Source: an uncultured Bryobacterales bacterium (GTDB lineage Bacteria > Acidobacteriota > Terriglobia > Bryobacterales > UBA6623). From it: 64,000 bases of DNA. The position numbers were made by a program, and so were the translations under genes. This document shows positions 1-64,000 of the stretch, piece after piece (positions within the stretch are counted from its first letter, which is position 1; each line of letters begins with the position of its first letter). Below the pieces are notes generated by a model, which had not been told where the DNA came from, did not search any database, and saw only the letters and a program-made list of their open reading frames with translations. The stretch lies in the NCBI GenBank assembly GCA_951813605.1, contig OX638379.1:2428471-2492470 (forward strand), given 5' to 3'.

Positions 1-2195
1 ACCAGGCTGGACGCGGGTCCCTCGGCCTGACGCAGAACTACCGAGCAGATGGCTCGACGACCTTCTTCCGCGACACGGTGGACGCCAAGACGAACTTCCA
101 CCTGAGTGACAATACGACCGGGTTCATTCGCTTCAGCTTCCTCGATTACCGCATGGCGAACGACCAGACCCTCGGGCAGTTCGGCGGCAATCGGCTGCAC
201 CCGACGAACTCGAATCCGGGCACGGGCTTCGGAAACACATACTCGGGGACGATTTCGGTGACGCATGTCGTGTCGCCTACCTTTCTGATCGACGGCTACT
301 ACGGCTACACGCTGGTCGACACGAACGTGGAACAGCAGCGACTTGAGGAGAATCTCGGCTGGACGGTGCTGGGGATTCCCGGTCTGCAGTCCAATCGCTT
401 CATCGACGGTGGCTGGCCGCGGCTGCGGATCGACGGCTTCGAAGGGCTCGGTATGTCAAACAGCTTCCAGCCCTATTACCGCTCGGATCCGCAGAACCAG
501 TTCGTGTTCAACGGGAACTGGACCAAGGGCACGCACAACATCCGCTTTGGCACCGACATCTACCTGCAGGATCTGGATCACAACCAGCCGGAGTTCTCGG
601 GCGGCACGGGCGCGGCGTCCGGGGAGTTCCGGTTCCGCCAAAACACGACCGAGCTGCGCGGCGGACCGAGGGGCAATGACTACAACGCGCAGGCCGCTTG
701 GCTGCTCGGACTGCCTCAAAATGCGGGAAAGATCTGGCAGTTCAATGAAAACGGCTACTTCACGCGCACTAAGCTGCTCAGCTTTTACGTTCGTGATCGC
801 TGGCAGATCACTCCTAAGCTGACGATGTCGTACGGAGTGCGCTACGAGATCTATCCGTTCCCCACGCGGGCGTCTCGCGGATTGGAGCGCTACGACTTCG
901 ATAACAACAAGATCTGGGCTTGCGGGGCAGGAAGCATTCCCGAGGACTGCGGCATCGATATCGGCAAGAACAATTTCGTTCCGCGCGTCGGGCTGGCATA
1001 CCGCATGACCGAGGACACGGTCTTGCGAGTGGGCTACGGCGTCACCGTGGACCCGTTCAACTGGGCGCGCCCGCTGCGCACCAACTACCCAATCATGGCC
1101 AAGGACGGCCCGCTAAATCCAAACAGCTACGGGTATGCGACAAGCCTACGCCAGGGTCTTGAAGTGATCAACGAACCGTCGCTGGGGGACGGTGTCCTCG
1201 ACCTGCCACTCAACACGGTCGTGCGCACCATGGAGACGAACAACCTCACGCGGGGCTATATCCAGTCGTGGAACTTCACGCTTGAGCGCCGATTAGGCGA
1301 CTGGATCGCGTCGGCCGGCTACGTGGCGACCCGGTCGGTGAACCAGCTGGCAGGCCTTGAGCAGAACTGGGGCGACATTGGCGAGGGCGGCGCCGGACGG
1401 AAGCTGTTCCAAAAATTCGGCCGAACCGCCAGTACGCGCCTGTTTGGCAGCCTGGGCACTGCGAAATACGATGCCATGCAGATGAAACTCCAGCGCCGCT
1501 TCAGCGAAGGCTTCCAAATGAATCTTGCATACACTTGGGCGCACGGCCGTGGCTGGACAGATGAAGACTCGGGAGATACGCCCGGGTTCTTCGATATCCC
1601 GCGCTTCTACTACCGAAACTACTCGGACCTCAATCAAGACATTCGGCAAAACTTCCAAATGACGGCGATTTACGACCTGCCGTTTGGAAAGGGCAAGTCG
1701 ATGCTTGCGGACAGCCCTCTCGGCTTGATCCTAGGTGGCTGGCAGCTCAATGGATTGATGAGCGCCTACACCGGCACTCCGTTCTCCGTCTCGGCGAATT
1801 CCGGCGAGCTCAACGCCTCGGGATCGGGCCAGATCGCGGATTGCGTCGGCGAGCCTACATACCTCAAAGCGGGAAGCAACGGCCTCTGGATCGACCCCAG
1901 CGCCTTCGCGCAGCCCGAAGGTCCGCGTTTTGGCACATGCGGTCCGAACAATGTACGCGGTCCTGGTCTGTTCAACGTTGACTTGGGCATCTTCCGGAAG
2001 TTCCGACTGACGGAGGGGCTCGAACTTCAATTCCGGGCCGAGGGATTCAACATGACCAACACGCCGCACTTCGAGCGCCCCAACGGCCGGAGCGTGACCT
2101 CGAGCAATTTCATGATCCTGAACCGCATCCGGAACACTGGACGCGAGGGCATCGACGAGCGATTCTTCCGTATCGGCCTGAGGCTCGGCTGGTAA
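1..2195 (+). CDS. Oar-like TonB-dependent outer-membrane receptor, C-terminal part (5' truncated by window edge)
   Basis: The reading frame is open from base 3 to the TAA at 2193-2195 and has no convincing start, so the gene begins before the window. About 730 residues are visible. They resemble the beta-barrel half of Oar/OmpA-related TonB-dependent receptors: many alternating aromatic strands, 'YGVRYE' and 'LPFGKGK' type segments, and a final strand 'IGLRLGW' ending in an aromatic residue, the usual signal for barrel insertion by BAM. The N-terminal carboxypeptidase-regulatory-like domain and plug expected for the family would lie upstream. The role is presumably uptake of a large substrate across the outer membrane, and the ligand cannot be read from the sequence. 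A strong terminator follows directly. The family call is firm and the substrate is unknown. Confidence 0.9.
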   Translation, partial: QAGRGSLGLTQNYRADGSTTFFRDTVDAKTNFHLSDNTTGFIRFSFLDYRMANDQTLGQFGGNRLHPTNSNPGTGFGNTYSGTISVTHVVSPTFLIDGYYGYTLVDTNVEQQRLEENLGWTVLGIPGLQSNRFIDGGWPRLRIDGFEGLGMSNSFQPYYRSDPQNQFVFNGNWTKGTHNIRFGTDIYLQDLDHNQPEFSGGTGAASGEFRFRQNTTELRGGPRGNDYNAQAAWLLGLPQNAGKIWQFNENGYFTRTKLLSFYVRDRWQITPKLTMSYGVRYEIYPFPTRASRGLERYDFDNNKIWACGAGSIPEDCGIDIGKNNFVPRVGLAYRMTEDTVLRVGYGVTVDPFNWARPLRTNYPIMAKDGPLNPNSYGYATSLRQGLEVINEPSLGDGVLDLPLNTVVRTMETNNLTRGYIQSWNFTLERRLGDWIASAGYVATRSVNQLAGLEQNWGDIGEGGAGRKLFQKFGRTASTRLFGSLGTAKYDAMQMKLQRRFSEGFQMNLAYTWAHGRGWTDEDSGDTPGFFDIPRFYYRNYSDLNQDIRQNFQMTAIYDLPFGKGKSMLADSPLGLILGGWQLNGLMSAYTGTPFSVSANSGELNASGSGQIADCVGEPTYLKAGSNGLWIDPSAFAQPEGPRFGTCGPNNVRGPGLFNVDLGIFRKFRLTEGLELQFRAEGFNMTNTPHFERPNGRSVTSSNFMILNRIRNTGREGIDERFFRIGLRLGW

Positions 2196-2220
2196 GCCGT
2201 TCACTCGTAATTTCCATACC

Positions 2221-2250
2221 AGGGCCGCGCTTCGGCGCGGCCCTTTTTCT
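2221..2250 (+). terminator. Rho-independent terminator after the Oar-like receptor
   Basis: A perfect 10-bp stem (AGGGCCGCGC pairing with GCGCGGCCCT) closes a TTCG tetraloop and is followed by TTTTCT. It starts 25 bases after the receptor stop codon and is the clearest intrinsic terminator in the window. Confidence 0.92.
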
Positions 2251-2582
2251 TGGTGGTTGAGCCGGTCAGAGTCGCGTCGCGATGACTTGCAGCCCGATCG
2301 AGCGGAAAGGCCGTTCGATACCCGCCGAGGGAACGGCCCCAACTGCTGCCGGAAGCGGCATGGCACCCAATAGAATCACGGGGTCAGCCCGGCGCCATTA
2401 GCACATGCGAAGCAGGCCTATACTTGAGTTTCTGTGCGGCCTTCCTGCCTCGCGCTCAACTCAAGGGCCAAGTCGCCGCCCAGCACTCCCGGTACTTCCG
2501 TGCTCGACAGTGTTCCTAGCTCGAAGGTCCATTGGACCCAATGGGCTTGGTACCGGCACTCGCGGTTGTCGGAGGTGAACGA
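2251..2582. other. Intergenic region with no recognisable gene
   Basis: About 330 bases lie between the receptor terminator and the methyltransferase start. The only long open frame here is antisense and is a shadow running out of the receptor gene. I see no tRNA, clear promoter or repeat. Confidence 0.5.
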
Positions 2583-3338
2583 ATGCGCTTGATTGGCTCG
2601 TTGTTGCGCAGGCTGAGTCCTCTGCTTCGGTCTCAAGCGTTTCGCTTGCAGAGCCAAATGGACATCCACGAGCGATCGCTTTGGCACAACGCGAGCTTCG
2701 CGCGAGTCACTGGCGGCTTCTTGCCCCCGGGCGCAAGGGATGCGCATTCGATCGAAGAGGCTGAGCCGTGGGACTTGGTGCGCCGCGACATGCTCTTGCT
2801 GCTAATGCGGGATATCGAGGTCCGGCGAGTCTACGGCTCGCTGGCGGAAGTGGGCGTTTACCGGGGCGACACCGCGCGACTCATCCATCACTACCTCCCT
2901 CATAGGCCCCTGCACCTATTCGACACATTCAAAGGATTCCACAAGAGGGATACGGACTCCGAAGCGGAAGTCACTGGCAACGCAGTGGCGAGCGGGCAAT
3001 TTCTCGACACATCCGTTGCATTGGTGCGCGACCGAATCGATCCGCAAAACGGGAACGTCGTGTTTCATCCTGGCGTTTTTCCCGAAAGCTGCGAGGCTTC
3101 GATTCGACGGGAGCGATTCGCGTTCGTGCATCTCGACGCCGACTTGTACCGACCGACGCTAGCCGGCCTGGAGTTCTTTTACCCGTTGGTCGTCCCAAGC
3201 GGCTATATCGTTGTTCACGACTACAACGCTTGGCATGGCGCGAGGAAGGCGACAGACGAATTCCTGGGTGACAAGCCCGAGACCGCAGTTCCCATGCCGG
3301 ACAAGAGCGGCTCGGCCGTTATCGTCAAGAGCAACTGA
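2583..3338 (+). CDS. TylF/MycF-family O-methyltransferase-like protein
   Basis: The protein (251 residues) looks like the TylF/MycF (macrocin O-methyltransferase) branch of class I SAM-dependent methyltransferases. 'AEVGVYRGDTARLI' is the glycine-rich SAM motif, 'LHLFDTFKGF' follows, and 'FVHLDADLYRPT' with 'IVVHDYNAW' are the acidic metal/active-site segments typical of this family. I chose the ATG at 2583 because GGAGGTGA stands six bases upstream. The in-frame ATG at 2532 would add 17 residues and lacks such a site. Homologues often methylate sugars or secondary metabolites, but many lie alone in environmental genomes with unknown substrates. The gene is isolated, between a terminator and a convergent sulfatase, so context does not help. 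Family good, substrate unknown. Confidence 0.8.
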   Translation: MRLIGSLLRRLSPLLRSQAFRLQSQMDIHERSLWHNASFARVTGGFLPPGARDAHSIEEAEPWDLVRRDMLLLLMRDIEVRRVYGSLAEVGVYRGDTARLIHHYLPHRPLHLFDTFKGFHKRDTDSEAEVTGNAVASGQFLDTSVALVRDRIDPQNGNVVFHPGVFPESCEASIRRERFAFVHLDADLYRPTLAGLEFFYPLVVPSGYIVVHDYNAWHGARKATDEFLGDKPETAVPMPDKSGSAVIVKSN

Positions 3339-3641
3339 AATGCGAGTCGGGACTCTCGGACCGGCGGCGCGTCCAGGTCCAAGTCGCACAACTGGGCGTC
3401 ATCGTGCGGTGCCTCGCGAGCTGCGTGCCGATACAACCTGCCAGCCGAGGTGAACTCTCGCGGTGCAGCTTGGCGCCAGTGCAAATTGACTGGATTCAGC
3501 GATCAGCCTCGATGCACCGACTTCGGCTTTCGCTCCGCTACCACCATGAGACCGATCCGGGCCAGGGAGTGCGCCTGTCCGCACGGCCCTACGGAGGCGG
3601 CATGTCCGCCGTGGGCAATTCGAGCGTAATCCCGGCCCCGG
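3339..3641. other. Intergenic region between convergent genes
   Basis: About 300 bases separate the methyltransferase from the convergent sulfatase. Plus-strand open frames here have no ribosome-binding site and run antisense into the sulfatase. I see no strong terminator hairpin with a T-run and no RNA gene. Confidence 0.45.
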
Positions 3642-5426
3642 CTACCCGAATGCCCACTCTCGAATCGTGCCTGAACCGTCAAGCCGGGCGAGCACAGCGC
3701 GTCGACACTCGACCTGGCTCGGCCCCTTGCCGAACCGCACCGAGAACCAGGCTAGCCACCCATCGCATTCGAAATCCGCTGAAATCCGCTGCCATCCTGC
3801 CCCCGCTGCCAGTTCAACGGCCTCGCTGCCTAGACCTCCCATGTTCGCCGCGTTTCCCCAGCGAATCGCCAGATCCTGGGACGTGTCGCTGCGCATCTCC
3901 AGGGTGAGGCGCAGGCTCCCGCCGCGCTCGACGCATGGCACGACGGCCTCCTGGGCCCGCCTGCCTTTCCCGGTCCATTCCATGCCCAGGACGCCCCCGG
4001 ACTTCGCGATCAAGCCGTTGTTCGTGTACCAGCCGTCGACCATCGTGCGCAGCGAGTATTCCGCGGGCAACGGATCCTCCAGGATCCGACCATGGTCGTT
4101 GGACTCCTCGATCCAAGCCGCCAGCGCGCCTTGAAGGCTTTCGAGGGTCGTCGCGTGTTCCGAGCTGCCGGCAAGGTTCTCGACTTCGTGCGGGTCGGCT
4201 TCAAGGTCATACAGCTCGTACTCCGGTCGCCGCGGGGCCATCCATTGCGCGGGTGCGCCGTGAAGTTCCCCGTTCGCGTGCAGTTGCCGCATCACTTGCA
4301 ATGCTGGATAGCTCGTGTCCTTGTAATGGTTCTTTTGCGCGTACGGGCGCTCCGGCATGAAGTTGCGAATGAGCTTCCAGCGCTTGTCCCGCACGCTGCG
4401 GATGCGATCGACAGTTTCGTCGCACCGGTCTCTCGCGGAGAAGGCGAACTCGGGCTCGGGATCCGCGTCGGGTCCTAGGAACATCCGACCCTGCATGCTG
4501 GCCGCGGGCTCGATCCCAGCCAAGCGCAGCGAGGTCACAGCAATGTCGATGTGCTGGATAAGCTGATCGTCCACGCTGCCTGGTTTGAATCCCGGCGGCC
4601 GCAGCGCCTCCGGGATGCGCACGATCAGCGGTATGCGAATGCCCTGCTCGTAGAGCCATTGCTTGCCACGGTGCAACGCTTGGCCGTGGTCTCCGAAGAA
4701 AAAGACAATCGTGCGTTCGTACAGGCCCTCGTCCTTGAGCCGCTGGATCACCGCCCCTGCCTTGACATCCAAGTGCTGGGCGGTATCGAGATACAAAGCT
4801 ATGTCTTCCCGCACGACGGGATGATCGGGATAAAACGGCGGCAACTGCACCGCCTTCGGATCCACCGGCGCCGCGTCGAATCGCCGGAACTTCCTGTGAG
4901 TTTCCGGCAAGTTCACTTGCGCGTAGAAGGGCGCGCCGGCGGGCCTCTCGGTCCAATCCGCCCCGTCGAACGGGTTGGCGACCCGGAAGTTGAAGTCGGT
5001 CTTGCCGCTCACACGCAAGCCCTCAGCCGGCGTCTTGCAGTTCGACGTGTGATAGCCCCCCTCCCGGAAAAGCTCCGTCACCGTCAGCACGCCATCCGGG
5101 AGTTCGTAGGGGCGGTCACGATGGCTCCGATGGTTGTGCGCCCCGATCGAGGTCTGGAACATACCGGTCATCAACGCGGAGCGAGCGGCCGAGCAGACGG
5201 GCGCGGTGCAGATGCAGTTGTCAAAACGCACGCCTTCGGCTGCCAGCCGGTCTAGGTTTGGAGTGCTGACCAGTTGGTTGCCGTAGCAGCCGAGATCCGG
5301 GGAGAAGTCCTCGGCCAGAATCCAGAGAATGTTTGCGCGCGATCGACTTGACGAGCAAGCCGCGGCGGCAAGGCCCGGCAGTGCGGAGCCAATACGCAGG
5401 AAGTTTCGGCGATGCACAGGCCCCAT
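3642..5426 (-). CDS. Sulfatase, Cys-type, with twin-arginine/lipoprotein-like signal and C-terminal extension
   Basis: This 594-residue protein of the alkaline-phosphatase-like sulfatase family should hydrolyse a sulfate ester outside the cytoplasm. The N-terminus has a twin-arginine motif (RRNFLRIG) and a hydrophobic stretch ending at Cys24, so it may be a Tat-exported lipoprotein. The catalytic signature is C78-S-A-A-R82 inside 'PVCSAARSALMTG'. Cys78 would be converted to formylglycine, for which a true FGE gene exists at 28311-29348. The usual metal-binding Asp-Asp near residue 40 appears as Glu-Asp, which is acceptable in some subfamilies. Residues after about 470 go beyond the catalytic domain and may form a beta-sandwich. 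It lies 46 bases after a NIPSNAP gene on the same strand, so the two may be cotranscribed. The substrate is not predictable. Confidence 0.9.
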   Translation of the reverse strand: MGPVHRRNFLRIGSALPGLAAAACSSSRSRANILWILAEDFSPDLGCYGNQLVSTPNLDRLAAEGVRFDNCICTAPVCSAARSALMTGMFQTSIGAHNHRSHRDRPYELPDGVLTVTELFREGGYHTSNCKTPAEGLRVSGKTDFNFRVANPFDGADWTERPAGAPFYAQVNLPETHRKFRRFDAAPVDPKAVQLPPFYPDHPVVREDIALYLDTAQHLDVKAGAVIQRLKDEGLYERTIVFFFGDHGQALHRGKQWLYEQGIRIPLIVRIPEALRPPGFKPGSVDDQLIQHIDIAVTSLRLAGIEPAASMQGRMFLGPDADPEPEFAFSARDRCDETVDRIRSVRDKRWKLIRNFMPERPYAQKNHYKDTSYPALQVMRQLHANGELHGAPAQWMAPRRPEYELYDLEADPHEVENLAGSSEHATTLESLQGALAAWIEESNDHGRILEDPLPAEYSLRTMVDGWYTNNGLIAKSGGVLGMEWTGKGRRAQEAVVPCVERGGSLRLTLEMRSDTSQDLAIRWGNAANMGGLGSEAVELAAGAGWQRISADFECDGWLAWFSVRFGKGPSQVECRRAVLARLDGSGTIREWAFG

Positions 5427-5472
5427 TCTAGTCGCCCTTGCTCCAGGCCCAGCGGGGCAGCCCGGCCCCGCG

Positions 5473-6255
5473 CTACCTGATCGGCGAGAAAGCTAGGCCG
5501 GCGAGATGGATGTTCGAGACGGTGGAGACAATGTCGGCGTTCCCCCACCCGGGACGGTTCTTGATCCGGTTCCAGCCCTCGCTCGCGCCGAACGTCGACC
5601 AAGCCTTCGATCGGGCGTCCATGTCAGCGTAGTGCGACATGTAGATCAGGCTTGGCATGTGCGACCCCACAATCGTTTCCCCGAAGAACAGCGGATGGAT
5701 TCCGCAGTCCCGGAAAATCTGGATCTCTTCCTCGTTGAACATCCGCATCTTTTCCTGCGTGTCGCGGAACGTCTCCTGCTCGTAGATTCGCAAGTCAAAG
5801 GCTCTCGACTTGTGAGGCAGCTCAGGCACTTCGATGGATTTCATGCCGTCAAAGGCGCGCAGCAGCCAGCTCTCCACCCGGTCGTAGGGTGCTTCGTCGT
5901 GCGATCCGAATTCCGTCGCAGCCTTGCTCCACGCCTCGTCGGCGCGCTTGGCGGCCATCTTCTTGCCCATGTCCGCCAGCGAGTCGAAGGCGGAGAGAGT
6001 GTAGACCCGAGGCGTGAACTCGCCTAGCGTGACGCGGAAATACCCCTGCACGATGCCGACACGTTGCGTCATGGGCAGGTGCTCGGCCTCTAGAAAGCCT
6101 GTTAGGCGAGACAACTGGTTGGCCTTCGAATAGCGCAGCCTGTAGCGACGCAGTTCGAAGATCTGGTTCTCTTCGGTGCCAGCCGCAGCAGCGGAAGCAG
6201 AACCGGTCGCTAGGCCGACTGCCGAGGAACTTGCCAGGAAATTGCGTCGGTCCAT
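5473..6255 (-). CDS. NIPSNAP family protein with exported-type N-terminus
   Basis: The start at 6255 gives 260 residues beginning 'MDRRNFLASSSAVGL', a twin-arginine-like signal followed by an Ala-rich segment. Longer in-frame starts only add a basic, unlikely leader. The mature part has two NIPSNAP-type ferredoxin-like repeats: one beginning 'FELRRYRLRY' with 'YTLSAFDSLADM', and a second beginning 'FDLRIYEQETF' with 'LIYMSHYADMDARSKAW'. NIPSNAP proteins are a widespread family with no well-defined enzyme activity in bacteria; exported tandem versions are common in Acidobacteria and Planctomycetes. It precedes the sulfatase on the same strand, and ftsZ lies 111 bases further upstream. The family call is strong and the function unknown. 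Confidence 0.88.
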   Translation of the reverse strand: MDRRNFLASSSAVGLATGSASAAAAGTEENQIFELRRYRLRYSKANQLSRLTGFLEAEHLPMTQRVGIVQGYFRVTLGEFTPRVYTLSAFDSLADMGKKMAAKRADEAWSKAATEFGSHDEAPYDRVESWLLRAFDGMKSIEVPELPHKSRAFDLRIYEQETFRDTQEKMRMFNEEEIQIFRDCGIHPLFFGETIVGSHMPSLIYMSHYADMDARSKAWSTFGASEGWNRIKNRPGWGNADIVSTVSNIHLAGLAFSPIR

Positions 6256-6366
6256 CGGTCCCGTTATAGCATTCCGTCTGCGCCGACGGCGCCCGGCCGC
6301 AACGGCCACGCAGCCGGCCTCCAATCGCAATGCACTCGCTTCCCGCTGCGCGAAAGATCCGGGCCC

Positions 6367-7743
6367 CTAGCGGAAGAAGGATTTGCGGCGGAAGAACTGG
6401 GACTTCCTCGCAGGAGGACTCTCCACCTCGTCTTCCTCAGCGCGGATCGGACTGCGCGGCGTGAATTCGAGCGGCCCGCCGTTGGTCGGAAGCTCTAACT
6501 CCAGGCTCTCAGCATCGCTGGGCAGCCCCTCTGCGACAGGCGGCTGCTCGTCTTCCGGCGCAACTGAAATCGGTACGGTCTCCGCTTCGGTGACGGCATA
6601 CTCCGGATCCTCGTCCGTCCCAGCGGGCGACTCCACGGAGAAATCGGAGCGCCAATAGGGCTCCCTGCCGACATCCGAAGAGCTCTCGGCAGTCTCACTC
6701 TCCGGCGCCGACTGCAACTGGAATCCCTCCTGTTGGAAGCCCGATGCAACCACCATCACCCTTACCTCTTCGCCGAGCGTGTCATCTCGCACAGTGCCGA
6801 TGATGAGGTTTGCATGGTGGTCAAATTCGCGCTGGATCAGCTGAAGCGCCTCGCTGGCGTCGTGCATCCCGAATTGCACCGACCCGGTGACGTTGACCAG
6901 GATCTTGCTGGCTCCGGCCAATCCGTCCTGATCCACCATGAGGCTGCCGATCGCGTCGCGCGCCGCCTCAAGCGCCGCCTCGCGCCCTCCGCGTTGCGAC
7001 GAACCGACCACTGCCAGTCCGGCGTCCTCGAGAACCGCCCTGATGTCTGCAAAATCGCTATTCATGATCCCCGGCTTGTTGATCACATCCGTGATCCCCT
7101 GCAGGGTCTCGGTAGCGATGCGGTTGGCCAAGCGGAAGCCTTCAAAGAAGCCGCTGCCGGGCTCAACGTGCTCCAAGAGCCGTTCGTTCGGAATCTCGAT
7201 CGCCGTGTCGACCTGTTCGAGCAAGGCTTGGAACCCCTCATCCGCAACCTGGCTCTTGCGCTTTCCCTCGAAGGAGAACGGCTTGACTGCCGCCGCGATC
7301 GTGAGTGCGCCCATTTGCTTGGCTAGCGAGCCGACGACAGGTGCTGCCCCGGTTCCGGTTCCGCCACCCAGCCCGAGAGCTAGGAAGACCATGTCCGCCT
7401 CCCCAAGCATCTCCGTAAGTTCCTCGGTGTTTTCCAAGGCCGACTCGCGGCCGATCTCGGGGTCCGATCCCGTGCCGTAACCTTGTGTGACGCGCTTGCC
7501 GATCTGCAACTTCGCGGGCGAGATGCAGCGACTGAGTGCCTGCTCGTCCGTGTTAAGGCAGCTGTAGTCGACGCCGCCGAGTCCAGACTCGATCATGTAG
7601 TCGACGATGTTCCCGCCACAGCCGCCGATGCCCACCACCTTGATGGAGACTCGGCTGCCGGGCACTTCCTCGAGCGTGAAGCTCAGCCCCTCCCCGGGCA
7701 CGATTCCGGCCGACTCCGATCGGTTCACTTCCTGTTCGATCAT
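6367..7743 (-). CDS. ftsZ: Cell-division GTPase FtsZ
   Basis: FtsZ is the tubulin homologue that forms the cytokinetic ring. The ATG at 7743 is preceded by AGGAGGT and overlaps the ftsA stop as ATGA; longer in-frame starts read into ftsA and can be dropped. The protein has 458 residues. The nucleotide-binding loop reads GIGGCGGN (38-45) where most FtsZ proteins have GGGGN. The tubulin signature GGGTGTG is at 126-132 and the T7-loop segment 'NSDFADIRAVL' is present. After the GTPase and C-terminal domains comes a long acidic linker rich in Glu, Pro and Ser, then a short basic-aromatic tail 'RRKSFFR' in place of the usual conserved FtsA-binding peptide. It is the last gene of the dcw cluster. 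Confidence 0.97.
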   Translation of the reverse strand: MIEQEVNRSESAGIVPGEGLSFTLEEVPGSRVSIKVVGIGGCGGNIVDYMIESGLGGVDYSCLNTDEQALSRCISPAKLQIGKRVTQGYGTGSDPEIGRESALENTEELTEMLGEADMVFLALGLGGGTGTGAAPVVGSLAKQMGALTIAAAVKPFSFEGKRKSQVADEGFQALLEQVDTAIEIPNERLLEHVEPGSGFFEGFRLANRIATETLQGITDVINKPGIMNSDFADIRAVLEDAGLAVVGSSQRGGREAALEAARDAIGSLMVDQDGLAGASKILVNVTGSVQFGMHDASEALQLIQREFDHHANLIIGTVRDDTLGEEVRVMVVASGFQQEGFQLQSAPESETAESSSDVGREPYWRSDFSVESPAGTDEDPEYAVTEAETVPISVAPEDEQPPVAEGLPSDAESLELELPTNGGPLEFTPRSPIRAEEDEVESPPARKSQFFRRKSFFR

Positions 7744-8954
7744 TGTGTTACCTCCTGTCTGTGCATGTCTGCAATTCTCTCTGGTTTCGAATAGCCCGCG
7801 AGACGGTGCGCATAAAGCACCAGGCCGGCTGCGCACGCCCAACTTGGGCTTCGCAACGCCGTGGGCAACCCCTCGGGCTGGGCTGGCACGCCGACCCTGG
7901 TCCTGAGGGCCACGACCGATTGCGCCAAATCCTTGATGCCGGGCAGCGCGGCGATATCTCCTGTCACAACAAGCGACTGGGCGCCGCCGCGCATCAGCCC
8001 CTCGTGGCGCAGCTCGTCCTGAGCCAGCTGCATGCATTCCTCAACGCGCAGGGCGATGACCTTGTCCAGCATCTTGCGCGGCCAAGGCCTCCCCAAGTCG
8101 GTCCCGTGCACGGAATCGACGCTCGGGACCAAGACATATGCGGTGGACTGTTCCTCGGCTTGGTCGACGCCTCCGAAATCTGAAATGAGTGAGGAGGCGA
8201 CCGCATGTTCCGTGTTGAAGGCGCGGGCCACGTCGCTGACCAAGTGATCCCGACCGACCGGAATGCCGCTCGCCATGCACTGCGCACCGCGGCGGTACGC
8301 CGTCAAGCTGCTCGCCGACTTCCCGAAATCGAGGTGGGCTACGCCTTGAGCGCACTCCGCCTCGCGCAGCGTGCCATACGCCGCAGCAAAGCCGCCCAAC
8401 ACGGTCTCCTCGACGCTGACGCTCGCTTGATTGACCGACCTCCTGGTTTGATCGTGCTCTTCCCGGTTCACTGCAATGACGCGGACGAACGCTTCGAGCC
8501 GCGCCGCGGGCAGGCCCAGTGGATTCGACACGCCCCCCCGGCCATCGATCGCAAAGTCCAACGGAACCAGCTGGAGGACGGTCGAGTTTCCGCCAAGAAC
8601 GACGTTGGAGGACATCCGAACTGCGGTGCCTATGTCGCTCTCCGCGACGGTCTGTTGACCGGCGGGCAGGGTTGCCACAGAATGCACCAGGCGGCTGGTC
8701 ACACTCGCCCCACCAACACCCACGACCGCTGAGACGACCGTGAAGCCGCCGTCTCGCTCGGCTTCTGAGATGGCCTCGTAAACCGCGTCCGATGTTGTTT
8801 GAAGGTCACGGAGATCGCTGTTGTCCCAGCGGACGGGCGGCATCGCGCCGTGGCTCACATGCCTGAGACGCAAGCCGTCTCCGGCCGCGACCAAGCATCG
8901 CGTTTGCGCGCCGCTCATGTCGAGTCCGACGTACGTGTTGGGTTTGTCCGTCAT
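7740..8954 (-). CDS. ftsA: Cell-division actin-like ATPase FtsA
   Basis: FtsA anchors FtsZ filaments to the membrane and recruits later division proteins. The start at 8954 overlaps the ftsQ stop (ATGA) and has AGAGGA just upstream. It gives 404 residues beginning 'MTDKPNTYVGLDMSGAQTRC', which contains the actin-type phosphate-1 loop. 'GVGGASVTSRLV', 'VAHLDFGKSASSL' (phosphate-2 like) and 'LVVTGDIAALPGI' follow the family order. The C-terminus ('YSKPERIADMHRQ') lacks an obvious strongly amphipathic membrane helix, so membrane targeting may be weak or different. The stop codon overlaps the ftsZ start. Sequence divergence from E. coli is considerable, but position between ftsQ and ftsZ settles the identity. 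Confidence 0.94.
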   Translation of the reverse strand: MTDKPNTYVGLDMSGAQTRCLVAAGDGLRLRHVSHGAMPPVRWDNSDLRDLQTTSDAVYEAISEAERDGGFTVVSAVVGVGGASVTSRLVHSVATLPAGQQTVAESDIGTAVRMSSNVVLGGNSTVLQLVPLDFAIDGRGGVSNPLGLPAARLEAFVRVIAVNREEHDQTRRSVNQASVSVEETVLGGFAAAYGTLREAECAQGVAHLDFGKSASSLTAYRRGAQCMASGIPVGRDHLVSDVARAFNTEHAVASSLISDFGGVDQAEEQSTAYVLVPSVDSVHGTDLGRPWPRKMLDKVIALRVEECMQLAQDELRHEGLMRGGAQSLVVTGDIAALPGIKDLAQSVVALRTRVGVPAQPEGLPTALRSPSWACAAGLVLYAHRLAGYSKPERIADMHRQEVTQ

Positions 8955-9820
8955 CCTCTTTTCCTGCCGTCGTTCGCCGGCTGGACTGCGACCTGTTTCT
9001 CGAATCGCAGGTCGACAGCCTCGACGGGGCCAAACTCCGACTTCCAAGCATCGATGTAGTTGAGGAACACGTCTAGCCTGTGCTGGAAATGCCGGTCCCC
9101 CATCTGGAGCTTGATCATCCGGTTCTGGTGCTTGGTGAGGACCACGGCGTTGCCGGAGTCGGAAACGTCGATTTCGGAGACCCCCTTGGCAAGATCGCGA
9201 CCCTTCGCGCCAAAAACTTCCATCACGGTCTCGAACAAGTTGACCCGACGGCGCCGCTGGTCGATCGGCATCGCCTCGTCGATGCCTGTGATCACGGGAA
9301 GCGAACTATCGCCGCCGGCGCGAAGATCCAGGATCACCCCGTCGGCATCGATCATTCGCACCGCATTCGACACCGGCAGGCGCAGGAACGCCACCGGCTT
9401 GCGCTCGACGACCGTGACCGCGATCGTGCGCGGCCAGACCTTCGCTGCGGTGGCGGTTTTCACCCAAGGAATCGAACGCAGTTCCAGCAAGCGGCCGGAA
9501 ATGTCCACCGCTGCGAGGCTCTGCCCGGAGTCGTCGGCGAATACCTGCCGGATCTCTTCGGGACCGAGGGCGGAAAGGCCCTCGATCCGGAAGCCTCCCT
9601 GCTCCGGATCCACGCGGAAGGGAGCGGTCTGCAGGACTATTGAGAACAGGAGCCAGTACGCTGCACCTAGTACCGCGGCGCTCCCCGCAATGCGTAGCGC
9701 CGTTCTTAGCAAGCTGCGCTTTAGGGGCGGGACCCGTGGGTCCTGCTCCGGCTGTGTGACGCGGAGGCCGGTCGACGACTCGTCGACCGGCGTCTCCTGA
9801 GCGGCCTTCTTGAGTGCCAA
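8951..9820 (-). CDS. ftsQ: Cell-division protein FtsQ
   Basis: FtsQ is a single-pass inner-membrane protein linking cytoplasmic and periplasmic divisome parts. The 289 residues show a cytoplasmic N-terminus, one membrane helix (about 40-62, 'IAGSAAVLGAAYWLLFSIVL'), a POTRA domain ('FRIEGLSALGPEEIRQVF') and the beta domain with 'LRSIPWVKTATAAKVWPRTI', the typical FtsQ core. The start lies two bases after the murC stop and the end overlaps ftsA by four bases, so translation is coupled. No murB or ddl gene separates it from murC, unlike in many Proteobacteria. Confidence 0.94.
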   Translation of the reverse strand: MALKKAAQETPVDESSTGLRVTQPEQDPRVPPLKRSLLRTALRIAGSAAVLGAAYWLLFSIVLQTAPFRVDPEQGGFRIEGLSALGPEEIRQVFADDSGQSLAAVDISGRLLELRSIPWVKTATAAKVWPRTIAVTVVERKPVAFLRLPVSNAVRMIDADGVILDLRAGGDSSLPVITGIDEAMPIDQRRRRVNLFETVMEVFGAKGRDLAKGVSEIDVSDSGNAVVLTKHQNRMIKLQMGDRHFQHRLDVFLNYIDAWKSEFGPVEAVDLRFEKQVAVQPANDGRKRG

Positions 9821-9822
9821 AG

Positions 9823-11283
9823 CTACTTCACCTCCTCCTCAGCCGAAGCGACCCCTATGGATTCGGTGGCCTCGACCGGTTCAACGTCCCCGCGACGAAG
9901 CCGCTCCAAGAGTCCCTCGCCTGCCATCCAGACGTTTCCTGCCCCGAAGGTGATCAGGGCGTCGCCGGGACGCAGGGTGGTCGCCGCCCGTTCGACGGCG
10001 TCCTTCATTGACGGGCAGTAGCTCGCATGCGGGTGACCCGAGCGGACGATCTTCTCCACGAGCCGCGGGCTGCAGACTCCCGGCAGAGCGTCTTCGCCTG
10101 CCGAGTAAATGTCAACGACCCACACTCGATCGCACTCCGCGAAGCAATGCGCGAACTCGTCCTCGAGATCCTTGGTGCGACTGTAGCGGTGGGGCTGGAA
10201 GATCACGTTCACGGAGCGGAAGCCGCACGATGCCGCCGCCGCTAGGGTCGTCCGGATTTCGGTGGGATGGTGCCCGTAATCGTCAATCACCGTCACGCCC
10301 CGCTCCTCGCCGCGCTGCTGGAAGCGCCGATCGACACCCCGGAACTGCTTCAGGCCGGCCCGTATGAGATCGACTGGAATCTCCAGTTCCATGCCGACAA
10401 GCACAGCTGCCATTGCGTTGCGCACCGTGTGCAAGCCAACGCCCCGCACGCTGAAGCGCCCGAGATCCGATCCTCGGTGAATCAGTCGGAAGGAGGCCTT
10501 GCCCTTGGACAGCCGGATCCCGTGGGCTACCAGATCAGCGTCTGGCGAGACCGCGCGCAAGCCGTAGGTGAGGCAGCGCCGCTGGATCGCTCCGGCGATG
10601 CGCTTGACGAGCGGGTCGTCCAAGCAAATGATGGCCGCGCCGTAAAACGGCACGCTGTTGGCGAACTGCTCGAACGCTTTCAGCAGGTTCGAGGAGGAGC
10701 CGTAATGATCCATATGCTCGCGATCGATGTTCGTGATGACACTCACAATCGGGTCGAGGGCTAGGAAGGAACCGTCCGATTCGTCCGCCTCGACGAGCAG
10801 GTAATCGCTCTTGCCCAGCCGGGCGTTGGACCCGATCGAAGCCACGCGACCTCCGATGACAACCGTGGGATCCTTGCGGCCCGCCCCCAAGACCGCGGCG
10901 CAGATCGAGGAGGTAGAGGTCTTCCCGTGGCTGCCTGCGATAGCAATCCCGTACTTGACCCGCATCAGTTCGGCGAGCAGCTCCCCTCGCGAGATCACGG
11001 GCAGCTTGCGCCGTCTCGCTTCCGCGAGCTCCGGATTGTTTCCCGGGATGGCGGAACTGGTGACAACGGCTTCCGGATCTTCCAAGTGCTCCGCCGAGTG
11101 GCCAGCCCAAACTCTCGCACCGAGTTTGCGCAATCTCTTGGTGATTGGGGATTCCCTCAGATCGGAGCCGGTTACCGTATAGCCCAAGGTGAGCAGGATC
11201 TCGGCGATCCCGCTCATCCCGATCCCGCCGATGCCTATAAAGTGGATCCGGCGCTGGCGGAACGCCTCCTTGTTGAAAAGCAT
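9823..11283 (-). CDS. murC: UDP-N-acetylmuramate--L-alanine ligase MurC
   Basis: MurC adds L-Ala to UDP-MurNAc in the cytoplasm, the first peptide step of peptidoglycan precursor synthesis. The 486-residue length is normal. Visible motifs are the N-terminal nucleotide fold 'IGIGGIGMSGIAE' (16-28), the ATP loop GSHGKTS (117-123), the central-domain segment 'YLLVEADESDGSFL' and the C-terminal 'VIDDYGHHPTEI'. It follows murG by two bases and precedes ftsQ by two, inside a continuous minus-strand operon. Confidence 0.97.
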   Translation of the reverse strand: MLFNKEAFRQRRIHFIGIGGIGMSGIAEILLTLGYTVTGSDLRESPITKRLRKLGARVWAGHSAEHLEDPEAVVTSSAIPGNNPELAEARRRKLPVISRGELLAELMRVKYGIAIAGSHGKTSTSSICAAVLGAGRKDPTVVIGGRVASIGSNARLGKSDYLLVEADESDGSFLALDPIVSVITNIDREHMDHYGSSSNLLKAFEQFANSVPFYGAAIICLDDPLVKRIAGAIQRRCLTYGLRAVSPDADLVAHGIRLSKGKASFRLIHRGSDLGRFSVRGVGLHTVRNAMAAVLVGMELEIPVDLIRAGLKQFRGVDRRFQQRGEERGVTVIDDYGHHPTEIRTTLAAAASCGFRSVNVIFQPHRYSRTKDLEDEFAHCFAECDRVWVVDIYSAGEDALPGVCSPRLVEKIVRSGHPHASYCPSMKDAVERAATTLRPGDALITFGAGNVWMAGEGLLERLRRGDVEPVEATESIGVASAEEEVK

Positions 11284-11285
11284 GT

Positions 11286-12389
11286 CTAAACAATCCCTCC
11301 TGCCCGTTCAGCGGCCTCGGCGACGGCGTCGGCGGCGTGTTCGGCCGCTCCCACCGGAGCCAACGGCGCCAGCGCGGTTGCCATTTCCGCGAGCCGCTCG
11401 GGATTCCCGGCGAACCCTTCGATTTCCCTCACCATGCGCTCTCCCGTCCATTCCTTGTCCTCCACTACAACCGCCCCGCCGACCCCGGCCAGCACCGCGC
11501 TGTTGGCGCGCTGGTGATCGTCAGCGGCGTACGGGAATGGGACCAGGACGGCGGGCTTGCACGCGGCGCAGAGCTCGGCCAGAACCGAAGCACCCGCGCG
11601 ACAGATAACCAAGTCGCTCCCCGCGAACAGCTCCGGCATGTTGTCGAAGAAGGCGGCCGAATTCGCGTCAACTCCAAGGTCCCGGTATGCCGAGGCGACC
11701 TGCTCGCGCTCGCGCTCGCCCGTTTGGTGGACCAGCCTGGGTGCCAAGAAGCCCTCCCGGTGCCAGATGCGAGCAGCTTCCACTGCCGCCCGATTGAGAC
11801 GTGCCGCGCCCTGGCTGCCCCCCAGAATCAAGACGGTGAATGGCCCGTTGGCCGGTCTCGGCTCGGTCCGGAAGAAGTCGCTCCGCACCGGCATTCCAGT
11901 CACCTCGCAAGAAGCCGCTCGGAAGAACGACGCGGCCCTTGGATGTCCGAGCAGCGCGCGGCGAGCCGCCGGCGCGGCAAGACGATTCGCCAGGCCTGGC
12001 AGCGCATTGGGCTCGAGAACGACTAGCGGCACCTCCAGCAAGGCGCACGCGGCGACGAGCGGCCCCGCCGCGTAGCCTCCCAGGCTAAGGGCCACTTCCG
12101 GGCCCCGTTCCCGCACCACCTTCACGGCCGCGGCCAGCGCGCACGGGGCGGACAGCAGCGTGGCCAGCCGGCGCCGCAGGGAAACCCTCTTGAGCGATCC
12201 GATGGGAACATGGTGCAGCGCGAATCCGGCTTCCGGCACGAGGCGGTTCTCGAACCCCCGGGCCGTGCCGAGGAAAACGCATTCCCAGCCGCGGGCACGC
12301 AGCGTCTTCGCCACTTCGAGGCCCGGTATCACATGTCCTCCGGTCCCGCCGGCCGCGATCAGGACGCATTTCCTGTCAGAACGATCCAT
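11286..12389 (-). CDS. murG: Undecaprenyldiphospho-muramoylpentapeptide beta-N-acetylglucosaminyltransferase MurG
   Basis: MurG transfers GlcNAc from UDP-GlcNAc to lipid I at the inner face of the membrane, forming lipid II. From the ATG at 12389 it has 367 residues, normal for the family. The GGTGGH loop (14-19) and 'LILGGSQGAARLNRA' of the second Rossmann domain are clear, as is 'VICRAGASVLAELCAACKPAVLVPFPYAADDHQ' split across the UDP-GlcNAc site. Two starts are possible: ATG at 12395 overlaps the ftsW stop, and ATG at 12389 is better spaced from GGAAG. They differ by only two residues. Much longer in-frame starts lie inside ftsW and are unlikely. Confidence 0.95.
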   Translation of the reverse strand: MDRSDRKCVLIAAGGTGGHVIPGLEVAKTLRARGWECVFLGTARGFENRLVPEAGFALHHVPIGSLKRVSLRRRLATLLSAPCALAAAVKVVRERGPEVALSLGGYAAGPLVAACALLEVPLVVLEPNALPGLANRLAAPAARRALLGHPRAASFFRAASCEVTGMPVRSDFFRTEPRPANGPFTVLILGGSQGAARLNRAAVEAARIWHREGFLAPRLVHQTGEREREQVASAYRDLGVDANSAAFFDNMPELFAGSDLVICRAGASVLAELCAACKPAVLVPFPYAADDHQRANSAVLAGVGGAVVVEDKEWTGERMVREIEGFAGNPERLAEMATALAPLAPVGAAEHAADAVAEAAERAGGIV

Positions 12390-12391
12390 GG

Positions 12392-13465
12392 TCATCTTCC
12401 AAACCGGCTGATATTCAGCAGCACTCCCGAGCAGGCGAGCACGGTCATGAGCGAGGTGCCGCCGTAACTGACGAACGGGAGCGGCATGCCCTTCGTGGGG
12501 AGCAACCCGAGGACCACGCCCATGTTCAGCATCGCTTGGCTGACAATCATGACCGTGATGCCTCCGGCTAGGAACACGCCGAATAGGTCGGGCGCCCCTA
12601 CGGCTGCGCGCAGTCCCCTGCGCAAGATCAAGTAGAACGCGATGACGAGCAGCATCGTCCCTAGCAGTCCGAGTTCCTCGCCGACCATTGCGAATATGAA
12701 GTCGGTGTGGGCCTCCGGCAGGAAGTGCATCTTTTGCCTGCCGACCATCCAGCCTTCCCCCAAGAGGCCTCCGGATCCCACGGCGATCTCCGACTGCAAG
12801 ATCTGGAAGCCGCTGCCCAAGGGGTCTTTTTCGGGATGCAGGAACGCCAGCACTCGCTGGCGGCGGTAATCGACGAGCCAAACCGTGAAATAAAGGACGG
12901 GAATCACAGGCACTGCCGCCACCGCTAGGAAGCGGAGCGGCGTTCTTGCCATGTAAAGCATGGAGCCGGCCAGTATTGCCAGACAGGCCGTGGTTCCGAA
13001 ATCCTTGCCGACCAAGATCAGCGCCGCGAGCACGCCGACCACGGCCGCGGGCGGAAGAAGTGTCGCGGCGCGGTTCATTCTGTGCTTGTTGCGCTCTAGG
13101 TAATAGGCGAGAAATAGAATGGTTGCGGGCTTCGCAAGTTCGGAGGGCTGCAGCGACAGCACCCCCAGCCGCAAGAACCGCTGCGTGTTTGCTCCCGTGC
13201 CGAGCGTGGTTGCAACAAGCAGCAAGGTGACGCTTGCGGCCAAGACCGCATAGACGATCTTGGGGTTCCGGAGACGGCGATAGTCCGAGAAGATCAGGCC
13301 GTACATCGCAACGAAGCCGATCGAGGCTGCGACGAGCTGCTTGGCGATGTAGAGAGAGCCTCCATCCGCGGAGGCTGTCGTGCTGTAGACCATCATCAGC
13401 CCGAACAGCGCCAGCGAAAGGATCACCCAGATCAGAACGTGGTCGCAGCGCAACATCAGCGGCAT
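12392..13465 (-). CDS. ftsW: Lipid II polymerase FtsW (SEDS family)
   Basis: FtsW is the septal peptidoglycan glycosyltransferase that works with FtsI. The protein (357 residues from the ATG at 13465) is almost entirely hydrophobic with about ten membrane segments. SEDS hallmarks include 'GANTQRFLRLGVLSLQPSELAKPA' in pieces, 'GKDFGTTACLAIL', 'EAHTDFIFAMVGEELGLLG' and the C-terminal 'LPTKGMPLPFVSYGGTS'. I chose 13465 because it lies one base after the murD stop; the alternative TTG at 13486 would overlap murD. The end overlaps murG. Confidence 0.95.
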   Translation of the reverse strand: MPLMLRCDHVLIWVILSLALFGLMMVYSTTASADGGSLYIAKQLVAASIGFVAMYGLIFSDYRRLRNPKIVYAVLAASVTLLLVATTLGTGANTQRFLRLGVLSLQPSELAKPATILFLAYYLERNKHRMNRAATLLPPAAVVGVLAALILVGKDFGTTACLAILAGSMLYMARTPLRFLAVAAVPVIPVLYFTVWLVDYRRQRVLAFLHPEKDPLGSGFQILQSEIAVGSGGLLGEGWMVGRQKMHFLPEAHTDFIFAMVGEELGLLGTMLLVIAFYLILRRGLRAAVGAPDLFGVFLAGGITVMIVSQAMLNMGVVLGLLPTKGMPLPFVSYGGTSLMTVLACSGVLLNISRFGR

Positions 13466-13466
13466 A

Positions 13467-14804
13467 TCAGGCCCCCAGTTCCCCAACGAGTCGCCGGAAC
13501 TCCCGACCGCGCTCTATGTAGTTGGCGTACTGGTCGAAACTGGCGCAGGCGGGCGCGAGCAGGACCGTGTCGCCGGGCCGGGCGCGCGAGACGGCGTAGC
13601 TCAAGGCCGCGCCGAGAGTCCCGGACTCCACGATCGGGACAGAGCCCCCGAGCTGCTGGCGGATCAGCGTCGCGGCTTCGCCAACCAGCAGCGCCGCGCA
13701 AGCCCGCGAGTGCAGCGTCGCGGCTAAGGGTCCGAAGTCCGAGCCCTTGTCCCGGCCGCCGAGGATCGCCCACAGGCCGGAGCGGAACGAGCCGCAGGCC
13801 TTGACCGCCGCTGCAACATTGGTGGCCTTCGAGTCGTTGAAATAGTCCACTCCGCGCACGTTGGCCACGAATTCCATACGGTGCGGAACTGGTTGGAAGG
13901 TTCGCAGAGCGCGACTAATCACAGAGGGAGCCACGCCGGCCAAGCGGCAGGCGGCGACTGCCACGAGCGCGTTCTCGACATTGTGGACGCCCTTGATGGG
14001 CAGGTCGGACTCCGCGAAATCGACGCCGCGGAAGAGGATCCGACCGTTGGCGGCGCACGCTTCTGCGCAGTCGCGACAGGCCGTGCCAAAGCGCACCACG
14101 GATCCCCGTGCCAGCGGCTCCATTGCCCTGCACGCCGCATCCTCGTCGTTCAGCACTGCGACGTCCCCTGGCTCCTGGTTTCTCAGAATCCTGGCCTTCG
14201 CCGCCGTGTATGCCTCGATAGTGCGATGACGGTCAAGATGGTCCGGCGTCACGTTGAGAACCGCGGCTATGTGGCAACGTAACGACTCGCTCGCCTCGAG
14301 TTGGAAGCTCGAGAGCTCGAGCACATGCCAATCCTCGGCACGCGAATCGTCCACAATTTCGAGAACCGGCGTCCCGACATTGCCTGCCACCTTCCCCGAA
14401 ACGCCTGCCTCGCGCAGCACGTGGTCGATCAGCGAAACGGTCGTGGTCTTGCCATTCGTGCCGGTCACGCCGATCACGCGCCCCCGCAGCTCCCGGGCCG
14501 CGACCTCCAACTCGCCGCAGACGACGATTCCCTGCCGGCGCGCTCGCATCAAGCCCGGCAGGTCCCACGGCACACCCGGCGACGGCACGATGAGATCCTG
14601 CGCCAGGAGCAGTGACTCGGGATGCCCGCCGAAGTGAAGGCGGACCGGCTCATCCGCCAATGCCTCCACCGCGTCTGCCAATTCTTGCCGTGAGCCCGAG
14701 TCCGCCGCCGAGACGACGGCACCGCGCCTCGCGAGGAAGCGCACGGCGGCCAGCCCGGACTTGCCCAGCCCGATGACCAGCGCTCGCTTGCCGTTCAGAT
14801 TCAT
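13467..14804 (-). CDS. murD: UDP-N-acetylmuramoyl-L-alanine--D-glutamate ligase MurD
   Basis: MurD adds D-Glu to UDP-MurNAc-L-Ala. The start at 14804 overlaps the mraY stop (ATGA) and gives 445 residues, the usual length. A dinucleotide-like N-terminal fold starts 'ALVIGLGKSGLAAVRFL', the ATP loop GTNGKTT is at 115-121, 'LNVTPDHLDRH' lies in the central domain and 'YFNDSKATNVAAAVKA' is the conserved C-terminal segment with the catalytic Lys region. Longer in-frame starts fall inside mraY and were rejected. Confidence 0.97.
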   Translation of the reverse strand: MNLNGKRALVIGLGKSGLAAVRFLARRGAVVSAADSGSRQELADAVEALADEPVRLHFGGHPESLLLAQDLIVPSPGVPWDLPGLMRARRQGIVVCGELEVAARELRGRVIGVTGTNGKTTTVSLIDHVLREAGVSGKVAGNVGTPVLEIVDDSRAEDWHVLELSSFQLEASESLRCHIAAVLNVTPDHLDRHRTIEAYTAAKARILRNQEPGDVAVLNDEDAACRAMEPLARGSVVRFGTACRDCAEACAANGRILFRGVDFAESDLPIKGVHNVENALVAVAACRLAGVAPSVISRALRTFQPVPHRMEFVANVRGVDYFNDSKATNVAAAVKACGSFRSGLWAILGGRDKGSDFGPLAATLHSRACAALLVGEAATLIRQQLGGSVPIVESGTLGAALSYAVSRARPGDTVLLAPACASFDQYANYIERGREFRRLVGELGA

Positions 14805-15934
14805 CGCAACTTCAGTGTGCTGATCGCGAACAGCGCCCAGACGAAACCCACGATCCAAAACCGCACGATCACCTTCGACTCCGGCCAGCCCAGCTGCTCG
14901 AAGTGATGGTGAAGCGGGGCCATTCGAAGAACCCGCTTCCCGGTCAGCTGGAAGCTGCCCACTTGGGCAATCACAGAAAGTGCCTCGACCACAAACACCC
15001 CGCCAATGAAGAGCAGCACGACCTCCTGCTTCGCCAGGACTGCCACGGTGCCGATGGTCCCTCCCAAGCTCAGTGCCCCGACGTCGCCCATGAAGATCTG
15101 AGCCGGGTGGGAGTTGTACCAGAGGAATGCGAGGCTGGCACCGACGATGGCCCCGCACAAGACGGTCAACTCTGCCGCCATGGGCACTACCGGGACATCT
15201 AGGTAGGATGCGATCTCGCTATGCCCGGCGATATACACGAGCACCGCGAGGGCGCCTACACAAATGATTGTCAGTCCGATCGCCAAGCCATCCAAGCCGT
15301 CCGTGAGATTCACTGCATTGCTGGAACCAACCAGAACGAAGAAGAGAAAAACAACGAATATCGCGTAGGCGAACGGCAATGTGAGCGGGTTCGCCGCGAG
15401 TGAGTGAATCACAAGATCCGGTCGGATCTCCTTGAGGAACGGAAGGGTCAGCTCGGTCGAATACGAGCCACGGGAGCTCAAGGCTATGAGCATCGAGCCG
15501 ATCAGCAGGGTCATGACGCACTGCAGGCCGAGCTTCTGCCAGCCGCGGAGGCCCAGGTTGCGCTTTCGAGCAACCTTGCTGTAGTCATCCAAGAACCCGA
15601 TCAGACCGAATCCAAGCATCGCCAGCAAGGCAATCCAGATGTAGGGATTGCGCAAGTCGGCCAAGAGCAGCGTCGGAACGATTGCGGAAACGCAGATCAG
15701 GAGCCCTCCCATGGTCGGGGTGCCCGCCTTGCTTTGATGCGATTCCGGCCCTTCCTCGCGAATGTACTGGCCGATCTGCGCCTCCCGAAGCTTTCGAATG
15801 AGCCAGGGCCCGAGCACCAGTCCGATCATGAGCGCGGCAAAGCTCGCGATCGCCGTCCGGACGGTGATGTAGCCGAACACGCGAAGCGGGCTGAAGAGCG
15901 GGTAGAGCTGCTCTATGACGTACTGATAAAGCAT
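14801..15934 (-). CDS. mraY: Phospho-N-acetylmuramoyl-pentapeptide transferase MraY
   Basis: MraY joins UDP-MurNAc-pentapeptide to undecaprenyl phosphate, making lipid I in the inner membrane. The 377 residues form about ten membrane helices. Family motifs are 'HQSKAGTPTMGGLL' (66-79), 'FLDDYSK' with Asp116-Asp117, 'NAVNLTDGLDGLAIG', 'QIFMGDVGALSLGG' and the C-terminal 'APLHHHFEQLGWPE'. It starts five bases after murF and overlaps murD. Confidence 0.98.
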   Translation of the reverse strand: MLYQYVIEQLYPLFSPLRVFGYITVRTAIASFAALMIGLVLGPWLIRKLREAQIGQYIREEGPESHQSKAGTPTMGGLLICVSAIVPTLLLADLRNPYIWIALLAMLGFGLIGFLDDYSKVARKRNLGLRGWQKLGLQCVMTLLIGSMLIALSSRGSYSTELTLPFLKEIRPDLVIHSLAANPLTLPFAYAIFVVFLFFVLVGSSNAVNLTDGLDGLAIGLTIICVGALAVLVYIAGHSEIASYLDVPVVPMAAELTVLCGAIVGASLAFLWYNSHPAQIFMGDVGALSLGGTIGTVAVLAKQEVVLLFIGGVFVVEALSVIAQVGSFQLTGKRVLRMAPLHHHFEQLGWPESKVIVRFWIVGFVWALFAISTLKLR

Positions 15935-15939
15935 GCCGA

Positions 15940-17310
15940 CTAGGTGACTATCCTCTCTTCCGGAAACCGGAGTTCCAGCGCCCTTAGCAAGGGGTCGCGC
16001 ACCCGCTCCAAGCGCACGCCGCGGGACGCCTTCAGCAGCACCGCGTCGCCTGGCCTGACCATGCGCGCCAAAGCTCTTGCAGCCTCCAGCGGGCTCTCGA
16101 AAAACTCGCTTGGGACGCCCGACGCGGAGGCGATCTCGGCGGCGTTGCCGCCAACTGCGACTAGGTAGTCGATCCCCGCGGATGCCGCGACACGACCGAT
16201 CTGTCGATGGAGTTCCCGCGACCGCTCGCCGAGTTCGCGCATCTCCCCGAGCACTGCGATCCGGCGCGATGCGCTGGTTCGACGCAGGACTTGCAGCATG
16301 GCTGTCATCGCGGCCGGGTTGGCGTTGTAGCAGTCATCAATGAGGGTGACGCCGCCAGCCTTGCGCACAACCCCGCGCATCGCAGATGCTTGCAGTCGTC
16401 CCAGCGCGTCCACTAGGCTCCCGGGACGGATCCCCAGAGGGCCGATGGCGGCGATCGCGGCGAGAACGTTGTAAACGTTGTGACGTCCCGGGAGCCGCAT
16501 GGACATGGCGGTGCCGGCTACGCGGAATCGAACTCCGTCGCCCCCCCTGTCTTCGACGCGTTCGGCGCGCACGTCGGCCGGTAGATCGATGCCGAATGTC
16601 ACCGTTCGGCCCTCATGGCGCTCCCGGAAGCTCGACACGCGCCGGTCGTCCGCGTTCAGTACCGCGGTGCCGCCGGCTTTGACAGCCTCGATCAGATAGC
16701 TTTTCTCACAAGCAATCTCGTCCTCTGACGCAAAGTTCCCGACATGCGCCGCACCGACATTCGTGACGACGCCGACATCCGGGGAAGCGATTTCCGCAAG
16801 CGGTTGCATCTCGCCGGGATGATTGATCCCGATTTCGACCACAGCGGCCCGCGCCTCGTCAGGAACTCGCAGCAGAGAGAGGGGCAGCCCGTATTCGTTG
16901 TTCAGGTTCCCTTCCGACTTCGCGACCGGAAGAAAGTCTGCAAGCAGCGTCGCGATCGCATCCTTCGTGGTGGTCTTGCCACTGCTCCCGGTGACAGCAA
17001 TGACTGTCTTGCCCCAATTCCTCCTAGCGTCAGTGGCCAAAGCACGCAGCGCCGCGCCCGTTTCAGGCACCGGGATCAGCGCGGCACCCTCGCGAATCGC
17101 GTACGAATCTTCGACAACCGCGGCGATCGCGCCCCGCTTCAACGCGTCCGGAACAAAGTCGTGCCCGTCGAACCGCGGTCCGCGAATAGCGAAGAACAGA
17201 TCTCCCGGAACGACAGTGCGGGAATCGATCGAGTACCCGCGGGCCTCTCCCTCAAACGTCCCGGCAGGCAGGCCGAGCCAAGCGCGGATCTGGGACAGTT
17301 GCAGAATCAC
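15940..17310 (-). CDS. murF: UDP-N-acetylmuramoyl-tripeptide--D-alanyl-D-alanine ligase MurF
   Basis: MurF attaches D-Ala-D-Ala to the tripeptide precursor. The GTG start at 17310 overlaps the murE stop (GTGA). In 456 residues one sees the N-terminal substrate-binding domain ('SIDSRTVVPGDLFFAIRG'), the ATP loop GSSGKTTTKD (108-117), 'EIGINHPGEMQPLAEI', 'LPGRHNVYNVLAA' and 'LIDDCYNANPAAMTAML'. No ddl gene occurs in the cluster, so D-Ala-D-Ala ligase must be encoded elsewhere. Confidence 0.97.
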   Translation of the reverse strand: MILQLSQIRAWLGLPAGTFEGEARGYSIDSRTVVPGDLFFAIRGPRFDGHDFVPDALKRGAIAAVVEDSYAIREGAALIPVPETGAALRALATDARRNWGKTVIAVTGSSGKTTTKDAIATLLADFLPVAKSEGNLNNEYGLPLSLLRVPDEARAAVVEIGINHPGEMQPLAEIASPDVGVVTNVGAAHVGNFASEDEIACEKSYLIEAVKAGGTAVLNADDRRVSSFRERHEGRTVTFGIDLPADVRAERVEDRGGDGVRFRVAGTAMSMRLPGRHNVYNVLAAIAAIGPLGIRPGSLVDALGRLQASAMRGVVRKAGGVTLIDDCYNANPAAMTAMLQVLRRTSASRRIAVLGEMRELGERSRELHRQIGRVAASAGIDYLVAVGGNAAEIASASGVPSEFFESPLEAARALARMVRPGDAVLLKASRGVRLERVRDPLLRALELRFPEERIVT

Positions 17311-18788
17311 CGCTTTTCGTACCCCATCTCTTCGAGCGCGGCCCGAACGGCGCGCCTGTCGTCGAATGCAACTGTGCCTGCGGCCAGTGCCTGCGTTGTC
17401 TCGTGGCCCTTGCCGGCGATCAGGACGACATCGCCGCGTCGGGCCTCTCTTACGGCGGCGGAGATCGCCGCCGCCCGGTCGGCCTCAATCATCCAAGCGG
17501 CATTGCCGGTGCGCAGCCCGGTCTCCACGTCCGCGATGATGCGCAGCGGATCTTCGCTGCGAGGATTGTCCGACGTCAGGATCGCGAAGTCGCTCAGTTC
17601 GCCGGCCGCGCGGCCCATCGGGGCGCGCTTGGAACGGTCCCGGTCGCCGCCACAGCCGAAGAGAGTGAGTACGCGGCCGGGTGGGCGGCCGCGATTGGCG
17701 ACTGCGCGGGCCGCCTTGATCAGGCGACGCAGCGCGTCCTCGGTATGTGCGTAGTCGACGACGGCAAGGAAGGGCTGGCCCGCGTCCACCGACTCGAAGC
17801 GGCCGGGCACCTGGCGCACGAGCCGCAGGCCGTCCTCGATCTCTCTTGCGTCCAGCCCGTTGCATTGCGCGGTCGCCACGGCCGCGAGGAGATTGTCAAT
17901 GTTAAACTCGCCCACCAGCGGGGTTTCCGCGCGGATCCGGCCGCGCGGGGTCTCCACATCGAACCGCATGCCGCGCTCGTCCAACTCGATGCGGCGCGGG
18001 CGCACGTCCGCGGCTTCCCCTCGACCGTACGACACCGCTTGGGAAAGCCTCAGCCTGAGGAAGCGGCGCCCGGTCGCGTCATCAGCGTTGATTACGGCAA
18101 ATCGTGGCGGCTTGGCCCCTGCCCCTTCAAACAAGCGGCGCTTGGCGGCAGCGTAGCTTTCCATGTCACCGTGATAGTCCAGGTGATCCGGCGTCAGGTT
18201 GGTGAAGACAGCCGTGTGAAAGTCCAGTCCTCGGATGCGTTCCAAGGACAGCGCGTGCGACGAAGCCTCCATTGTGGCGTGCGTACCGCCCATCTCGCGC
18301 AGCTGGGCAAGCATGCGGACAACATCCAGCGACTCCGGTGTCGTGTTGACTGCCTTCTCCGCATGCGGGCCGACACGGTGCTCGATCGTGCCCAGCAGGG
18401 CGGTTGTCTTCCCTGCCGAACGCTGGAGAGCATCGATGACGTGGGCGGTAGTCGTCTTGCCGTTGGTGCCAGTGACCGCCGTGACGCAGAGGTCCCGGTC
18501 GGGCCGCTCGTAGAAGCGGAGGCTCGCTTGGGCCAGCGCCCGGCGGCCGTGCGCGACGCGGGCCCAGCGAGAGCCCAGGCCGGACGGGGCCTCGCTCTCG
18601 CTGACAATGGCGGCGGCCCCGGAGCGCAGGGCCTGGGGCACGAAGGAGTGCCCGTCGACTCGCTCTCCCGGAAATGCGAAGAACACCTCGCCCGGTCGCA
18701 GCATGCGGGAGTCGTACTGCAGACCCTTGGCTTCAATGGCCGGCACCGGTTCCGTGGCACACCCCTCTAGCATGGCGTCCAGCCTCAT
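17307..18788 (-). CDS. murE: UDP-MurNAc-L-Ala-D-Glu--meso-2,6-diaminopimelate ligase MurE
   Basis: MurE adds the third residue of the peptide stem. The ATP loop GTNGKTTT is at 107-114. The key specificity motif DNPR is at 407-410 ('LTSDNPRSEDP'), which marks meso-diaminopimelate enzymes, so the wall is predicted to be DAP-type. 'GKGHETTQ' near the end is also typical. Length is 493 residues. The start overlaps the ftsI stop (ATGA) and the end overlaps murF (GTGA). Confidence 0.97.
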   Translation of the reverse strand: MRLDAMLEGCATEPVPAIEAKGLQYDSRMLRPGEVFFAFPGERVDGHSFVPQALRSGAAAIVSESEAPSGLGSRWARVAHGRRALAQASLRFYERPDRDLCVTAVTGTNGKTTTAHVIDALQRSAGKTTALLGTIEHRVGPHAEKAVNTTPESLDVVRMLAQLREMGGTHATMEASSHALSLERIRGLDFHTAVFTNLTPDHLDYHGDMESYAAAKRRLFEGAGAKPPRFAVINADDATGRRFLRLRLSQAVSYGRGEAADVRPRRIELDERGMRFDVETPRGRIRAETPLVGEFNIDNLLAAVATAQCNGLDAREIEDGLRLVRQVPGRFESVDAGQPFLAVVDYAHTEDALRRLIKAARAVANRGRPPGRVLTLFGCGGDRDRSKRAPMGRAAGELSDFAILTSDNPRSEDPLRIIADVETGLRTGNAAWMIEADRAAAISAAVREARRGDVVLIAGKGHETTQALAAGTVAFDDRRAVRAALEEMGYEKR

Positions 18789-20977
18789 CCCCCACCCGCT
18801 CTCAAGGAACGTGCGGAATCAGCCTGCGCAACCGGCGAGAGCCCGAAGTAGAGGTTCAGAATCTGCCCTTCGGCCAGTGGCTTGTTGGGTTCAGGCGATT
18901 GCTTATGCACCACGCCGCTGCCGTGCGGCTTAACCGTGATTCCAAGCTTGCTGGCGATGGCAAGCGCCTCCCTCATGGTCAGCCCTCGCAATTGAGGAAC
19001 AAATCGGGGCTCGGCGGCGACCCTCTGCGGTGCGGGCCAGGCCGGGCTTGCCGCCGGATTCGTCGCTGCATTCGCCTGAGACTCTACGGACGGCGGAACC
19101 GGCAACGGCCGCTCCGCCACGGCGCCGAATGTGGAATCCTCGGGCCTGTTCAAGACGAAATCGGCAAGGGAACCCTCCGCGAGCCGGGGCCTTTTCCGCT
19201 GCGCCAGTGTTAACGACCGCGACGGCGGGACGTCCAGAAGGCGCAAGGCCTTGCGGAGCACTACCGCGAACAAGGGGGCCGCGATCCTGCCTCCGTAATA
19301 GAACTCCCCGCGCGGGTCGTAGAGCATGGCAACACCGACGAGCTCCGGGTCATTGACCGGAGCGAAGCCGCAAAAGCTCGCAAGGTACGGCCCGTTGGCA
19401 TACGTGCGGGTATTGGGATTGATCATCTGAGCGGTGCCGGTCTTCCCGGCAACCCGATAGCCGGGAATCTTAGCCAGACGGCCTGTACCGGACTCGACGA
19501 CCTGCTCCAGAATCGCCTGCATCGTCGCGGCCGTCTCGGCGCTCACGACCCGAACGCCCGGTTGCCGTTCGAATTCGATCTCGGTACCGTTGCGTGCGAG
19601 GAGGCCCCGGACGACTCGCGGCCTAACCAGCGTCCCTCCGTTAGCGATGGACGCGAACAAACGGGCCATCTGCAGGGCCGTCACCCCCACTTCCTGCCCC
19701 ATGGACAGGGATGCGAGCGAGGAGCCGCTCCAGCGAGCCACCGGCCGGACCAGCCCTGGCACCTCCCCGGGCAACAATATGCCGGTAGCGCTGCCGAATC
19801 CGAATCGGCGGATGTACCGGTGCATGCGGTCGTCGCCGAGCCTTTGACCGATCTTGATGATGCCGACATTGCTGGACTTCACCAATACCTGTGGCATTGT
19901 CAGCATGCCGTAAGGCTGATGGTCGCGAATCCGTCGGCGACCGACCCAAATGCCTCCCATCTCGCAGTCGAACGAGTCCTCGGTCGTGACCTTTCCCTCC
20001 TCCAAGGCCGCCGATGCAGTCAGCACCTTGAATGTGGATCCGGGCTCGACGAGGTGGCTAACGGCAAAATTGCGGAGATTCTCGAGATCGGCCGGCGTCC
20101 GGGACAGGCTGTTGGGATTGAATCGCGGCCAGCTGGACATCGCCAGGACCTCGCCGGTATTGGGTTCCAGCAGCACGAACGTGCCGGCGCGCGATTTCGT
20201 CTCCCGGACCGCTCGGTCCAGTTCCATATGGACCAACTTCTGGAGTTCCAGGTCGAGGTCCAGCACCAAGTCGTCGCCGGGGATGGCGGCTTGGATCACC
20301 TTCCGACCGTAACGCTGCTGGCGCGCGTCGGACTGCAGGACTCCCACGCCCGGCTCTCCGCTGAGCCGGTCCTCGAAGCGCTGTTCTAGACCCGCTTGCC
20401 CGAGATGGTCGAGGCCCACGGTCCCGATCACGTGGGCGGCGACCGCGCTATGCGGATAGTAGCGCTTGCTCTCCGTCTCGAAGTGCAGGATTTCGAGATT
20501 CAAGCCGCGCGCGCGCTCAGCTTCGGCCAAGGTCACGAGCCGCTTCACCCATTGGAACCCGCCGCGCTGCAGGCGCTCCAAGAGCGCTCGCTCGCTCACC
20601 GCGACCGCTTTGGACAGACTCGCGGCCAGCGCCCTGGGGTCCTTGACCCTGTCAGCGAAGACTCCGATCGACTGCGCGGGCGTGCTCAGCGCGAGGTCGC
20701 GTCCGTGACGATCTAGGATCCCGCCGCGCCGGGCGGGTATGTCGACGGTAGCCTCTTGCTGGCGGACGGCCTTTCTCTTCAGGTTGTGAGCTTGGATCAC
20801 CTGTAAATCGAAGAGCCGCATAGCCACGATTGCGAACCAAGCGATCCCGGCGATGCGGAACGAGAGCATGCGGTTGCGCCCGGTCTTGCCGAGCCCGTTG
20901 TTGGAGACCGGCAAGCCCCTGACGGATTTCGCAGGACCCCGCGAGGCCGCTCGCCATGCCTGCTTGAGAATCTTCAT
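18785..20977 (-). CDS. ftsI: Septal peptidoglycan transpeptidase FtsI (PBP3) with C-terminal PASTA domain
   Basis: FtsI cross-links septal peptidoglycan with FtsW. The 730-residue protein has one N-terminal membrane helix (about 38-58), a dimerisation/pedestal domain containing 'PARRGGILDRHGRDLA', and a transpeptidase domain with catalytic STFK (314-317), SSN (368-370) and KTGT (512-515). After a Pro/Ala-rich linker, residues about 655-715 ('FVPQLRGLTMREALAIAS' and following) form a PASTA domain ending 'LNLYFG'. PASTA domains on FtsI are usual in Gram-positives and also seen in Acidobacteria, but absent from E. coli FtsI. It lies 94 bases after ftsL and overlaps murE. Confidence 0.95.
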   Translation of the reverse strand: MKILKQAWRAASRGPAKSVRGLPVSNNGLGKTGRNRMLSFRIAGIAWFAIVAMRLFDLQVIQAHNLKRKAVRQQEATVDIPARRGGILDRHGRDLALSTPAQSIGVFADRVKDPRALAASLSKAVAVSERALLERLQRGGFQWVKRLVTLAEAERARGLNLEILHFETESKRYYPHSAVAAHVIGTVGLDHLGQAGLEQRFEDRLSGEPGVGVLQSDARQQRYGRKVIQAAIPGDDLVLDLDLELQKLVHMELDRAVRETKSRAGTFVLLEPNTGEVLAMSSWPRFNPNSLSRTPADLENLRNFAVSHLVEPGSTFKVLTASAALEEGKVTTEDSFDCEMGGIWVGRRRIRDHQPYGMLTMPQVLVKSSNVGIIKIGQRLGDDRMHRYIRRFGFGSATGILLPGEVPGLVRPVARWSGSSLASLSMGQEVGVTALQMARLFASIANGGTLVRPRVVRGLLARNGTEIEFERQPGVRVVSAETAATMQAILEQVVESGTGRLAKIPGYRVAGKTGTAQMINPNTRTYANGPYLASFCGFAPVNDPELVGVAMLYDPRGEFYYGGRIAAPLFAVVLRKALRLLDVPPSRSLTLAQRKRPRLAEGSLADFVLNRPEDSTFGAVAERPLPVPPSVESQANAATNPAASPAWPAPQRVAAEPRFVPQLRGLTMREALAIASKLGITVKPHGSGVVHKQSPEPNKPLAEGQILNLYFGLSPVAQADSARSLRAGGG

Positions 20978-21071
20978 CAGCCGCTACCGGCGCACCAATC
21001 CAACGATGATTCGCGCCCTCCTGTGTACTCCCGATCTGCCCGTGCCAAGTCCCCCGAAGCTTGCCCTGTCC

Positions 21072-21617
21072 CTATTCCTTCCGGTCGAGCAGCCGCGCCA
21101 CCGCGGTTTCCGGATCCTCTTCAGCAGGCTCCGGCGCAAACCACGTGTACCTGTCTTCCTGGGTCTCCTGCAGCCCGATCTGTTCGGCGAACGAAGCTAC
21201 GCGGGCTAGCTCCTCGAGACGTCCCTTCTGCACTTTCAACTGGTCGCGGACCACGATCAGCTGTTCAATCTTCTCGGACAGCTCGGCCTGGCGGTATCCC
21301 GAGTGCCGCACCCACAAGCGCGGTCCGGACGCCAGCAAGACCGTCAGCACGATAAAAAGGCCCAAGCTGACATGCCAGCGCAATGCATCCCGATCCCGCG
21401 GGTCGTGCCGATAGTTCACGGCACTGTTGTCGATTGTTTTCTGGTACAGCACGGCGCCCTCCATCCCGAGGGACGTTGGTTGTGCCGGCTTCGGAGACGT
21501 GCCTCCTGCGCCGCTGCCTACGGCCTTCCCGAGAACTCGCTCGGGCGTCGGGCCGTGGCGCCAACCGTGTTGTGGTGGCCCTGGCAGCGGCGCATTCGGC
21601 TTAGTGGTCTTCTCCAT
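21072..21617 (-). CDS. ftsL: FtsL-like cell-division protein
   Basis: This is a small bitopic protein between rsmH and ftsI, the standard place of ftsL. It has a Pro/Gly-rich cytoplasmic N-terminus of about 80 residues, longer than in E. coli, one membrane helix ('LGLFIVLTVLLASG'), then a leucine-zipper-like coiled coil ('LSEKIEQLIVVRDQLKVQKGRLEEL' in part) and an acidic tail. FtsL forms a complex with FtsB and FtsQ that activates FtsWI. The ATG at 21617 is the safest start; GTG 21623 and TTG 21626 are in frame. Sequence similarity is weak, so the call rests on topology and position. Confidence 0.82.
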   Translation of the reverse strand: MEKTTKPNAPLPGPPQHGWRHGPTPERVLGKAVGSGAGGTSPKPAQPTSLGMEGAVLYQKTIDNSAVNYRHDPRDRDALRWHVSLGLFIVLTVLLASGPRLWVRHSGYRQAELSEKIEQLIVVRDQLKVQKGRLEELARVASFAEQIGLQETQEDRYTWFAPEPAEEDPETAVARLLDRKE

Positions 21618-21629
21618 GTGCACCAATCC

Positions 21630-22541
21630 TCACTTGATTGGGAACTCCTGCCCGGTCCGGCACGCGGCCCGCAAGCGGGCGCTGCGACTGGGCGGGTTCC
21701 GTTTGACTTCGTCCGCCGAGGGGCGCACCACCCGGCGAGTCAAGAGCTTGTAGATTCCGGCGGCGGCGTGCCGTCGGAAAGAATGCTTCACCATGCGGTC
21801 CTCGCCGCTATGGAAGCTCACCACGACAAAGCGACCTCCGGGGGCGAGCAGCCCCGGCGCGAGCTCCAGAAGCGCGCCCAGCGCTCCCAGCTCGTCGTTC
21901 ACGGCCATGCGCAGGGCCTGGAAGGTCCGCGTGGCAGCATGGATGCGCCGGTGCCCTCTGCGCGGAACTGCCGCGGCAACGATCTGGGCCAGGTGCGTCG
22001 TATCCCGCACGGGGCGTGCTCGCATTACGGCCCGAGCGATCCGGCGGCTGAAGCGCTCGTCCGCGAGCCGAAACAGGAGGTTGGCTAGTTCCCTCTCGCC
22101 GCCCCGGTTCACCAAGTCCGCCGCGCGGAGCTCTTGGCTTCGGTCAAACCGCATGTCTAGCGGTCCCTCGAGCCGGAAGCTGAAGCCCCGCTCTGCATCG
22201 GCCAGTTGCAGCCTCGAGAGCCCTAGATCGGCGACGATCCCGGCGAGCGGGAGGTGCCCGCTCGTGGCGTCTGCGATCTTCGAGAAGCTGCCGTGGAAAT
22301 ACTGCACACGGCCGCGGAACTCGCTGAGTCGCCTGCGGCAGCGGTCCAAGGCGGCCCGGTCGCAGTCAATCGCAATGACGGTGCTTCCAGACGTCCGGCG
22401 AAGGATTCTGCGGGCGTACCCGCCTTCGCCAGCAGTGCAGTCGCAGTAGGCGCCATGACCGGCGCCGCTTGCTTCGCTGAGCAGATAACCTTCCATCTCG
22501 TCCGCCATCACCGAGTAGTGCCCGGTCGCAGCCTCCGTCAC
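21630..22541 (-). CDS. rsmH: 16S rRNA (cytosine(1402)-N4)-methyltransferase RsmH (MraW)
   Basis: RsmH methylates N4 of C1402 in the ribosomal decoding centre. The 303 residues contain 'CTAGEGGYARRIL' (SAM motif I), 'ADLGLSRLQLADAERGFSF', 'LDMRFDRS', 'TFQALRMAVNDEL' and 'FVVVSFHSGEDR'. All match family positions, with Gly replacing the common Leu in SFHSLEDR. The GTG start overlaps the mraZ stop (GTGA). It is second in the dcw operon, as usual. Confidence 0.96.
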   Translation of the reverse strand: MTEAATGHYSVMADEMEGYLLSEASGAGHGAYCDCTAGEGGYARRILRRTSGSTVIAIDCDRAALDRCRRRLSEFRGRVQYFHGSFSKIADATSGHLPLAGIVADLGLSRLQLADAERGFSFRLEGPLDMRFDRSQELRAADLVNRGGERELANLLFRLADERFSRRIARAVMRARPVRDTTHLAQIVAAAVPRRGHRRIHAATRTFQALRMAVNDELGALGALLELAPGLLAPGGRFVVVSFHSGEDRMVKHSFRRHAAAGIYKLLTRRVVRPSADEVKRNPPSRSARLRAACRTGQEFPIK

Positions 22542-22999
22542 AGCCCTAGATCCGCGGCGAGAGCCAAGTCGGACGGGGTGAGCTTGCTAGCCTCGACCTC
22601 GGCGTTGTACCTGGTCTCGCTCATCACGAGCATGTGGTTGGACTGCCACTGAATCTTCACTGCCCCCTTCAGGTCCGACGTCTCCCTGAGACTGGACGGC
22701 ACCAGCAGGCGCCCTTGGCTGTCCACTTTCTCCTCGGCTCCGAAGTGATTCACCATCAGCAAGAAGCTCTTCTTCGTCGTCGCGCTCACGGCTGGCCCCT
22801 GGTCGGTCGGCCTCGAGGAAAGCCCCTCTTCAACCTTTTCCCACTCACGAATCGGGTATACTTTGGCTACGGCCCCGTCCAAGCTGGTAACAAAGACATC
22901 CATCTCTCCGTACCGCTCCATGAGTCGACGCTTCGCAACCACAGGCAGCTTTAGGCGGCCCTTGGTGTCTACGCTCCCTTTCTGCGTGCCGCGAAACAT
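22538..22999 (-). CDS. mraZ: Transcriptional regulator MraZ
   Basis: MraZ is a ring-forming AbrB/SpoVT-fold DNA-binding protein that controls its own operon. From the ATG at 22999 it has 153 residues with two tandem domains: the first contains 'GSVDTKGRLKLPVVAKRRL', the second 'EKVDSQGRLLVPSSLRE'. Each carries the D-x-x-GR-x-x-xP motif used for DNA contact. No strong ribosome-binding site is visible. A longer TTG start at 23041 would run through the operator repeats and is rejected. It heads the dcw cluster, and the repeated pentamers just upstream fit autoregulation. Confidence 0.94.
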   Translation of the reverse strand: MFRGTQKGSVDTKGRLKLPVVAKRRLMERYGEMDVFVTSLDGAVAKVYPIREWEKVEEGLSSRPTDQGPAVSATTKKSFLLMVNHFGAEEKVDSQGRLLVPSSLRETSDLKGAVKIQWQSNHMLVMSETRYNAEVEASKLTPSDLALAADLGL

Positions 23000-23015
23000 C
23001 GTTGCGCTCGTTGCG

Positions 23016-23060
23016 GTCCACTTTGGTCCCTTGCGCCCCAAAATTGACCACTTCTGTCCA
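23016..23060 (-). promoter_or_regulatory. Candidate MraZ operator: five pentamers at exact 10-bp spacing
   Basis: Reading the minus strand towards mraZ, pentamers occur at 23060-23056 (TGGAC), 23050-23046 (TGGTC), 23040-23036 (TGGGG), 23030-23026 (GGGAC) and 23020-23016 (TGGAC). Each is separated by five bases. Known MraZ-binding sites in other bacteria are TGGGN repeats with five-base spacers upstream of mraZ. Here the period is the same but there are five copies with a TGGNN consensus. The last copy ends 16 bases before the start codon. Confidence 0.75.
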
Positions 23061-23064
23061 CATC

Positions 23065-23094
23065 AGTTTGCGGAAGGCGGAAGGGTGCTGTCAA
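23065..23094 (-). promoter_or_regulatory. Possible promoter of the dcw cluster
   Basis: On the minus strand a perfect TTGACA -35 element (23094-23089) is followed after 18 bases by CAAACT (23070-23065), a weak -10 element. Transcription would begin just before or within the MraZ repeat array, which suits repression by MraZ. The region upstream is AT-rich with an A-tract. The -10 element is uncertain. Confidence 0.5.
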
Positions 23095-23324
23095 GGCAAT
23101 AAGTCGTTTATTTGCAATTATTTTTTTGCCCCACAATATTTTGCGTTCAGTCGCGGAAACGCAACTACCGCTAGTATCACTGTGGAAGGCGCCATCTATC
23201 CGTCGAGCGCGGCTCACCGTCCGTCATTGATCGGCGGCGGCTTGGCGGTCCACTTTGCGACAATGGCAGTGGCCCCGCTGGCGGGATTGCTGCCTAGCCG
23301 GGAACCGGGGAGGCATGCGATCGG

Positions 23325-24083
23325 ATGAAGCTCGGACTGGTAACTTACAACGTCGGCCGCGACTGGGGTATCGAAACGATCATCGAAAAGCTGGAGGCGT
23401 CGGGCTTCGAGGCCGTGGAGCTGCGAAGCACCCACCGCCACGGAGTCGAACCGGGCCTGGAAGCCGACAAGGTGGACCAAGTGCGGCGCAGGTTCGAGGC
23501 GAGCCGCGTGCGCCTGCTCAGCCTCGGCTCGGCCTGCGAGTTCCAGTCTCCTGACGCGGACGAGCGGCGCGCCAACGTGCGCGAGACCGCTCGGTTCGTC
23601 GAACTGGCCCACGACCTTGGCTGCTGGGGCGTCAAAGTGCGCCCGAACGGCCTGCCCGAAGGAGTGCCGCGAGATGTCACGGTGCGCCGAATCGGAGAGG
23701 CGCTGCGAGCCTGCGGCGCCCACGCTTCGGGCTACGGAGTCGAGATCTGGGTCGAGGTCCACGGAAGGGGAACGCAGCAGCCGGAGGTCATGCGGGCAAT
23801 CATGGACAGCTGCGGGCACCCCTCGGTCGGGATCTGCTGGAACTCCAATCCGACCGACATACGCGACGGCTCGATCCGGTCAGCGTTCGACCTCCTCAAG
23901 CCGTTCATCCGCAACGTCCATATCCGGGACCTTCCCGACTATCCCCACCGCGAGCTGTTCCGCCTCCTGCAATCCGCCGGGTATGACCGCTACACGCTGG
24001 CGGAGACGGCGCAGAGCTGCGAGCCGGACCGCTACTTGCGCTTCTACGCGGCGCTCTGGCACGAGCTGGCTCGCGAGGGCTGA
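23325..24083 (+). CDS. Sugar phosphate isomerase/epimerase-like TIM-barrel protein
   Basis: The 252 residues resemble the xylose isomerase-like/AP-endonuclease-2 TIM-barrel superfamily: 'MKLGLVTYNVGRDWGIETII', then 'GFEAVELRSTHRHGVEPGL', 'CWGVKVRPNG', 'VEIWVEVHGRG', 'VGICWNSNP', 'IRNVHIRDL' and 'YDRYTLAET' follow the order of metal-binding Glu, His and Asp strands. Such proteins act on sugars, inositols or related polyols, and Acidobacteria and Planctomycetes carry many. No signal peptide is clear. GGGGAGG stands 11 bases before the ATG. It diverges from mraZ and converges on a small membrane protein. Fold likely, substrate unknown. Confidence 0.8.
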   Translation: MKLGLVTYNVGRDWGIETIIEKLEASGFEAVELRSTHRHGVEPGLEADKVDQVRRRFEASRVRLLSLGSACEFQSPDADERRANVRETARFVELAHDLGCWGVKVRPNGLPEGVPRDVTVRRIGEALRACGAHASGYGVEIWVEVHGRGTQQPEVMRAIMDSCGHPSVGICWNSNPTDIRDGSIRSAFDLLKPFIRNVHIRDLPDYPHRELFRLLQSAGYDRYTLAETAQSCEPDRYLRFYAALWHELAREG

Positions 24084-24108
24084 GCTCGGCGCGCCGACAG
24101 CCCGCCCC

Positions 24109-24528
24109 TCAGTTCGGAGCGAAGCTGATCTTGGGCGGGTCGCGCTCGACAAAGAGCGGGTCCCGCTCGATGCCGTTGACGGTGTAGCGCACGATGACGC
24201 CGTTCGGCTGCGTGTAGGAGCGGCCTAGCGCATAGCGGGTGACCTCGCCCAGAGGGGACTCCGGCCCCCAGTCCTCCAGGAACTCGTCAAACGGGTAGTA
24301 GCGACAGGGCGCTTCCTCCGAGCAGCCCCACTGCACGTACGCCTTTTCGTACTGGCCCTCCCGCACTAACTCGAGGAAGCGCTTCGCTTGCAGCTCCTCT
24401 TGCCAGTTGCGGAAGAACACGTAGTAGACAGGGCCGACCAGCGCCGCCAACGCGACCGCCCACAGCACGACCTTGACGATCCGTTCCGCCAGCAAGCCCT
24501 TGCTGGCATAGCCGCCCAAGTAGTCCAT
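24109..24528 (-). CDS. Hypothetical single-pass membrane protein
   Basis: I do not recognise this 139-residue protein. It has a short cytoplasmic N-terminus, one membrane helix (about residues 17-40, 'IVKVVLWAVALAALVGPVYYV' in part) and a soluble domain of about 95 residues. That domain contains 'KRFLELVREGQYEKAYVQWGC' and 'YPFDEFLEDWG', which suggest an NTF2-like or DUF4878-like fold. Two Cys residues could form a disulfide in the periplasm. It follows the OmpH-like gene by 19 bases on the same strand and probably belongs to that envelope operon. Confidence 0.65.
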   Translation of the reverse strand: MDYLGGYASKGLLAERIVKVVLWAVALAALVGPVYYVFFRNWQEELQAKRFLELVREGQYEKAYVQWGCSEEAPCRYYPFDEFLEDWGPESPLGEVTRYALGRSYTQPNGVIVRYTVNGIERDPLFVERDPPKISFAPN

Positions 24529-24547
24529 GTTGCGGGCAGGAAGGCGG

Positions 24548-25054
24548 TCAGTTGGCCGGGTGCTTCGCGTCGTACGCCTGGGTCGCCTCGGCCGTCAGGT
24601 CGATCAACGCGCTGTGCGCGAGCACGCCGCCGCCATCCACGATCAGGTCGATTTGCTTCTCGATCCGCAAGTCGCCAACGACATCCCGCATGCGCGCGCT
24701 CGCGCCGGCCAAGATGTTCTGGCGGTCGAACTCGACATCCGACTGCAGGTCTTCGCTCAGGCGCTGGGCGGTGCGCTGCTTGCGCTGGCCATCGAGCTGC
24801 AGCCTCTGCAATTCGGCCCCTTGGGCGGATGGCAGCTTGGTCTGGATTTCCTCCAGTTCTTGCGATAGCCTTGCAATCTCGTCCTGGCGCCCCTTGTACT
24901 TGGCTTCCAGCGCGGCCGATTCCTTTTGCATGTCGGCCGTGTTCAGCAAGGCTTCCTGAAAGGTGATGACGGCTATTTTCGTCTGCGCGTCCGACTGGCT
25001 AGGCCCGGCGCAAAGGAGCAGTGCCGTCGCGAGCATCCATGGGTGCGACTTCAT
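24548..25054 (-). CDS. OmpH/Skp-family periplasmic chaperone
   Basis: The protein (168 residues) begins with a signal peptide ('MKSHPWMLATALLLCAGPSQSDA') and continues with 'KIAVITFQEALLNTADMQKE', the usual start of mature Skp/OmpH. A long Glu/Lys/Gln-rich coiled-coil segment forms the tentacles, and 'RIEKQIDLIVDGGGVLAHSA' ends the body domain. Skp binds unfolded outer-membrane proteins in the periplasm, fitting a genome with many large beta-barrel receptors. AGAGGA stands nine bases before the ATG at 25054. It follows rseP by 81 bases; the bamA gene often found next to it is not in this window. Confidence 0.85.
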   Translation of the reverse strand: MKSHPWMLATALLLCAGPSQSDAQTKIAVITFQEALLNTADMQKESAALEAKYKGRQDEIARLSQELEEIQTKLPSAQGAELQRLQLDGQRKQRTAQRLSEDLQSDVEFDRQNILAGASARMRDVVGDLRIEKQIDLIVDGGGVLAHSALIDLTAEATQAYDAKHPAN

Positions 25055-25135
25055 GTGTTTCCATCCTCTTTTCACGGTTCGGGTTGCGGTTTCATCCTAT
25101 TCTGGCATGCCCGGCGCGCACCGAGCCTGCAGGCG

Positions 25136-26440
25136 CTACGGCGGAAAGAACTTGCGCATCAAGTCGTTGTACATCACGATGCCGAACAGGATCATGATAA
25201 ACAGCAGGCCCACCTGCGTGATGCGCATCTTCACAGCCATGCTGACGTCGCGCCGCAGCATTGACTCAACCAACAAGAGCAAGATGTGACCGCCGTCCAG
25301 CACCGGTATGGGCACTAGATTGACAATACCAAGGTTGATGCTGATGAGGGCCATCAGCTGCAGCAGCGGCCCCAGCCCGTACGAGGCGGCGTCCTTGGTG
25401 TGCTGGTAGATGCCAACCGGACCCTCCAGCGAGTTCAGCGAGAGATTGCCCACCATGAGCGATTGCAGCGTGCGGAAGATCAAGCCGGCGTATCCGTAAT
25501 TCTCCACGGTCGACCGCTCCAGGGCCTCGCCAAACGGCAGAGGCCGGTCCACGAAGTCGTGGCGTTGCATCAGGCGCACGCCGACGCGCCACGCGCCGTC
25601 TTCTTCGCTCCGCGCGGCGCGGGCTTCCAAGGCGACACGCTGCTCGTCCCGGAGGACCTCGACCGAGAGGGGACGCCCCTGCGACGCACCGACCGCGCGG
25701 ATGGCTTGGGTAACAGCGACAATTTCCTCGCCGTTGACGCTTACGATGTAGTCGCCGTCCTTCATGCCCGCCGCTTCCGCCGGCGACCCGTCGAGCACGT
25801 CGCCCACAAGCACCCAGTGCCGCTCGCTCCAGCCCGGGTCCCCGAGCCCGCGCATCGCCTCGTCCGAGGGAATCGCGATGCTCGCGCGACGCGACACCCC
25901 TTCCCGTTCGAATGCGATATCCACGGGACGCCCCGCCACCAAGGCGGATTCCATCGAGAGATCTTTCCACGTCGGCGTGGGAACGCCGTCGATCGCACGC
26001 ACGACATCACCCGCCATCAGGCCGGCTTCGCCTGCCGGAGAGCCCGGCTCGACATAGCCGATCCGCGGCTCGTGGTCGAGGAACTGCGCACGCTCGTAGC
26101 GGTGCATGTAAAGGCCCGTCAGCAGCGCGATGGCAAGGACGAAATTGAATACCGGCCCCATCGCGATGATGATCAGGCGCTGCCAGCGAGGCTTGGCCGT
26201 CAGCTCCCCGGGATCGCCCGTCGGCGTGCCGACCACGGTCATTCCGGCCATCTTCACGTAGCCGCCCACGGGCAGGAGGCAGATTTTGAAATCGGTGCCG
26301 TTGCGCTTGAATCCCAGTAGCCGCGGTCCGAATCCGATGGAAAAGCTCTCTACGGTGACGCCGAAGTACCGCGCTGCGAGGTAATGCCCCAGCTCGTGGA
26401 ACACCACCAAGACGCTCAGGACGAATATGAATGTGCCCAT
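25136..26440 (-). CDS. rseP: RIP metalloprotease RseP (site-2 protease)
   Basis: RseP is an inner-membrane zinc protease that cleaves transmembrane segments of anti-sigma factors and leftover signal peptides. The 434 residues start inside the membrane with the active-site motif HELGH (15-19), followed by 'PVGGYVKMAGM'. Two PDZ domains occupy about residues 115-300 ('GYVEPGSPAGEAGLMAGDVV' and 'DGSPAEAAGMKDGDYIVSV'). The third ligand motif 'NLVPIPVLDGGH' and final helices complete the family order. A good GGAGG site precedes the ATG. It lies 15 bases after dxr, an order common in bacteria. Confidence 0.95.
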   Translation of the reverse strand: MGTFIFVLSVLVVFHELGHYLAARYFGVTVESFSIGFGPRLLGFKRNGTDFKICLLPVGGYVKMAGMTVVGTPTGDPGELTAKPRWQRLIIIAMGPVFNFVLAIALLTGLYMHRYERAQFLDHEPRIGYVEPGSPAGEAGLMAGDVVRAIDGVPTPTWKDLSMESALVAGRPVDIAFEREGVSRRASIAIPSDEAMRGLGDPGWSERHWVLVGDVLDGSPAEAAGMKDGDYIVSVNGEEIVAVTQAIRAVGASQGRPLSVEVLRDEQRVALEARAARSEEDGAWRVGVRLMQRHDFVDRPLPFGEALERSTVENYGYAGLIFRTLQSLMVGNLSLNSLEGPVGIYQHTKDAASYGLGPLLQLMALISINLGIVNLVPIPVLDGGHILLLLVESMLRRDVSMAVKMRITQVGLLFIMILFGIVMYNDLMRKFFPP

Positions 26441-26455
26441 TCCGGTCCTCCCGCT

Positions 26456-27670
26456 TCAGATCGCCGGGACCCCGAGCCGCTCGAACGAGCGACCCGGCGC
26501 CGCAAAGCGATCCACAAGCTCTCCGGAGCGCGCGCGCGCGATGCGGTCGTACTCGAGAACCTCGCCAATTGACGATGCCTTGCTGCCCGCGCCGAACTCA
26601 AGCGTTCTCTCTACGATCTCGGCTATGGCCAAGTATGGGATCCGCCCGTCCAAGAAAGCCGCAACGGCCACTTCGTCCGCTGCGTTCAGCAAGCATCCCG
26701 ACACCCCGCCGGTGCGCAGCGCTTCGTACGCGAGGTCGAGCAGCGGGAACTTCGACCGGTCCGGAGGCTCGAAATCCAATTGTGACACACGCATCCAGTC
26801 GATGCGCTCCCGGGGGCTCGGCGCGCGGGTCGGAAAGGTCAGCGCGTAGGCGATTGGCAGCTTCATGTCGGGCGGGCTGAGCTGCGCGATTACCGAGCCG
26901 TCGCAGTACTCGACCATCGCGTGGACGACGGATTGCGGATGGACGACGACATCGACACGCTCGGGCGGCAAGCCGAACAAGTGGCAGGCCTCGATCACCT
27001 CGAATCCCTTGTTCATGAGCGTCGCCGAGTCGATCGTGATGCGGCTTCCCATCTTCCATGTCGGGTGCCGCAATGCCCTCTCCGGGGTCACCCTCTTCAG
27101 GTCCTCGGGCGCCGTTGTTCGGAAAGGCCCGCCGGACGCGGTCAGTATGATCCGTTCGATCTCGTCCCGGCGGCCGGCCAGCAGGCACTGGTGAACGGCG
27201 TTGTGCTCGCTGTCGACCGGCAGGAGTTCCGATCCGGAAGCGCCCGCCGCCGCCATGACCAAATCACCAGCGGCCACCAGGACTTCCTTGTTGGCCAGGG
27301 CGACCCGGCGCCCCGCCCTGACGGCCTCGTATGTCGCCTCGAGACCGGCGACGCCGACGGCGGCCGATACGAGGACTTCGTAATCAAGATCTTTCGCCGC
27401 CGCGAGAATGCCTTGCGGTCCTGACAGGCACTCGGGGCTGTATCCGGGAACAGCCTCCAGGAGATCACGCAGGCGGACCAGCGCCTGCCGGTCAGCAACG
27501 GAAAGCAGGGCAGGACGAAATTCCAGCGCCTGCCGAACGAGTCCCTCCACGTTGCGGCCGGCGGACAGAGCGACGACCTCTACGGGGGTCGCCAGCTCGC
27601 GGATAACTTGGAGCGTGTTGCGCCCAACCGATCCAGTGGACCCCAGCACGGACACTCGCATGGTCGACAC
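26456..27670 (-). CDS. dxr: 1-deoxy-D-xylulose 5-phosphate reductoisomerase Dxr
   Basis: Dxr converts DXP to methylerythritol 4-phosphate using NADPH, the committed step of the MEP isoprenoid pathway. This supplies undecaprenyl carriers for the wall enzymes encoded nearby. The 404 residues show the NADPH loop 'VLGSTGSVGRNTLQV', 'ALANKEVLVAAGDLV', the metal-site segment 'LLPVDSEHNAVHQCL', 'ILTASGGPFR' and 'MGSRITIDSATLMNKGFEVIEA'. The GTG at 27670 follows GGGAG by five bases and is preferred to the ATG at 27661. It leads the dxr-rseP-ompH group. Confidence 0.95.
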   Translation of the reverse strand: MSTMRVSVLGSTGSVGRNTLQVIRELATPVEVVALSAGRNVEGLVRQALEFRPALLSVADRQALVRLRDLLEAVPGYSPECLSGPQGILAAAKDLDYEVLVSAAVGVAGLEATYEAVRAGRRVALANKEVLVAAGDLVMAAAGASGSELLPVDSEHNAVHQCLLAGRRDEIERIILTASGGPFRTTAPEDLKRVTPERALRHPTWKMGSRITIDSATLMNKGFEVIEACHLFGLPPERVDVVVHPQSVVHAMVEYCDGSVIAQLSPPDMKLPIAYALTFPTRAPSPRERIDWMRVSQLDFEPPDRSKFPLLDLAYEALRTGGVSGCLLNAADEVAVAAFLDGRIPYLAIAEIVERTLEFGAGSKASSIGEVLEYDRIARARSGELVDRFAAPGRSFERLGVPAI

Positions 27671-27722
27671 AATCGCTCCCTACAATCGATCCGGCATGCC
27701 CGGGCGCATCCGGCAATGCGCG

Positions 27723-28283
27723 CTAGCCCGGGTCATGGCACAAGTCGCAGTCGTTCGGCGCGTTGTTCAGAGCATGGCAGGCCATGCAGGCCGCCATGGT
27801 GGTGGGCTTTTCCTGGAACAGCACCTCGCGTTCGGCAACGGGGCCGTGGCACGTCTCGCACTCCACAGAGGCATCGACTACATGCGAGGCGTGTGAGAAC
27901 CACACGAAGTCGGGCACGCGGTACACGCGCTTCCAAGGGACGGGGCTGCCCTCCGAACTGAATCGAGCCAGTTCCTGAATGTGCGGGCTGTCCGTCTTGA
28001 TGACGGAGTGGCAGGCCATGCAAGTCGCCTCCGCTGGATAGCCGGCCAAGAAGCCCGGGTCGCCGATCGCATGGCAGTCCCGGCACTGCAAGCCAAGCGC
28101 CACATGGGTCTTGTGACTGTACGGCAGCGGCTGCTCGACAGGAACCGGCTGGCCGGACGCGACATCCGGCGAGGACGCGGATTGCGGATAGGCCGGAGGC
28201 ACTGCGAAGCAGGCCAGCGGAACGGCGGCGAGAGCGCAGCCAGCGCGACCCAGCCACAGCCGAACCCTAGATCTTTCCTGCAC
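27723..28283 (-). CDS. Exported pentaheme c-type cytochrome (c3/c7-like)
   Basis: The 186-residue protein has an N-terminal signal or anchor followed by five heme-binding CxxCH motifs: 67-71 (CRDCH), 88-92 (CMACH), 142-146 (CETCH), 166-170 (CMACH) and 179-183 (CDLCH). Extra His residues ('YSHKTH', 'WFSHASH') precede motifs and can serve as axial ligands, as in class III cytochromes. It would carry electrons in the periplasm. It starts 27 bases after the FGE gene and may be cotranscribed with it. FGE is an oxygen-using enzyme, but no direct link between them is known to me. Similar small cytochromes occur in nitrogen, sulfur and alternative-complex-III respiration. Confidence 0.88.
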   Translation of the reverse strand: MQERSRVRLWLGRAGCALAAVPLACFAVPPAYPQSASSPDVASGQPVPVEQPLPYSHKTHVALGLQCRDCHAIGDPGFLAGYPAEATCMACHSVIKTDSPHIQELARFSSEGSPVPWKRVYRVPDFVWFSHASHVVDASVECETCHGPVAEREVLFQEKPTTMAACMACHALNNAPNDCDLCHDPG

Positions 28284-28310
28284 CTGCGAAACGTGCCCCC
28301 TTCCAGTCCA

Positions 28311-29348
28311 TCACACATCCCTCACGCAACGGAAGCCCAGGTTCGACGTCGAACTGTCGGGGGAGTTCGACGTGCGAGCCGCAACTCGGTAGCGATTGCA
28401 GTAGGAGGCGTGGCACAGGAAGGACCCGCCCCGCATCACGCGCGCGTTCCCGGACGACGGTCCCACCGGGTTCGACTTTGTCGCGGTGACGTGGTACGTG
28501 GGATGAAACCAGTCCGCGCACCATTCCCATACATTGCCCGTGATCGAGTAGATGCCGAATCCGTTCGGCGGGAATGCGTCCACGGGACACGGACCCTTGT
28601 AGCCATCGTCTCCGGTGTCGCGAAATGGGAACCGACCCTGCCAGATATTGCACAGATGCTTTCCGCCGGGCTCGAGCTCGTCGCCCCAGGTATAGGTCTG
28701 CTGACTCAAGCCTCCGCGGGCAGCAAACTCCCACTCCGCCTCCGTCGGGAGCCTTTTCCCTGCCCAATTGCAGAACGCCAGCGCGTCGGCATGCGAGACA
28801 TGAGAGACGGGGTGGTCGAGACGGTCGGTGACGCTCGACTCCGGCCCCTCGGGATGCTGCCAGTCCGCTCCGTTCACCTTGCACCACCACTCATGGCCGG
28901 CCACGGTGTCCTCGACAAGCTGATCGCGCATGTCGGCGGGCAGCTGATTGTGAAACACAAATGACCAGCCGAAGCGCTGCGCTTCCGTTCTGTAGCCAGC
29001 GGCTTTAGCGAACTCAGCGAAGGTTTCAACAGTGATCGGGAACGTGTCGATGTAGAAGGGATCCAGCACCACTTCGCGAACGGGACCCTCGCCATCAGCT
29101 GGGAAGCCCACATCCGTTTCGGTCCCCATCAGGAAAGGGCCGCCCTCCACCCTGCGCATTTCGGAGACCGACCCGCTACGGGCGACGGGCTTCTGCTCGG
29201 AAAGAATCTCGGACTCAGCCAAGAGCCGAGCGCGCTCCACGCTGGGAACACAGCACGGGTGAGGGCCCGTTCTGATGACGGGCAGACTTGCCCCGGGGGC
29301 TGCCCAGCGCGAGGCGCTGACACTCGACACGTCGCGCTGTTCCGGCAC
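28311..29348 (-). CDS. Formylglycine-generating enzyme (sulfatase-modifying factor, SUMF1/FGE)
   Basis: FGE oxidises the active-site Cys of sulfatases to formylglycine. The protein has the SUMF1 fold from 'MRRVEGGPFLMGTE' through 'LPTEAEWEFAARGG' and 'GNVWEWCADWF'. Near its C-terminus it keeps the catalytic cysteine pair, Cys312 and Cys317, in 'GGSFLCHASYCNRYRVAAR'. This pair, five residues apart, separates true copper-dependent FGE from the many look-alikes that lack it. 'CCVPSVERA' near residue 32 also fits bacterial FGE. The GTG start at 29348 is not certain, and the real N-terminus may be shorter. Its likely clients here are the Cys-type sulfatases at 3642, 31346 and 56808. Confidence 0.93.
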   Translation of the reverse strand: MPEQRDVSSVSASRWAAPGASLPVIRTGPHPCCVPSVERARLLAESEILSEQKPVARSGSVSEMRRVEGGPFLMGTETDVGFPADGEGPVREVVLDPFYIDTFPITVETFAEFAKAAGYRTEAQRFGWSFVFHNQLPADMRDQLVEDTVAGHEWWCKVNGADWQHPEGPESSVTDRLDHPVSHVSHADALAFCNWAGKRLPTEAEWEFAARGGLSQQTYTWGDELEPGGKHLCNIWQGRFPFRDTGDDGYKGPCPVDAFPPNGFGIYSITGNVWEWCADWFHPTYHVTATKSNPVGPSSGNARVMRGGSFLCHASYCNRYRVAARTSNSPDSSTSNLGFRCVRDV

Positions 29349-29520
29349 CGCTCAGGGCGATTCTAGCACGGCGTCTTTTGGATCTATCGCGCCGCATGGA
29401 AGGGATCGCCAGATTCCAACGCGACCCGAATCGAAATGGTCGCTAGCGGATCCGGACTAATTGGAGGATCCGCCGAAACCGGATTGTCGGGCACCAACAG
29501 AGCTCGAAAAGGCCCGCGGC

Positions 29521-30402
29521 CTAGGCGTGATCCTCGATAGCCGCCGACTCTCGCAGTCGGTCCACGTACGCCTCGATCTTTTTCGTGCGTCGCTGCTCCA
29601 GGATCTGCGCTCGGATTTCGTCGCGCACCGCCCGGAACGGACGTAGGCCTGCCGGTCGTCGGTCCAGCACTCTCGCTATGTGGAATCCGAACACCGTTTG
29701 AAACACCCCACTGGTTTCGCCGACCCGCATTTTGAACACCGTGTCTTCGAATTCCCTGACCATCTTCCCGCGGGCGAAGTATCCCAAGTCGCCACCGTTG
29801 CCAGGGCAATCCGAATGTCGGTCAGCGAGCTCCTCAAAGCTGGCGCCTCCCTTCAAACGCTCGTAGAGGGCGTCGGCTGCCTCCTTGGCCTCCGCCTCGG
29901 TGACGCCCTTTTCAACGTGCTTGACGATATGGGCCGCGCGAATTTGCTCCTCGGTCCTGAACCGATCCTTGTTTCGGCGGTAATACTCCGCCATTTCCTT
30001 GGGGCGCGGTTGCTTCGTCCTCGCGGTGACAGTGGCGATCAACCTGTCCACCTTCATTCGCGCCTCGATATCGGCGCGTACCTGATCGGCGTCCAGACCG
30101 GCTTCGGCGAACTTTTCGGCGCCCCCTTGGCGCTTGACGATCTCGGCGAAGTTCCTCTCCACCGACTCCTTGTCCAGCGGCTCCTTGTCCTTAATGGCCT
30201 CCTGCCGCAGCAGCATCTGCTCGATCACGTTTTCCCGGGCCCACTCGATCGCGGTCGAGCGCATCGAGTCGGGCCCTAGCCCGTACTGCCTCCTCTGTTC
30301 CTCCGAAAGCTGCTCGAATCGCTGGCGCAAGGCTTCGGCCTCCCGGGAAAGCACTTGGTCCTCGACCAATTCTCCGTTGACCGACAAGCCCATCGGAGTC
30401 AT
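29521..30402 (-). CDS. Parvulin-type peptidyl-prolyl cis-trans isomerase (PpiC/SurA-like)
   Basis: Starting at the ATG at 30402 the protein has 293 residues. An N-terminal SurA_N-like helical region (about 1-125) is followed by a parvulin domain with 'IRAAHIVKHVEKGVTEAEA', 'LADRHSDCPGNGGDLGYF', 'FEDTVFKMRVGETSGVFQT' and 'GFHIARVLDRRP', all textbook parvulin segments. No signal peptide is present at this start. The longer in-frame extension to 30588 does not look like one either, so the protein may be cytoplasmic, or the start is misjudged. Expected role: folding of proline-containing clients. It is the first minus-strand gene after a divergent gap to the hydrolase. Confidence 0.88.
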   Translation of the reverse strand: MTPMGLSVNGELVEDQVLSREAEALRQRFEQLSEEQRRQYGLGPDSMRSTAIEWARENVIEQMLLRQEAIKDKEPLDKESVERNFAEIVKRQGGAEKFAEAGLDADQVRADIEARMKVDRLIATVTARTKQPRPKEMAEYYRRNKDRFRTEEQIRAAHIVKHVEKGVTEAEAKEAADALYERLKGGASFEELADRHSDCPGNGGDLGYFARGKMVREFEDTVFKMRVGETSGVFQTVFGFHIARVLDRRPAGLRPFRAVRDEIRAQILEQRRTKKIEAYVDRLRESAAIEDHA

Positions 30403-30566
30403 TCTATCGCGCAATCGGCCGGGCAAGACCCGGACGCCGGCTAACGGAGCAGCGATCGGTAAGGCCGGGACAAAGCAAGGGGCGGCGCTTCCCGTTGTCG
30501 CTCCCACGCGCAAGTTCCGATAATGGATGCGAGTTGTCGACACCAGTTGGTGCCGGCTTGAACAGC

Positions 30567-31292
30567 ATGGCAATTGAAACCCGCACACTCGAATACGCCG
30601 ACGGCGCCGTCACCCTGAGGGGGCAGCTGGCATGGGATCCGTCCGCCGGCGCGCCGCGTCCCGGCGTGCTCGTGGCGCATACCTGGGCAGGCTGCGGCCC
30701 GTTCGAGCGCGGGAAGGCGACCGAACTCGCCAAGCTGGGCTACGTGGCCCTTGCCGTCGACATGTACGGCGATGGCGCGGTTGGAAGCGGCCCGGAAGAG
30801 AACGCACGCCTCATGACCCCTCTGCTCGAGGACCGGGCGGCCTTGCAGCGCCGGATGCTGGCGGCGCTCGAAGCACTGAAGAGCCAGGGTTGCGTGGACG
30901 AATCGCGGACGGCCGCGATCGGTTTCTGCTTCGGGGGACTGTGCGTCCTCGACCTAGCTAGGTCGGGCGCGGCGTTCCAAGGAGCGGTCAGCTTTCACGG
31001 GCTCCTCAATCCCCCCGGTAACACGGAGGGCTCAGCCATCAAGGCGCGCGTCCTGGTGCTGCACGGGTGGGACGACCCGATGGCGAATCCCCGGTCCGTC
31101 GAAGCGCTGGCGAGCGAGTTGACACGTGCGGGAGCCGACTGGCAAGTGCATGCATACGGCAGCACGATGCACGCCTTCACGAATCCGGCGGCGAACAACC
31201 CCGATTTCGGCACCGTCTACGACGAACAAGCCGACAAGCGTTCGTGGCGCGCGATGAGCGATTTCCTCGACGACGCGCTAGCCGCGACATGA
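30567..31292 (+). CDS. Dienelactone hydrolase family protein
   Basis: The 241-residue alpha/beta hydrolase matches the dienelactone hydrolase family. The nucleophile elbow is GFCFGG with Cys121 in place of Ser, as in true dienelactone hydrolases. Asp169/170 in 'LHGWDDP' and His202 in 'STMHAFTNP' complete the triad. 'VLVAHTWAGCGPFERGKATEL' in pieces and 'LGYVALAVDMYG' are also family-typical. I chose the ATG at 30567; the TTG at 30495 would add an unlikely leader. Members hydrolyse lactones or esters, often from aromatic degradation, but no such pathway is visible here. It is divergent from the parvulin gene. Confidence 0.9.
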   Translation: MAIETRTLEYADGAVTLRGQLAWDPSAGAPRPGVLVAHTWAGCGPFERGKATELAKLGYVALAVDMYGDGAVGSGPEENARLMTPLLEDRAALQRRMLAALEALKSQGCVDESRTAAIGFCFGGLCVLDLARSGAAFQGAVSFHGLLNPPGNTEGSAIKARVLVLHGWDDPMANPRSVEALASELTRAGADWQVHAYGSTMHAFTNPAANNPDFGTVYDEQADKRSWRAMSDFLDDALAAT

Positions 31293-31345
31293 TGCCCGCG
31301 ACTCGCGCTGCCGTCGCCTGTCCCGCCAGTGGGCTCCTGCGGCTG

Positions 31346-32806
31346 TCAGGGGCGCGGCAGGAGCGGGTCGTCGGGGTCCCACTCGGCCTTGTAGCGCAAT
31401 CCGTAGCGTTGCTTCGCCTTCGCGCTGTCATAGCGAGGGTTCGGATTCGGCATCGCAGCTCCCACGGAGACCCTCCAACGATCAAGTTGGTCGCGCATCG
31501 CGCGAGCTCTTGCCGATTCCGTTCCGGCACGGTCCTCGGCCTCCCCGGGATCGACAGCGAGGTTGTAGAGCTCCACGTGGTCATCCTCGAAGAACTCGAG
31601 CAGTTTCCAAGCGCCCTTGCGAATCGCGCCGGACGGAGCCGAGCCGGCGTTGGAGTAATGGGGATAGTGCCAGTACAGAGCGTCTCTCTGCAGTGAACCG
31701 GACTGCCGGAGCAACGGCACCAGGCTGACCCCGTCGACGGTATGGGTGCCCGCATCGGACGCTCCCGCCATCTCGAGAATCGTAGGATAGAAGTCGACAC
31801 TGGTGACCGGGGTTCTTTCGACCGCGCCAGCCGGGACCGCATCGGGCCACCGGACGAGCAGAGGCTCGCGGATTCCTCCTTCCCATAGGTAGCCCTTGCC
31901 CAAGCGGAACCCTCCGTTAAAGGCCCTGCGCGGCACCCCGCCGTTGTCCGAGAAGAAGAAAACGGCCGTCTTGGAATCCAGTCCGAGCTGTTCTAGCTTC
32001 TCCATCAAGCGCCCCACGGACCGATCCACTCCTTCGACCATTGCCGCGTACACGGCGTGGTTGCGCCCGCTCGGGTCGTTGCGGCCCGCGTAGCTGTCGA
32101 TCAGGCGCCGCTTGGCTTGGACAGGACCGTGGACTGAATAGTACGCCAGATACAGGAAGAAGGGCCGGTCCTTGCTGCGCTCGATGAAGCGCTCGGCTGC
32201 GGTGGTCAGCGAGTCAGTGAGGTAGTCTCCGTCCTTCGCCCCGGGCACGACGACCTGCTCGTGCGGCGCGAACATCTTTCGATGCGAGCCCCAGTGCCCG
32301 GAAGCGAAGCTCTCGCCGAAGCCGCGGGATCGCGGAGCGTAAACGCCCGCTCCCAGGTGCCACTTGCCGATGCACGCCGTCGCATAGCCAGCTGCGGAAA
32401 GCGGCTCGGCGAGAACGGTCTCGTCTTGCGGAAGCCCCAAGGGCAACTGGACCTGCAGCAACTTGGCATGTGGCAGCACGTTACCAGGAAGGTACTGCGT
32501 GACCCTGGTCCGCGCAGGCCAGCGACCGGTAAGGATGCTCGCCCTCGTCGGGGAGCAATTCGGCGCTGCGGCGTATGCGTCTGTGAAGCGGACGCCCTCC
32601 GCGGCAAGCCGATCAATGTTGGGGGTGCGATGGTAGGTGTTGCCATAGGCCCCGATGTCCGCGTAGCCCATGTCGTCCAAGAGCAGAAAGACAACGTTCG
32701 GACGATCTGTCCCAGCCGCAGGCGCGTGAGCGGCGGCCGCTTGCCCGAGGGCTAACGAAGTAGCGGCCAGAGCCATCGCAGCAACGGCCGGAGTGATTCG
32801 AAGCAT
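31346..32806 (-). CDS. Exported arylsulfatase-type sulfatase, Cys-type
   Basis: The 486 residues begin with a Sec signal peptide ending near Ala25-Ala32, then 'RPNVVFLLLDDMGYADIGAYG', the metal-binding Asp44-Asp45. The active signature is C84-S-P-T-R88 in 'NCSPTRASILTGRWP'. 'IGKWHLG' and 'FFFSDNGGV' supply further ligands. This is the classical arylsulfatase A-like architecture. Cys84 should be matured by FGE, whose gene lies 2 kb away on the same strand but behind two other genes. The substrate is likely a sulfated sugar or aryl sulfate in the periplasm, and the exact subfamily cannot be assigned by eye. Confidence 0.93.
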   Translation of the reverse strand: MLRITPAVAAMALAATSLALGQAAAAHAPAAGTDRPNVVFLLLDDMGYADIGAYGNTYHRTPNIDRLAAEGVRFTDAYAAAPNCSPTRASILTGRWPARTRVTQYLPGNVLPHAKLLQVQLPLGLPQDETVLAEPLSAAGYATACIGKWHLGAGVYAPRSRGFGESFASGHWGSHRKMFAPHEQVVVPGAKDGDYLTDSLTTAAERFIERSKDRPFFLYLAYYSVHGPVQAKRRLIDSYAGRNDPSGRNHAVYAAMVEGVDRSVGRLMEKLEQLGLDSKTAVFFFSDNGGVPRRAFNGGFRLGKGYLWEGGIREPLLVRWPDAVPAGAVERTPVTSVDFYPTILEMAGASDAGTHTVDGVSLVPLLRQSGSLQRDALYWHYPHYSNAGSAPSGAIRKGAWKLLEFFEDDHVELYNLAVDPGEAEDRAGTESARARAMRDQLDRWRVSVGAAMPNPNPRYDSAKAKQRYGLRYKAEWDPDDPLLPRP

Positions 32807-32999
32807 AAGGCCAACGTATCAACACAATGAGAGAATGACGCATGGCCGGCACCGAAAGAGCCTGCCCGGCAGCCTGAATCGGTTGATTTGGCAATTCCGG
32901 AAGTCAATAACGCTCCGATTGCTCCGGTCAAACTCCCCATTTACACTATGTGCTTTATGAACCCTGCCGCAGGCTGTCGCACTCCAGGAACCTCCACGT

Positions 33000-33452
33000 T
33001 TGGAATGGCACACGCGCGTGGCGGGATCGGGAGCAGACTCGGCACTCGCCATGAGTTGGCAGCTTGCAAAGACGGCCGCGGCCTTGGATGAGTTGCTTCG
33101 ACTCCGAGACCGGAACGGGGATGCCATGCAGAGAGCCACGAACCCGCCAGCAGATCCCGGATTCCCGCTCGAGATCAAAGTCGAGTGCACGGACAACAGG
33201 TGGGGGACGGAGAAGGAGAAGGTTCCACACACCAAGGGCGCCGGAATGCTGGTCGAGGTTCTCTTCGGGACCGAAGGCGAAGCCCGCAAGTTCCCCAGTC
33301 CATGGGGTCCGAGGCTCGAGCATTCGAGGCTCGGCGGAGACGGGTTCAAGACTTCGCCCGCCGAACTCGAAGCAGCGTTCAACGACGGGCTCGGCTGGCA
33401 GGGCAGGCCGCAATTGAGGTCTCGACATCGAGACGTGGGCGGGAACTCGTGA
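33000..33452 (+). CDS. Hypothetical protein translationally coupled to the phosphopantetheinyl transferase
   Basis: I do not recognise this reading frame (150 residues from a TTG at 33000; an ATG at 33051 would give 133). Third codon positions are GC-rich, as in neighbouring genes. Its TGA overlaps the GTG start of the following gene as GTGA, the same coupling used throughout the window; both argue that it is real. The protein is charged, with an N-terminal helix ('MSWQLAKTAAALDELLRLRD') and Gly/Pro-rich later segments. It has no signal peptide or membrane helix. It might be a partner or substrate of the transferase, or a decayed gene. No strong ribosome-binding site is seen. Confidence 0.45.
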   Translation: MEWHTRVAGSGADSALAMSWQLAKTAAALDELLRLRDRNGDAMQRATNPPADPGFPLEIKVECTDNRWGTEKEKVPHTKGAGMLVEVLFGTEGEARKFPSPWGPRLEHSRLGGDGFKTSPAELEAAFNDGLGWQGRPQLRSRHRDVGGNS

Positions 33453-34201
33453 AACTGACGTTTGACGTTCGCACAATCCCCTCCGAGCAGACGGCCAAGC
33501 TCGCCGAGCAAGAGGCTGAAGCTTGGCTAGCGGAGCTCGAAACGTCTGACGCGGACACCTCGATACTCTCCGAGGATGAAATCGCAAGGGCCAGCGACAT
33601 GGCACCCGGGCCAAGTCGCCGAATGATCAAGACGCGCTGCCTCCTGAGAAGAGTGCTGTCGTGGTACTTAGGCACGGGACCGGGAGACATCGAGTTCGAC
33701 TACGGCCCGAAGGGCAAGCCTAGGCTGGCGGGCGAACACGCGAGCTCGGGTTTCCATTTCAGTGTCTCTCATACGAGAGATCGGGCGATTATAGGGATCG
33801 GACGGTCACCCCTCGGAATCGATATCGAGAGTCGGCGCACGATTCGGGACATTGGCGCGCTAGCCGCTCGTTTCTTTGCGCCCGGAGAGGCGCGGGCACT
33901 GCACTGCGTACCTGCGCCCCAGAGAGAACTGGCCTTTCTTCGCTACTGGACTCGAAAGGAAGCCTATGCGAAAGCGACGGGCGATGGCATCGCGATGGGG
34001 CTGCGAAACTTCGAGGTCGCTAGTATTCCGAGCCGCGGGTTGGTATTGCTGGGGAGGGACGGGAATCCCGATCACGGATGGACGATTAGGGAACTGCATC
34101 CGGAACCGGGCCTGGTCGGCGCGCTTGCGATGAGCCAGCCAGACTGCTCGTTGTGGTGCTGGAAAGTGAAGCCGTCCGTGATGCGCTCCGGCTCGTTATA
34201 G
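33449..34201 (+). CDS. 4'-phosphopantetheinyl transferase, Sfp/AcpT type
   Basis: The enzyme transfers the phosphopantetheine arm of coenzyme A to a Ser of carrier proteins. The GTG at 33449 overlaps the upstream stop and follows GGGA; it gives 250 residues, the normal Sfp length. Two pseudo-repeats are visible. The signature motifs are 'FHFSVSHTRDRA', G123-I-D with Asp125 ('GIDIESRR') and 'RYWTRKEAYAKATGDG' with W-x-x-K-E-A-x-x-K at 167-175. Sfp-type enzymes serve secondary-metabolite synthases as well as fatty-acid ACP. No NRPS or PKS gene is nearby, but accB and accC of fatty-acid synthesis are adjacent. It ends convergently with accC, overlapping it by six bases. Confidence 0.92.
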   Translation: MKLTFDVRTIPSEQTAKLAEQEAEAWLAELETSDADTSILSEDEIARASDMAPGPSRRMIKTRCLLRRVLSWYLGTGPGDIEFDYGPKGKPRLAGEHASSGFHFSVSHTRDRAIIGIGRSPLGIDIESRRTIRDIGALAARFFAPGEARALHCVPAPQRELAFLRYWTRKEAYAKATGDGIAMGLRNFEVASIPSRGLVLLGRDGNPDHGWTIRELHPEPGLVGALAMSQPDCSLWCWKVKPSVMRSGSL

Positions 34202-35536
34202 CTCAAGTTCCTCGATGAACCGCGTGTCGTACGCTCCTGCGACGAATCTCGGATCCTCCAGGATTCTTTGATGAAGCGGAATCGAAGTCTTCACACCCTC
34301 TAGAACGCACATCGAGAGGGCTCTCCTCATGCGACGGATGGCTGCTCCCCGCGTCCCGGCGTGCGCCGTCACCTTCGCGACGAGGGAGTCGTAATGCGGC
34401 TGGACGGTCCAGCCCGAATAGGCGGCGCTGTCCACCCGGATCCCGGGGCCGCCCGGAGCGGCGAACCGCTCGATCTTTCCAGCAGAAGGCAGGAACGTTT
34501 CCGGATCCTCGGCGTTGACCCGGCACTCGATCGCATGACCGCGGATCTCGACCGCGTCGGGCACGACAGAACCCAATGGCTCGCCCGCCGCCAGGAGCAG
34601 CTGGCTCCTGACTAGGTCGATTCCAGTCACAGCTTCCGTTACCGGATGCTCAACTTGGATGCGAGCGTTCAGCTCGATGAAGTACAGTTTCCGCTCGTCG
34701 TCCATCAAGAACTCGACCGTGCCGGCATTCGAATACCCGATGGCCTGCAGGGCGTCCGCCAAGATCTGGCCTATGTGCTCCCGAGTGTCGGCATCGAAGG
34801 CGTTCGCGGGGGCCTCCTCCAAGAGCTTTTGATGGCGTCGCTGAATAGAGCATTCCCGCTCTCCGAGCGAAATGACGTTGCCGTGCTCGTCCCCAAGCAC
34901 TTGAAACTCGATGTGCCGCGGCCGCTCGACATACTTCTCCAGATAGATGTCGGTATTGCTGAACGCGGCCCCGGCTTCCGAACGTGCCTGTCCGAAGGCA
35001 CTCTCGAGATCGTGCGGATCGCGCACGATCCGCATGCCCCGGCCGCCTCCGCCCATCGAAGCCTTGAGGATTACGGGGAAGCCGATTTCGTCGGCGACAG
35101 CGCGGGCCTGGGAGGATGCATGGAGCGGTTCCGGGGACCCGGGCAGAACCGGAATACCCGCGTCGCTGGCCGCCTTGCGCGCCAGCGCTTTGTCGCCCAT
35201 CAGGCGGATGGAGTCCGGATTGGGGCCGATGAAGCGAATGCCGCAATCCCGGCATATCTCGGCGAAACGGGCGTCCTCGGCGAGAAAACCGTAACCGGGA
35301 TGTATGGCGTCCGCATCGGCGATTTCTGCGGCGCTGATGATCGCGGGGATGTTCAGGTAGCTGCGCGAGCTCTCCGCGCCGCCGATGCAAATCGCTTCGT
35401 CGGCGTGGGTTACGTGCAGTGAGTCGCGGTCGGCAGTCGAATAGACCGCCACCGTCTTGACGCCCAGATCGCGACAAGCGGCGATAATCCGCAGGGCTAT
35501 CTCACCCCGATTCGCGATGAGGACTTTCTCGAACAT
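34196..35536 (-). CDS. accC: Biotin carboxylase AccC of acetyl-CoA carboxylase
   Basis: AccC carboxylates the biotin of AccB using ATP and bicarbonate, the first half of malonyl-CoA synthesis. From the ATG at 35536 it has 446 residues, normal for the family, starting 'MFEKVLIANRGEIALRII'. 'IHPGYGFLAEDA', the ATP-grasp segment 'KASMGGGGRGMRIV', 'ERECSIQRRHQKLLEEAPA' and 'FIELNARIQVEHPVTE' are all diagnostic. The upstream in-frame extension to 35584 was rejected because it runs close to accB and lacks family similarity. It lies 13 bases after accB. Confidence 0.97.
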   Translation of the reverse strand: MFEKVLIANRGEIALRIIAACRDLGVKTVAVYSTADRDSLHVTHADEAICIGGAESSRSYLNIPAIISAAEIADADAIHPGYGFLAEDARFAEICRDCGIRFIGPNPDSIRLMGDKALARKAASDAGIPVLPGSPEPLHASSQARAVADEIGFPVILKASMGGGGRGMRIVRDPHDLESAFGQARSEAGAAFSNTDIYLEKYVERPRHIEFQVLGDEHGNVISLGERECSIQRRHQKLLEEAPANAFDADTREHIGQILADALQAIGYSNAGTVEFLMDDERKLYFIELNARIQVEHPVTEAVTGIDLVRSQLLLAAGEPLGSVVPDAVEIRGHAIECRVNAEDPETFLPSAGKIERFAAPGGPGIRVDSAAYSGWTVQPHYDSLVAKVTAHAGTRGAAIRRMRRALSMCVLEGVKTSIPLHQRILEDPRFVAGAYDTRFIEELEL

Positions 35537-35549
35537 GCTCGGCGACAGG

Positions 35550-35976
<427 letters not shown>

Positions 35977-35984
<8 letters not shown>

Positions 35985-37086
35985 TCTGACTTGCTCCCGA
36001 TTCTCCGAGCACGCGCAGTGCTCGCGACGTGCTCGTCAGCACTTCGCAGCCTCGCTCGGTAACCACAACCACATCCTCGATTCGGACACCGGCCCGCCCT
36101 TCCAGGTACACCCCCGGCTCAACCGTGACCACCATGCCTGCTTGGAGTTTCTGGCGCTGCCGGGGAGCGATGCGAGGACCCTCATGAATCTCCAGTCCCA
36201 GTCCGTGGCCCGTCGAATGAGTGAACATCGTGTCAAGGCGAGTCCCGCCGACGGTCGTCAGTCTCAGCACTTGCCGCGCCCGGCTGTCCACTGTCCGGCA
36301 CTCAACGCCGGGGCGGATCGCGTCAATCGCAGCCTCCTGAGCTTCTAGGACGGCCTGCAACAGCTTGTTCTGCGTCTCGTCCGGATGACCAATTGCAATC
36401 ATCCGGGTCATGTCGCTGCAATACCCGTCAAGAATAGCACCCTGATCGATCACCACTAGCGATTGCGGCTTGATCGCTTCGGGGCGAGGCTGGGCATGCG
36501 GCAACGCGCCGTGCGCCCCGCTGGCAACGATCGTCGGAAACGCGGGGCCTTCCCCGCCTAGGCTTCGGAACCGGTACTCCAGCTCCGCCGCAAGTCGCGA
36601 CTCAGTCCAACCGGGCTCGACAATCGAACACACCTCGTCGAACGCCTTGGAGTTGAGGTCCACCGCGCGCCGGATGGCCTCGACCTCTGCCGCGCTCTTG
36701 ATTTGCCTCAGGCTTTCGACCTCCGCTTTCAAAGGAACCAGTCGGCAATGCGGAAGCTCGCCATCCAGAAAGGAGTGCGTTTCGTAGTCAAGCCGATTGG
36801 CCTCGAATCCCAGTCGCTTGAGTCGGAGGCTGCGCACGCTCGCGGCCAGGGCGGGTCGCGAGTCGCCGGCCGAAACTTCGACGACAACGCCGTCGGTTTG
36901 CTCGCGGGCCTGCGTGCGATACCGGCCATCGGTGAAGAGCGTGGCCTGTTCCGGCTCGACCAGAAGGTGGCCCGCGCTACCGGTGAAGCCGGTCAGGTAG
37001 CGGATGTTGGGAAGGGCCGACACGTAAAGCGCTTTGGCTCTTGTGCGCTCTCTCAAGGCCCGTAGGCGTGCCGCGAACTCGTCCAT
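35977..37086 (-). CDS. Xaa-Pro aminopeptidase (M24B family)
   Basis: The enzyme removes N-terminal residues next to proline. The ATG at 37086 gives 369 residues beginning '[20 protein letters not shown]', matching the short YqhT/PepQ type; the long in-frame extension upstream has no similarity. The creatinase N-domain contains '[17 protein letters not shown]'. The pita-bread domain holds the metal ligands in '[17 protein letters not shown]', '[14 protein letters not shown]' and '[20 protein letters not shown]'. It overlaps accB by eight bases; the pepP-accB-accC grouping also occurs in Firmicutes, often with efp, which is absent here. Confidence 0.93.
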
Positions 37087-37148
37087 GCCTACTTGGAGCC
37101 TTGGAATTTCGATTGCGTCGCAAAGCGCAATCTGCCGAAAGCGCAAGA

Positions 37149-37713
37149 CTAACGCTTGGGACAGACACTTCGCAAGGACTTTCCTAGCCCATGATACGGA
37201 TATGAGCCGTCCGCGCGCAGTAGGTGCGCAAGTACCAAATCGACGAGCCGCGGTGAATGGACCTCGGGGGCGCTGGCGACCGACGACGCGATTTGATAAC
37301 CGGCAGACGAGTACAGCGCAAGTTCGGCCGCGGTCCAAGCATCGAGCTGCACGCCGTCGGTCATCGGTCCTGGCGATTGACCTCTGCCGACGACAGGCCG
37401 AGAACGAATTGGGGCTGCTTGCGAATTTCCGCAAGCGCCTCATCCGGCCGACAGGATCAGGGGCGCTGCGCCGTTCTCAGACCGAAATGCGACCTTCACA
37501 GGCCGTCATTGGCCGTGCCGACCTTGATCCGACCATGCAATTCTTCGGAGACCCAATGGGGCTTGGACATCTTTGGCGCCACTCCGGACTCGTACACGGG
37601 GATGTCCGGTCGGGGATCGCGGCCGCCGTCAGCATCTCTCCAGCGCGTGCCCTGCGCATCCTTGAAGAGCGCGCGGGCAATGGGCGCGCGATCTCGAGCC
37701 CCGTCCGGCGCGG
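37149..37713 (-). pseudogene. Possible frame-broken gene remnant downstream of the TonB-dependent receptor
   Basis: Four coding-like pieces follow each other on the minus strand in alternating frames. Piece A (frame open across the receptor stop down to TGA at 37498-37496) ends 'HGRIKVGTANDGL'. Piece B (37499-37440) reads 'VKVAFRSENGAAPLILSAG'. Piece C (about 37444-37361) contains 'ALAEIRKQPQFVLGL'. Piece D (37364-37149) starts 'MTDGVQLDAWTAAELAL'. A-B and C-D junctions are GTGA/ATGA overlaps. A and C share one frame, B and D the other. The pieces have plausible amino-acid and codon use but no recognisable family. The simplest reading is one gene damaged by indels; a set of tiny coupled genes is less likely. 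Confidence 0.33.
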
Positions 37714-40116
37714 TTACCAGAACAAGCGCAGCCGCAGGCTTGCCGTCAGGGCCTGGACTGCTCGGGTGCCGACAAACACGGATTGAAAGCTGTACAGGCC
37801 CTTCCGGTTCGTCAGGTTCGACACCTGCAGCGCTATTTCCCAGGCGCGGCGGTCGCCGCGGAAATGCTCGAATCCCAGCGAAGCGTCAATGATCGTTCGC
37901 GGGCGGGTCCGCGGAGGGTCGCCGAGCAGATCGACATACGGGAGCTGGTCGTAGTAATCCGGGTCGGCGGCCACCTCGGCGGGATCGGAGGGGTTGGATA
38001 CCAACCCGCTGTCATGCCGAACCTGCCAGCTTGTCCACCAGCGCTTCGCGGGGCGGTATATCAGGTTGCCGCTCATTCCCAACGCCTGGTCGTGATCGAT
38101 CACGAACGGACTGTCCCCCAGAGCGTCCAGCGCAGCGCTACCGAGGAAGAGGCCGCCTGTGAACGGCGGGGTCACAATCGCCCGGAAATGGGTAAGGCTC
38201 AGCGAGCCGGATACCCGACGTGCCTCCGGAACCGTGAGTCTCGCCTCAAAGCCGTTGACGCGTGAGAACGCCAGGGATGTCGGAAAGATGATCCCGGTGT
38301 TCAGGAAATTGTCGTTGTCCTGGGGGTTCGTGGAGTTCTTGTGGTAGAAAACGGCATCTAAGGACGCTAGTCCGCCCAGGTCTTGCTGCAACCCCGCCTC
38401 GTACACATTCTGGTACTGGGGCTGAATCGGGATCACGCCACCTTGCAGGGTCCGCCGCACCTCCGGCGGAGCCAGCATCGCAGACTCGGGTGAATTCGCC
38501 AGCAGGAGGTTCTCGTTCGGCGGCGTCTGGAAATTGCGGTTATAGGAGACGCGAAAAACGGTGGAAGTAGGCTCCAAATGGTACGCCAAGCCGAGTCTGG
38601 GCTGCACCTCGCTAGCCTTCACGACCATGGAATACCGGTCGTACCGGAGCCCCAAGTCGAGCACAAGATGTTTCCAGCTCACTTGGTCTCGCAGGAAAAC
38701 CGTGACCAGCTGGCCCGAGTCACGAGCCCGGAAACGGAAGCGTGTTCCGCCTCGCGAAAGATCGTAAGGGACAAGATTCGGATTGAAGTCGGGCCCGGAC
38801 GGGTCGTTGATCCGGGGATCGGTCAGGCCAAAGGTGAAATCCTCACCCACCGGAAAGCGCTGGCCGTCGATGCCCACCTGTATGGAGTGCGGACCTCGCT
38901 CCCAGTTGAAGCGGTTGAAGCTGGACAACGTGGCGAGCGTGCGGGACAGCCGGGCGGTGACAGGCGTATCGCCCGGGCTCGGGTACAGCCGTGCCGCCGT
39001 GTCCCGGTACGAGGTGGTCGAGTCGAACGTCGTGTTGGGAGACAATACGCGGACGTACCCGACAGAGAATGACAAGTCGTCGAGCAGCCGGCGCTGGCGC
39101 TGGCCGTTCGCGTGCTGGCTGCGGAGATTCGCCAACTGGAAGGAGGAGCGTCCGCCCATCGCGCTGAAGCGGAACAGGTCGCGTGCCGACCGATGCCAGT
39201 CCAAGCGCAGCGAGGCGCGCTGGGTGTTGCCCCCGTTGTGCAGATTGTCAAACGAGGGCGAGTCCAGGAAGCGATTGCTCTTGACGTTGGACACCGAGCC
39301 GAACCAGCCGATGGTCCCTTCCGCGCCGCCCACCTGCGCCGATTGGGACAGCGTGTCAAATCCCCCGCCCCCAAGCTCGACCTGGCCGAAGGTGCTGCCG
39401 CCGCCATCGAAGCCGGACCTAGTGGTGACATTCGCCACTCCCGACACCTTCGCTCCGTATTCCGGAGGAATGTTGCCGGTAAACAGCTCCAGGTTCTGCA
39501 CGAGGTTCGGGTCGATCGACGTCGCGAACTGTCCTGAGAACTGGTCACTGATGGGCATGCCGTCGATCACGTAGGTCATCTGGTTGTGGGCCCCGCGCGG
39601 GTGGATCGATCCGTTGGCGTTGGCGGCGAAGCCCGGAAAGCCCAGCAGGACTGCCTCCAGTCCCCGGGCGCCGGGTCCGACCGGAAGCTTCTCGATAATG
39701 CTCCGTCCGAGCCGCGTCTTCGTACCGCTGGCTTGCGCGTCCACCAGCGCCACCCTCGTCGAAGCGTCGACCAACAGGGACTCCTCCCGAGCCATGATCT
39801 CCAGCTCAATCTCGACGGTCAGCGGCAAGTTGGACCGCAGCTCCACACGGCGCGTCGCAGTTCGGAACCCGGCGCGCTCGGTCTCGAGCACGTATCCCTG
39901 CAACGGGATGTTGCTGAGCCGGAACTTGCCTTGGCCGTCGGTCACGGTTTCGAGCTGGAATCCGGATAGAGGGCCGATAAGACGGACGTCAGCCCCGGGT
40001 ATGGCCGCACGAGAGGGGTCGACGACCGTTCCGCGCAGGCTAGCGGATGCCTGGGCCGTCCCCGGGTGCTGCCCCAAAACCAAAGTTAGGAGCAGCAAGA
40101 ATTTATTTCTTGACAT
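37714..40116 (-). CDS. TonB-dependent receptor with N-terminal carboxypeptidase-like domain, probably metal (iron) regulated
   Basis: The 800-residue outer-membrane receptor has a signal peptide (1-23), a carboxypeptidase-regulatory-like beta-sandwich ('SLRGTVVDPSRAAIPGADV' to about residue 105), a plug domain ('MTYVIDGMPISDQFSG', 'NIPPEYGAKVSGVANVTTRSG') and a barrel ending 'LRLRLFW' with the terminal aromatic BAM signal. The plug is clearer and the protein shorter than in the two Oar-type receptors nearby, so it is closer to classical siderophore or cobalamin receptors. Its promoter carries a DtxR/IdeR-like palindrome, suggesting iron- or manganese-dependent repression. The ATG at 40116 has only a weak AGAG site. 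Confidence 0.93.
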   Translation of the reverse strand: MSRNKFLLLLTLVLGQHPGTAQASASLRGTVVDPSRAAIPGADVRLIGPLSGFQLETVTDGQGKFRLSNIPLQGYVLETERAGFRTATRRVELRSNLPLTVEIELEIMAREESLLVDASTRVALVDAQASGTKTRLGRSIIEKLPVGPGARGLEAVLLGFPGFAANANGSIHPRGAHNQMTYVIDGMPISDQFSGQFATSIDPNLVQNLELFTGNIPPEYGAKVSGVANVTTRSGFDGGGSTFGQVELGGGGFDTLSQSAQVGGAEGTIGWFGSVSNVKSNRFLDSPSFDNLHNGGNTQRASLRLDWHRSARDLFRFSAMGGRSSFQLANLRSQHANGQRQRRLLDDLSFSVGYVRVLSPNTTFDSTTSYRDTAARLYPSPGDTPVTARLSRTLATLSSFNRFNWERGPHSIQVGIDGQRFPVGEDFTFGLTDPRINDPSGPDFNPNLVPYDLSRGGTRFRFRARDSGQLVTVFLRDQVSWKHLVLDLGLRYDRYSMVVKASEVQPRLGLAYHLEPTSTVFRVSYNRNFQTPPNENLLLANSPESAMLAPPEVRRTLQGGVIPIQPQYQNVYEAGLQQDLGGLASLDAVFYHKNSTNPQDNDNFLNTGIIFPTSLAFSRVNGFEARLTVPEARRVSGSLSLTHFRAIVTPPFTGGLFLGSAALDALGDSPFVIDHDQALGMSGNLIYRPAKRWWTSWQVRHDSGLVSNPSDPAEVAADPDYYDQLPYVDLLGDPPRTRPRTIIDASLGFEHFRGDRRAWEIALQVSNLTNRKGLYSFQSVFVGTRAVQALTASLRLRLFW

Positions 40117-40128
40117 CTCTAGATTAAA

Positions 40129-40172
40129 ATTTAGGCTTACCTAAATCTTACACGAAGGTCACACTGTGTTAA
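40129..40172 (-). promoter_or_regulatory. Promoter with DtxR/IdeR-like operator before the TonB-dependent receptor gene
   Basis: On the minus strand TTAACA (40172-40167), a 16-base spacer and TAAGAT (40150-40145) form a good sigma-70-type promoter. Overlapping its downstream edge is ATTTAGGTAAGCCTAAAT (40146-40129), with 7-base inverted arms ATTTAGG/CCTAAAT. Aligned to the DtxR/IdeR consensus TWAGGTWAGSCTWACCTWA the site matches 16 of 19 positions. A bound regulator would block transcription start. The regulator gene is not in this window. Confidence 0.68.
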
Positions 40173-40664
40173 TTATTAGGCACTTCACGGTTGCGTCTGG
40201 CCGTTGCGGCGGCTCAAATGCCGAGGATGGCTAGGAGCGCCCGGTCAGCGAGTTCGAGGGAAATTGCCAAGCATCCGCTACCTCAAGCCAGCGAGGCAAG
40301 CAGGAGACCGCACCACTAGCATTCCTAACTGCCGGGACTTGGTTATGAAGTGGCCGGCCACGGGTCGAATCCCACAAGGGTCTGTCTGTTGGGGCGGCGG
40401 CACTCGCATGACAAAGCTATCGCTATCGGGGCGATGCTCGACGCGACCGCCACGGCCCTTGGTCACCATGGCCGGATATCCGTCTGATTCCGGGGCGTTC
40501 TGATAAGGCTAGGGGTAGCTAGCGCCGGAGTTCCAAGGCGGGCATGACCGGGGTCGGCCCGTTCTTTTCCCTTCGACAGGGCGGATACTCCCTCGTGGCT
40601 GCGAAGAGCTTTTCCACAGAGGGCTTCAGAGGGCAGTTGCGCGCCCCAATCGGCTCGAAACTCT
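40173..40664. other. Intergenic region between divergent receptor genes
   Basis: About 490 bases hold no convincing gene. The one long plus-strand frame (40204-40503) has no ribosome-binding site and a basic, low-complexity product. The region must contain regulatory sequence for the two divergent receptors; only the promoters described at each end could be picked out. Confidence 0.45.
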
Positions 40665-40693
40665 TTGACGAATTCGAGTGGAAGTTGTTACGT
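40665..40693 (+). promoter_or_regulatory. Probable promoter of the large Oar-like receptor gene
   Basis: TTGACG (40665-40670) and TTACGT (40688-40693) are separated by exactly 17 bases. Transcription would start near 40700 and leave a leader of about 70 bases before the ATG at 40773. The -35 element is good, the -10 moderate. Confidence 0.5.
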
Positions 40694-40772
40694 TGGGAAT
40701 GCGATTCTCACCAGCTTGGGGTGCAAGTGGTACGGTCCCATACGGAGGGGCTCGCGAGTTCGGGAGGAAAAG

Positions 40773-43700
40773 ATGTTTCGAAGCAAGCTATGTTTGGCTG
40801 GGATTCTTGCGCTTTTTAGCGCTGCCTTCGCCTTCGCCCAAACCAACGCAACTCTGACCGGCACCGTCAGCGACTCGTCCGGCGCCGTGATTCCGTCGGC
40901 CGAGATCGCGATCATGAACATGGAGACCGGCGAGTCGTACTCAACAGCAACGAATGAGACGGGAAGCTACACGATCCCGTTCGTCAAGCCCGGCACGTTT
41001 GAACTCGTGGTGATGACGCCCGGGTTCAAGCAGTACACACGAGCCGGGATCCGGCTCGACACCGCGTCCTCGGTGAGGGCTGACGCGGTCCTGGAACTTG
41101 GCGAGGTCACCGAGTCCGTCACAGTCGAGGCCGACGTGCCGCTGCTCAAGACCGAGAACTCGTCGGTCGGAGGCGTCATCAAGAACACCTCGATCGCCAA
41201 CATGCCGCTGCTCGGCAGGCGCGCCGCCCAGCTCGTGCGGCTGAGCGGCTTCGTCGTGCAGCGCGGCAACGGCTCGCAATTCCAGATTGCGGGCGGTCGC
41301 AGCAACAACGCGATGTGGACGCTGGACGGCGGGTCGACGCAGAACATCCTGCTGGGCGTCGCGTCGCTCAATTACGACCCGCCGATCGAAGCGCTCGAGG
41401 AGATGAATGTCGAAGTCTCGAATTACAAGGCCGAGATGGGGCGCTCGGGCGGCGGTTTCATCCAGATGACGACGAAGTCGGGGACGAATACGGTCCACGG
41501 CGCACTGTACGACTTCCTGCGGAATGACGCGATGGACTCGCGGCAGTTCTTCGCGCGCGATAAGCAGACGTTGCGGCGCAACCAGTACGGCTGGGCGCTG
41601 GGCGGCCCGATTGCCAAGGACCGCACGTTCTTTTTCGGCAGCCAGGAATTCACTGCGCAACGCACCGCGAATCCTAGGATCGAGAATATTCCGGACCCCG
41701 CCGAGACGCGGGGAGACCTCTCGGGGCTGGGCGTGCAGATACGTAATCCCGTCACGGGGGACCCCGTGCCGAACAACATAATCCCCGCCAGCGAGCAAGA
41801 CCCTGTCGGAGCGGCGGTAGCGATGTTCTGGCCGACGCCGAATGTCGAAGGGCGGCCCTCCCGCAGCCGGAACTTCCAAAACAACGCTCGCAACGTGAAC
41901 GACAACAACACGCTTTCGCTCCGCGTCGACCATACGTTGACCGAGCGTCACCGCATCTACGGGCGCTACGTGCATACGATCGGGCAGTCCGAACTCTCCA
42001 AGGGCTTCTGGCCGCAACCGGTTCACACGGCGCAACGCATCAACGATTTCCACTACTTCAACTGGTCGGTCACGGAGATTTCGAACGTCACCAACAAGAT
42101 GGTCACCGAGAACCGCTTCACCTGGAACAAGCGAAAGTGGCACCCGAAGATCGCGGCGAAGGGCCTAGGCCTGTCCCAGGAGATCGGTTTCACCGGCAAC
42201 AACCCCGAGTTCTTCCCCGGATTCGGATTCGCGGGCGGGATCCAGCGCATCGGACGCGGAGGCGGCCAGGAGCGGCGGCAGTTCCCGATCCGCGACAACC
42301 ACATCGTTTCGAACTGGACCTACGTCAGCGGCAAGCACACGCTCAAGTGGGGAGGCGAGTTCCGGTGGTCCATCAATGACGACGTGTTTCTGACCTCCGC
42401 CGGCGGCTCGATGAACTTTAACCAGAACGCGACGGGAGACTCGGTCGCGGCGCTGCTGTACGGCTGGGTGGCTGGAGGCAACCGCACCGAGACCTTCCTG
42501 ATTCGCAGCCGCGCGAACTCGACGGGACTCTATCTTCAGGACGACTGGAAGCTCACGCCCAACCTCTCCTTCAACCTTGGCTTGCGCTGGGACTTCGACA
42601 CCCCGCGGTTCGAAGCCATCGACAATCGCCAGAACTCTTTCGACGAGATGGGGCAGAACCCGGCTTGCGACTGCCCGGGACTCATCACGTGGTCAGGGCG
42701 CGACGCACGGGGCGGCAGCAAGTACGCACATAACTTCGTCTACGGGAACATCGGCCCGCGCGTCGGTTTGTCGTACCGCGTCTCGGACGACTGGGTGATC
42801 CGAGCCGGGGCCTCCATCGTCTATATCGGCCAGTACGACCAAGCGACGCCGATCGTGACCAATGCCGGGTTCTCCATCCAAGGCACCTTCGGCACGCTCC
42901 GGCCCACGGACGCGGCGTTCCTGCTGCGGGACGGCCTGCCTCCAATCATCGAGCCGACCGAGGCGGACTTGATCCCGGGCTTCGGCGCTGTGCCGATCGG
43001 AGACAGCCCGAGGTTCTCGCCTCAGTTCTTCCAGCCGGAAGATCGTCCGAATCCGTACCTGCTCACCTATAACTTCAACATCCAGCGCCGTCTGCCAGGC
43101 GACATGCTTTTCGAGGTCGGCTATCTCTCGACGATCGGCAAGAAGCTGACAATTCCAGGTTCCGCGACGCAGAACCAGATCCATCCGTCGCAGATCGGGC
43201 TCGTGGACAGTCAAGGCATTGCCCCGCAAGTGCTTCGCCCCTTCCCGCAATTCTCGAACGTGGTCATGATCTCGCCGACGTTCGGGGACTCCGAGTACCA
43301 CGGCGTGAACTTCAAGATCGAGAAGCGCTACTCCAACGGCCTGCAGTTCCAGTCCAACTACACGTGGGCCAAGGCGATGGACAACGTCGAAGGCCGCAAC
43401 GAGCTTGGCGGCGAGGACGGGCGCGTTCCGTTCGCGGACCAGTACAACAGGCGTATCGCGTGGTCGGTGGGGGGAAGCCACATCGCCCACCGGGCCATCT
43501 TCAGCTTGGTCTACGACCTCCCGCTCGGGCAGGGGCGCACGGTGGCGTTCAGCAGCGGGATCCTCAACCAGATCCTCGGGGGCTGGTCGATCGGAACGAT
43601 CATTGAGGCGCGCACCGGGCCGCCCTTCTCGGCGTACTGGGGCAACGCCAGCCAGGTCTTTCCGACCGCTGCGCGCGTCCGGGCAGACGCCACAGGACCT

Positions 43701-44042
43701 TACCAGGAGAATGCGGCCTGGCGAGACAACGTGAGGGGCGAGAAATTCTTCGGCACCTCCGTTTTCCAGAAGCCGGCCCGATTCACGTTTGGCAACCTGG
43801 GGCGCAACGCCTTCATCGCGCCTGGAGCGCTGCGGACCGACGTGTCGCTGATCAAGACGATCCACATGCCCTGGGAGGGGCATAATCTGCAGTTCCGCGG
43901 AGAGGTCATCAACCTCCCGAACCGCGCCAACTTCGGCCTGCCTAGGGGCAACGTTCAGAGCCGGGCCTTCGGCAACGTGACGGGTCTGACTCCCGGCGCC
44001 TCGGGGCGGATTTTCCAGCTCGGACTGCGCTACGGCTTCTAG
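40773..44042 (+). CDS. Oar-like TonB-dependent receptor, full length
   Basis: The ATG at 40773 has GGGAGGAAAAG directly upstream; the product has 1089 residues. It starts with a signal peptide ('MFRSKLCLAGILALFSAAFAFA'), then a carboxypeptidase-regulatory-like domain ('TLTGTVSDSSGAVIPSAEI'), a plug-like region ('QFQIAGGRSNNAMWTLDGG', 'NYKAEMGRSGGGFIQMTTKSG') and a barrel of about 750 residues ending 'FQLGLRYGF'. 'WALGGPIAKDRTFFFGSQE' is a hallmark of the Acidobacteria/Myxococcus Oar group. These receptors are numerous in Acidobacteria and thought to import large oligomers, but ligands are mostly unknown. No SusD partner is adjacent. Confidence 0.95.
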   Translation: MFRSKLCLAGILALFSAAFAFAQTNATLTGTVSDSSGAVIPSAEIAIMNMETGESYSTATNETGSYTIPFVKPGTFELVVMTPGFKQYTRAGIRLDTASSVRADAVLELGEVTESVTVEADVPLLKTENSSVGGVIKNTSIANMPLLGRRAAQLVRLSGFVVQRGNGSQFQIAGGRSNNAMWTLDGGSTQNILLGVASLNYDPPIEALEEMNVEVSNYKAEMGRSGGGFIQMTTKSGTNTVHGALYDFLRNDAMDSRQFFARDKQTLRRNQYGWALGGPIAKDRTFFFGSQEFTAQRTANPRIENIPDPAETRGDLSGLGVQIRNPVTGDPVPNNIIPASEQDPVGAAVAMFWPTPNVEGRPSRSRNFQNNARNVNDNNTLSLRVDHTLTERHRIYGRYVHTIGQSELSKGFWPQPVHTAQRINDFHYFNWSVTEISNVTNKMVTENRFTWNKRKWHPKIAAKGLGLSQEIGFTGNNPEFFPGFGFAGGIQRIGRGGGQERRQFPIRDNHIVSNWTYVSGKHTLKWGGEFRWSINDDVFLTSAGGSMNFNQNATGDSVAALLYGWVAGGNRTETFLIRSRANSTGLYLQDDWKLTPNLSFNLGLRWDFDTPRFEAIDNRQNSFDEMGQNPACDCPGLITWSGRDARGGSKYAHNFVYGNIGPRVGLSYRVSDDWVIRAGASIVYIGQYDQATPIVTNAGFSIQGTFGTLRPTDAAFLLRDGLPPIIEPTEADLIPGFGAVPIGDSPRFSPQFFQPEDRPNPYLLTYNFNIQRRLPGDMLFEVGYLSTIGKKLTIPGSATQNQIHPSQIGLVDSQGIAPQVLRPFPQFSNVVMISPTFGDSEYHGVNFKIEKRYSNGLQFQSNYTWAKAMDNVEGRNELGGEDGRVPFADQYNRRIAWSVGGSHIAHRAIFSLVYDLPLGQGRTVAFSSGILNQILGGWSIGTIIEARTGPPFSAYWGNASQVFPTAARVRADATGPYQENAAWRDNVRGEKFFGTSVFQKPARFTFGNLGRNAFIAPGALRTDVSLIKTIHMPWEGHNLQFRGEVINLPNRANFGLPRGNVQSRAFGNVTGLTPGASGRIFQLGLRYGF

Positions 44043-44067
44043 CGGAAAACCGCTTGAATTGCTTTCG

Positions 44068-44101
44068 CGGGGCGGCCCTCTCGGCCGCCCCGACTCTGTT
44101 T
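44068..44101 (+). terminator. Hairpin terminator after the Oar-like receptor
   Basis: A perfect 10-bp GC stem (CGGGGCGGCC/GGCCGCCCCG, loop CTCTC) begins 26 bases after the stop. The T-run is poor (ACTCTGTTT), so termination strength is uncertain. Confidence 0.7.
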
Positions 44102-44151
44102 CGGAAAGCGCCCAGACGGCCCGGTTCGAGTCGGTGTTCGACAATGGTGCC

Positions 44152-45132
44152 ATGAAGCGAATCCTTCTGGTCGCGACGCTGGCCTGTCTCCCAGCTTGGT
44201 CGGACGACAGTGTTTCCCTTGTGCGAACCGATCACCGGATCGAGGTTTCCGTAGCGGGCAAGGCGTTCACAACTTTTTACTTCGGGCCTGACGCTCCAAA
44301 GCCCTACCTGCACCCGTTAAGGGCCGCAGACGGGACGATTGTCACCCGGAGCTATCCGATGGAGAAGGTCGAGGGCGAGCAGAGGGACCACCCGCACCAC
44401 CGCGGGGTGTGGTTCAGCCACGGCGAGGTCAACGGAGTCGATTTCTGGGCGAGCGAAGTGGAGCAGCGCACGCGAGGAAAGAAGGGGGTTATTGCCTTGG
44501 ACCGGATCCTAGCGGTAGAGTCCGGGGCGAGCGAAGGCCGAATCGAGGCGAGCTTTGCGTGGAACGACCTCCAAGGGGCTCGACTGCTCAAGGAGCGGCG
44601 CGTGATGCGCTTCAGCCGCGTCGGCGACGACAACTTGGTCGATTTCGACATTGCGCTGACTGCAGAGACGGATACGGTGCATTTCGGCGACACGAAGGAG
44701 GGCACGTTCGCCGTCAGGATGGCAACCGAGCTCGAGGAGCCGCACTGGCGGGCCGAGGGCATTGCACGCACCGGGAAGATCGTCAACGCGGGCGGAAAGT
44801 CGTCCGAGGCGAACACGTGGGGCAAGCGGTCCACGTGGGTTGACTACTCTGGGACCATCGCGGGGAAGTCAATGGGAGTGGCAATCTTTGATCATCCAGG
44901 CAACCCGAAGCACCCGACGTACTGGCACGTCCGGGGATACGGTCTCTTCGCCGCGAACATATTCGGGGAGCATGACTTTTACGCGGACGACAGTCGGGAT
45001 GGCAGCGTCACGCTGGGAAAGGGCGAGACGCTTCGGTTCCGCTACCGGGTCCTTGTCCACCCGGGAAGGACTGCGGACGCGGACCTAGAGCGAAAGCACG
45101 CGGAATGGTCCAAATCCTCCGGAGGCGACTAA
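44152..45132 (+). CDS. PmoA-family (DUF6807) exported protein
   Basis: From the ATG at 44152 the protein has 326 residues with a short signal peptide ('MKRILLVATLACLPAWS'). 'HRIEVSVAGKAFTTFYFG', 'YLHPLRAADGTIVTR', 'DHPHHRGVWFSHGEVNGVDFW' and 'FDHPGNPKHPTYWHVRGYGLFAANIFGE' in pieces are typical of the family annotated as 'PmoA' or DUF6807. Despite the name it has no relation to particulate methane monooxygenase subunit A. The family is common in Acidobacteria, Planctomycetes and Bacteroidetes and has a likely sugar-related beta-sandwich; the biochemical role is not established. It follows the Oar receptor by 109 bases across a hairpin. Confidence 0.85.
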   Translation: MKRILLVATLACLPAWSDDSVSLVRTDHRIEVSVAGKAFTTFYFGPDAPKPYLHPLRAADGTIVTRSYPMEKVEGEQRDHPHHRGVWFSHGEVNGVDFWASEVEQRTRGKKGVIALDRILAVESGASEGRIEASFAWNDLQGARLLKERRVMRFSRVGDDNLVDFDIALTAETDTVHFGDTKEGTFAVRMATELEEPHWRAEGIARTGKIVNAGGKSSEANTWGKRSTWVDYSGTIAGKSMGVAIFDHPGNPKHPTYWHVRGYGLFAANIFGEHDFYADDSRDGSVTLGKGETLRFRYRVLVHPGRTADADLERKHAEWSKSSGGD

Positions 45133-45163
45133 CCCGGCTGGTTGCTGTTGCTGTTCAAGAGCC

Positions 45164-45541
45164 GTGCTTTATTCCAGAAGTCGTTTCCGGTCCTGGGTCG
45201 ACGATGCGTGGGAGAGCATCCCAGAATCCATCCGGCAAGAGTTCTCGAACTTGATGATCGCGGTAGAGGACGAGCCGAGCAGGGAGCAACTGGACGCGGC
45301 CCGGGTGCCTCGGGGCGATACGCTGCTCGGACTCTATGAGGGAGTGCCCCTAGACAAGCGCGGCTGGTACTACCACATGGCATTACCGGATCGAATCACG
45401 CTCTTCCAAGGACCGCTGGAGCGCTGTGGCAACGGAGACATCCGGCAAGCGATCTACGAGACCCTTTGGCACGAACTCGCGCACCATATCGGAATGAACG
45501 AGAAAGAAGTCCGAGCGGCGGAACGGAGGAAGTTCCGTTGA
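45164..45541 (+). CDS. Minimal zincin-like metallopeptidase family protein
   Basis: The 125 residues match the small 'metallopeptidase family' (zincin_1/DUF1025 type): 'EFSNLMIAVEDEPSREQL', 'LLGLYEGVPLDKRGW', 'LPDRITLFQGPLER' and 'LWHELAHHIGMNEKEV'. HExxH is at 103-107 and Gly110 and Met111 resemble a Met-turn. Such proteins are near the minimal size for a zinc protease and their substrates are unknown. The start is GTG at 45164 with a poor ribosome-binding site. It follows the DUF6807 gene by 31 bases and may be cotranscribed with it. Confidence 0.85.
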   Translation: MLYSRSRFRSWVDDAWESIPESIRQEFSNLMIAVEDEPSREQLDAARVPRGDTLLGLYEGVPLDKRGWYYHMALPDRITLFQGPLERCGNGDIRQAIYETLWHELAHHIGMNEKEVRAAERRKFR

Positions 45542-45615
45542 GATGGCGACCCGCCCGCTTCCCGCCACCGCACTAGTTCGCACAACGGGAGGCCGTCCTC
45601 AAACCCCATTAGGGT

Positions 45616-45939
45616 TTAGGCCGTTCCGTTCGCTGGAAGAGACTCGAGACATGTGGCGGCGGCCCGACCGCACCTGAACTGAACGAGCTGCTTCGCCACT
45701 TCGTGCAATCGCCGCAGACCGTATTCGCGACGCTCGACGGCATCCGTGCTCACCGGACGTACCAAGTCCCCCTCTCGCACCGCCAGCTCGACACAGAGGC
45801 CCTTCTTGATCGCAACGCGCGCGTTCAATTCCTGATGGCCAGCGCGGTAAGCCACGCCGAAATCGACGTGGCCTAGCATTGACTCGAGTACTTGGCCATG
45901 AGGGACGGTGCTCGCCTGCAAGGCATTGCTGAAATCCAT
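45616..45939 (-). CDS. Hypothetical small protein, uncertain
   Basis: This frame (107 residues from the ATG at 45939; a TTG at 45954 adds five) has GC-rich third positions and a balanced composition, with a helical C-terminal half ('YGLRRLHEVAKQLVQF'). I recognise no family and see no signal or membrane segment. It is alone on the minus strand in a 600-base gap between two plus-strand genes, without a good ribosome-binding site, so it could be spurious or a fragment. The rest of the gap (45940-46138) shows nothing recognisable. Confidence 0.3.
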   Translation of the reverse strand: MDFSNALQASTVPHGQVLESMLGHVDFGVAYRAGHQELNARVAIKKGLCVELAVREGDLVRPVSTDAVERREYGLRRLHEVAKQLVQFRCGRAAATCLESLPANGTA

Positions 45940-46138
45940 TGATTCACGGGCCAAAGTCCACTCCCAGCCCGAGCGCGATCAGGGTACATTGTCACCGGTT
46001 CGGACCTGCGGAGCAACTTGGAATTCAGCTGATGTCAGCGGTTACGGGCGTGCGCAAATGACCTCTCGGGCTGCAAGAAAAAGAGATTGATCACATCGGA
46101 ATGTACAATGGCAGCCTGCCCTTGGGCAGGTTGTCCCC

Positions 46139-47341
<1,203 letters not shown>

Positions 47342-47357
47342 TTCCGATGGTCGGGGG

Positions 47358-47379
47358 GAGCATGAATGCTCTTTCTCTT
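47358..47379 (+). terminator. Weak intrinsic terminator after the acyl-CoA dehydrogenase gene
   Basis: GAGCA/TGCTC forms a 5-bp stem with a TGAA loop, followed by the T-rich TTTCTCTT. It begins 16 bases after the stop codon. The stem is short, so the call is tentative. Confidence 0.4.
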
Positions 47380-47963
47380 GCGGTCATTTAGGCTTGATAG
47401 CCGGCTTGCCGAGTGCACCACGGCTCTACCGAAGGCACCTCTTCATCCGGTGCCAGGCTGACTGGTGCCCGCAGGGGCGAGGATTGATCAATTCTGCGTA
47501 GTCGAAACGGGTTCACCTGGGATGTGTGCAGGAGTTTGAGGGAAGCGTATCAAGGTTTGCCGATCCTCCAAACCTGAGTATCCGGGGGCCTGTCGAAGGG
47601 CTGATGCCGTGTGCAACGCGGACTGCGAGGTGAGCGACCTGATTGAGGATGGCTTGTCCAGCGCTGAACAAATCGAAGCACTCGTCGGCGCAAGGTAATG
47701 CTTACCAAAGCGCGGGTGGCCAGAAGAGCTCGATACCTAGGGCGATTTGGCGACAGTCGTTCCGGCCGTGCCCCCTATTTCTTTCCCAAATCGAGGGGCT
47801 TTGGCGAAGCCGGAATTGCAAGATCCGGGCTGAATCCCAATCTGCAATCTGGCGTCGCCCGTGGAATTCGGGCCCGAGTCATGTCGAGACCGGGTTCGAA
47901 ACCAACTGAATGCTGTGCGCGACCATCGTCCCGCTCGTTCAATGCTCGCGACTCTCGAATCGC
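47380..47963. other. Intergenic region with one short coding-like fragment
   Basis: About 580 bases separate two convergent genes. A GTG at 47609 opens a 29-codon frame to TAA at 47696-47698 whose product ends 'VSDLIEDGLSSAEQIEALVG'. It is protein-like, but I cannot identify it and it may be the tail of a lost gene. Other plus-strand frames run antisense into the FG-GAP gene. I see no RNA gene. Confidence 0.4.
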
Positions 47964-49655
47964 CTACTGGAGCGGTTCGCCCTCCGTCACGAGAACCTCG
48001 CGATTCGGCTCCAGATCTTCGAACAGATCCACCGTTCCGCTCGGCCACCGCGCTTCGAGCGACTTCACCTCCGAGTCTCGCCCGAGACCGAAGGTAGCCA
48101 CGATCTCGCTCTGCGAGCAATAGCTAGAGCCCCCGCGCACAACTTGGACCTGGCGTCCCGATCCGCTCACGAGGGTAAGTTGCGTCCCTAGCCCGCTGCG
48201 GTTCGCCTTCACCCCCCGTAGTCGCACTCGCAGGTAGTTGTTGGCATTTCCGCCGTCGTTGCGCAGCAGTTTCGCAGGGCCGTCGTTGGTCGTGACCAGA
48301 ACATCCAAGTCTCCGTCTGCGTCGTAGTCGGCATATGCCGCACCGCGCCCCACTAGCGGCTCCGCAAAGTCTCGGCCCGCTTCCGCCAGGGACAACTCGA
48401 ATCGGCCCCGTCCGTCGTTGCGGAATAGCAGTGGCGACTGCGCGAACTTCACGGCGGGCTGAACGACCTCGATCTCTTCGTCAAGATGACCGTTCGCGCA
48501 AAAGATATCGGGGTAGCCGTCGAGGTCGTAGTCGAAGAAGAATGCGCCGAACGTCAAATAGAGAAGGCTGTCACGTCCGATCTCGCTGGTCGGCGCCTCG
48601 TCGACGAAGAGCCCGTTGCCTTCGTTGTGGAACAAGTTCAGCATTTCGTTCGCGAAGTTCCCTACAAGCAGGTGAAATCGCCCGCTGCGATCGTAGTCTG
48701 CAGCGTCGACTCCCATCGCGCCGCGCGCCTTGCCGTTCTCGGCGTAAGCGATTCCCGCCGAAATCCCGTGCTCGCTGAAGGTGCCGTCGCCCTCGTTCCT
48801 GTAGAGCTTGTTCGGCTGGGTGTCATTGGCTTGGAAAATGTCAGGAAGGCCATCGGAATCGTAGTCAAAAACGACGATGCCCAGGGCCTTGGCGGTCGGG
48901 TCATCCACGCCAGCCTCCGCGCTCACGTCCTCGAAGGTGCCGTCCCCGCGATTCCGGTACAGCACGCTGGGCTGGCCTTGGTACGACTCCGGCGTGCAAT
49001 AGGTCTTGCTGGTCCCGTCCATCGAGCACCAGAGATCCTGGTCGATCGACCACTGCACGTAATTCGCGACATGCAGGTCCAGATGACCGTCTAGGTCGAA
49101 ATCCAGCCAAGCGGCGCTAGTGCCGAACCGGGCATTGTCGATCCCCGCCGCGCTCGTCACGTCCTCGAACCTGCCATCGCCTCGGTTGCGGAAAAGGCGG
49201 TCTCCGTCCAGCACCGTGAGGTAGAGGTCCGCGAAGCCATCGTTGTCATAGTCAGCAGATGCGACTCCCATTCCGTACATCGGAATCGCGAGGCCCGCGT
49301 CACCCGTGACATCCCCGAACCTCCCGCCACCGTCGTTGCGGTAAAGCTTGGACGTGACGCCCGCACCGCCTCCTGACCACGGACGCGAATTCACTAGGAA
49401 AATGTCCTGATCGCCATCATTGTCGTAGTCGAAGAAGGCGGCCCCGGAACCGAGCGTTTCCGGGAGGTACTTCCTGCCCGAGCGACCGTTATGGTGCTCG
49501 AACTCAATTCCAGCCTCGGCGGTTACATCGGTGAATGCTACCGGAATCCTCGACGGACCCTCTGCCACCGGCTCGGGAGCAGTGCCGGACGGTCCGCAAG
49601 CCAGCCCGGCGCAAAGCGGAATCGCGAGAACGAGGTCATAGCGGAACAGAAACAT
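47964..49655 (-). CDS. CRTAC1-type FG-GAP repeat protein with C-terminal ASPIC/UnbV domain
   Basis: The protein (563 residues from the ATG at 49655) has a hydrophobic export signal ending in a Cys-containing segment, then a beta-propeller made of FG-GAP/VCBS repeats. At least six calcium-type loops are visible (DYDNDGDQD, DYDNDGFAD, DFDLDGHLD, DYDSDGLPD, DYDLDGYPD, DYDADGDLD). The C-terminal 'YLRVRLRGVKANRSGLGTQL' and 'SLEARWPSGTVDLFEDL' are the ASPIC/UnbV domain. Homologues are exported or surface proteins of unknown activity, common in marine and soil bacteria. Its start overlaps the end of the pentaheme gene by 20 bases. A GTG at 49700 is a less likely start. Confidence 0.9.
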   Translation of the reverse strand: MFLFRYDLVLAIPLCAGLACGPSGTAPEPVAEGPSRIPVAFTDVTAEAGIEFEHHNGRSGRKYLPETLGSGAAFFDYDNDGDQDIFLVNSRPWSGGGAGVTSKLYRNDGGGRFGDVTGDAGLAIPMYGMGVASADYDNDGFADLYLTVLDGDRLFRNRGDGRFEDVTSAAGIDNARFGTSAAWLDFDLDGHLDLHVANYVQWSIDQDLWCSMDGTSKTYCTPESYQGQPSVLYRNRGDGTFEDVSAEAGVDDPTAKALGIVVFDYDSDGLPDIFQANDTQPNKLYRNEGDGTFSEHGISAGIAYAENGKARGAMGVDAADYDRSGRFHLLVGNFANEMLNLFHNEGNGLFVDEAPTSEIGRDSLLYLTFGAFFFDYDLDGYPDIFCANGHLDEEIEVVQPAVKFAQSPLLFRNDGRGRFELSLAEAGRDFAEPLVGRGAAYADYDADGDLDVLVTTNDGPAKLLRNDGGNANNYLRVRLRGVKANRSGLGTQLTLVSGSGRQVQVVRGGSSYCSQSEIVATFGLGRDSEVKSLEARWPSGTVDLFEDLEPNREVLVTEGEPLQ

Positions 49656-52437
49656 GCTCGTGGATAGCCTGGCGTTCGTTGTTGTCTTCGGGGCTGGCAC
49701 GGCGCCTGGCGGCTGTTCGCGTTTGCGAGGCCTCGTCCGCCTTGTACCGCAGGAACAGCATCTCCTCGCGGTCCGCCGCCTCGAGGTCTCCTAGTCCACG
49801 GTAGCAGCGCATCTTCGTGTAATGCATCTGGAGGTCCTCCGGATCGACCCGAGCGACCCGGTCGAGCACCTCCAGCGCCTCTTGGTACTCGCGTTGAAGA
49901 AAGAGGATGTTGGCGATTTCGTTCAGCACCACCCTGTCGCGAGGGAATTGAGCGGACGCAAGGCGGAGGTCCGCCAATGCGTTCTCGTACTCTCCCGTGG
50001 CGCGACGCACCAGTGCCCGGAAATAGAGTGCCCGCGGCAGGTCGGGCGAAAGTTCTAGCGCTTTTTCGAGAAACGGCACGGCATCGGCAGTGCGGCCCTC
50101 TTCGACCATGGATCGAGCCACATTCAGCCAGCCGTCGGGATGCTGGGGATCGGCATCGATCGCCCGCCTGAAGGCGTGTTCCGCTCCCTTCAGGTCGCCT
50201 TGCAGCAGCAGGCCGATGCCGTAGTCGTTCCAGCGTTCCCAGTCAGAAGCCGTCACGCTCGGTCGCCAGTCGGATGCGCCCGGGCCAACTTGCAACTGGG
50301 CTTCCCCGGAAGCAATCTCAATGATTGGCAGGTCGGGAATCCGATCCTTGATCGCACCCGGGACATTCGCGGGAATGTCCTCTGGATCGAATGTGAACGC
50401 GCGGTCATCGAAGCCGTCCCCGTGCTCGCCTTCCCCGCCCTGGCCGGCGTACGAGAACGACGTATAGAAGTGGGAGAACTTGCGGTAGTTCAGCTTCGCG
50501 CGCAGCGTGAGAGGCCCCTTGGCATCTTTCGGGACCGTGAGGCGGTAGTGCACCACGTCGGCGGCACCGGGAGGGATCAATCGCGCGTAGACCAATGCGC
50601 GCATGTGAAAGGCGTTGCGCTTGTTGATCGGGTTGCCGTGGGCGTCAACTTGGAGTGCCCGGTAGAAATGCGCCCCGGGGTCCACTGGTCCCTTGCCGTT
50701 GTCGGCAACCCGCCCGCTCCAGAAGACCCTTTCCCCGGAGGCGTTGAATACCTCGAGCTCGACCCAAACGTCGAACGCATCGACCGTGCCGCTTGGAAAG
50801 AAATGACCGACCTTCCGGGTCCGCACCACCACATCGACCCGGACAGTCTCTCCGGGACTGACTGTCGGAGTCACGCGGTCTATCGGCGCCCCGAGATTCC
50901 CGACCTCCCGCAACAGAACCGGACCTCGACGCGAGCCAGCCTCCTCGCCAACGGCAAAGCCGGTCGCCGCCGCCATCTGCCCGGCTCTCCGGACCATTTG
51001 AGGGGAGGACTCATCCTCCAATACCGGAGCGACTGCAAAGACATCCACCGACAGAATCCCGTCTTGAAGGAATTTCGTGACCTCTTCGAGTTGCTTCTCG
51101 TCACGATTGACATAGGGGACAGCTGTGTTGGCCGTGGCAAAGCGGTGAGATCGCACCTTGCCATTCCGGTTCCCTGGATCGTCCGAAGGGACGAGCGGCA
51201 TGTGACAGTCCGCGCAGCTTTGCGGCTGCTCCGGGTAGTAGAACGAGCGGGCTCCCTGCCCCGAGACGCCGCTCGCCTGCCAGTTGTCGTACGAATTGAA
51301 ACCGCGCACCCAGCGATAGCCATTGACCGGTATATCGAGATGCACTTTGTGGCACGTTGAGCAGAACTCGGCTCCGTCCTGGCGCATGAAGGGCTTCAGG
51401 AAGGCCCGGCGATGAGCCGCCGGAGCTGTGTTCGTGACGTATTGGTGCATGGCTCGAACGAGACGGAACGGGCTCGAAGCGATGCCGTGCAAGGCCGGGT
51501 ACTCGATGACGAACCCCCCGTTGCCCATGGTGTCGGGCACATGCACGATCGAATGGCATGAGACGCACGCCAGCCCTGCGTGCGCCTCTGGAAGATCCAG
51601 CTGCCCGGCGACCGGATCCTCGAACATGCCGTTGAACAGCATCGCGTGGTCATGGCAGCCCGCGCACCATTTCGAAGCTTCCACGCCCGCTGTCTCCTGC
51701 ATGTACTCGATCGACTTGCGATAGAACTGGTTATTGAATGACGAGAAGCGGTGCATGGACGACAGCCACTGCTCGTAAACGTCCTTGTGGCACTCGCCGC
51801 AAGCTGCGGATTCGAGAAAGAAATCCGAGGGAATGGTGGTGCCGGTATCTGTCTGGGCAGCCGAAGGAAAGAACGGACTGCCGCGTCCGCCGCCTTCGTA
51901 GTCCATGGACAGGGGCGCTTCCGTGGGATTGACGATCCGGTCGTGGTCGCTCGGGAACCAGCGATTGCGAGCGGCCGAGAACACTGGCAGCAGCAATGCA
52001 AGGGCGGCGAACGCCGCGATCCGTCGGTCTCCCCGTCCGATTGCAAGGATAGCCGCCCCGGCGAATCCGAATGCGCCGTGAATGGCCACCACGGCCAAAT
52101 GGGGCCGGGTCGCTCCGATCACGCACAACACTATCCCCAGGGCCGCGCACACGGACAGCGCCAGCGCCGCGCGACGGTCAGAGCGAGCACGCCGAAACAC
52201 TTCGATGCTCGAAAACCACAATCCCGCGGCCAAGCCGAGGCCGACCAACACGTGCAGAAGCACGTTGGCCACATAGAGAATGTTCGCGGACGGGAAGGCC
52301 CAGAGCCAGCCGGAATTGACCAGCAGCAGGAGGAACGCGGCTCCCGCCACTCGCGAGAGCCGGGTTGGGCTGGCCGAAGAGCGGGACCGGGACTGCGACC
52401 TAACGGCCGCTTGGTCCTTCCTCGGCCCTGCCGTCAT
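49636..52437 (-). CDS. Membrane-anchored pentaheme cytochrome c fused to TPR repeats
   Basis: The 933-residue protein has an N-terminal membrane domain of about four to five helices (30-155) and a cytochrome c554/multiheme region with CxxCH at 213-217, 258-262, 291-295, 359-363 and 408-412. A beta-rich central domain (about 480-680, 'VGHFFPSGTVDAFDVWVELEV' in pieces) follows, then TPR repeats (about 715-900, 'AEHAFRRAIDADPQHPDGWLNVA' in pieces). Electron transfer in the periplasm is likely, with the TPR part as a docking site. The ATG overlaps the stop of the upstream TPR/ASPIC gene (ATGA), and the 3' end overlaps the CRTAC1-type gene. The fusion of heme and TPR parts suggests a membrane complex with its neighbours. 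Confidence 0.9.
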   Translation of the reverse strand: MTAGPRKDQAAVRSQSRSRSSASPTRLSRVAGAAFLLLLVNSGWLWAFPSANILYVANVLLHVLVGLGLAAGLWFSSIEVFRRARSDRRAALALSVCAALGIVLCVIGATRPHLAVVAIHGAFGFAGAAILAIGRGDRRIAAFAALALLLPVFSAARNRWFPSDHDRIVNPTEAPLSMDYEGGGRGSPFFPSAAQTDTGTTIPSDFFLESAACGECHKDVYEQWLSSMHRFSSFNNQFYRKSIEYMQETAGVEASKWCAGCHDHAMLFNGMFEDPVAGQLDLPEAHAGLACVSCHSIVHVPDTMGNGGFVIEYPALHGIASSPFRLVRAMHQYVTNTAPAAHRRAFLKPFMRQDGAEFCSTCHKVHLDIPVNGYRWVRGFNSYDNWQASGVSGQGARSFYYPEQPQSCADCHMPLVPSDDPGNRNGKVRSHRFATANTAVPYVNRDEKQLEEVTKFLQDGILSVDVFAVAPVLEDESSPQMVRRAGQMAAATGFAVGEEAGSRRGPVLLREVGNLGAPIDRVTPTVSPGETVRVDVVVRTRKVGHFFPSGTVDAFDVWVELEVFNASGERVFWSGRVADNGKGPVDPGAHFYRALQVDAHGNPINKRNAFHMRALVYARLIPPGAADVVHYRLTVPKDAKGPLTLRAKLNYRKFSHFYTSFSYAGQGGEGEHGDGFDDRAFTFDPEDIPANVPGAIKDRIPDLPIIEIASGEAQLQVGPGASDWRPSVTASDWERWNDYGIGLLLQGDLKGAEHAFRRAIDADPQHPDGWLNVARSMVEEGRTADAVPFLEKALELSPDLPRALYFRALVRRATGEYENALADLRLASAQFPRDRVVLNEIANILFLQREYQEALEVLDRVARVDPEDLQMHYTKMRCYRGLGDLEAADREEMLFLRYKADEASQTRTAARRRASPEDNNERQAIHEHVSVPL

Positions 52438-55400
52438 CGACGAACGCCTCCCGCCACCAGCGGCCGCACCAATCGCATGCCCGGCCGTGTGTGGTAGCGC
52501 TCAAGGTCGGCTCGATGGGCCGGCGTGTCCGGGTACCGCTCGTCGGGACCGTACGGGTATCCACTCATGCTGTGGAACGGCAGGGGCGTAACCGAGTCGC
52601 CGAAGGCCGTGTTGGCTTCGTTCTCCTTCGCCCAGCCGTCGACCAGCAAGAGGTAGTCGCGCGTCCATCCCGGCGGCAGATCGGGCAGTTCTCGGGCGGC
52701 GAAGCGCAGTTCGATTTCGTCACCCGCGCCCATGATCACGAATCGATCGTCCTCGTCCCGCAGCAATTCCCTAACGTCACCGAACCGAGTATATAGGCCG
52801 GGAGTGGGGTTCCAGCTCGTCGTGGCCGAGACCTGCTGGTAGTCGAAGCGCTCCGGCTGCGTGCGACCGTCGGCGACGAAATTGCGCGAGAAGCCGTGGA
52901 ATCGCAGGTTCGCGGTGTCCGTGCGCAGACTGGTCAGCCGGGCCGCAGGCCGGCTCGTTCCGAGCGAGATGTAGGCCGCGTCCCAATAGACGCACATGTT
53001 CGTTGTGAGGCGGACCGTGCGGCTTCGCGCTGGAAACTTTCCGCTCATGTCGACCGCAATCGTTCGCAGGGTGCCGCCGGGCAGTCCGACGTCGTCAATG
53101 GCGGTGACCCATTCGCCGTTCTCATCCTGCACTTCCAGGAACGGCGGCAGGATCGCGGACGATCTTGTCTGCGAGGCTCCGACGATGGTGCTGGCCGACG
53201 ACCAATCGACCCATCCCTCCAGGAACAGCACGGCGTCGCTGGCGTCGAAATGCGGGAACTCGAGTTCGAGCGAGTGGCGTTCGGCCCGATTCTCGAAGTC
53301 CCGGTCGAACGTTGCGTATTTCCGGTCGCTATCGGACACCCTCGCGAGCACGTCCTGCCCTCGATGGTTGGAGGCGTGGCGGGGCAATATCCTCGACCGG
53401 ACGCCGTAGAGCTTGAATTCCGGGAACGGAGGCGCCTTGGCCTTCTCGTTAGTGACGATTTGCACGTCGCCGCGATGGTCGACCGCAAGGAGGCGCATCT
53501 TGTCGATATACGCCGTTTCACGAAGTTCCTCGGTCAACCGAATTTGAAGGAATCCGTCCCTAGCACGGAGCTGATCACTGCGAATCGTGACGTACTCGTC
53601 ATGGTCTACCGGGAAAGATACGTTGCGCGCCAAGCTTGCTCCCAGCGGTGCCACGCCGAGCACCTCGCTGATGTACTCGAATCGAGCCCCGTTCCACGTG
53701 AAAACCATGGGACAGGATCCGGAGAGCCTAGGCGCCTCCTTGATCGCAATCTCATCGACGGGCTCGTCGGGCATCTCGTTTTGAATAAGCCCGTTCGCCC
53801 ACGTCACTCGGATCGTGTCGAAGGATTCCGCCGCGCCGAGGCCGAAGTGCAACGGGACGCCGGCGTAGACCTGCTTGGCATAGGCGAGGCCTGCCTTGAC
53901 CTCGACCCGAGCCTGTGAACCAATCGCCGGGCTCTTCACCCCCTCCAAACGAACAGTCAATCCCCGGTTGGACGTCTCGGTTCGATTCCCTGCAAAGCTG
54001 ACCGCTCCGCTCGCCGCGGCGACCATCAGGTCGGGCTTGCCATCGGCGTTGAAGTCTCCCGCCGCGGCCAACCCGCTTGGCGGACCTCCGCTCGATGGCA
54101 CGCTAACAAATTCAAAGTCCCCTCGATTCACCAGGAATCCGTCGCCGGAGGCGGCGTCGAACCGCCCTCGCAACTGGAAGTCCGCCCAAGCCTCGACTTG
54201 ATTCAGTGCAGCTCCGGGCCGCAACGTGCCCTCATGGTTCTCGAGCAGCAAGGTCTGACCCGCGGTTACGACTGCGACATCGAGATACTGGTCATGGTTG
54301 GCGTCGATCACGTCCATCCGCGCCGGGCCGGGCGGGGCTGTTGCACCATCCACTTCGACCGCTTCGCCGTACACGCCGAGCTTGCGATCTTGATGCACGG
54401 CGACTTTGTCTCCATACAGCGCAATCAAGTCATGTCCGTTGTCCTCGAAGAGTTCGGCAGTGGCCGCGGCACGCACCGGGCCCTCGGCAAACGGAAACTC
54501 GCTTGAGACGTCTTGAAGCGACCCCTCGCTGTCGTTCTGCAAGAGGCGCTTGTCCTGCCCGAGCGCAAACAGGTCGAAGTCGTTGTCGTGGTCGTAGTCG
54601 GCGAACATGCAGAGATTGAAATCGCCAGCCATGGAGAAGGCACTCGCGAACGAACGGCCTGAGCGGTTCGCCAGCACTTCGACCCCATTGCGGTCCACAC
54701 GGCACAAATCGGCGAGGCCGTCGCCATCAAAGTCTCCTGCCGCGTAGTGAGAGGCACCGCCCAATCCGACACGGGCCGTCGTAGGCCCGCCGGTGGATCC
54801 ACCCACAAGCGCGACAGCGCCTCGAGCAGACCAAGCCAAGGAGTCGGCTGTTCCGTCGCCGTTCAAGTCGAAGCTCAGCATGCCTAGAGGAGCGTCCGGC
54901 AGTTCCGCGATTTTCTTGGTGGCAAACGCGAAAGCCCCCGCCGATGCAGCTTCCCCGGTCGCGAGGGACGGGTCGTGAAGTTCCGAGTAGAAGCTCCAAT
55001 CGACGTCCTCGCCAACGGCCGCGTCCTCGGTCACTTCCTTGAGACCCTTGAATGTCTCCAGCTCCTGCATCGCGCGTTCCGGGTCGGTGCGGCGCAATAT
55101 GCCGAACAACTGGAAGTGAGGCGCGGCCAATGACGGATCCAACTTGATGGTCAGCTCGAACTTCTCGACGGCGCGGCGCGTGTTGCCGAGCTGCTTGTAG
55201 AGGGCGCCCAGGTTGTATTGCGTCTTGGCCTCGCTGGGCACGAGCTTCTCCATTTGGAGGAGCTGGTCGATGGCCTTCTCGACCTCGCCGCCTTTCTTGT
55301 ACTCGATCCCAAGGTTGAAGTAGGTATGGGGAAGCGTACGGTTAATCTTCTGGGCCGCGACGACTTGCGCCATGCCCTCCTCGCGCTGGCCGGCGCGCAG

Positions 55401-55664
55401 CAGGGCGAGGCCGTAATTGAGGTGCTCGCGGGCCGAGCCAGGATTCAGGTCGAGCGCCTTCTTGAGCTGTTCTACCGCCTGACGGGAGGAACCCGGCGTT
55501 TCGTAGAACGCCTTGCCGAGATTCCGCGCTTCCTGAAGTGAAATCGTCTCGGCACTAAGCCCCTGTGTCTGGCCCGGAGCGAGCATCCACCACGCCGCGC
55601 CGCAAGCCATCGCCAGCACAAGGGTTCCGATCAATCGAATCTGTTCACGCATGCCTAGTTTCAT
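52434..55664 (-). CDS. TPR, FG-GAP and ASPIC/UnbV multidomain protein with large uncharacterised C-terminal region
   Basis: From the ATG at 55664 the product has 1076 residues. An N-terminal helix (about 9-30) anchors or exports it. TPR repeats fill about 45-205 ('AREHLNYGLALLRAGQREEG', 'KTQYNLGALYKQLGNTRRAVE'). FG-GAP-like repeats follow (about 260-570: 'LSFDLNGDGTADSL', 'AAGDFDGDGLADL', 'ADYDHDNDFDL', 'AAGDFNADGKPDL'). An ASPIC/UnbV-like module lies at about 580-660 ('GLTVRLEGVKSPAIGSQARV', 'FDTIRVTWANGL'). The last 400 residues start 'SGSCPMVFTWNGARFEYISE', contain 'LLLVDGWAKENEANTAFGD' and resemble nothing I can name. It is the first gene of a three-gene coupled unit. Other starts at 55682 and 55652 are possible. 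Confidence 0.88.
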   Translation of the reverse strand: MKLGMREQIRLIGTLVLAMACGAAWWMLAPGQTQGLSAETISLQEARNLGKAFYETPGSSRQAVEQLKKALDLNPGSAREHLNYGLALLRAGQREEGMAQVVAAQKINRTLPHTYFNLGIEYKKGGEVEKAIDQLLQMEKLVPSEAKTQYNLGALYKQLGNTRRAVEKFELTIKLDPSLAAPHFQLFGILRRTDPERAMQELETFKGLKEVTEDAAVGEDVDWSFYSELHDPSLATGEAASAGAFAFATKKIAELPDAPLGMLSFDLNGDGTADSLAWSARGAVALVGGSTGGPTTARVGLGGASHYAAGDFDGDGLADLCRVDRNGVEVLANRSGRSFASAFSMAGDFNLCMFADYDHDNDFDLFALGQDKRLLQNDSEGSLQDVSSEFPFAEGPVRAAATAELFEDNGHDLIALYGDKVAVHQDRKLGVYGEAVEVDGATAPPGPARMDVIDANHDQYLDVAVVTAGQTLLLENHEGTLRPGAALNQVEAWADFQLRGRFDAASGDGFLVNRGDFEFVSVPSSGGPPSGLAAAGDFNADGKPDLMVAAASGAVSFAGNRTETSNRGLTVRLEGVKSPAIGSQARVEVKAGLAYAKQVYAGVPLHFGLGAAESFDTIRVTWANGLIQNEMPDEPVDEIAIKEAPRLSGSCPMVFTWNGARFEYISEVLGVAPLGASLARNVSFPVDHDEYVTIRSDQLRARDGFLQIRLTEELRETAYIDKMRLLAVDHRGDVQIVTNEKAKAPPFPEFKLYGVRSRILPRHASNHRGQDVLARVSDSDRKYATFDRDFENRAERHSLELEFPHFDASDAVLFLEGWVDWSSASTIVGASQTRSSAILPPFLEVQDENGEWVTAIDDVGLPGGTLRTIAVDMSGKFPARSRTVRLTTNMCVYWDAAYISLGTSRPAARLTSLRTDTANLRFHGFSRNFVADGRTQPERFDYQQVSATTSWNPTPGLYTRFGDVRELLRDEDDRFVIMGAGDEIELRFAARELPDLPPGWTRDYLLLVDGWAKENEANTAFGDSVTPLPFHSMSGYPYGPDERYPDTPAHRADLERYHTRPGMRLVRPLVAGGVRR

Positions 55665-56807
55665 TATTACTTGGGCCGACATGCAGTGCGGCACCCATTT
55701 CAAAGCGCCCTCGGGCGGTAGTTCGGACGCCAAGGAGCCCTAGGCTACCCGCTGGAGCCGCTGGGACTATACGTCCATTCTGTGTACATTTGGTGCCTGC
55801 TGTCGATCGTCGCAATTAGACAGAAAGATGGGCGTGTGATGCTCTTGGGGGCTCAGACGGTCCGCCGGCTGCGGATTGGCTCATTCAGGCCATCGTTTGC
55901 CCGCCCGGCAGAGTCAGCCAGTGCTCGACCATACCGCACCTCGCTGCAGTCAGCTTCCACGGATCTCGCACCAGCCAAGCGATTCTAGAGGCGCACCAGC
56001 CGTTTATCGCTGTATGCCGCGGAGTAGGGCTAGGCACCGGCACCTCTGGGAACGGACCGGAATCTAGCGTTCCCGTGCTGGACGGGTCATTCCGCAGACC
56101 AAGGCGACTAACCGAGGCCCCCCTCCCGTGCATCTGATTCAGCAGGTCAGGTCCAGATTTCGTCGTGTCCGGCTGCACCGCCTAACAGCGAGCCTCCGCT
56201 ATATGATTGCCTAGCAGTTCGATCAGGACACTTTCCCTGCAAGATCGTTGGTCGCTCAGGTAATTGCCAAGGTAGTTTCAGGGCAGTCACGATTCTCATC
56301 GGATACGAGAGCGACTGTCCAACTTGGCAAGTTTTGTCAGACCCCGAGAAGTGTTAGGAACAATTTCGTTGCAAGTTAATCCAATCTGAAAGTTCAATCG
56401 GTCAGGATCAATTCAATAATTCGTCGGTATTTTTGCTGCTATTGTTATGAAAATAAATTCGGATTATGACAGATATGTCTCTTCTACTCTGGCTGTATTG
56501 TGTTAATATACACAGCTTACAAGTCAAGATCGCAATTGTAAAGCAGCTGTCAATTAGCCCGTTAGATCCGCCCGTTAGTAGATCCAACTGTTGTTTATTC
56601 AAGAGTTTACGGCGGTTCCGCGTGTGCCTTCTGTGGAATTCAAAATAGCTTCTCCCTGATTGGATTTCATCTTATGAATGTATGTTTCAAGGTTTGCAGA
56701 TTCTCAATTCTACCTAGAATTCCTCATCGATATGTTTCCAAATACTCGGACAATAGTTTTCAATCTCCTCGATTCAAACCGAGGTATTGTTGGTATGCTT
56801 GGCCGGG
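55665..56807. other. 1.1-kb non-coding region, AT-rich in its second half
   Basis: No frame here looks like a real gene; the two short frames at 56408-56648 overlap on opposite strands. From about 56220 to 56800 base composition drops to AT-rich, in sharp contrast to the surroundings. Small structures are visible: TGTGT/ACACA arms around TAATAT at about 56508-56523, a direct repeat of CCCGTTAG at 56558 and 56571, and CCTCG/CGAGG arms close to the sulfatase start. This may be a regulatory region or a scar of transferred DNA. Confidence 0.5.
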
Positions 56808-58336
56808 ATGCATGATCGCAAGACAACCCGACGCCAGTTTGCTGCCGCTATAGGGTCGGCGACCGTAGCTGCCGCGCAATCCGCGAAGGCACCAAACATC
56901 GTTTTCGTCTGCTCCGACCAGCACAGCTTCAAGTACGCGGGCTTCGCGGGCCCCCGATTGTCAGGACCCCCAACCTCGATCGCATCGCCCGCAACGGCAC
57001 AGTCTTCGAGAACGCCTACTGCGGCTCACCCGTTTGCGCGCCGGGCCGTGCTTGCATGATGACCGGACTCTATCCGCACGAGACCAATTCCTTCTGCAAC
57101 TCCACGGTGTGGGACGGAAGCAAGCCCACCTGGGGGGCAAGACTTCGTGACGCTGGTTATCACACTGAGGCGACCGGCAAGTTCGACCTCAATCCAGATG
57201 CTGATATCGGGTTCGAAGAACACCACACGAGACACGCGCATCGCAGCGGTCCTGACATCACATCCTTGTTCCGCAGCCCGGTCGCGTACCGCACCGGCGA
57301 GCGCGACCTAGTGAACGGGAGTCCGCGCGACACCCCTCACCAGGATGCGCGCCGGGCGCAGACCGCGGTCGACTTCGTCCGTAGGAGGGCCCCGGGACTC
57401 GGCAAGCCCTGGTGCTACTACGTAGGATTCACCGCCCCGCATCCGGTGTTTGTTGCGGGCCGCAAGTACTGGGACATGTATCCGCGGGAGAGCGTGGACG
57501 TGCCTCGTGTACCGGCGGACTACCTGGAATCGCAGCACCTGATGTTCCAGGAGCTTCGGCACTTCAAGCGCATCGCCACACCGATTCCGGAGCAACGGAT
57601 CCGCAATGCTCGCGCCGGCTACTACGGATTGATCACCGAAATGGACGACCACATCGGCCAGATCTGGAGCGCCCTCGAGGAGACGCGGCAGCTCCAAGAC
57701 ACGATCTTCATTTACACCTCCGACCATGGGGAGGCACTTGGAGACCACGGCCTCTGGCTCAAGAACAATCTGCTCGAGCCCGCAGCTCACGTTCCGCTAG
57801 TGATTGCAGGGCTAGGGATTCCGCGGGACCGCCGCGTACTGCACGTCACGAGCCACGTGGATATGGTTCAGTCGATGCTCGCATGGGGCGGTTCGCGCGG
57901 CCAGGCGGAGGTCCGCGGTCATTCGCTTGCGCCGCTTATGCTCGGCGACTCCGGAAGCCACCCCGGCTGGGTCTACTCGGAGAGCCACTCGGAAGGCAAC
58001 ACCACTGGCTCGTTCATGATTAGGAAGGGCCCTTGGAAGTACATCCACTTCACCTGGTACGACGACCTCTTGTTCAACTTGGACGAAGACCCGGACGAAT
58101 TCCATGACCGCAGCAAGGACCCCTCCGCACAGGACGTCCTTCGCGAACTGCGAGAAATCCTCCAGTCCCAAGTGGACCCCGAAGCGGTCACGCGTGCCGC
58201 ATTCGCCACCCAAGAGAGAATGCTGGCTGGCTTTGCCGCCAAACTCGGTGAAGAGGGGCTAGCCGCAATGTTCAGGGGGCGCATGGGCCAAGGACTGGCA
58301 CGCGTCCTCGCGGCGCGCGCGATGCGCGGGATCTAG
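56808..58336 (+). pseudogene. Sulfatase gene broken by a one-base frameshift before its active site
   Basis: Two frames together encode one sulfatase. The first (ATG 56808) gives a twin-arginine-like signal ('TTRRQFAAAIG') and 'APNIVFVCSDQHSFKYAGFAG', then goes out of frame. In the frame that starts two bases on, translation from about 56954 reads 'PIVRTPNLDRIARNGTVF', then the active motif C-A-P-G-R at 57035-57049 and on through 'MMTGLYPHETNSF' to the stop at 58336, with 'IYTSDHGEALGDHG' as a further metal site. The break lies at the run of five C at 56951-56955: one missing C restores a single frame of about 509 residues. It may be a real mutation or a homopolymer error. A functional copy would be a Cys-type sulfatase. 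Confidence 0.85.
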
Positions 58337-58748
58337 AGCCAGGTGAGTTCGGACGCTGGACACGGTCATCCATCAGGCAGCGCAAAGCCAGGCAGGATTG
58401 CGCACCCCAATAGATTTGATCGAAGGTATTTGACGAGCTCGACCGGCGCAGACGGCTGGCGATCCGCGGAAATCTCAGGTTGCACAAAGTCCCGGTGTGC
58501 AACGGCAGGCGGCCATCCCTTCGGCCCGCCGTCGATACTGGACGGAGGTCGAAGCCAACTCTATGGAGCTGGAGCCGCCGCCTGCCGGCTCATCCACGAG
58601 CTTTGCAAGAATCCCACAAATTGCAAGGGCCCTCTTGGGTCGCATGGCGCTCATACACCCGCCCGGTGTCCCAAAGAACGGCCGCAAGAGTTATCAAGCT
58701 GGCCCTTGAGGCGGGTTCGCAAGGTTGACCGCCCGCTTGGATTCCGCT
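58337..58748. other. Intergenic region between convergent genes
   Basis: About 410 bases with only overlapping short frames on both strands, none with a ribosome-binding site. No hairpin followed by a T-run and no RNA gene are evident. Confidence 0.45.
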
Positions 58749-61166
58749 TCAGCGCTTTTCAGCAAGCAGCCATGAATGGGGGTCTATCACCACCCTCGAC
58801 GCAGGGTTGCGCAACACGACCGAGAAACCGGGTTCGTCGACCAATCCGGCCACGACGGTCTTGACGAGCGATCTACCGGGCAGTGTGTGAACTTCGATGG
58901 GTACGGACATGGTGAAGTAGTCCGGCACCTGAGTCTGGTCGAGGCGCAACTGGAACCGATGGCGCCCGCCGTTGGAAGTCTGCTTCCAGTCCACCGAGAG
59001 ACGGGGGATGCCGGTGCCGTGGACCCACTGGTCGAAGAAATCACGCAAGGTCGGGTCGTGGTAACCGTCTGGCACGAAGCCTGCGGCGAGCAGGCGGAAG
59101 CGTGCGGTCGTCACGGGCACCTCTCTGTACTGGTCGCACAGCTGTCGCAACATCAAGAAGAAATTCTCGTCGCCCAGAATCCCCCGCAACATATGCATGA
59201 TCCATGCGCCTTTCTCGTAGACGATGACGCGATAGGCTGCCGGCAGCTTCGATGTCCGCAGCCGCCGACCCAGCACTATGGGTCCCGAGCTCTCGAGTGT
59301 CTCGCCCTCGTTCTTTCGCAAGAGATTGTCGCGAAAATCGTCGAGGACCAGATTCCGCTCCGCAACCCCGCGCCTCTCCTCGAGCCAAAGGAGGGACGAA
59401 TACGTGGCCAAGGCCTCCATGATCCATGCGTCCTTGTCCAACATCGAGCTCACGACATTGCCCCACCACTGGTGGGCGATCTCGTGCGGGCGCATCAGGT
59501 CCGCATAGAAGCGCTGGGTCCCGGCCGTTAGGTTCTTCAGCACCCGATCCCCCCTCTCGAAATAGCTCAGAGTCGAGGCGTAGACCAGGCCGGGGAACCC
59601 TTGGCCGAAGTCGCCAGGGACCGGTGAAATCACCGTGACCGGCATCGCGGGCTCGCCGAAACGGTGCATGAAGTAGCGGAATGCGTCCGCGCTGTCATCC
59701 GCGATCCGCTCGATGTCCTCGGCCGGGCTCTCAGGCGGCGGGTTGGGCATGACAAGCACGGGAGGATCGTCGCGTCCGCGCCGTCGACCGCGTAGAGTGC
59801 TAGGCGGCAGCAGGACGGGTGTCCGCGGAGGCTGGAGCCTCTGCTCCACGTTCCTGGTGGCACGAACCTCGACTCGGAATCCGTCCACGTCGCGTCGCGA
59901 CGAAGCGTAGTGCCCCAAGTTGAAGGCCGCCAAGCGAATCGGCCTTTCGGTTCTGAATCGCGAGACTCGCAAGCCGTCGCCAACGCGGTCTTCAACGAGT
60001 GACCCGGTTGCCACCAGCTCGAGATTCTGCGGGTAGCGGAACCCTAGCTCGTAGTGCGTTTTTTGAAATCCGAGCCGCGGATACCAGTTCTGGCGATTGG
60101 CGACGAAATACACGCCGGACCCAGCGTCCGACACAACCTTGCCGCGGTACTCGAACTCGATCGGATAGCGCGCTCCCGCAGCCAAGGAGTGAGGAAGGAT
60201 CACAACGAGAGGGGCGTTGTCGCTTCTCCCGCTCCGCCCGGGCGCGGCCTGGCGCTGCTGCAGGAATTCGACCTCCTGACCCGCGACCCGCACCGCCGTG
60301 ACCTCGAGTCTGCCCGAGAGATCAAAGCCCAGCGCCCGGGGACTCGGATCGGCGATTACGAGCGACGCCGCGACGCGCACGCTCATGTGGAGGTCCGCGC
60401 CGAGCCGTGCGTCGATTCGGTAGTCCTCGAGACGGCCCGCCTCGAGGAATGGGCTGCTTTTCCCGTTGCGGTAGGAACGCGCCTTGAATCGAGACCAGAC
60501 TTCGTAATAGGCGCGCCCGCCGGATCTCACCAACTGCCCGGCGACGACCTGCTCCGGCAGCGTCGAATCAACAACCACGTCGAAGCGCCCGAGAGTCGCC
60601 CCTCGTATTGCCGCTACGAAGAAACCGCATGCGGTGCCGCGGTCGGAGTACAGGTCCAAGAGGACGCGCGAAGCGGAGGCTTCCACAAGATTGCGCAGCA
60701 CGACCGACCAGCGAGGGGCGATCCGTGCTCCTTCTTCAGGGTCTAGCCGGTGAGACGGGGACTTCCGAATCGCGGCTTCAAGGACTTCCGGCGTGTCGTC
60801 TGTGAAGAACATCATCGCGTTGCGGAACTTCTCGCTGAGAATCGTCTCTTCCAGAAAGCGAGCTAGCGACTGGCGCTCCGCTGGTGTCGGCGGGATGACC
60901 AAGATCTCTCCCACATCGGTCTGGCTGGTAGCGAGAAACAGTGCGGCGACAGTCTTGTCCAGGACCGGTTTTCCGAAAATCACGTGCCCATCGGTGAAGT
61001 AGAGCTTGACGTCTTCGCGTTCGAGAAACACATCGCGCACCCGATAGCAGCGTTCGGGGTCCAGTTCGAGCGACTTGATCCTCCGCAGGTCCTCGGCTCC
61101 ATCCGCCGCGGCCAGAGCCGTCGCCGCCCAGAGCATCGTCGCCACGCACCGAATTAGGAATGACAA
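58749..61166 (-). CDS. M1 family aminopeptidase-like zinc metalloprotease, exported
   Basis: With the TTG at 61166 the protein has 805 residues and a fair signal peptide ('LSFLIRCVATMLWAATALAAA'); an ATG at 61136 would leave too short a signal. A long N-terminal region without clear similarity (about 25-300) precedes an M1-type beta domain ('YPIEFEYRGKV', 'NWYPRLGFQKTHYELGF'). The catalytic domain has HEIAH at 561-565 and the third ligand Glu584, exactly HExxH-x18-E, within 'MRPHEIAHQWWGNVV'. The exopeptidase GxMEN motif is not obvious, so cleavage specificity is uncertain. It probably degrades peptides in the periplasm or outside. It is divergent from the M48 gene. Confidence 0.9.
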   Translation of the reverse strand: MSFLIRCVATMLWAATALAAADGAEDLRRIKSLELDPERCYRVRDVFLEREDVKLYFTDGHVIFGKPVLDKTVAALFLATSQTDVGEILVIPPTPAERQSLARFLEETILSEKFRNAMMFFTDDTPEVLEAAIRKSPSHRLDPEEGARIAPRWSVVLRNLVEASASRVLLDLYSDRGTACGFFVAAIRGATLGRFDVVVDSTLPEQVVAGQLVRSGGRAYYEVWSRFKARSYRNGKSSPFLEAGRLEDYRIDARLGADLHMSVRVAASLVIADPSPRALGFDLSGRLEVTAVRVAGQEVEFLQQRQAAPGRSGRSDNAPLVVILPHSLAAGARYPIEFEYRGKVVSDAGSGVYFVANRQNWYPRLGFQKTHYELGFRYPQNLELVATGSLVEDRVGDGLRVSRFRTERPIRLAAFNLGHYASSRRDVDGFRVEVRATRNVEQRLQPPRTPVLLPPSTLRGRRRGRDDPPVLVMPNPPPESPAEDIERIADDSADAFRYFMHRFGEPAMPVTVISPVPGDFGQGFPGLVYASTLSYFERGDRVLKNLTAGTQRFYADLMRPHEIAHQWWGNVVSSMLDKDAWIMEALATYSSLLWLEERRGVAERNLVLDDFRDNLLRKNEGETLESSGPIVLGRRLRTSKLPAAYRVIVYEKGAWIMHMLRGILGDENFFLMLRQLCDQYREVPVTTARFRLLAAGFVPDGYHDPTLRDFFDQWVHGTGIPRLSVDWKQTSNGGRHRFQLRLDQTQVPDYFTMSVPIEVHTLPGRSLVKTVVAGLVDEPGFSVVLRNPASRVVIDPHSWLLAEKR

Positions 61167-61422
61167 CGCCAAATCGCATTGTACGGGCCGCGCCAAGGCA
61201 ACCGGCGCTCTAAGCACCTGCGAAACTCGCAAGGGTTTCGGATCATGCCGGAATTGAAGCGCAATCCCCGTTAGATTGCCGCCGAGTCGAAAAAGAGGAT
61301 GACCAAGGATCCTGCGCTCGGCCCGCCGCCCAAGCCAGCGGAGGCCAGTGCAACGGAATTCGGACCTCTCGCGTCTGATCTTGACAGCAGGCAGTCTGAA
61401 ACCAACCTCAACGAGATTCACG

Positions 61423-62451
61423 ATGAAACGCATTCTTCCGAAACCTACTCACGCGATGTTGCTGCTGGCCATGTCCGCCGGTCTGTGCCAAGCCGAACTG
61501 CGCGTGCCGGACCAGGAAACCAAGCGCGAACCAAAGAACCCTAAGGAGGATGTCTCCAAGATCGGCGACCGCAAGGTCGGCAAGGCAGTCAATTTCTACA
61601 GCCTCGAGAAGGAGATCCAACTGGGCAAGCGGCTAGCGGAAGAGGTGGAAAAGACAGCCAAGATCGTGGACGATCCAGTGATCGCGGAATACGTGAACAG
61701 GATCGGCCAGAACATCGTCAACAACTCGGACTCCAAGGTGCCTTTCACGATCAAAGTGATCGATTCTGAAGAGGTCAACGCGTTCGCCTTGCCCGGCGGC
61801 TATTTCTACGTGAATACGGGACTGATCGAACTGGCGGAGGACGAGGCCGAGCTGGCCGGCGTCATGGCCCATGAGATCGCGCATGTCGCGGCTAGGCATG
61901 GCACTCGCAGCGCGACACGGGCGCAATTGGCGCAATTCGCCTCGATCCCGTTGATCTTCGTTGGCGGGTGGCTTGGCTACGGCATCCAGCAGGCGGCCAA
62001 CTTCGCCATCCCGATGACGATGTTGAGATTCTCGCGCGAGTTCGAGAGGGACGCCGACTTCCTCGGCGTTCAGTACATGTACAAGGCCGGTTACGACCCG
62101 ACATTAATGGTCCAATTCTTCGAACGCCTCAAGGCTATGCAGAAGAAGAAAAAGAACGCCATCGCGCGAGCGTTCAGTTCGCATCCGCTGACCAAGGACC
62201 GCATCAATGCCGTGCAGAAAACGATCGACGGGCTGCTTCCCGAGCAGCCGGCATATGCCGTCACTAGCAGCGAGTTCGAGGATGTCAAGGCTCGCGTGGC
62301 GCGGCTCAATTCGGCGCGCAGGCCGGCGCAACGCGATCCGAACCGTCCGACGCTGAGGCGCACCTCGGACAACGAGCCTATCCTGCCTGGCGAAGTCGAG
62401 CCGGAGGATGAGGACGACCGGCCTAAGCTGACACGACGCAATCTCTCCTGA
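61423..62451 (+). CDS. M48 family zinc metalloprotease, periplasmic (BepA/LoiP-like)
   Basis: The ATG at 61423 gives 342 residues with a signal peptide ('MLLLAMSAGLCQAE' region). The peptidase domain has 'VIAEYVNRIGQNIV', 'VNAFALPGGYFYVNTGLIEL', HEIAH at 150-154 ('VMAHEIAHVAARHG') and Glu208 in 'EFERDADFLG'. 'AFSSHPLTKDRINAVQ' is typical of M48C proteins that police outer-membrane protein assembly. A TPR part like that of BepA is missing; instead there is a charged, Pro-rich tail of about 60 residues. Such proteases help remove misassembled beta-barrel proteins, fitting the many receptors here. Confidence 0.93.
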   Translation: MKRILPKPTHAMLLLAMSAGLCQAELRVPDQETKREPKNPKEDVSKIGDRKVGKAVNFYSLEKEIQLGKRLAEEVEKTAKIVDDPVIAEYVNRIGQNIVNNSDSKVPFTIKVIDSEEVNAFALPGGYFYVNTGLIELAEDEAELAGVMAHEIAHVAARHGTRSATRAQLAQFASIPLIFVGGWLGYGIQQAANFAIPMTMLRFSREFERDADFLGVQYMYKAGYDPTLMVQFFERLKAMQKKKKNAIARAFSSHPLTKDRINAVQKTIDGLLPEQPAYAVTSSEFEDVKARVARLNSARRPAQRDPNRPTLRRTSDNEPILPGEVEPEDEDDRPKLTRRNLS

Positions 62452-62467
62452 CAGGTGCCAATACGTT

Positions 62468-62498
62468 GCCCGGGGCTGCGCTGGCCGCAGCCCCGGGC
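62468..62498. terminator. Strong hairpin between convergent genes, probably a bidirectional terminator
   Basis: GCCCGGGGCTGCG pairs perfectly with CGCAGCCCCGGGC (13 bp, loop CTGGC). It lies 16 bases after the M48 stop and about 40 bases after the end of the opposing aminotransferase gene. T-runs are weak on both sides. Confidence 0.7.
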
Positions 62499-62536
62499 TT
62501 AACACTTGAACAGCCGGCGGCGGGCAGCTTGCCCGC

Positions 62537-63904
62537 CTATCTTCCCGCAAGCCAGTCCGCGGTTGCGCCGAGGGCCTCGCCAAACCGATCTAGGATCATT
62601 TCTGTTTCCGCTTCCGTGACGATCAGAGGCGGCGAGAACGCGATCGAATCGCCCAGAGCTCGCAGCACGAGGCCGTGCTCGAGCGCTTTATTCATGCAGT
62701 ACTCGCCTACGCCCAGCCGCGCGTCGAACCGCTTCCTGGACCGCTTGTCGGCGACCAGCTCGACAGCCGCCATCAGGCCGACTCCTCGCACCTCCCCGAC
62801 GAGGGGATGGATCGCGAAGCGCTCCCGCAAGCCGTCGAGCAGCCGCGGGCCGAGGCGCCGAACGCGTTCGACAATGTCGCGCTCCTCATAGATTTTCAGG
62901 CACTCGAGCGCCACGGCCGCGCTTACGGGATGCCCGCTGTAGGTGAACCCGTGGGCAAATGTGCCAACTTCCTCGCTCCCTCGGACCAAGACTTCGTATA
63001 CCTTCTCGTTGACCATCACAGCGGAAATCGGGGCGTAGGCAGACGAGAGCTGCTTGGCCGTGGTGAGCATGTCCGGCCGCAACCCGAAGGTCTGCGATCC
63101 CCACATGTTGCCGGTTCGCCCGAAACCGCAGATGACCTCGTCGGCGATGAAGAGCATGTCGTGCTTCCGGGTGATCTCCTGAACCTTTGCAAAATAGCCT
63201 CGCGGCGGGAGCAGAACGCCCCCTGCCCCCATCACCGGTTCCGCGATCATGGCCGCGACGGTTTCCGGCCCTTCGTCGACAATTTGCTGCTCCAGCTCGG
63301 ATGCCAGGCGCGCGCCATACGCTTCTTCGGACTCGCCCGGGCGCGCGCCGTGGTAGTAGTGCGGACGAGACGCGTGGATCACATTGGCGATGGGCAGATC
63401 GAACTTGAGATGGTTGCGGAAGATGCCAGTAAGGCTTCCCGCCGCGACCGTGGAGCCGTGGAAGCCGTCCTTGCGCGCGATGATCTTTTTCTTCTCGCTG
63501 CGTCCTAGGGCGTTGTTGTAAAACCAGACGATCTTGACGACAGTGTCGGATGCCTCGGAACCTGAGTTCGCAAAAAACACCTTCGACATTGGCGATGGAG
63601 CGGTGCGAAGGAGGCGCTCGGCCAGTTCGATCGCGGGCGAATGGCTGCGCGAGGTGAACAGATGCATGAAGGGAAGCGTCTGCAACTGCCGGTAGGCCGC
63701 CTCGGCCAATCTGGTCTCGTTGAAACCCAGCGACGCACACCAAAGCCCCGAAGCAGCCTCCAGGTACGCCCTCCCATCCTCGCCGTACACCCACGCGCCA
63801 TCACCCTTGGCGATTACTAGCGGCCCGCCGCGCTCGTGGCTTGACGGGTTGGTGAAAGGGTGCAGGACGCTGGAGACGTCTCGAACTGCGCTGGATTCAG
63901 GCAT
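62537..63904 (-). CDS. Class-III PLP-dependent aminotransferase (omega-amino acid/aspartate aminotransferase family)
   Basis: The 455 residues follow the class-III aminotransferase pattern: 'VYGEDGRAYLEAASGLWCASLG', 'VFFANSGSEASDTVVKI', 'ARKDGFHGSTVAAGSLTG', 'IAEPVMGAGGVLLPPRGYF', 'LFIADEVICGFGRTG' with Asp255 binding the pyridine nitrogen, and the cofactor Lys284 in 'TTAKQLSSAYAPISAV'. The Trp55 and Tyr-rich entrance resemble omega-amino acid--pyruvate or putrescine-type enzymes. Members move amino groups from beta-alanine, GABA, polyamines or taurine-like amines to pyruvate. No neighbouring gene narrows the substrate. Confidence 0.93.
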   Translation of the reverse strand: MPESSAVRDVSSVLHPFTNPSSHERGGPLVIAKGDGAWVYGEDGRAYLEAASGLWCASLGFNETRLAEAAYRQLQTLPFMHLFTSRSHSPAIELAERLLRTAPSPMSKVFFANSGSEASDTVVKIVWFYNNALGRSEKKKIIARKDGFHGSTVAAGSLTGIFRNHLKFDLPIANVIHASRPHYYHGARPGESEEAYGARLASELEQQIVDEGPETVAAMIAEPVMGAGGVLLPPRGYFAKVQEITRKHDMLFIADEVICGFGRTGNMWGSQTFGLRPDMLTTAKQLSSAYAPISAVMVNEKVYEVLVRGSEEVGTFAHGFTYSGHPVSAAVALECLKIYEERDIVERVRRLGPRLLDGLRERFAIHPLVGEVRGVGLMAAVELVADKRSRKRFDARLGVGEYCMNKALEHGLVLRALGDSIAFSPPLIVTEAETEMILDRFGEALGATADWLAGR

Positions 63905-64000
63905 GTCTAAGCGAGTATATCCACCCGCTGTGACCGAGTTGCCTGCGATGAGTCGCGGCGACTCTGCACGGCATCCATAGGGAGGAACACCGGCCCGTTG

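Follow-up and report, generated by a model that had tools for sequence, protein, structure and literature searches.

Ahead of the mraZ gene of a dcw cluster, five short boxes follow one another at 10-bp steps, which raises the question of whether they form an operator for MraZ and whether their number sets them apart from known sites of this kind. The locus lies in a window of 64,000 nucleotides, the whole stretch of DNA analysed here, whose nearest named relatives are uncultured Bryobacterales (Acidobacteriota). Read on the minus strand from 23060 to 23016, box 1 (TGGAC, 23056-23060), box 2 (TGGTC, 23046-23050), box 3 (TGGGG, 23036-23040), box 4 (GGGAC, 23026-23030) and box 5 (TGGAC, 23016-23020) follow the bases TGATG and are separated by AGAAG, AATTT, CGCAA and CAAAG; after box 5, CGCAACGAGCGCAACG leads into the ATG of mraZ. 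The array (23016-23060, minus strand) spans 45 bp in total, and 16 bases separate its last box from the ATG at 22999. Hereby, the original prediction, which had named these five boxes at exact 10-bp distances and an array end 16 bases before mraZ, proved correct to the base. Based on sequence, significance and conservation, the array very probably serves as operator for MraZ, the repressor whose gene comes next. Between the array and the start codon (23000-23015) there is no clear Shine-Dalgarno sequence, and in most relatives the leader from array to start codon is longer than the 16 bp found here.

The gene behind the array (22538-22999, minus strand) encodes a protein of 153 amino acids starting with MFRG. 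Its reading frame is also open from a TTG at 23041; the alignment of relatives fixes the start at MFRG. Two domain stretches exceed the gathering score of Pfam PF02381 (E = 7e-12), and the residues V10, D11, K13, R15, D93, G96 and R97 are invariant in the alignment of relatives, in keeping with the conserved D-x-K/x-G-R motifs of the family. The NCBIfam MraZ models match below their cut-offs (54.8 bits versus 98.35 for the equivalog model TIGR00242), yet MraZ is the best family and the gene order is that of a dcw cluster; the protein is therefore classified, from these matches, as a divergent MraZ. A single-sequence search found no relatives of this MraZ in the PDB, and a profile search did find them. 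A monomer model built from three sequences is of low confidence (pLDDT 56), with MraZ structures as its nearest folds. Downstream, on the same strand, follow rsmH (mraW; open frame 21630-22541, searched from 22499; Methyltransf_5, E = 2e-82, and TIGR00006 above cut-off), a small ftsL-like gene without family match (21072-21626), an ftsI-type penicillin-binding protein with PASTA domain identified by family matches (18785-20977) and, within 6367-18788, murE, murF, mraY, murD, ftsW, murG, murC, ftsQ, ftsA and ftsZ. Judged by this order, mraZ-rsmH-ftsL-ftsI-murE-murF-mraY-murD-ftsW-murG-murC-ftsQ-ftsA-ftsZ, all on one strand, the array stands at the head of a dcw cluster that is complete from mraZ to ftsZ, in which ftsL and ftsQ are assigned by position only.

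The relaxed five-box pattern KGG(N7 KGG)x4, counted on both strands, occurs once in the window, compared to a chance expectation of 0.01 (mean of 100 dinucleotide shuffles) or 0.007 (base composition) per window, and six times in the 6.19-Mb genome. A 10-bp unit profile was derived exclusively from upstream regions of other genomes, with both the present sequence and that of E. coli K-12 kept out of the training set. Scored with this profile (A A A G T G G N C N; consensus AAAGTGGNC), the array reaches z = 7.3 over dinucleotide shuffles. The repeat unit is about AAAGTGGNC rather than TGGNN plus five arbitrary bases: of the originally proposed TGGNN boxes with five-base spacers the 10-bp spacing holds, and the spacers are not free, as they tend towards AAAG before TGG across the phylum. 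The boxes differ in strength. Boxes 1, 2 and 5 are strong, with profile scores of 8.9, 10.3 and 11.7, in contrast to the weak boxes 3 and 4 (3.6 and 2.5); a count of five equal copies therefore overstates the site, which may function as a site of three to four boxes. Box 3 is repeatedly weak in the genus as well, where it is weaker than box 2. As a general rule a weak central box was rejected: phylum-wide, box 3 scores below box 2 in no more than 17 of the 32 arrays with four boxes, and below its neighbours in no more than 8 of the 13 with five.

The phylum survey comprised 107 non-redundant Acidobacteriota regions upstream of mraZ (loci L001-L125); most of the phylum sampled scores high on the unit profile. 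In these regions, TGG pairs on the coding strand occur 166 times at a distance of 10 bp, where neighbouring spacings average 9.4, as well as 104 times at 20 bp, 55 times at 30 bp and 31 times at 40 bp (about 12 at neighbouring spacings), and no periodic series is found on the opposite strand. At 50 bp or more there is no excess of TGG pairs in the 107 regions (9 at 50 bp versus 10.6 at neighbouring spacings), which points to five boxes as the maximum per array. Under a simple rule, which demands at least three perfect TGG and at least two of the three bases in each unit, arrays of three, four or five boxes result, with shuffled regions giving 0.2 per 109; under the profile rule three boxes are present in 26 regions, four in 32, five in 13 and more in none. 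Persistence of the 10-bp repeat in close relatives had been named as a check in the original prediction, and the period does persist, with the array conserved in the family. The emphasis on five copies as a special feature could not be upheld: by the profile rule six of the ten non-redundant family members carry five boxes, as do some genomes elsewhere in the phylum, and two of the five boxes here are the weak ones. Five boxes are, as far as these counts reach, a family trait and stand at the top of the range usual for such arrays. Hence, what stands of the proposed MraZ-type array is an operator of MraZ type before mraZ and the dcw genes with a 10-bp period shared by relatives, without distinction by copy number. 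The survey supplies copy-number statistics for such arrays, and the upper limit of five is a simple quantity that any structural model of a DNA-bound MraZ ring should account for.

With respect to the promoter, TTGAC precedes the array in 18 of 18 family genomes, the present one included. Here it belongs to TTGACA (23089-23094, minus strand), a predicted -35 element 34 bp ahead of the first TGG; the distance from TTGAC to the first TGG is likewise 34 bp in 14 of the 18 genomes, 32, 33 and 35 bp in three and 43 bp in one. After an 18-bp spacer follows CAAACT (23065-23070, minus strand), a weak predicted -10 element placed by the alignment of relatives, and poorer than the GATAAT, CATAAT or CAGAAT that genus relatives carry at this position. 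A generic promoter scan found no promoter at the locus. Because the first box stands at a fixed 34 bp from the -35 hexamer in 14 of 18 genomes, we infer that the array begins at about +1 of a predicted start site and would cover the first turns of transcribed DNA. The distance from array to start codon varies from about 16 to 66 bp, with 16 bp here and in one other locus (L003); as the distance to the promoter is fixed and that to the gene variable, it appears to be the promoter, and not the start codon, that sets the position of the array. The predicted dcw promoter lies inside a gap of 325 bp that separates the start codon of mraZ from that of a divergent gene (23325-24083), which encodes a xylose-isomerase-like TIM barrel protein (PF01261).

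In E. coli and M. genitalium, MraZ acts through boxes ahead of mraZ to repress the cluster to which it belongs (PMC8475190). The MraZ site of Mollicutes has been given as (AAAGTGKN3)3 (Fisunov et al. 2016, as cited in PMC5282649); its AAAGTGG-type unit and 10-bp period are also found here, and our unit consensus is equal to the unit of that formula, whereas the Mollicutes core site has three units in AT-rich genomes and the present array five boxes. MraZ of B. cenocepacia binds a fragment with four 10-bp-spaced repeats of seven bases plus three-base spacers; they overlap the start site and, as in E. coli, lie downstream of the -10 element (PMC7761207). This PmraBc promoter resembles the present one in its 10-bp period and its place at the head of the dcw operon, and differs in having four repeats instead of five; for the present array, an overlap with the start site is predicted. 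MraZ boxes in the E. coli dcw promoter go back to Eraso et al. 2014, as cited in PMC8475190 and PMC7761207. The mraZ leader of E. coli K-12 (L065) fits the same unit profile (z = 6.2) with the units TGGGA, TGGGG, TGGGA and GGGGT. In both, 10-bp-spaced boxes precede mraZ, downstream of the -10 element in E. coli and of the predicted one in our case, but E. coli shows three clear boxes with a TGGG core, compared to five in the present array, of which two are weak; the boxes here are mostly of the form TGG[A/T]C. Finally, according to their PDB entries, cryo-EM structures show M. genitalium MraZ on its own promoter and on a 4-box promoter (9r4j, 9sz7; PDB 2026); the protein is homologous and the box arrays are of one kind. 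As far as these entries show, the promoter contains four boxes, and the M. genitalium MraZ is about 20% identical to the MraZ described here by comparison with its low-confidence model. Thus, the predicted operator agrees with the known MraZ scheme in its unit and period as well as in its location and the genes around it, and it seems to depart from it only slightly, in box number and TGG[A/T]C flavour.

Taken together, the AAAG-TGG unit, the 10-bp period, the conservation and the place before mraZ argue for an MraZ autorepression operator of known kind. Hereby, the promoter (TTGACA, 18 bp, weak -10) would fire at about the first box, so that the boxes would span roughly +1 to +45. MraZ, as a ring-forming oligomer with AbrB-like halves, would contact box after box along the same face of the helix, one every 10 bp, and in its bound state would block open-complex formation or promoter escape, resulting in negative feedback on mraZ and the downstream dcw genes. 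The sequence shows the array with its conservation and its fixed distance to the -35 element, the mraZ gene and the dcw cluster; start site, MraZ binding and repression in this organism are inferred. Against the operator reading count the divergence of MraZ, the weakness of two of the five boxes and the poor -10 element. The array, being shared with relatives and following a scheme already known elsewhere, is a real but ordinary finding; with it, an autorepression switch already known for the division and cell-wall cluster would reach into Acidobacteriota.

It had originally been suggested that five boxes are held by an MraZ assembly larger or more cooperative than the known complexes on three to four boxes. 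Five units do exceed the threshold here and in several relatives, TGG pairs are enriched at 40 bp, and the array spans 45 bp; two boxes are nevertheless weak, a count of five is widespread in the family, and no array clearly surpasses it, in line with a limit set by a ring of fixed size. A larger assembly is thus not favoured and appears unlikely. Somewhat less probable still is that MraZ engages the family operator, in which two strong boxes and a strong last one flank one or two degenerate boxes in the centre, in a mode not observed with the 4-box promoter; for instance, a ring might touch both ends and skip the middle, or two MraZ particles might bind.

Other explanations were also weighed. 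Since the boxes lie within the predicted 5' leader, which folds moderately well (z = -1.5), the array could act as RNA, with a leader structure controlling translation or attenuation of mraZ; however, 14 of 200 shuffles fold equally well, which is not significant, and a 10-bp period fixed to the promoter at changing distance from the start codon fits DNA binding better than a leader RNA whose position is set by the start codon, so that this explanation is very improbable. Even less credit is given to a G-quadruplex, for which the five G-tracts on one strand and a quadruplex reported downstream of the S. aureus mraZ promoter (PMC11796246) could be invoked: the tracts are mostly GG only with loops of about 7-8 bases, conservation tracks T-G-G at exact 10-bp steps and AAAG and not G-tract length, and in many relatives boxes read TAG or TGT. 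As to functionless chance repeats, the relaxed pattern does occur at five other places in the genome, but all of these lie within long open frames (269-1014 codons) and the array is conserved in relatives across the phylum, whereby a chance origin is excluded as far as sequence can do so.

Beyond the operator itself, a wider MraZ regulon was considered and rejected, as a pattern search of the genome placed strong-box pairs at three other places, all within long open frames. Among 198 Acidobacteriota genomes, 17 have no MraZ match (G069, G096, G147, G155 and others), including all nine sampled genomes of genus g66 and all three of genus g97; some lineages of the phylum may have lost MraZ. Two further genomes each contain neighbouring MraZ-like matches in different open frames, G024:C1:40815-41888 (L070) and G081:C51:57216-58288 (L035), which are possible mraZ duplicates.
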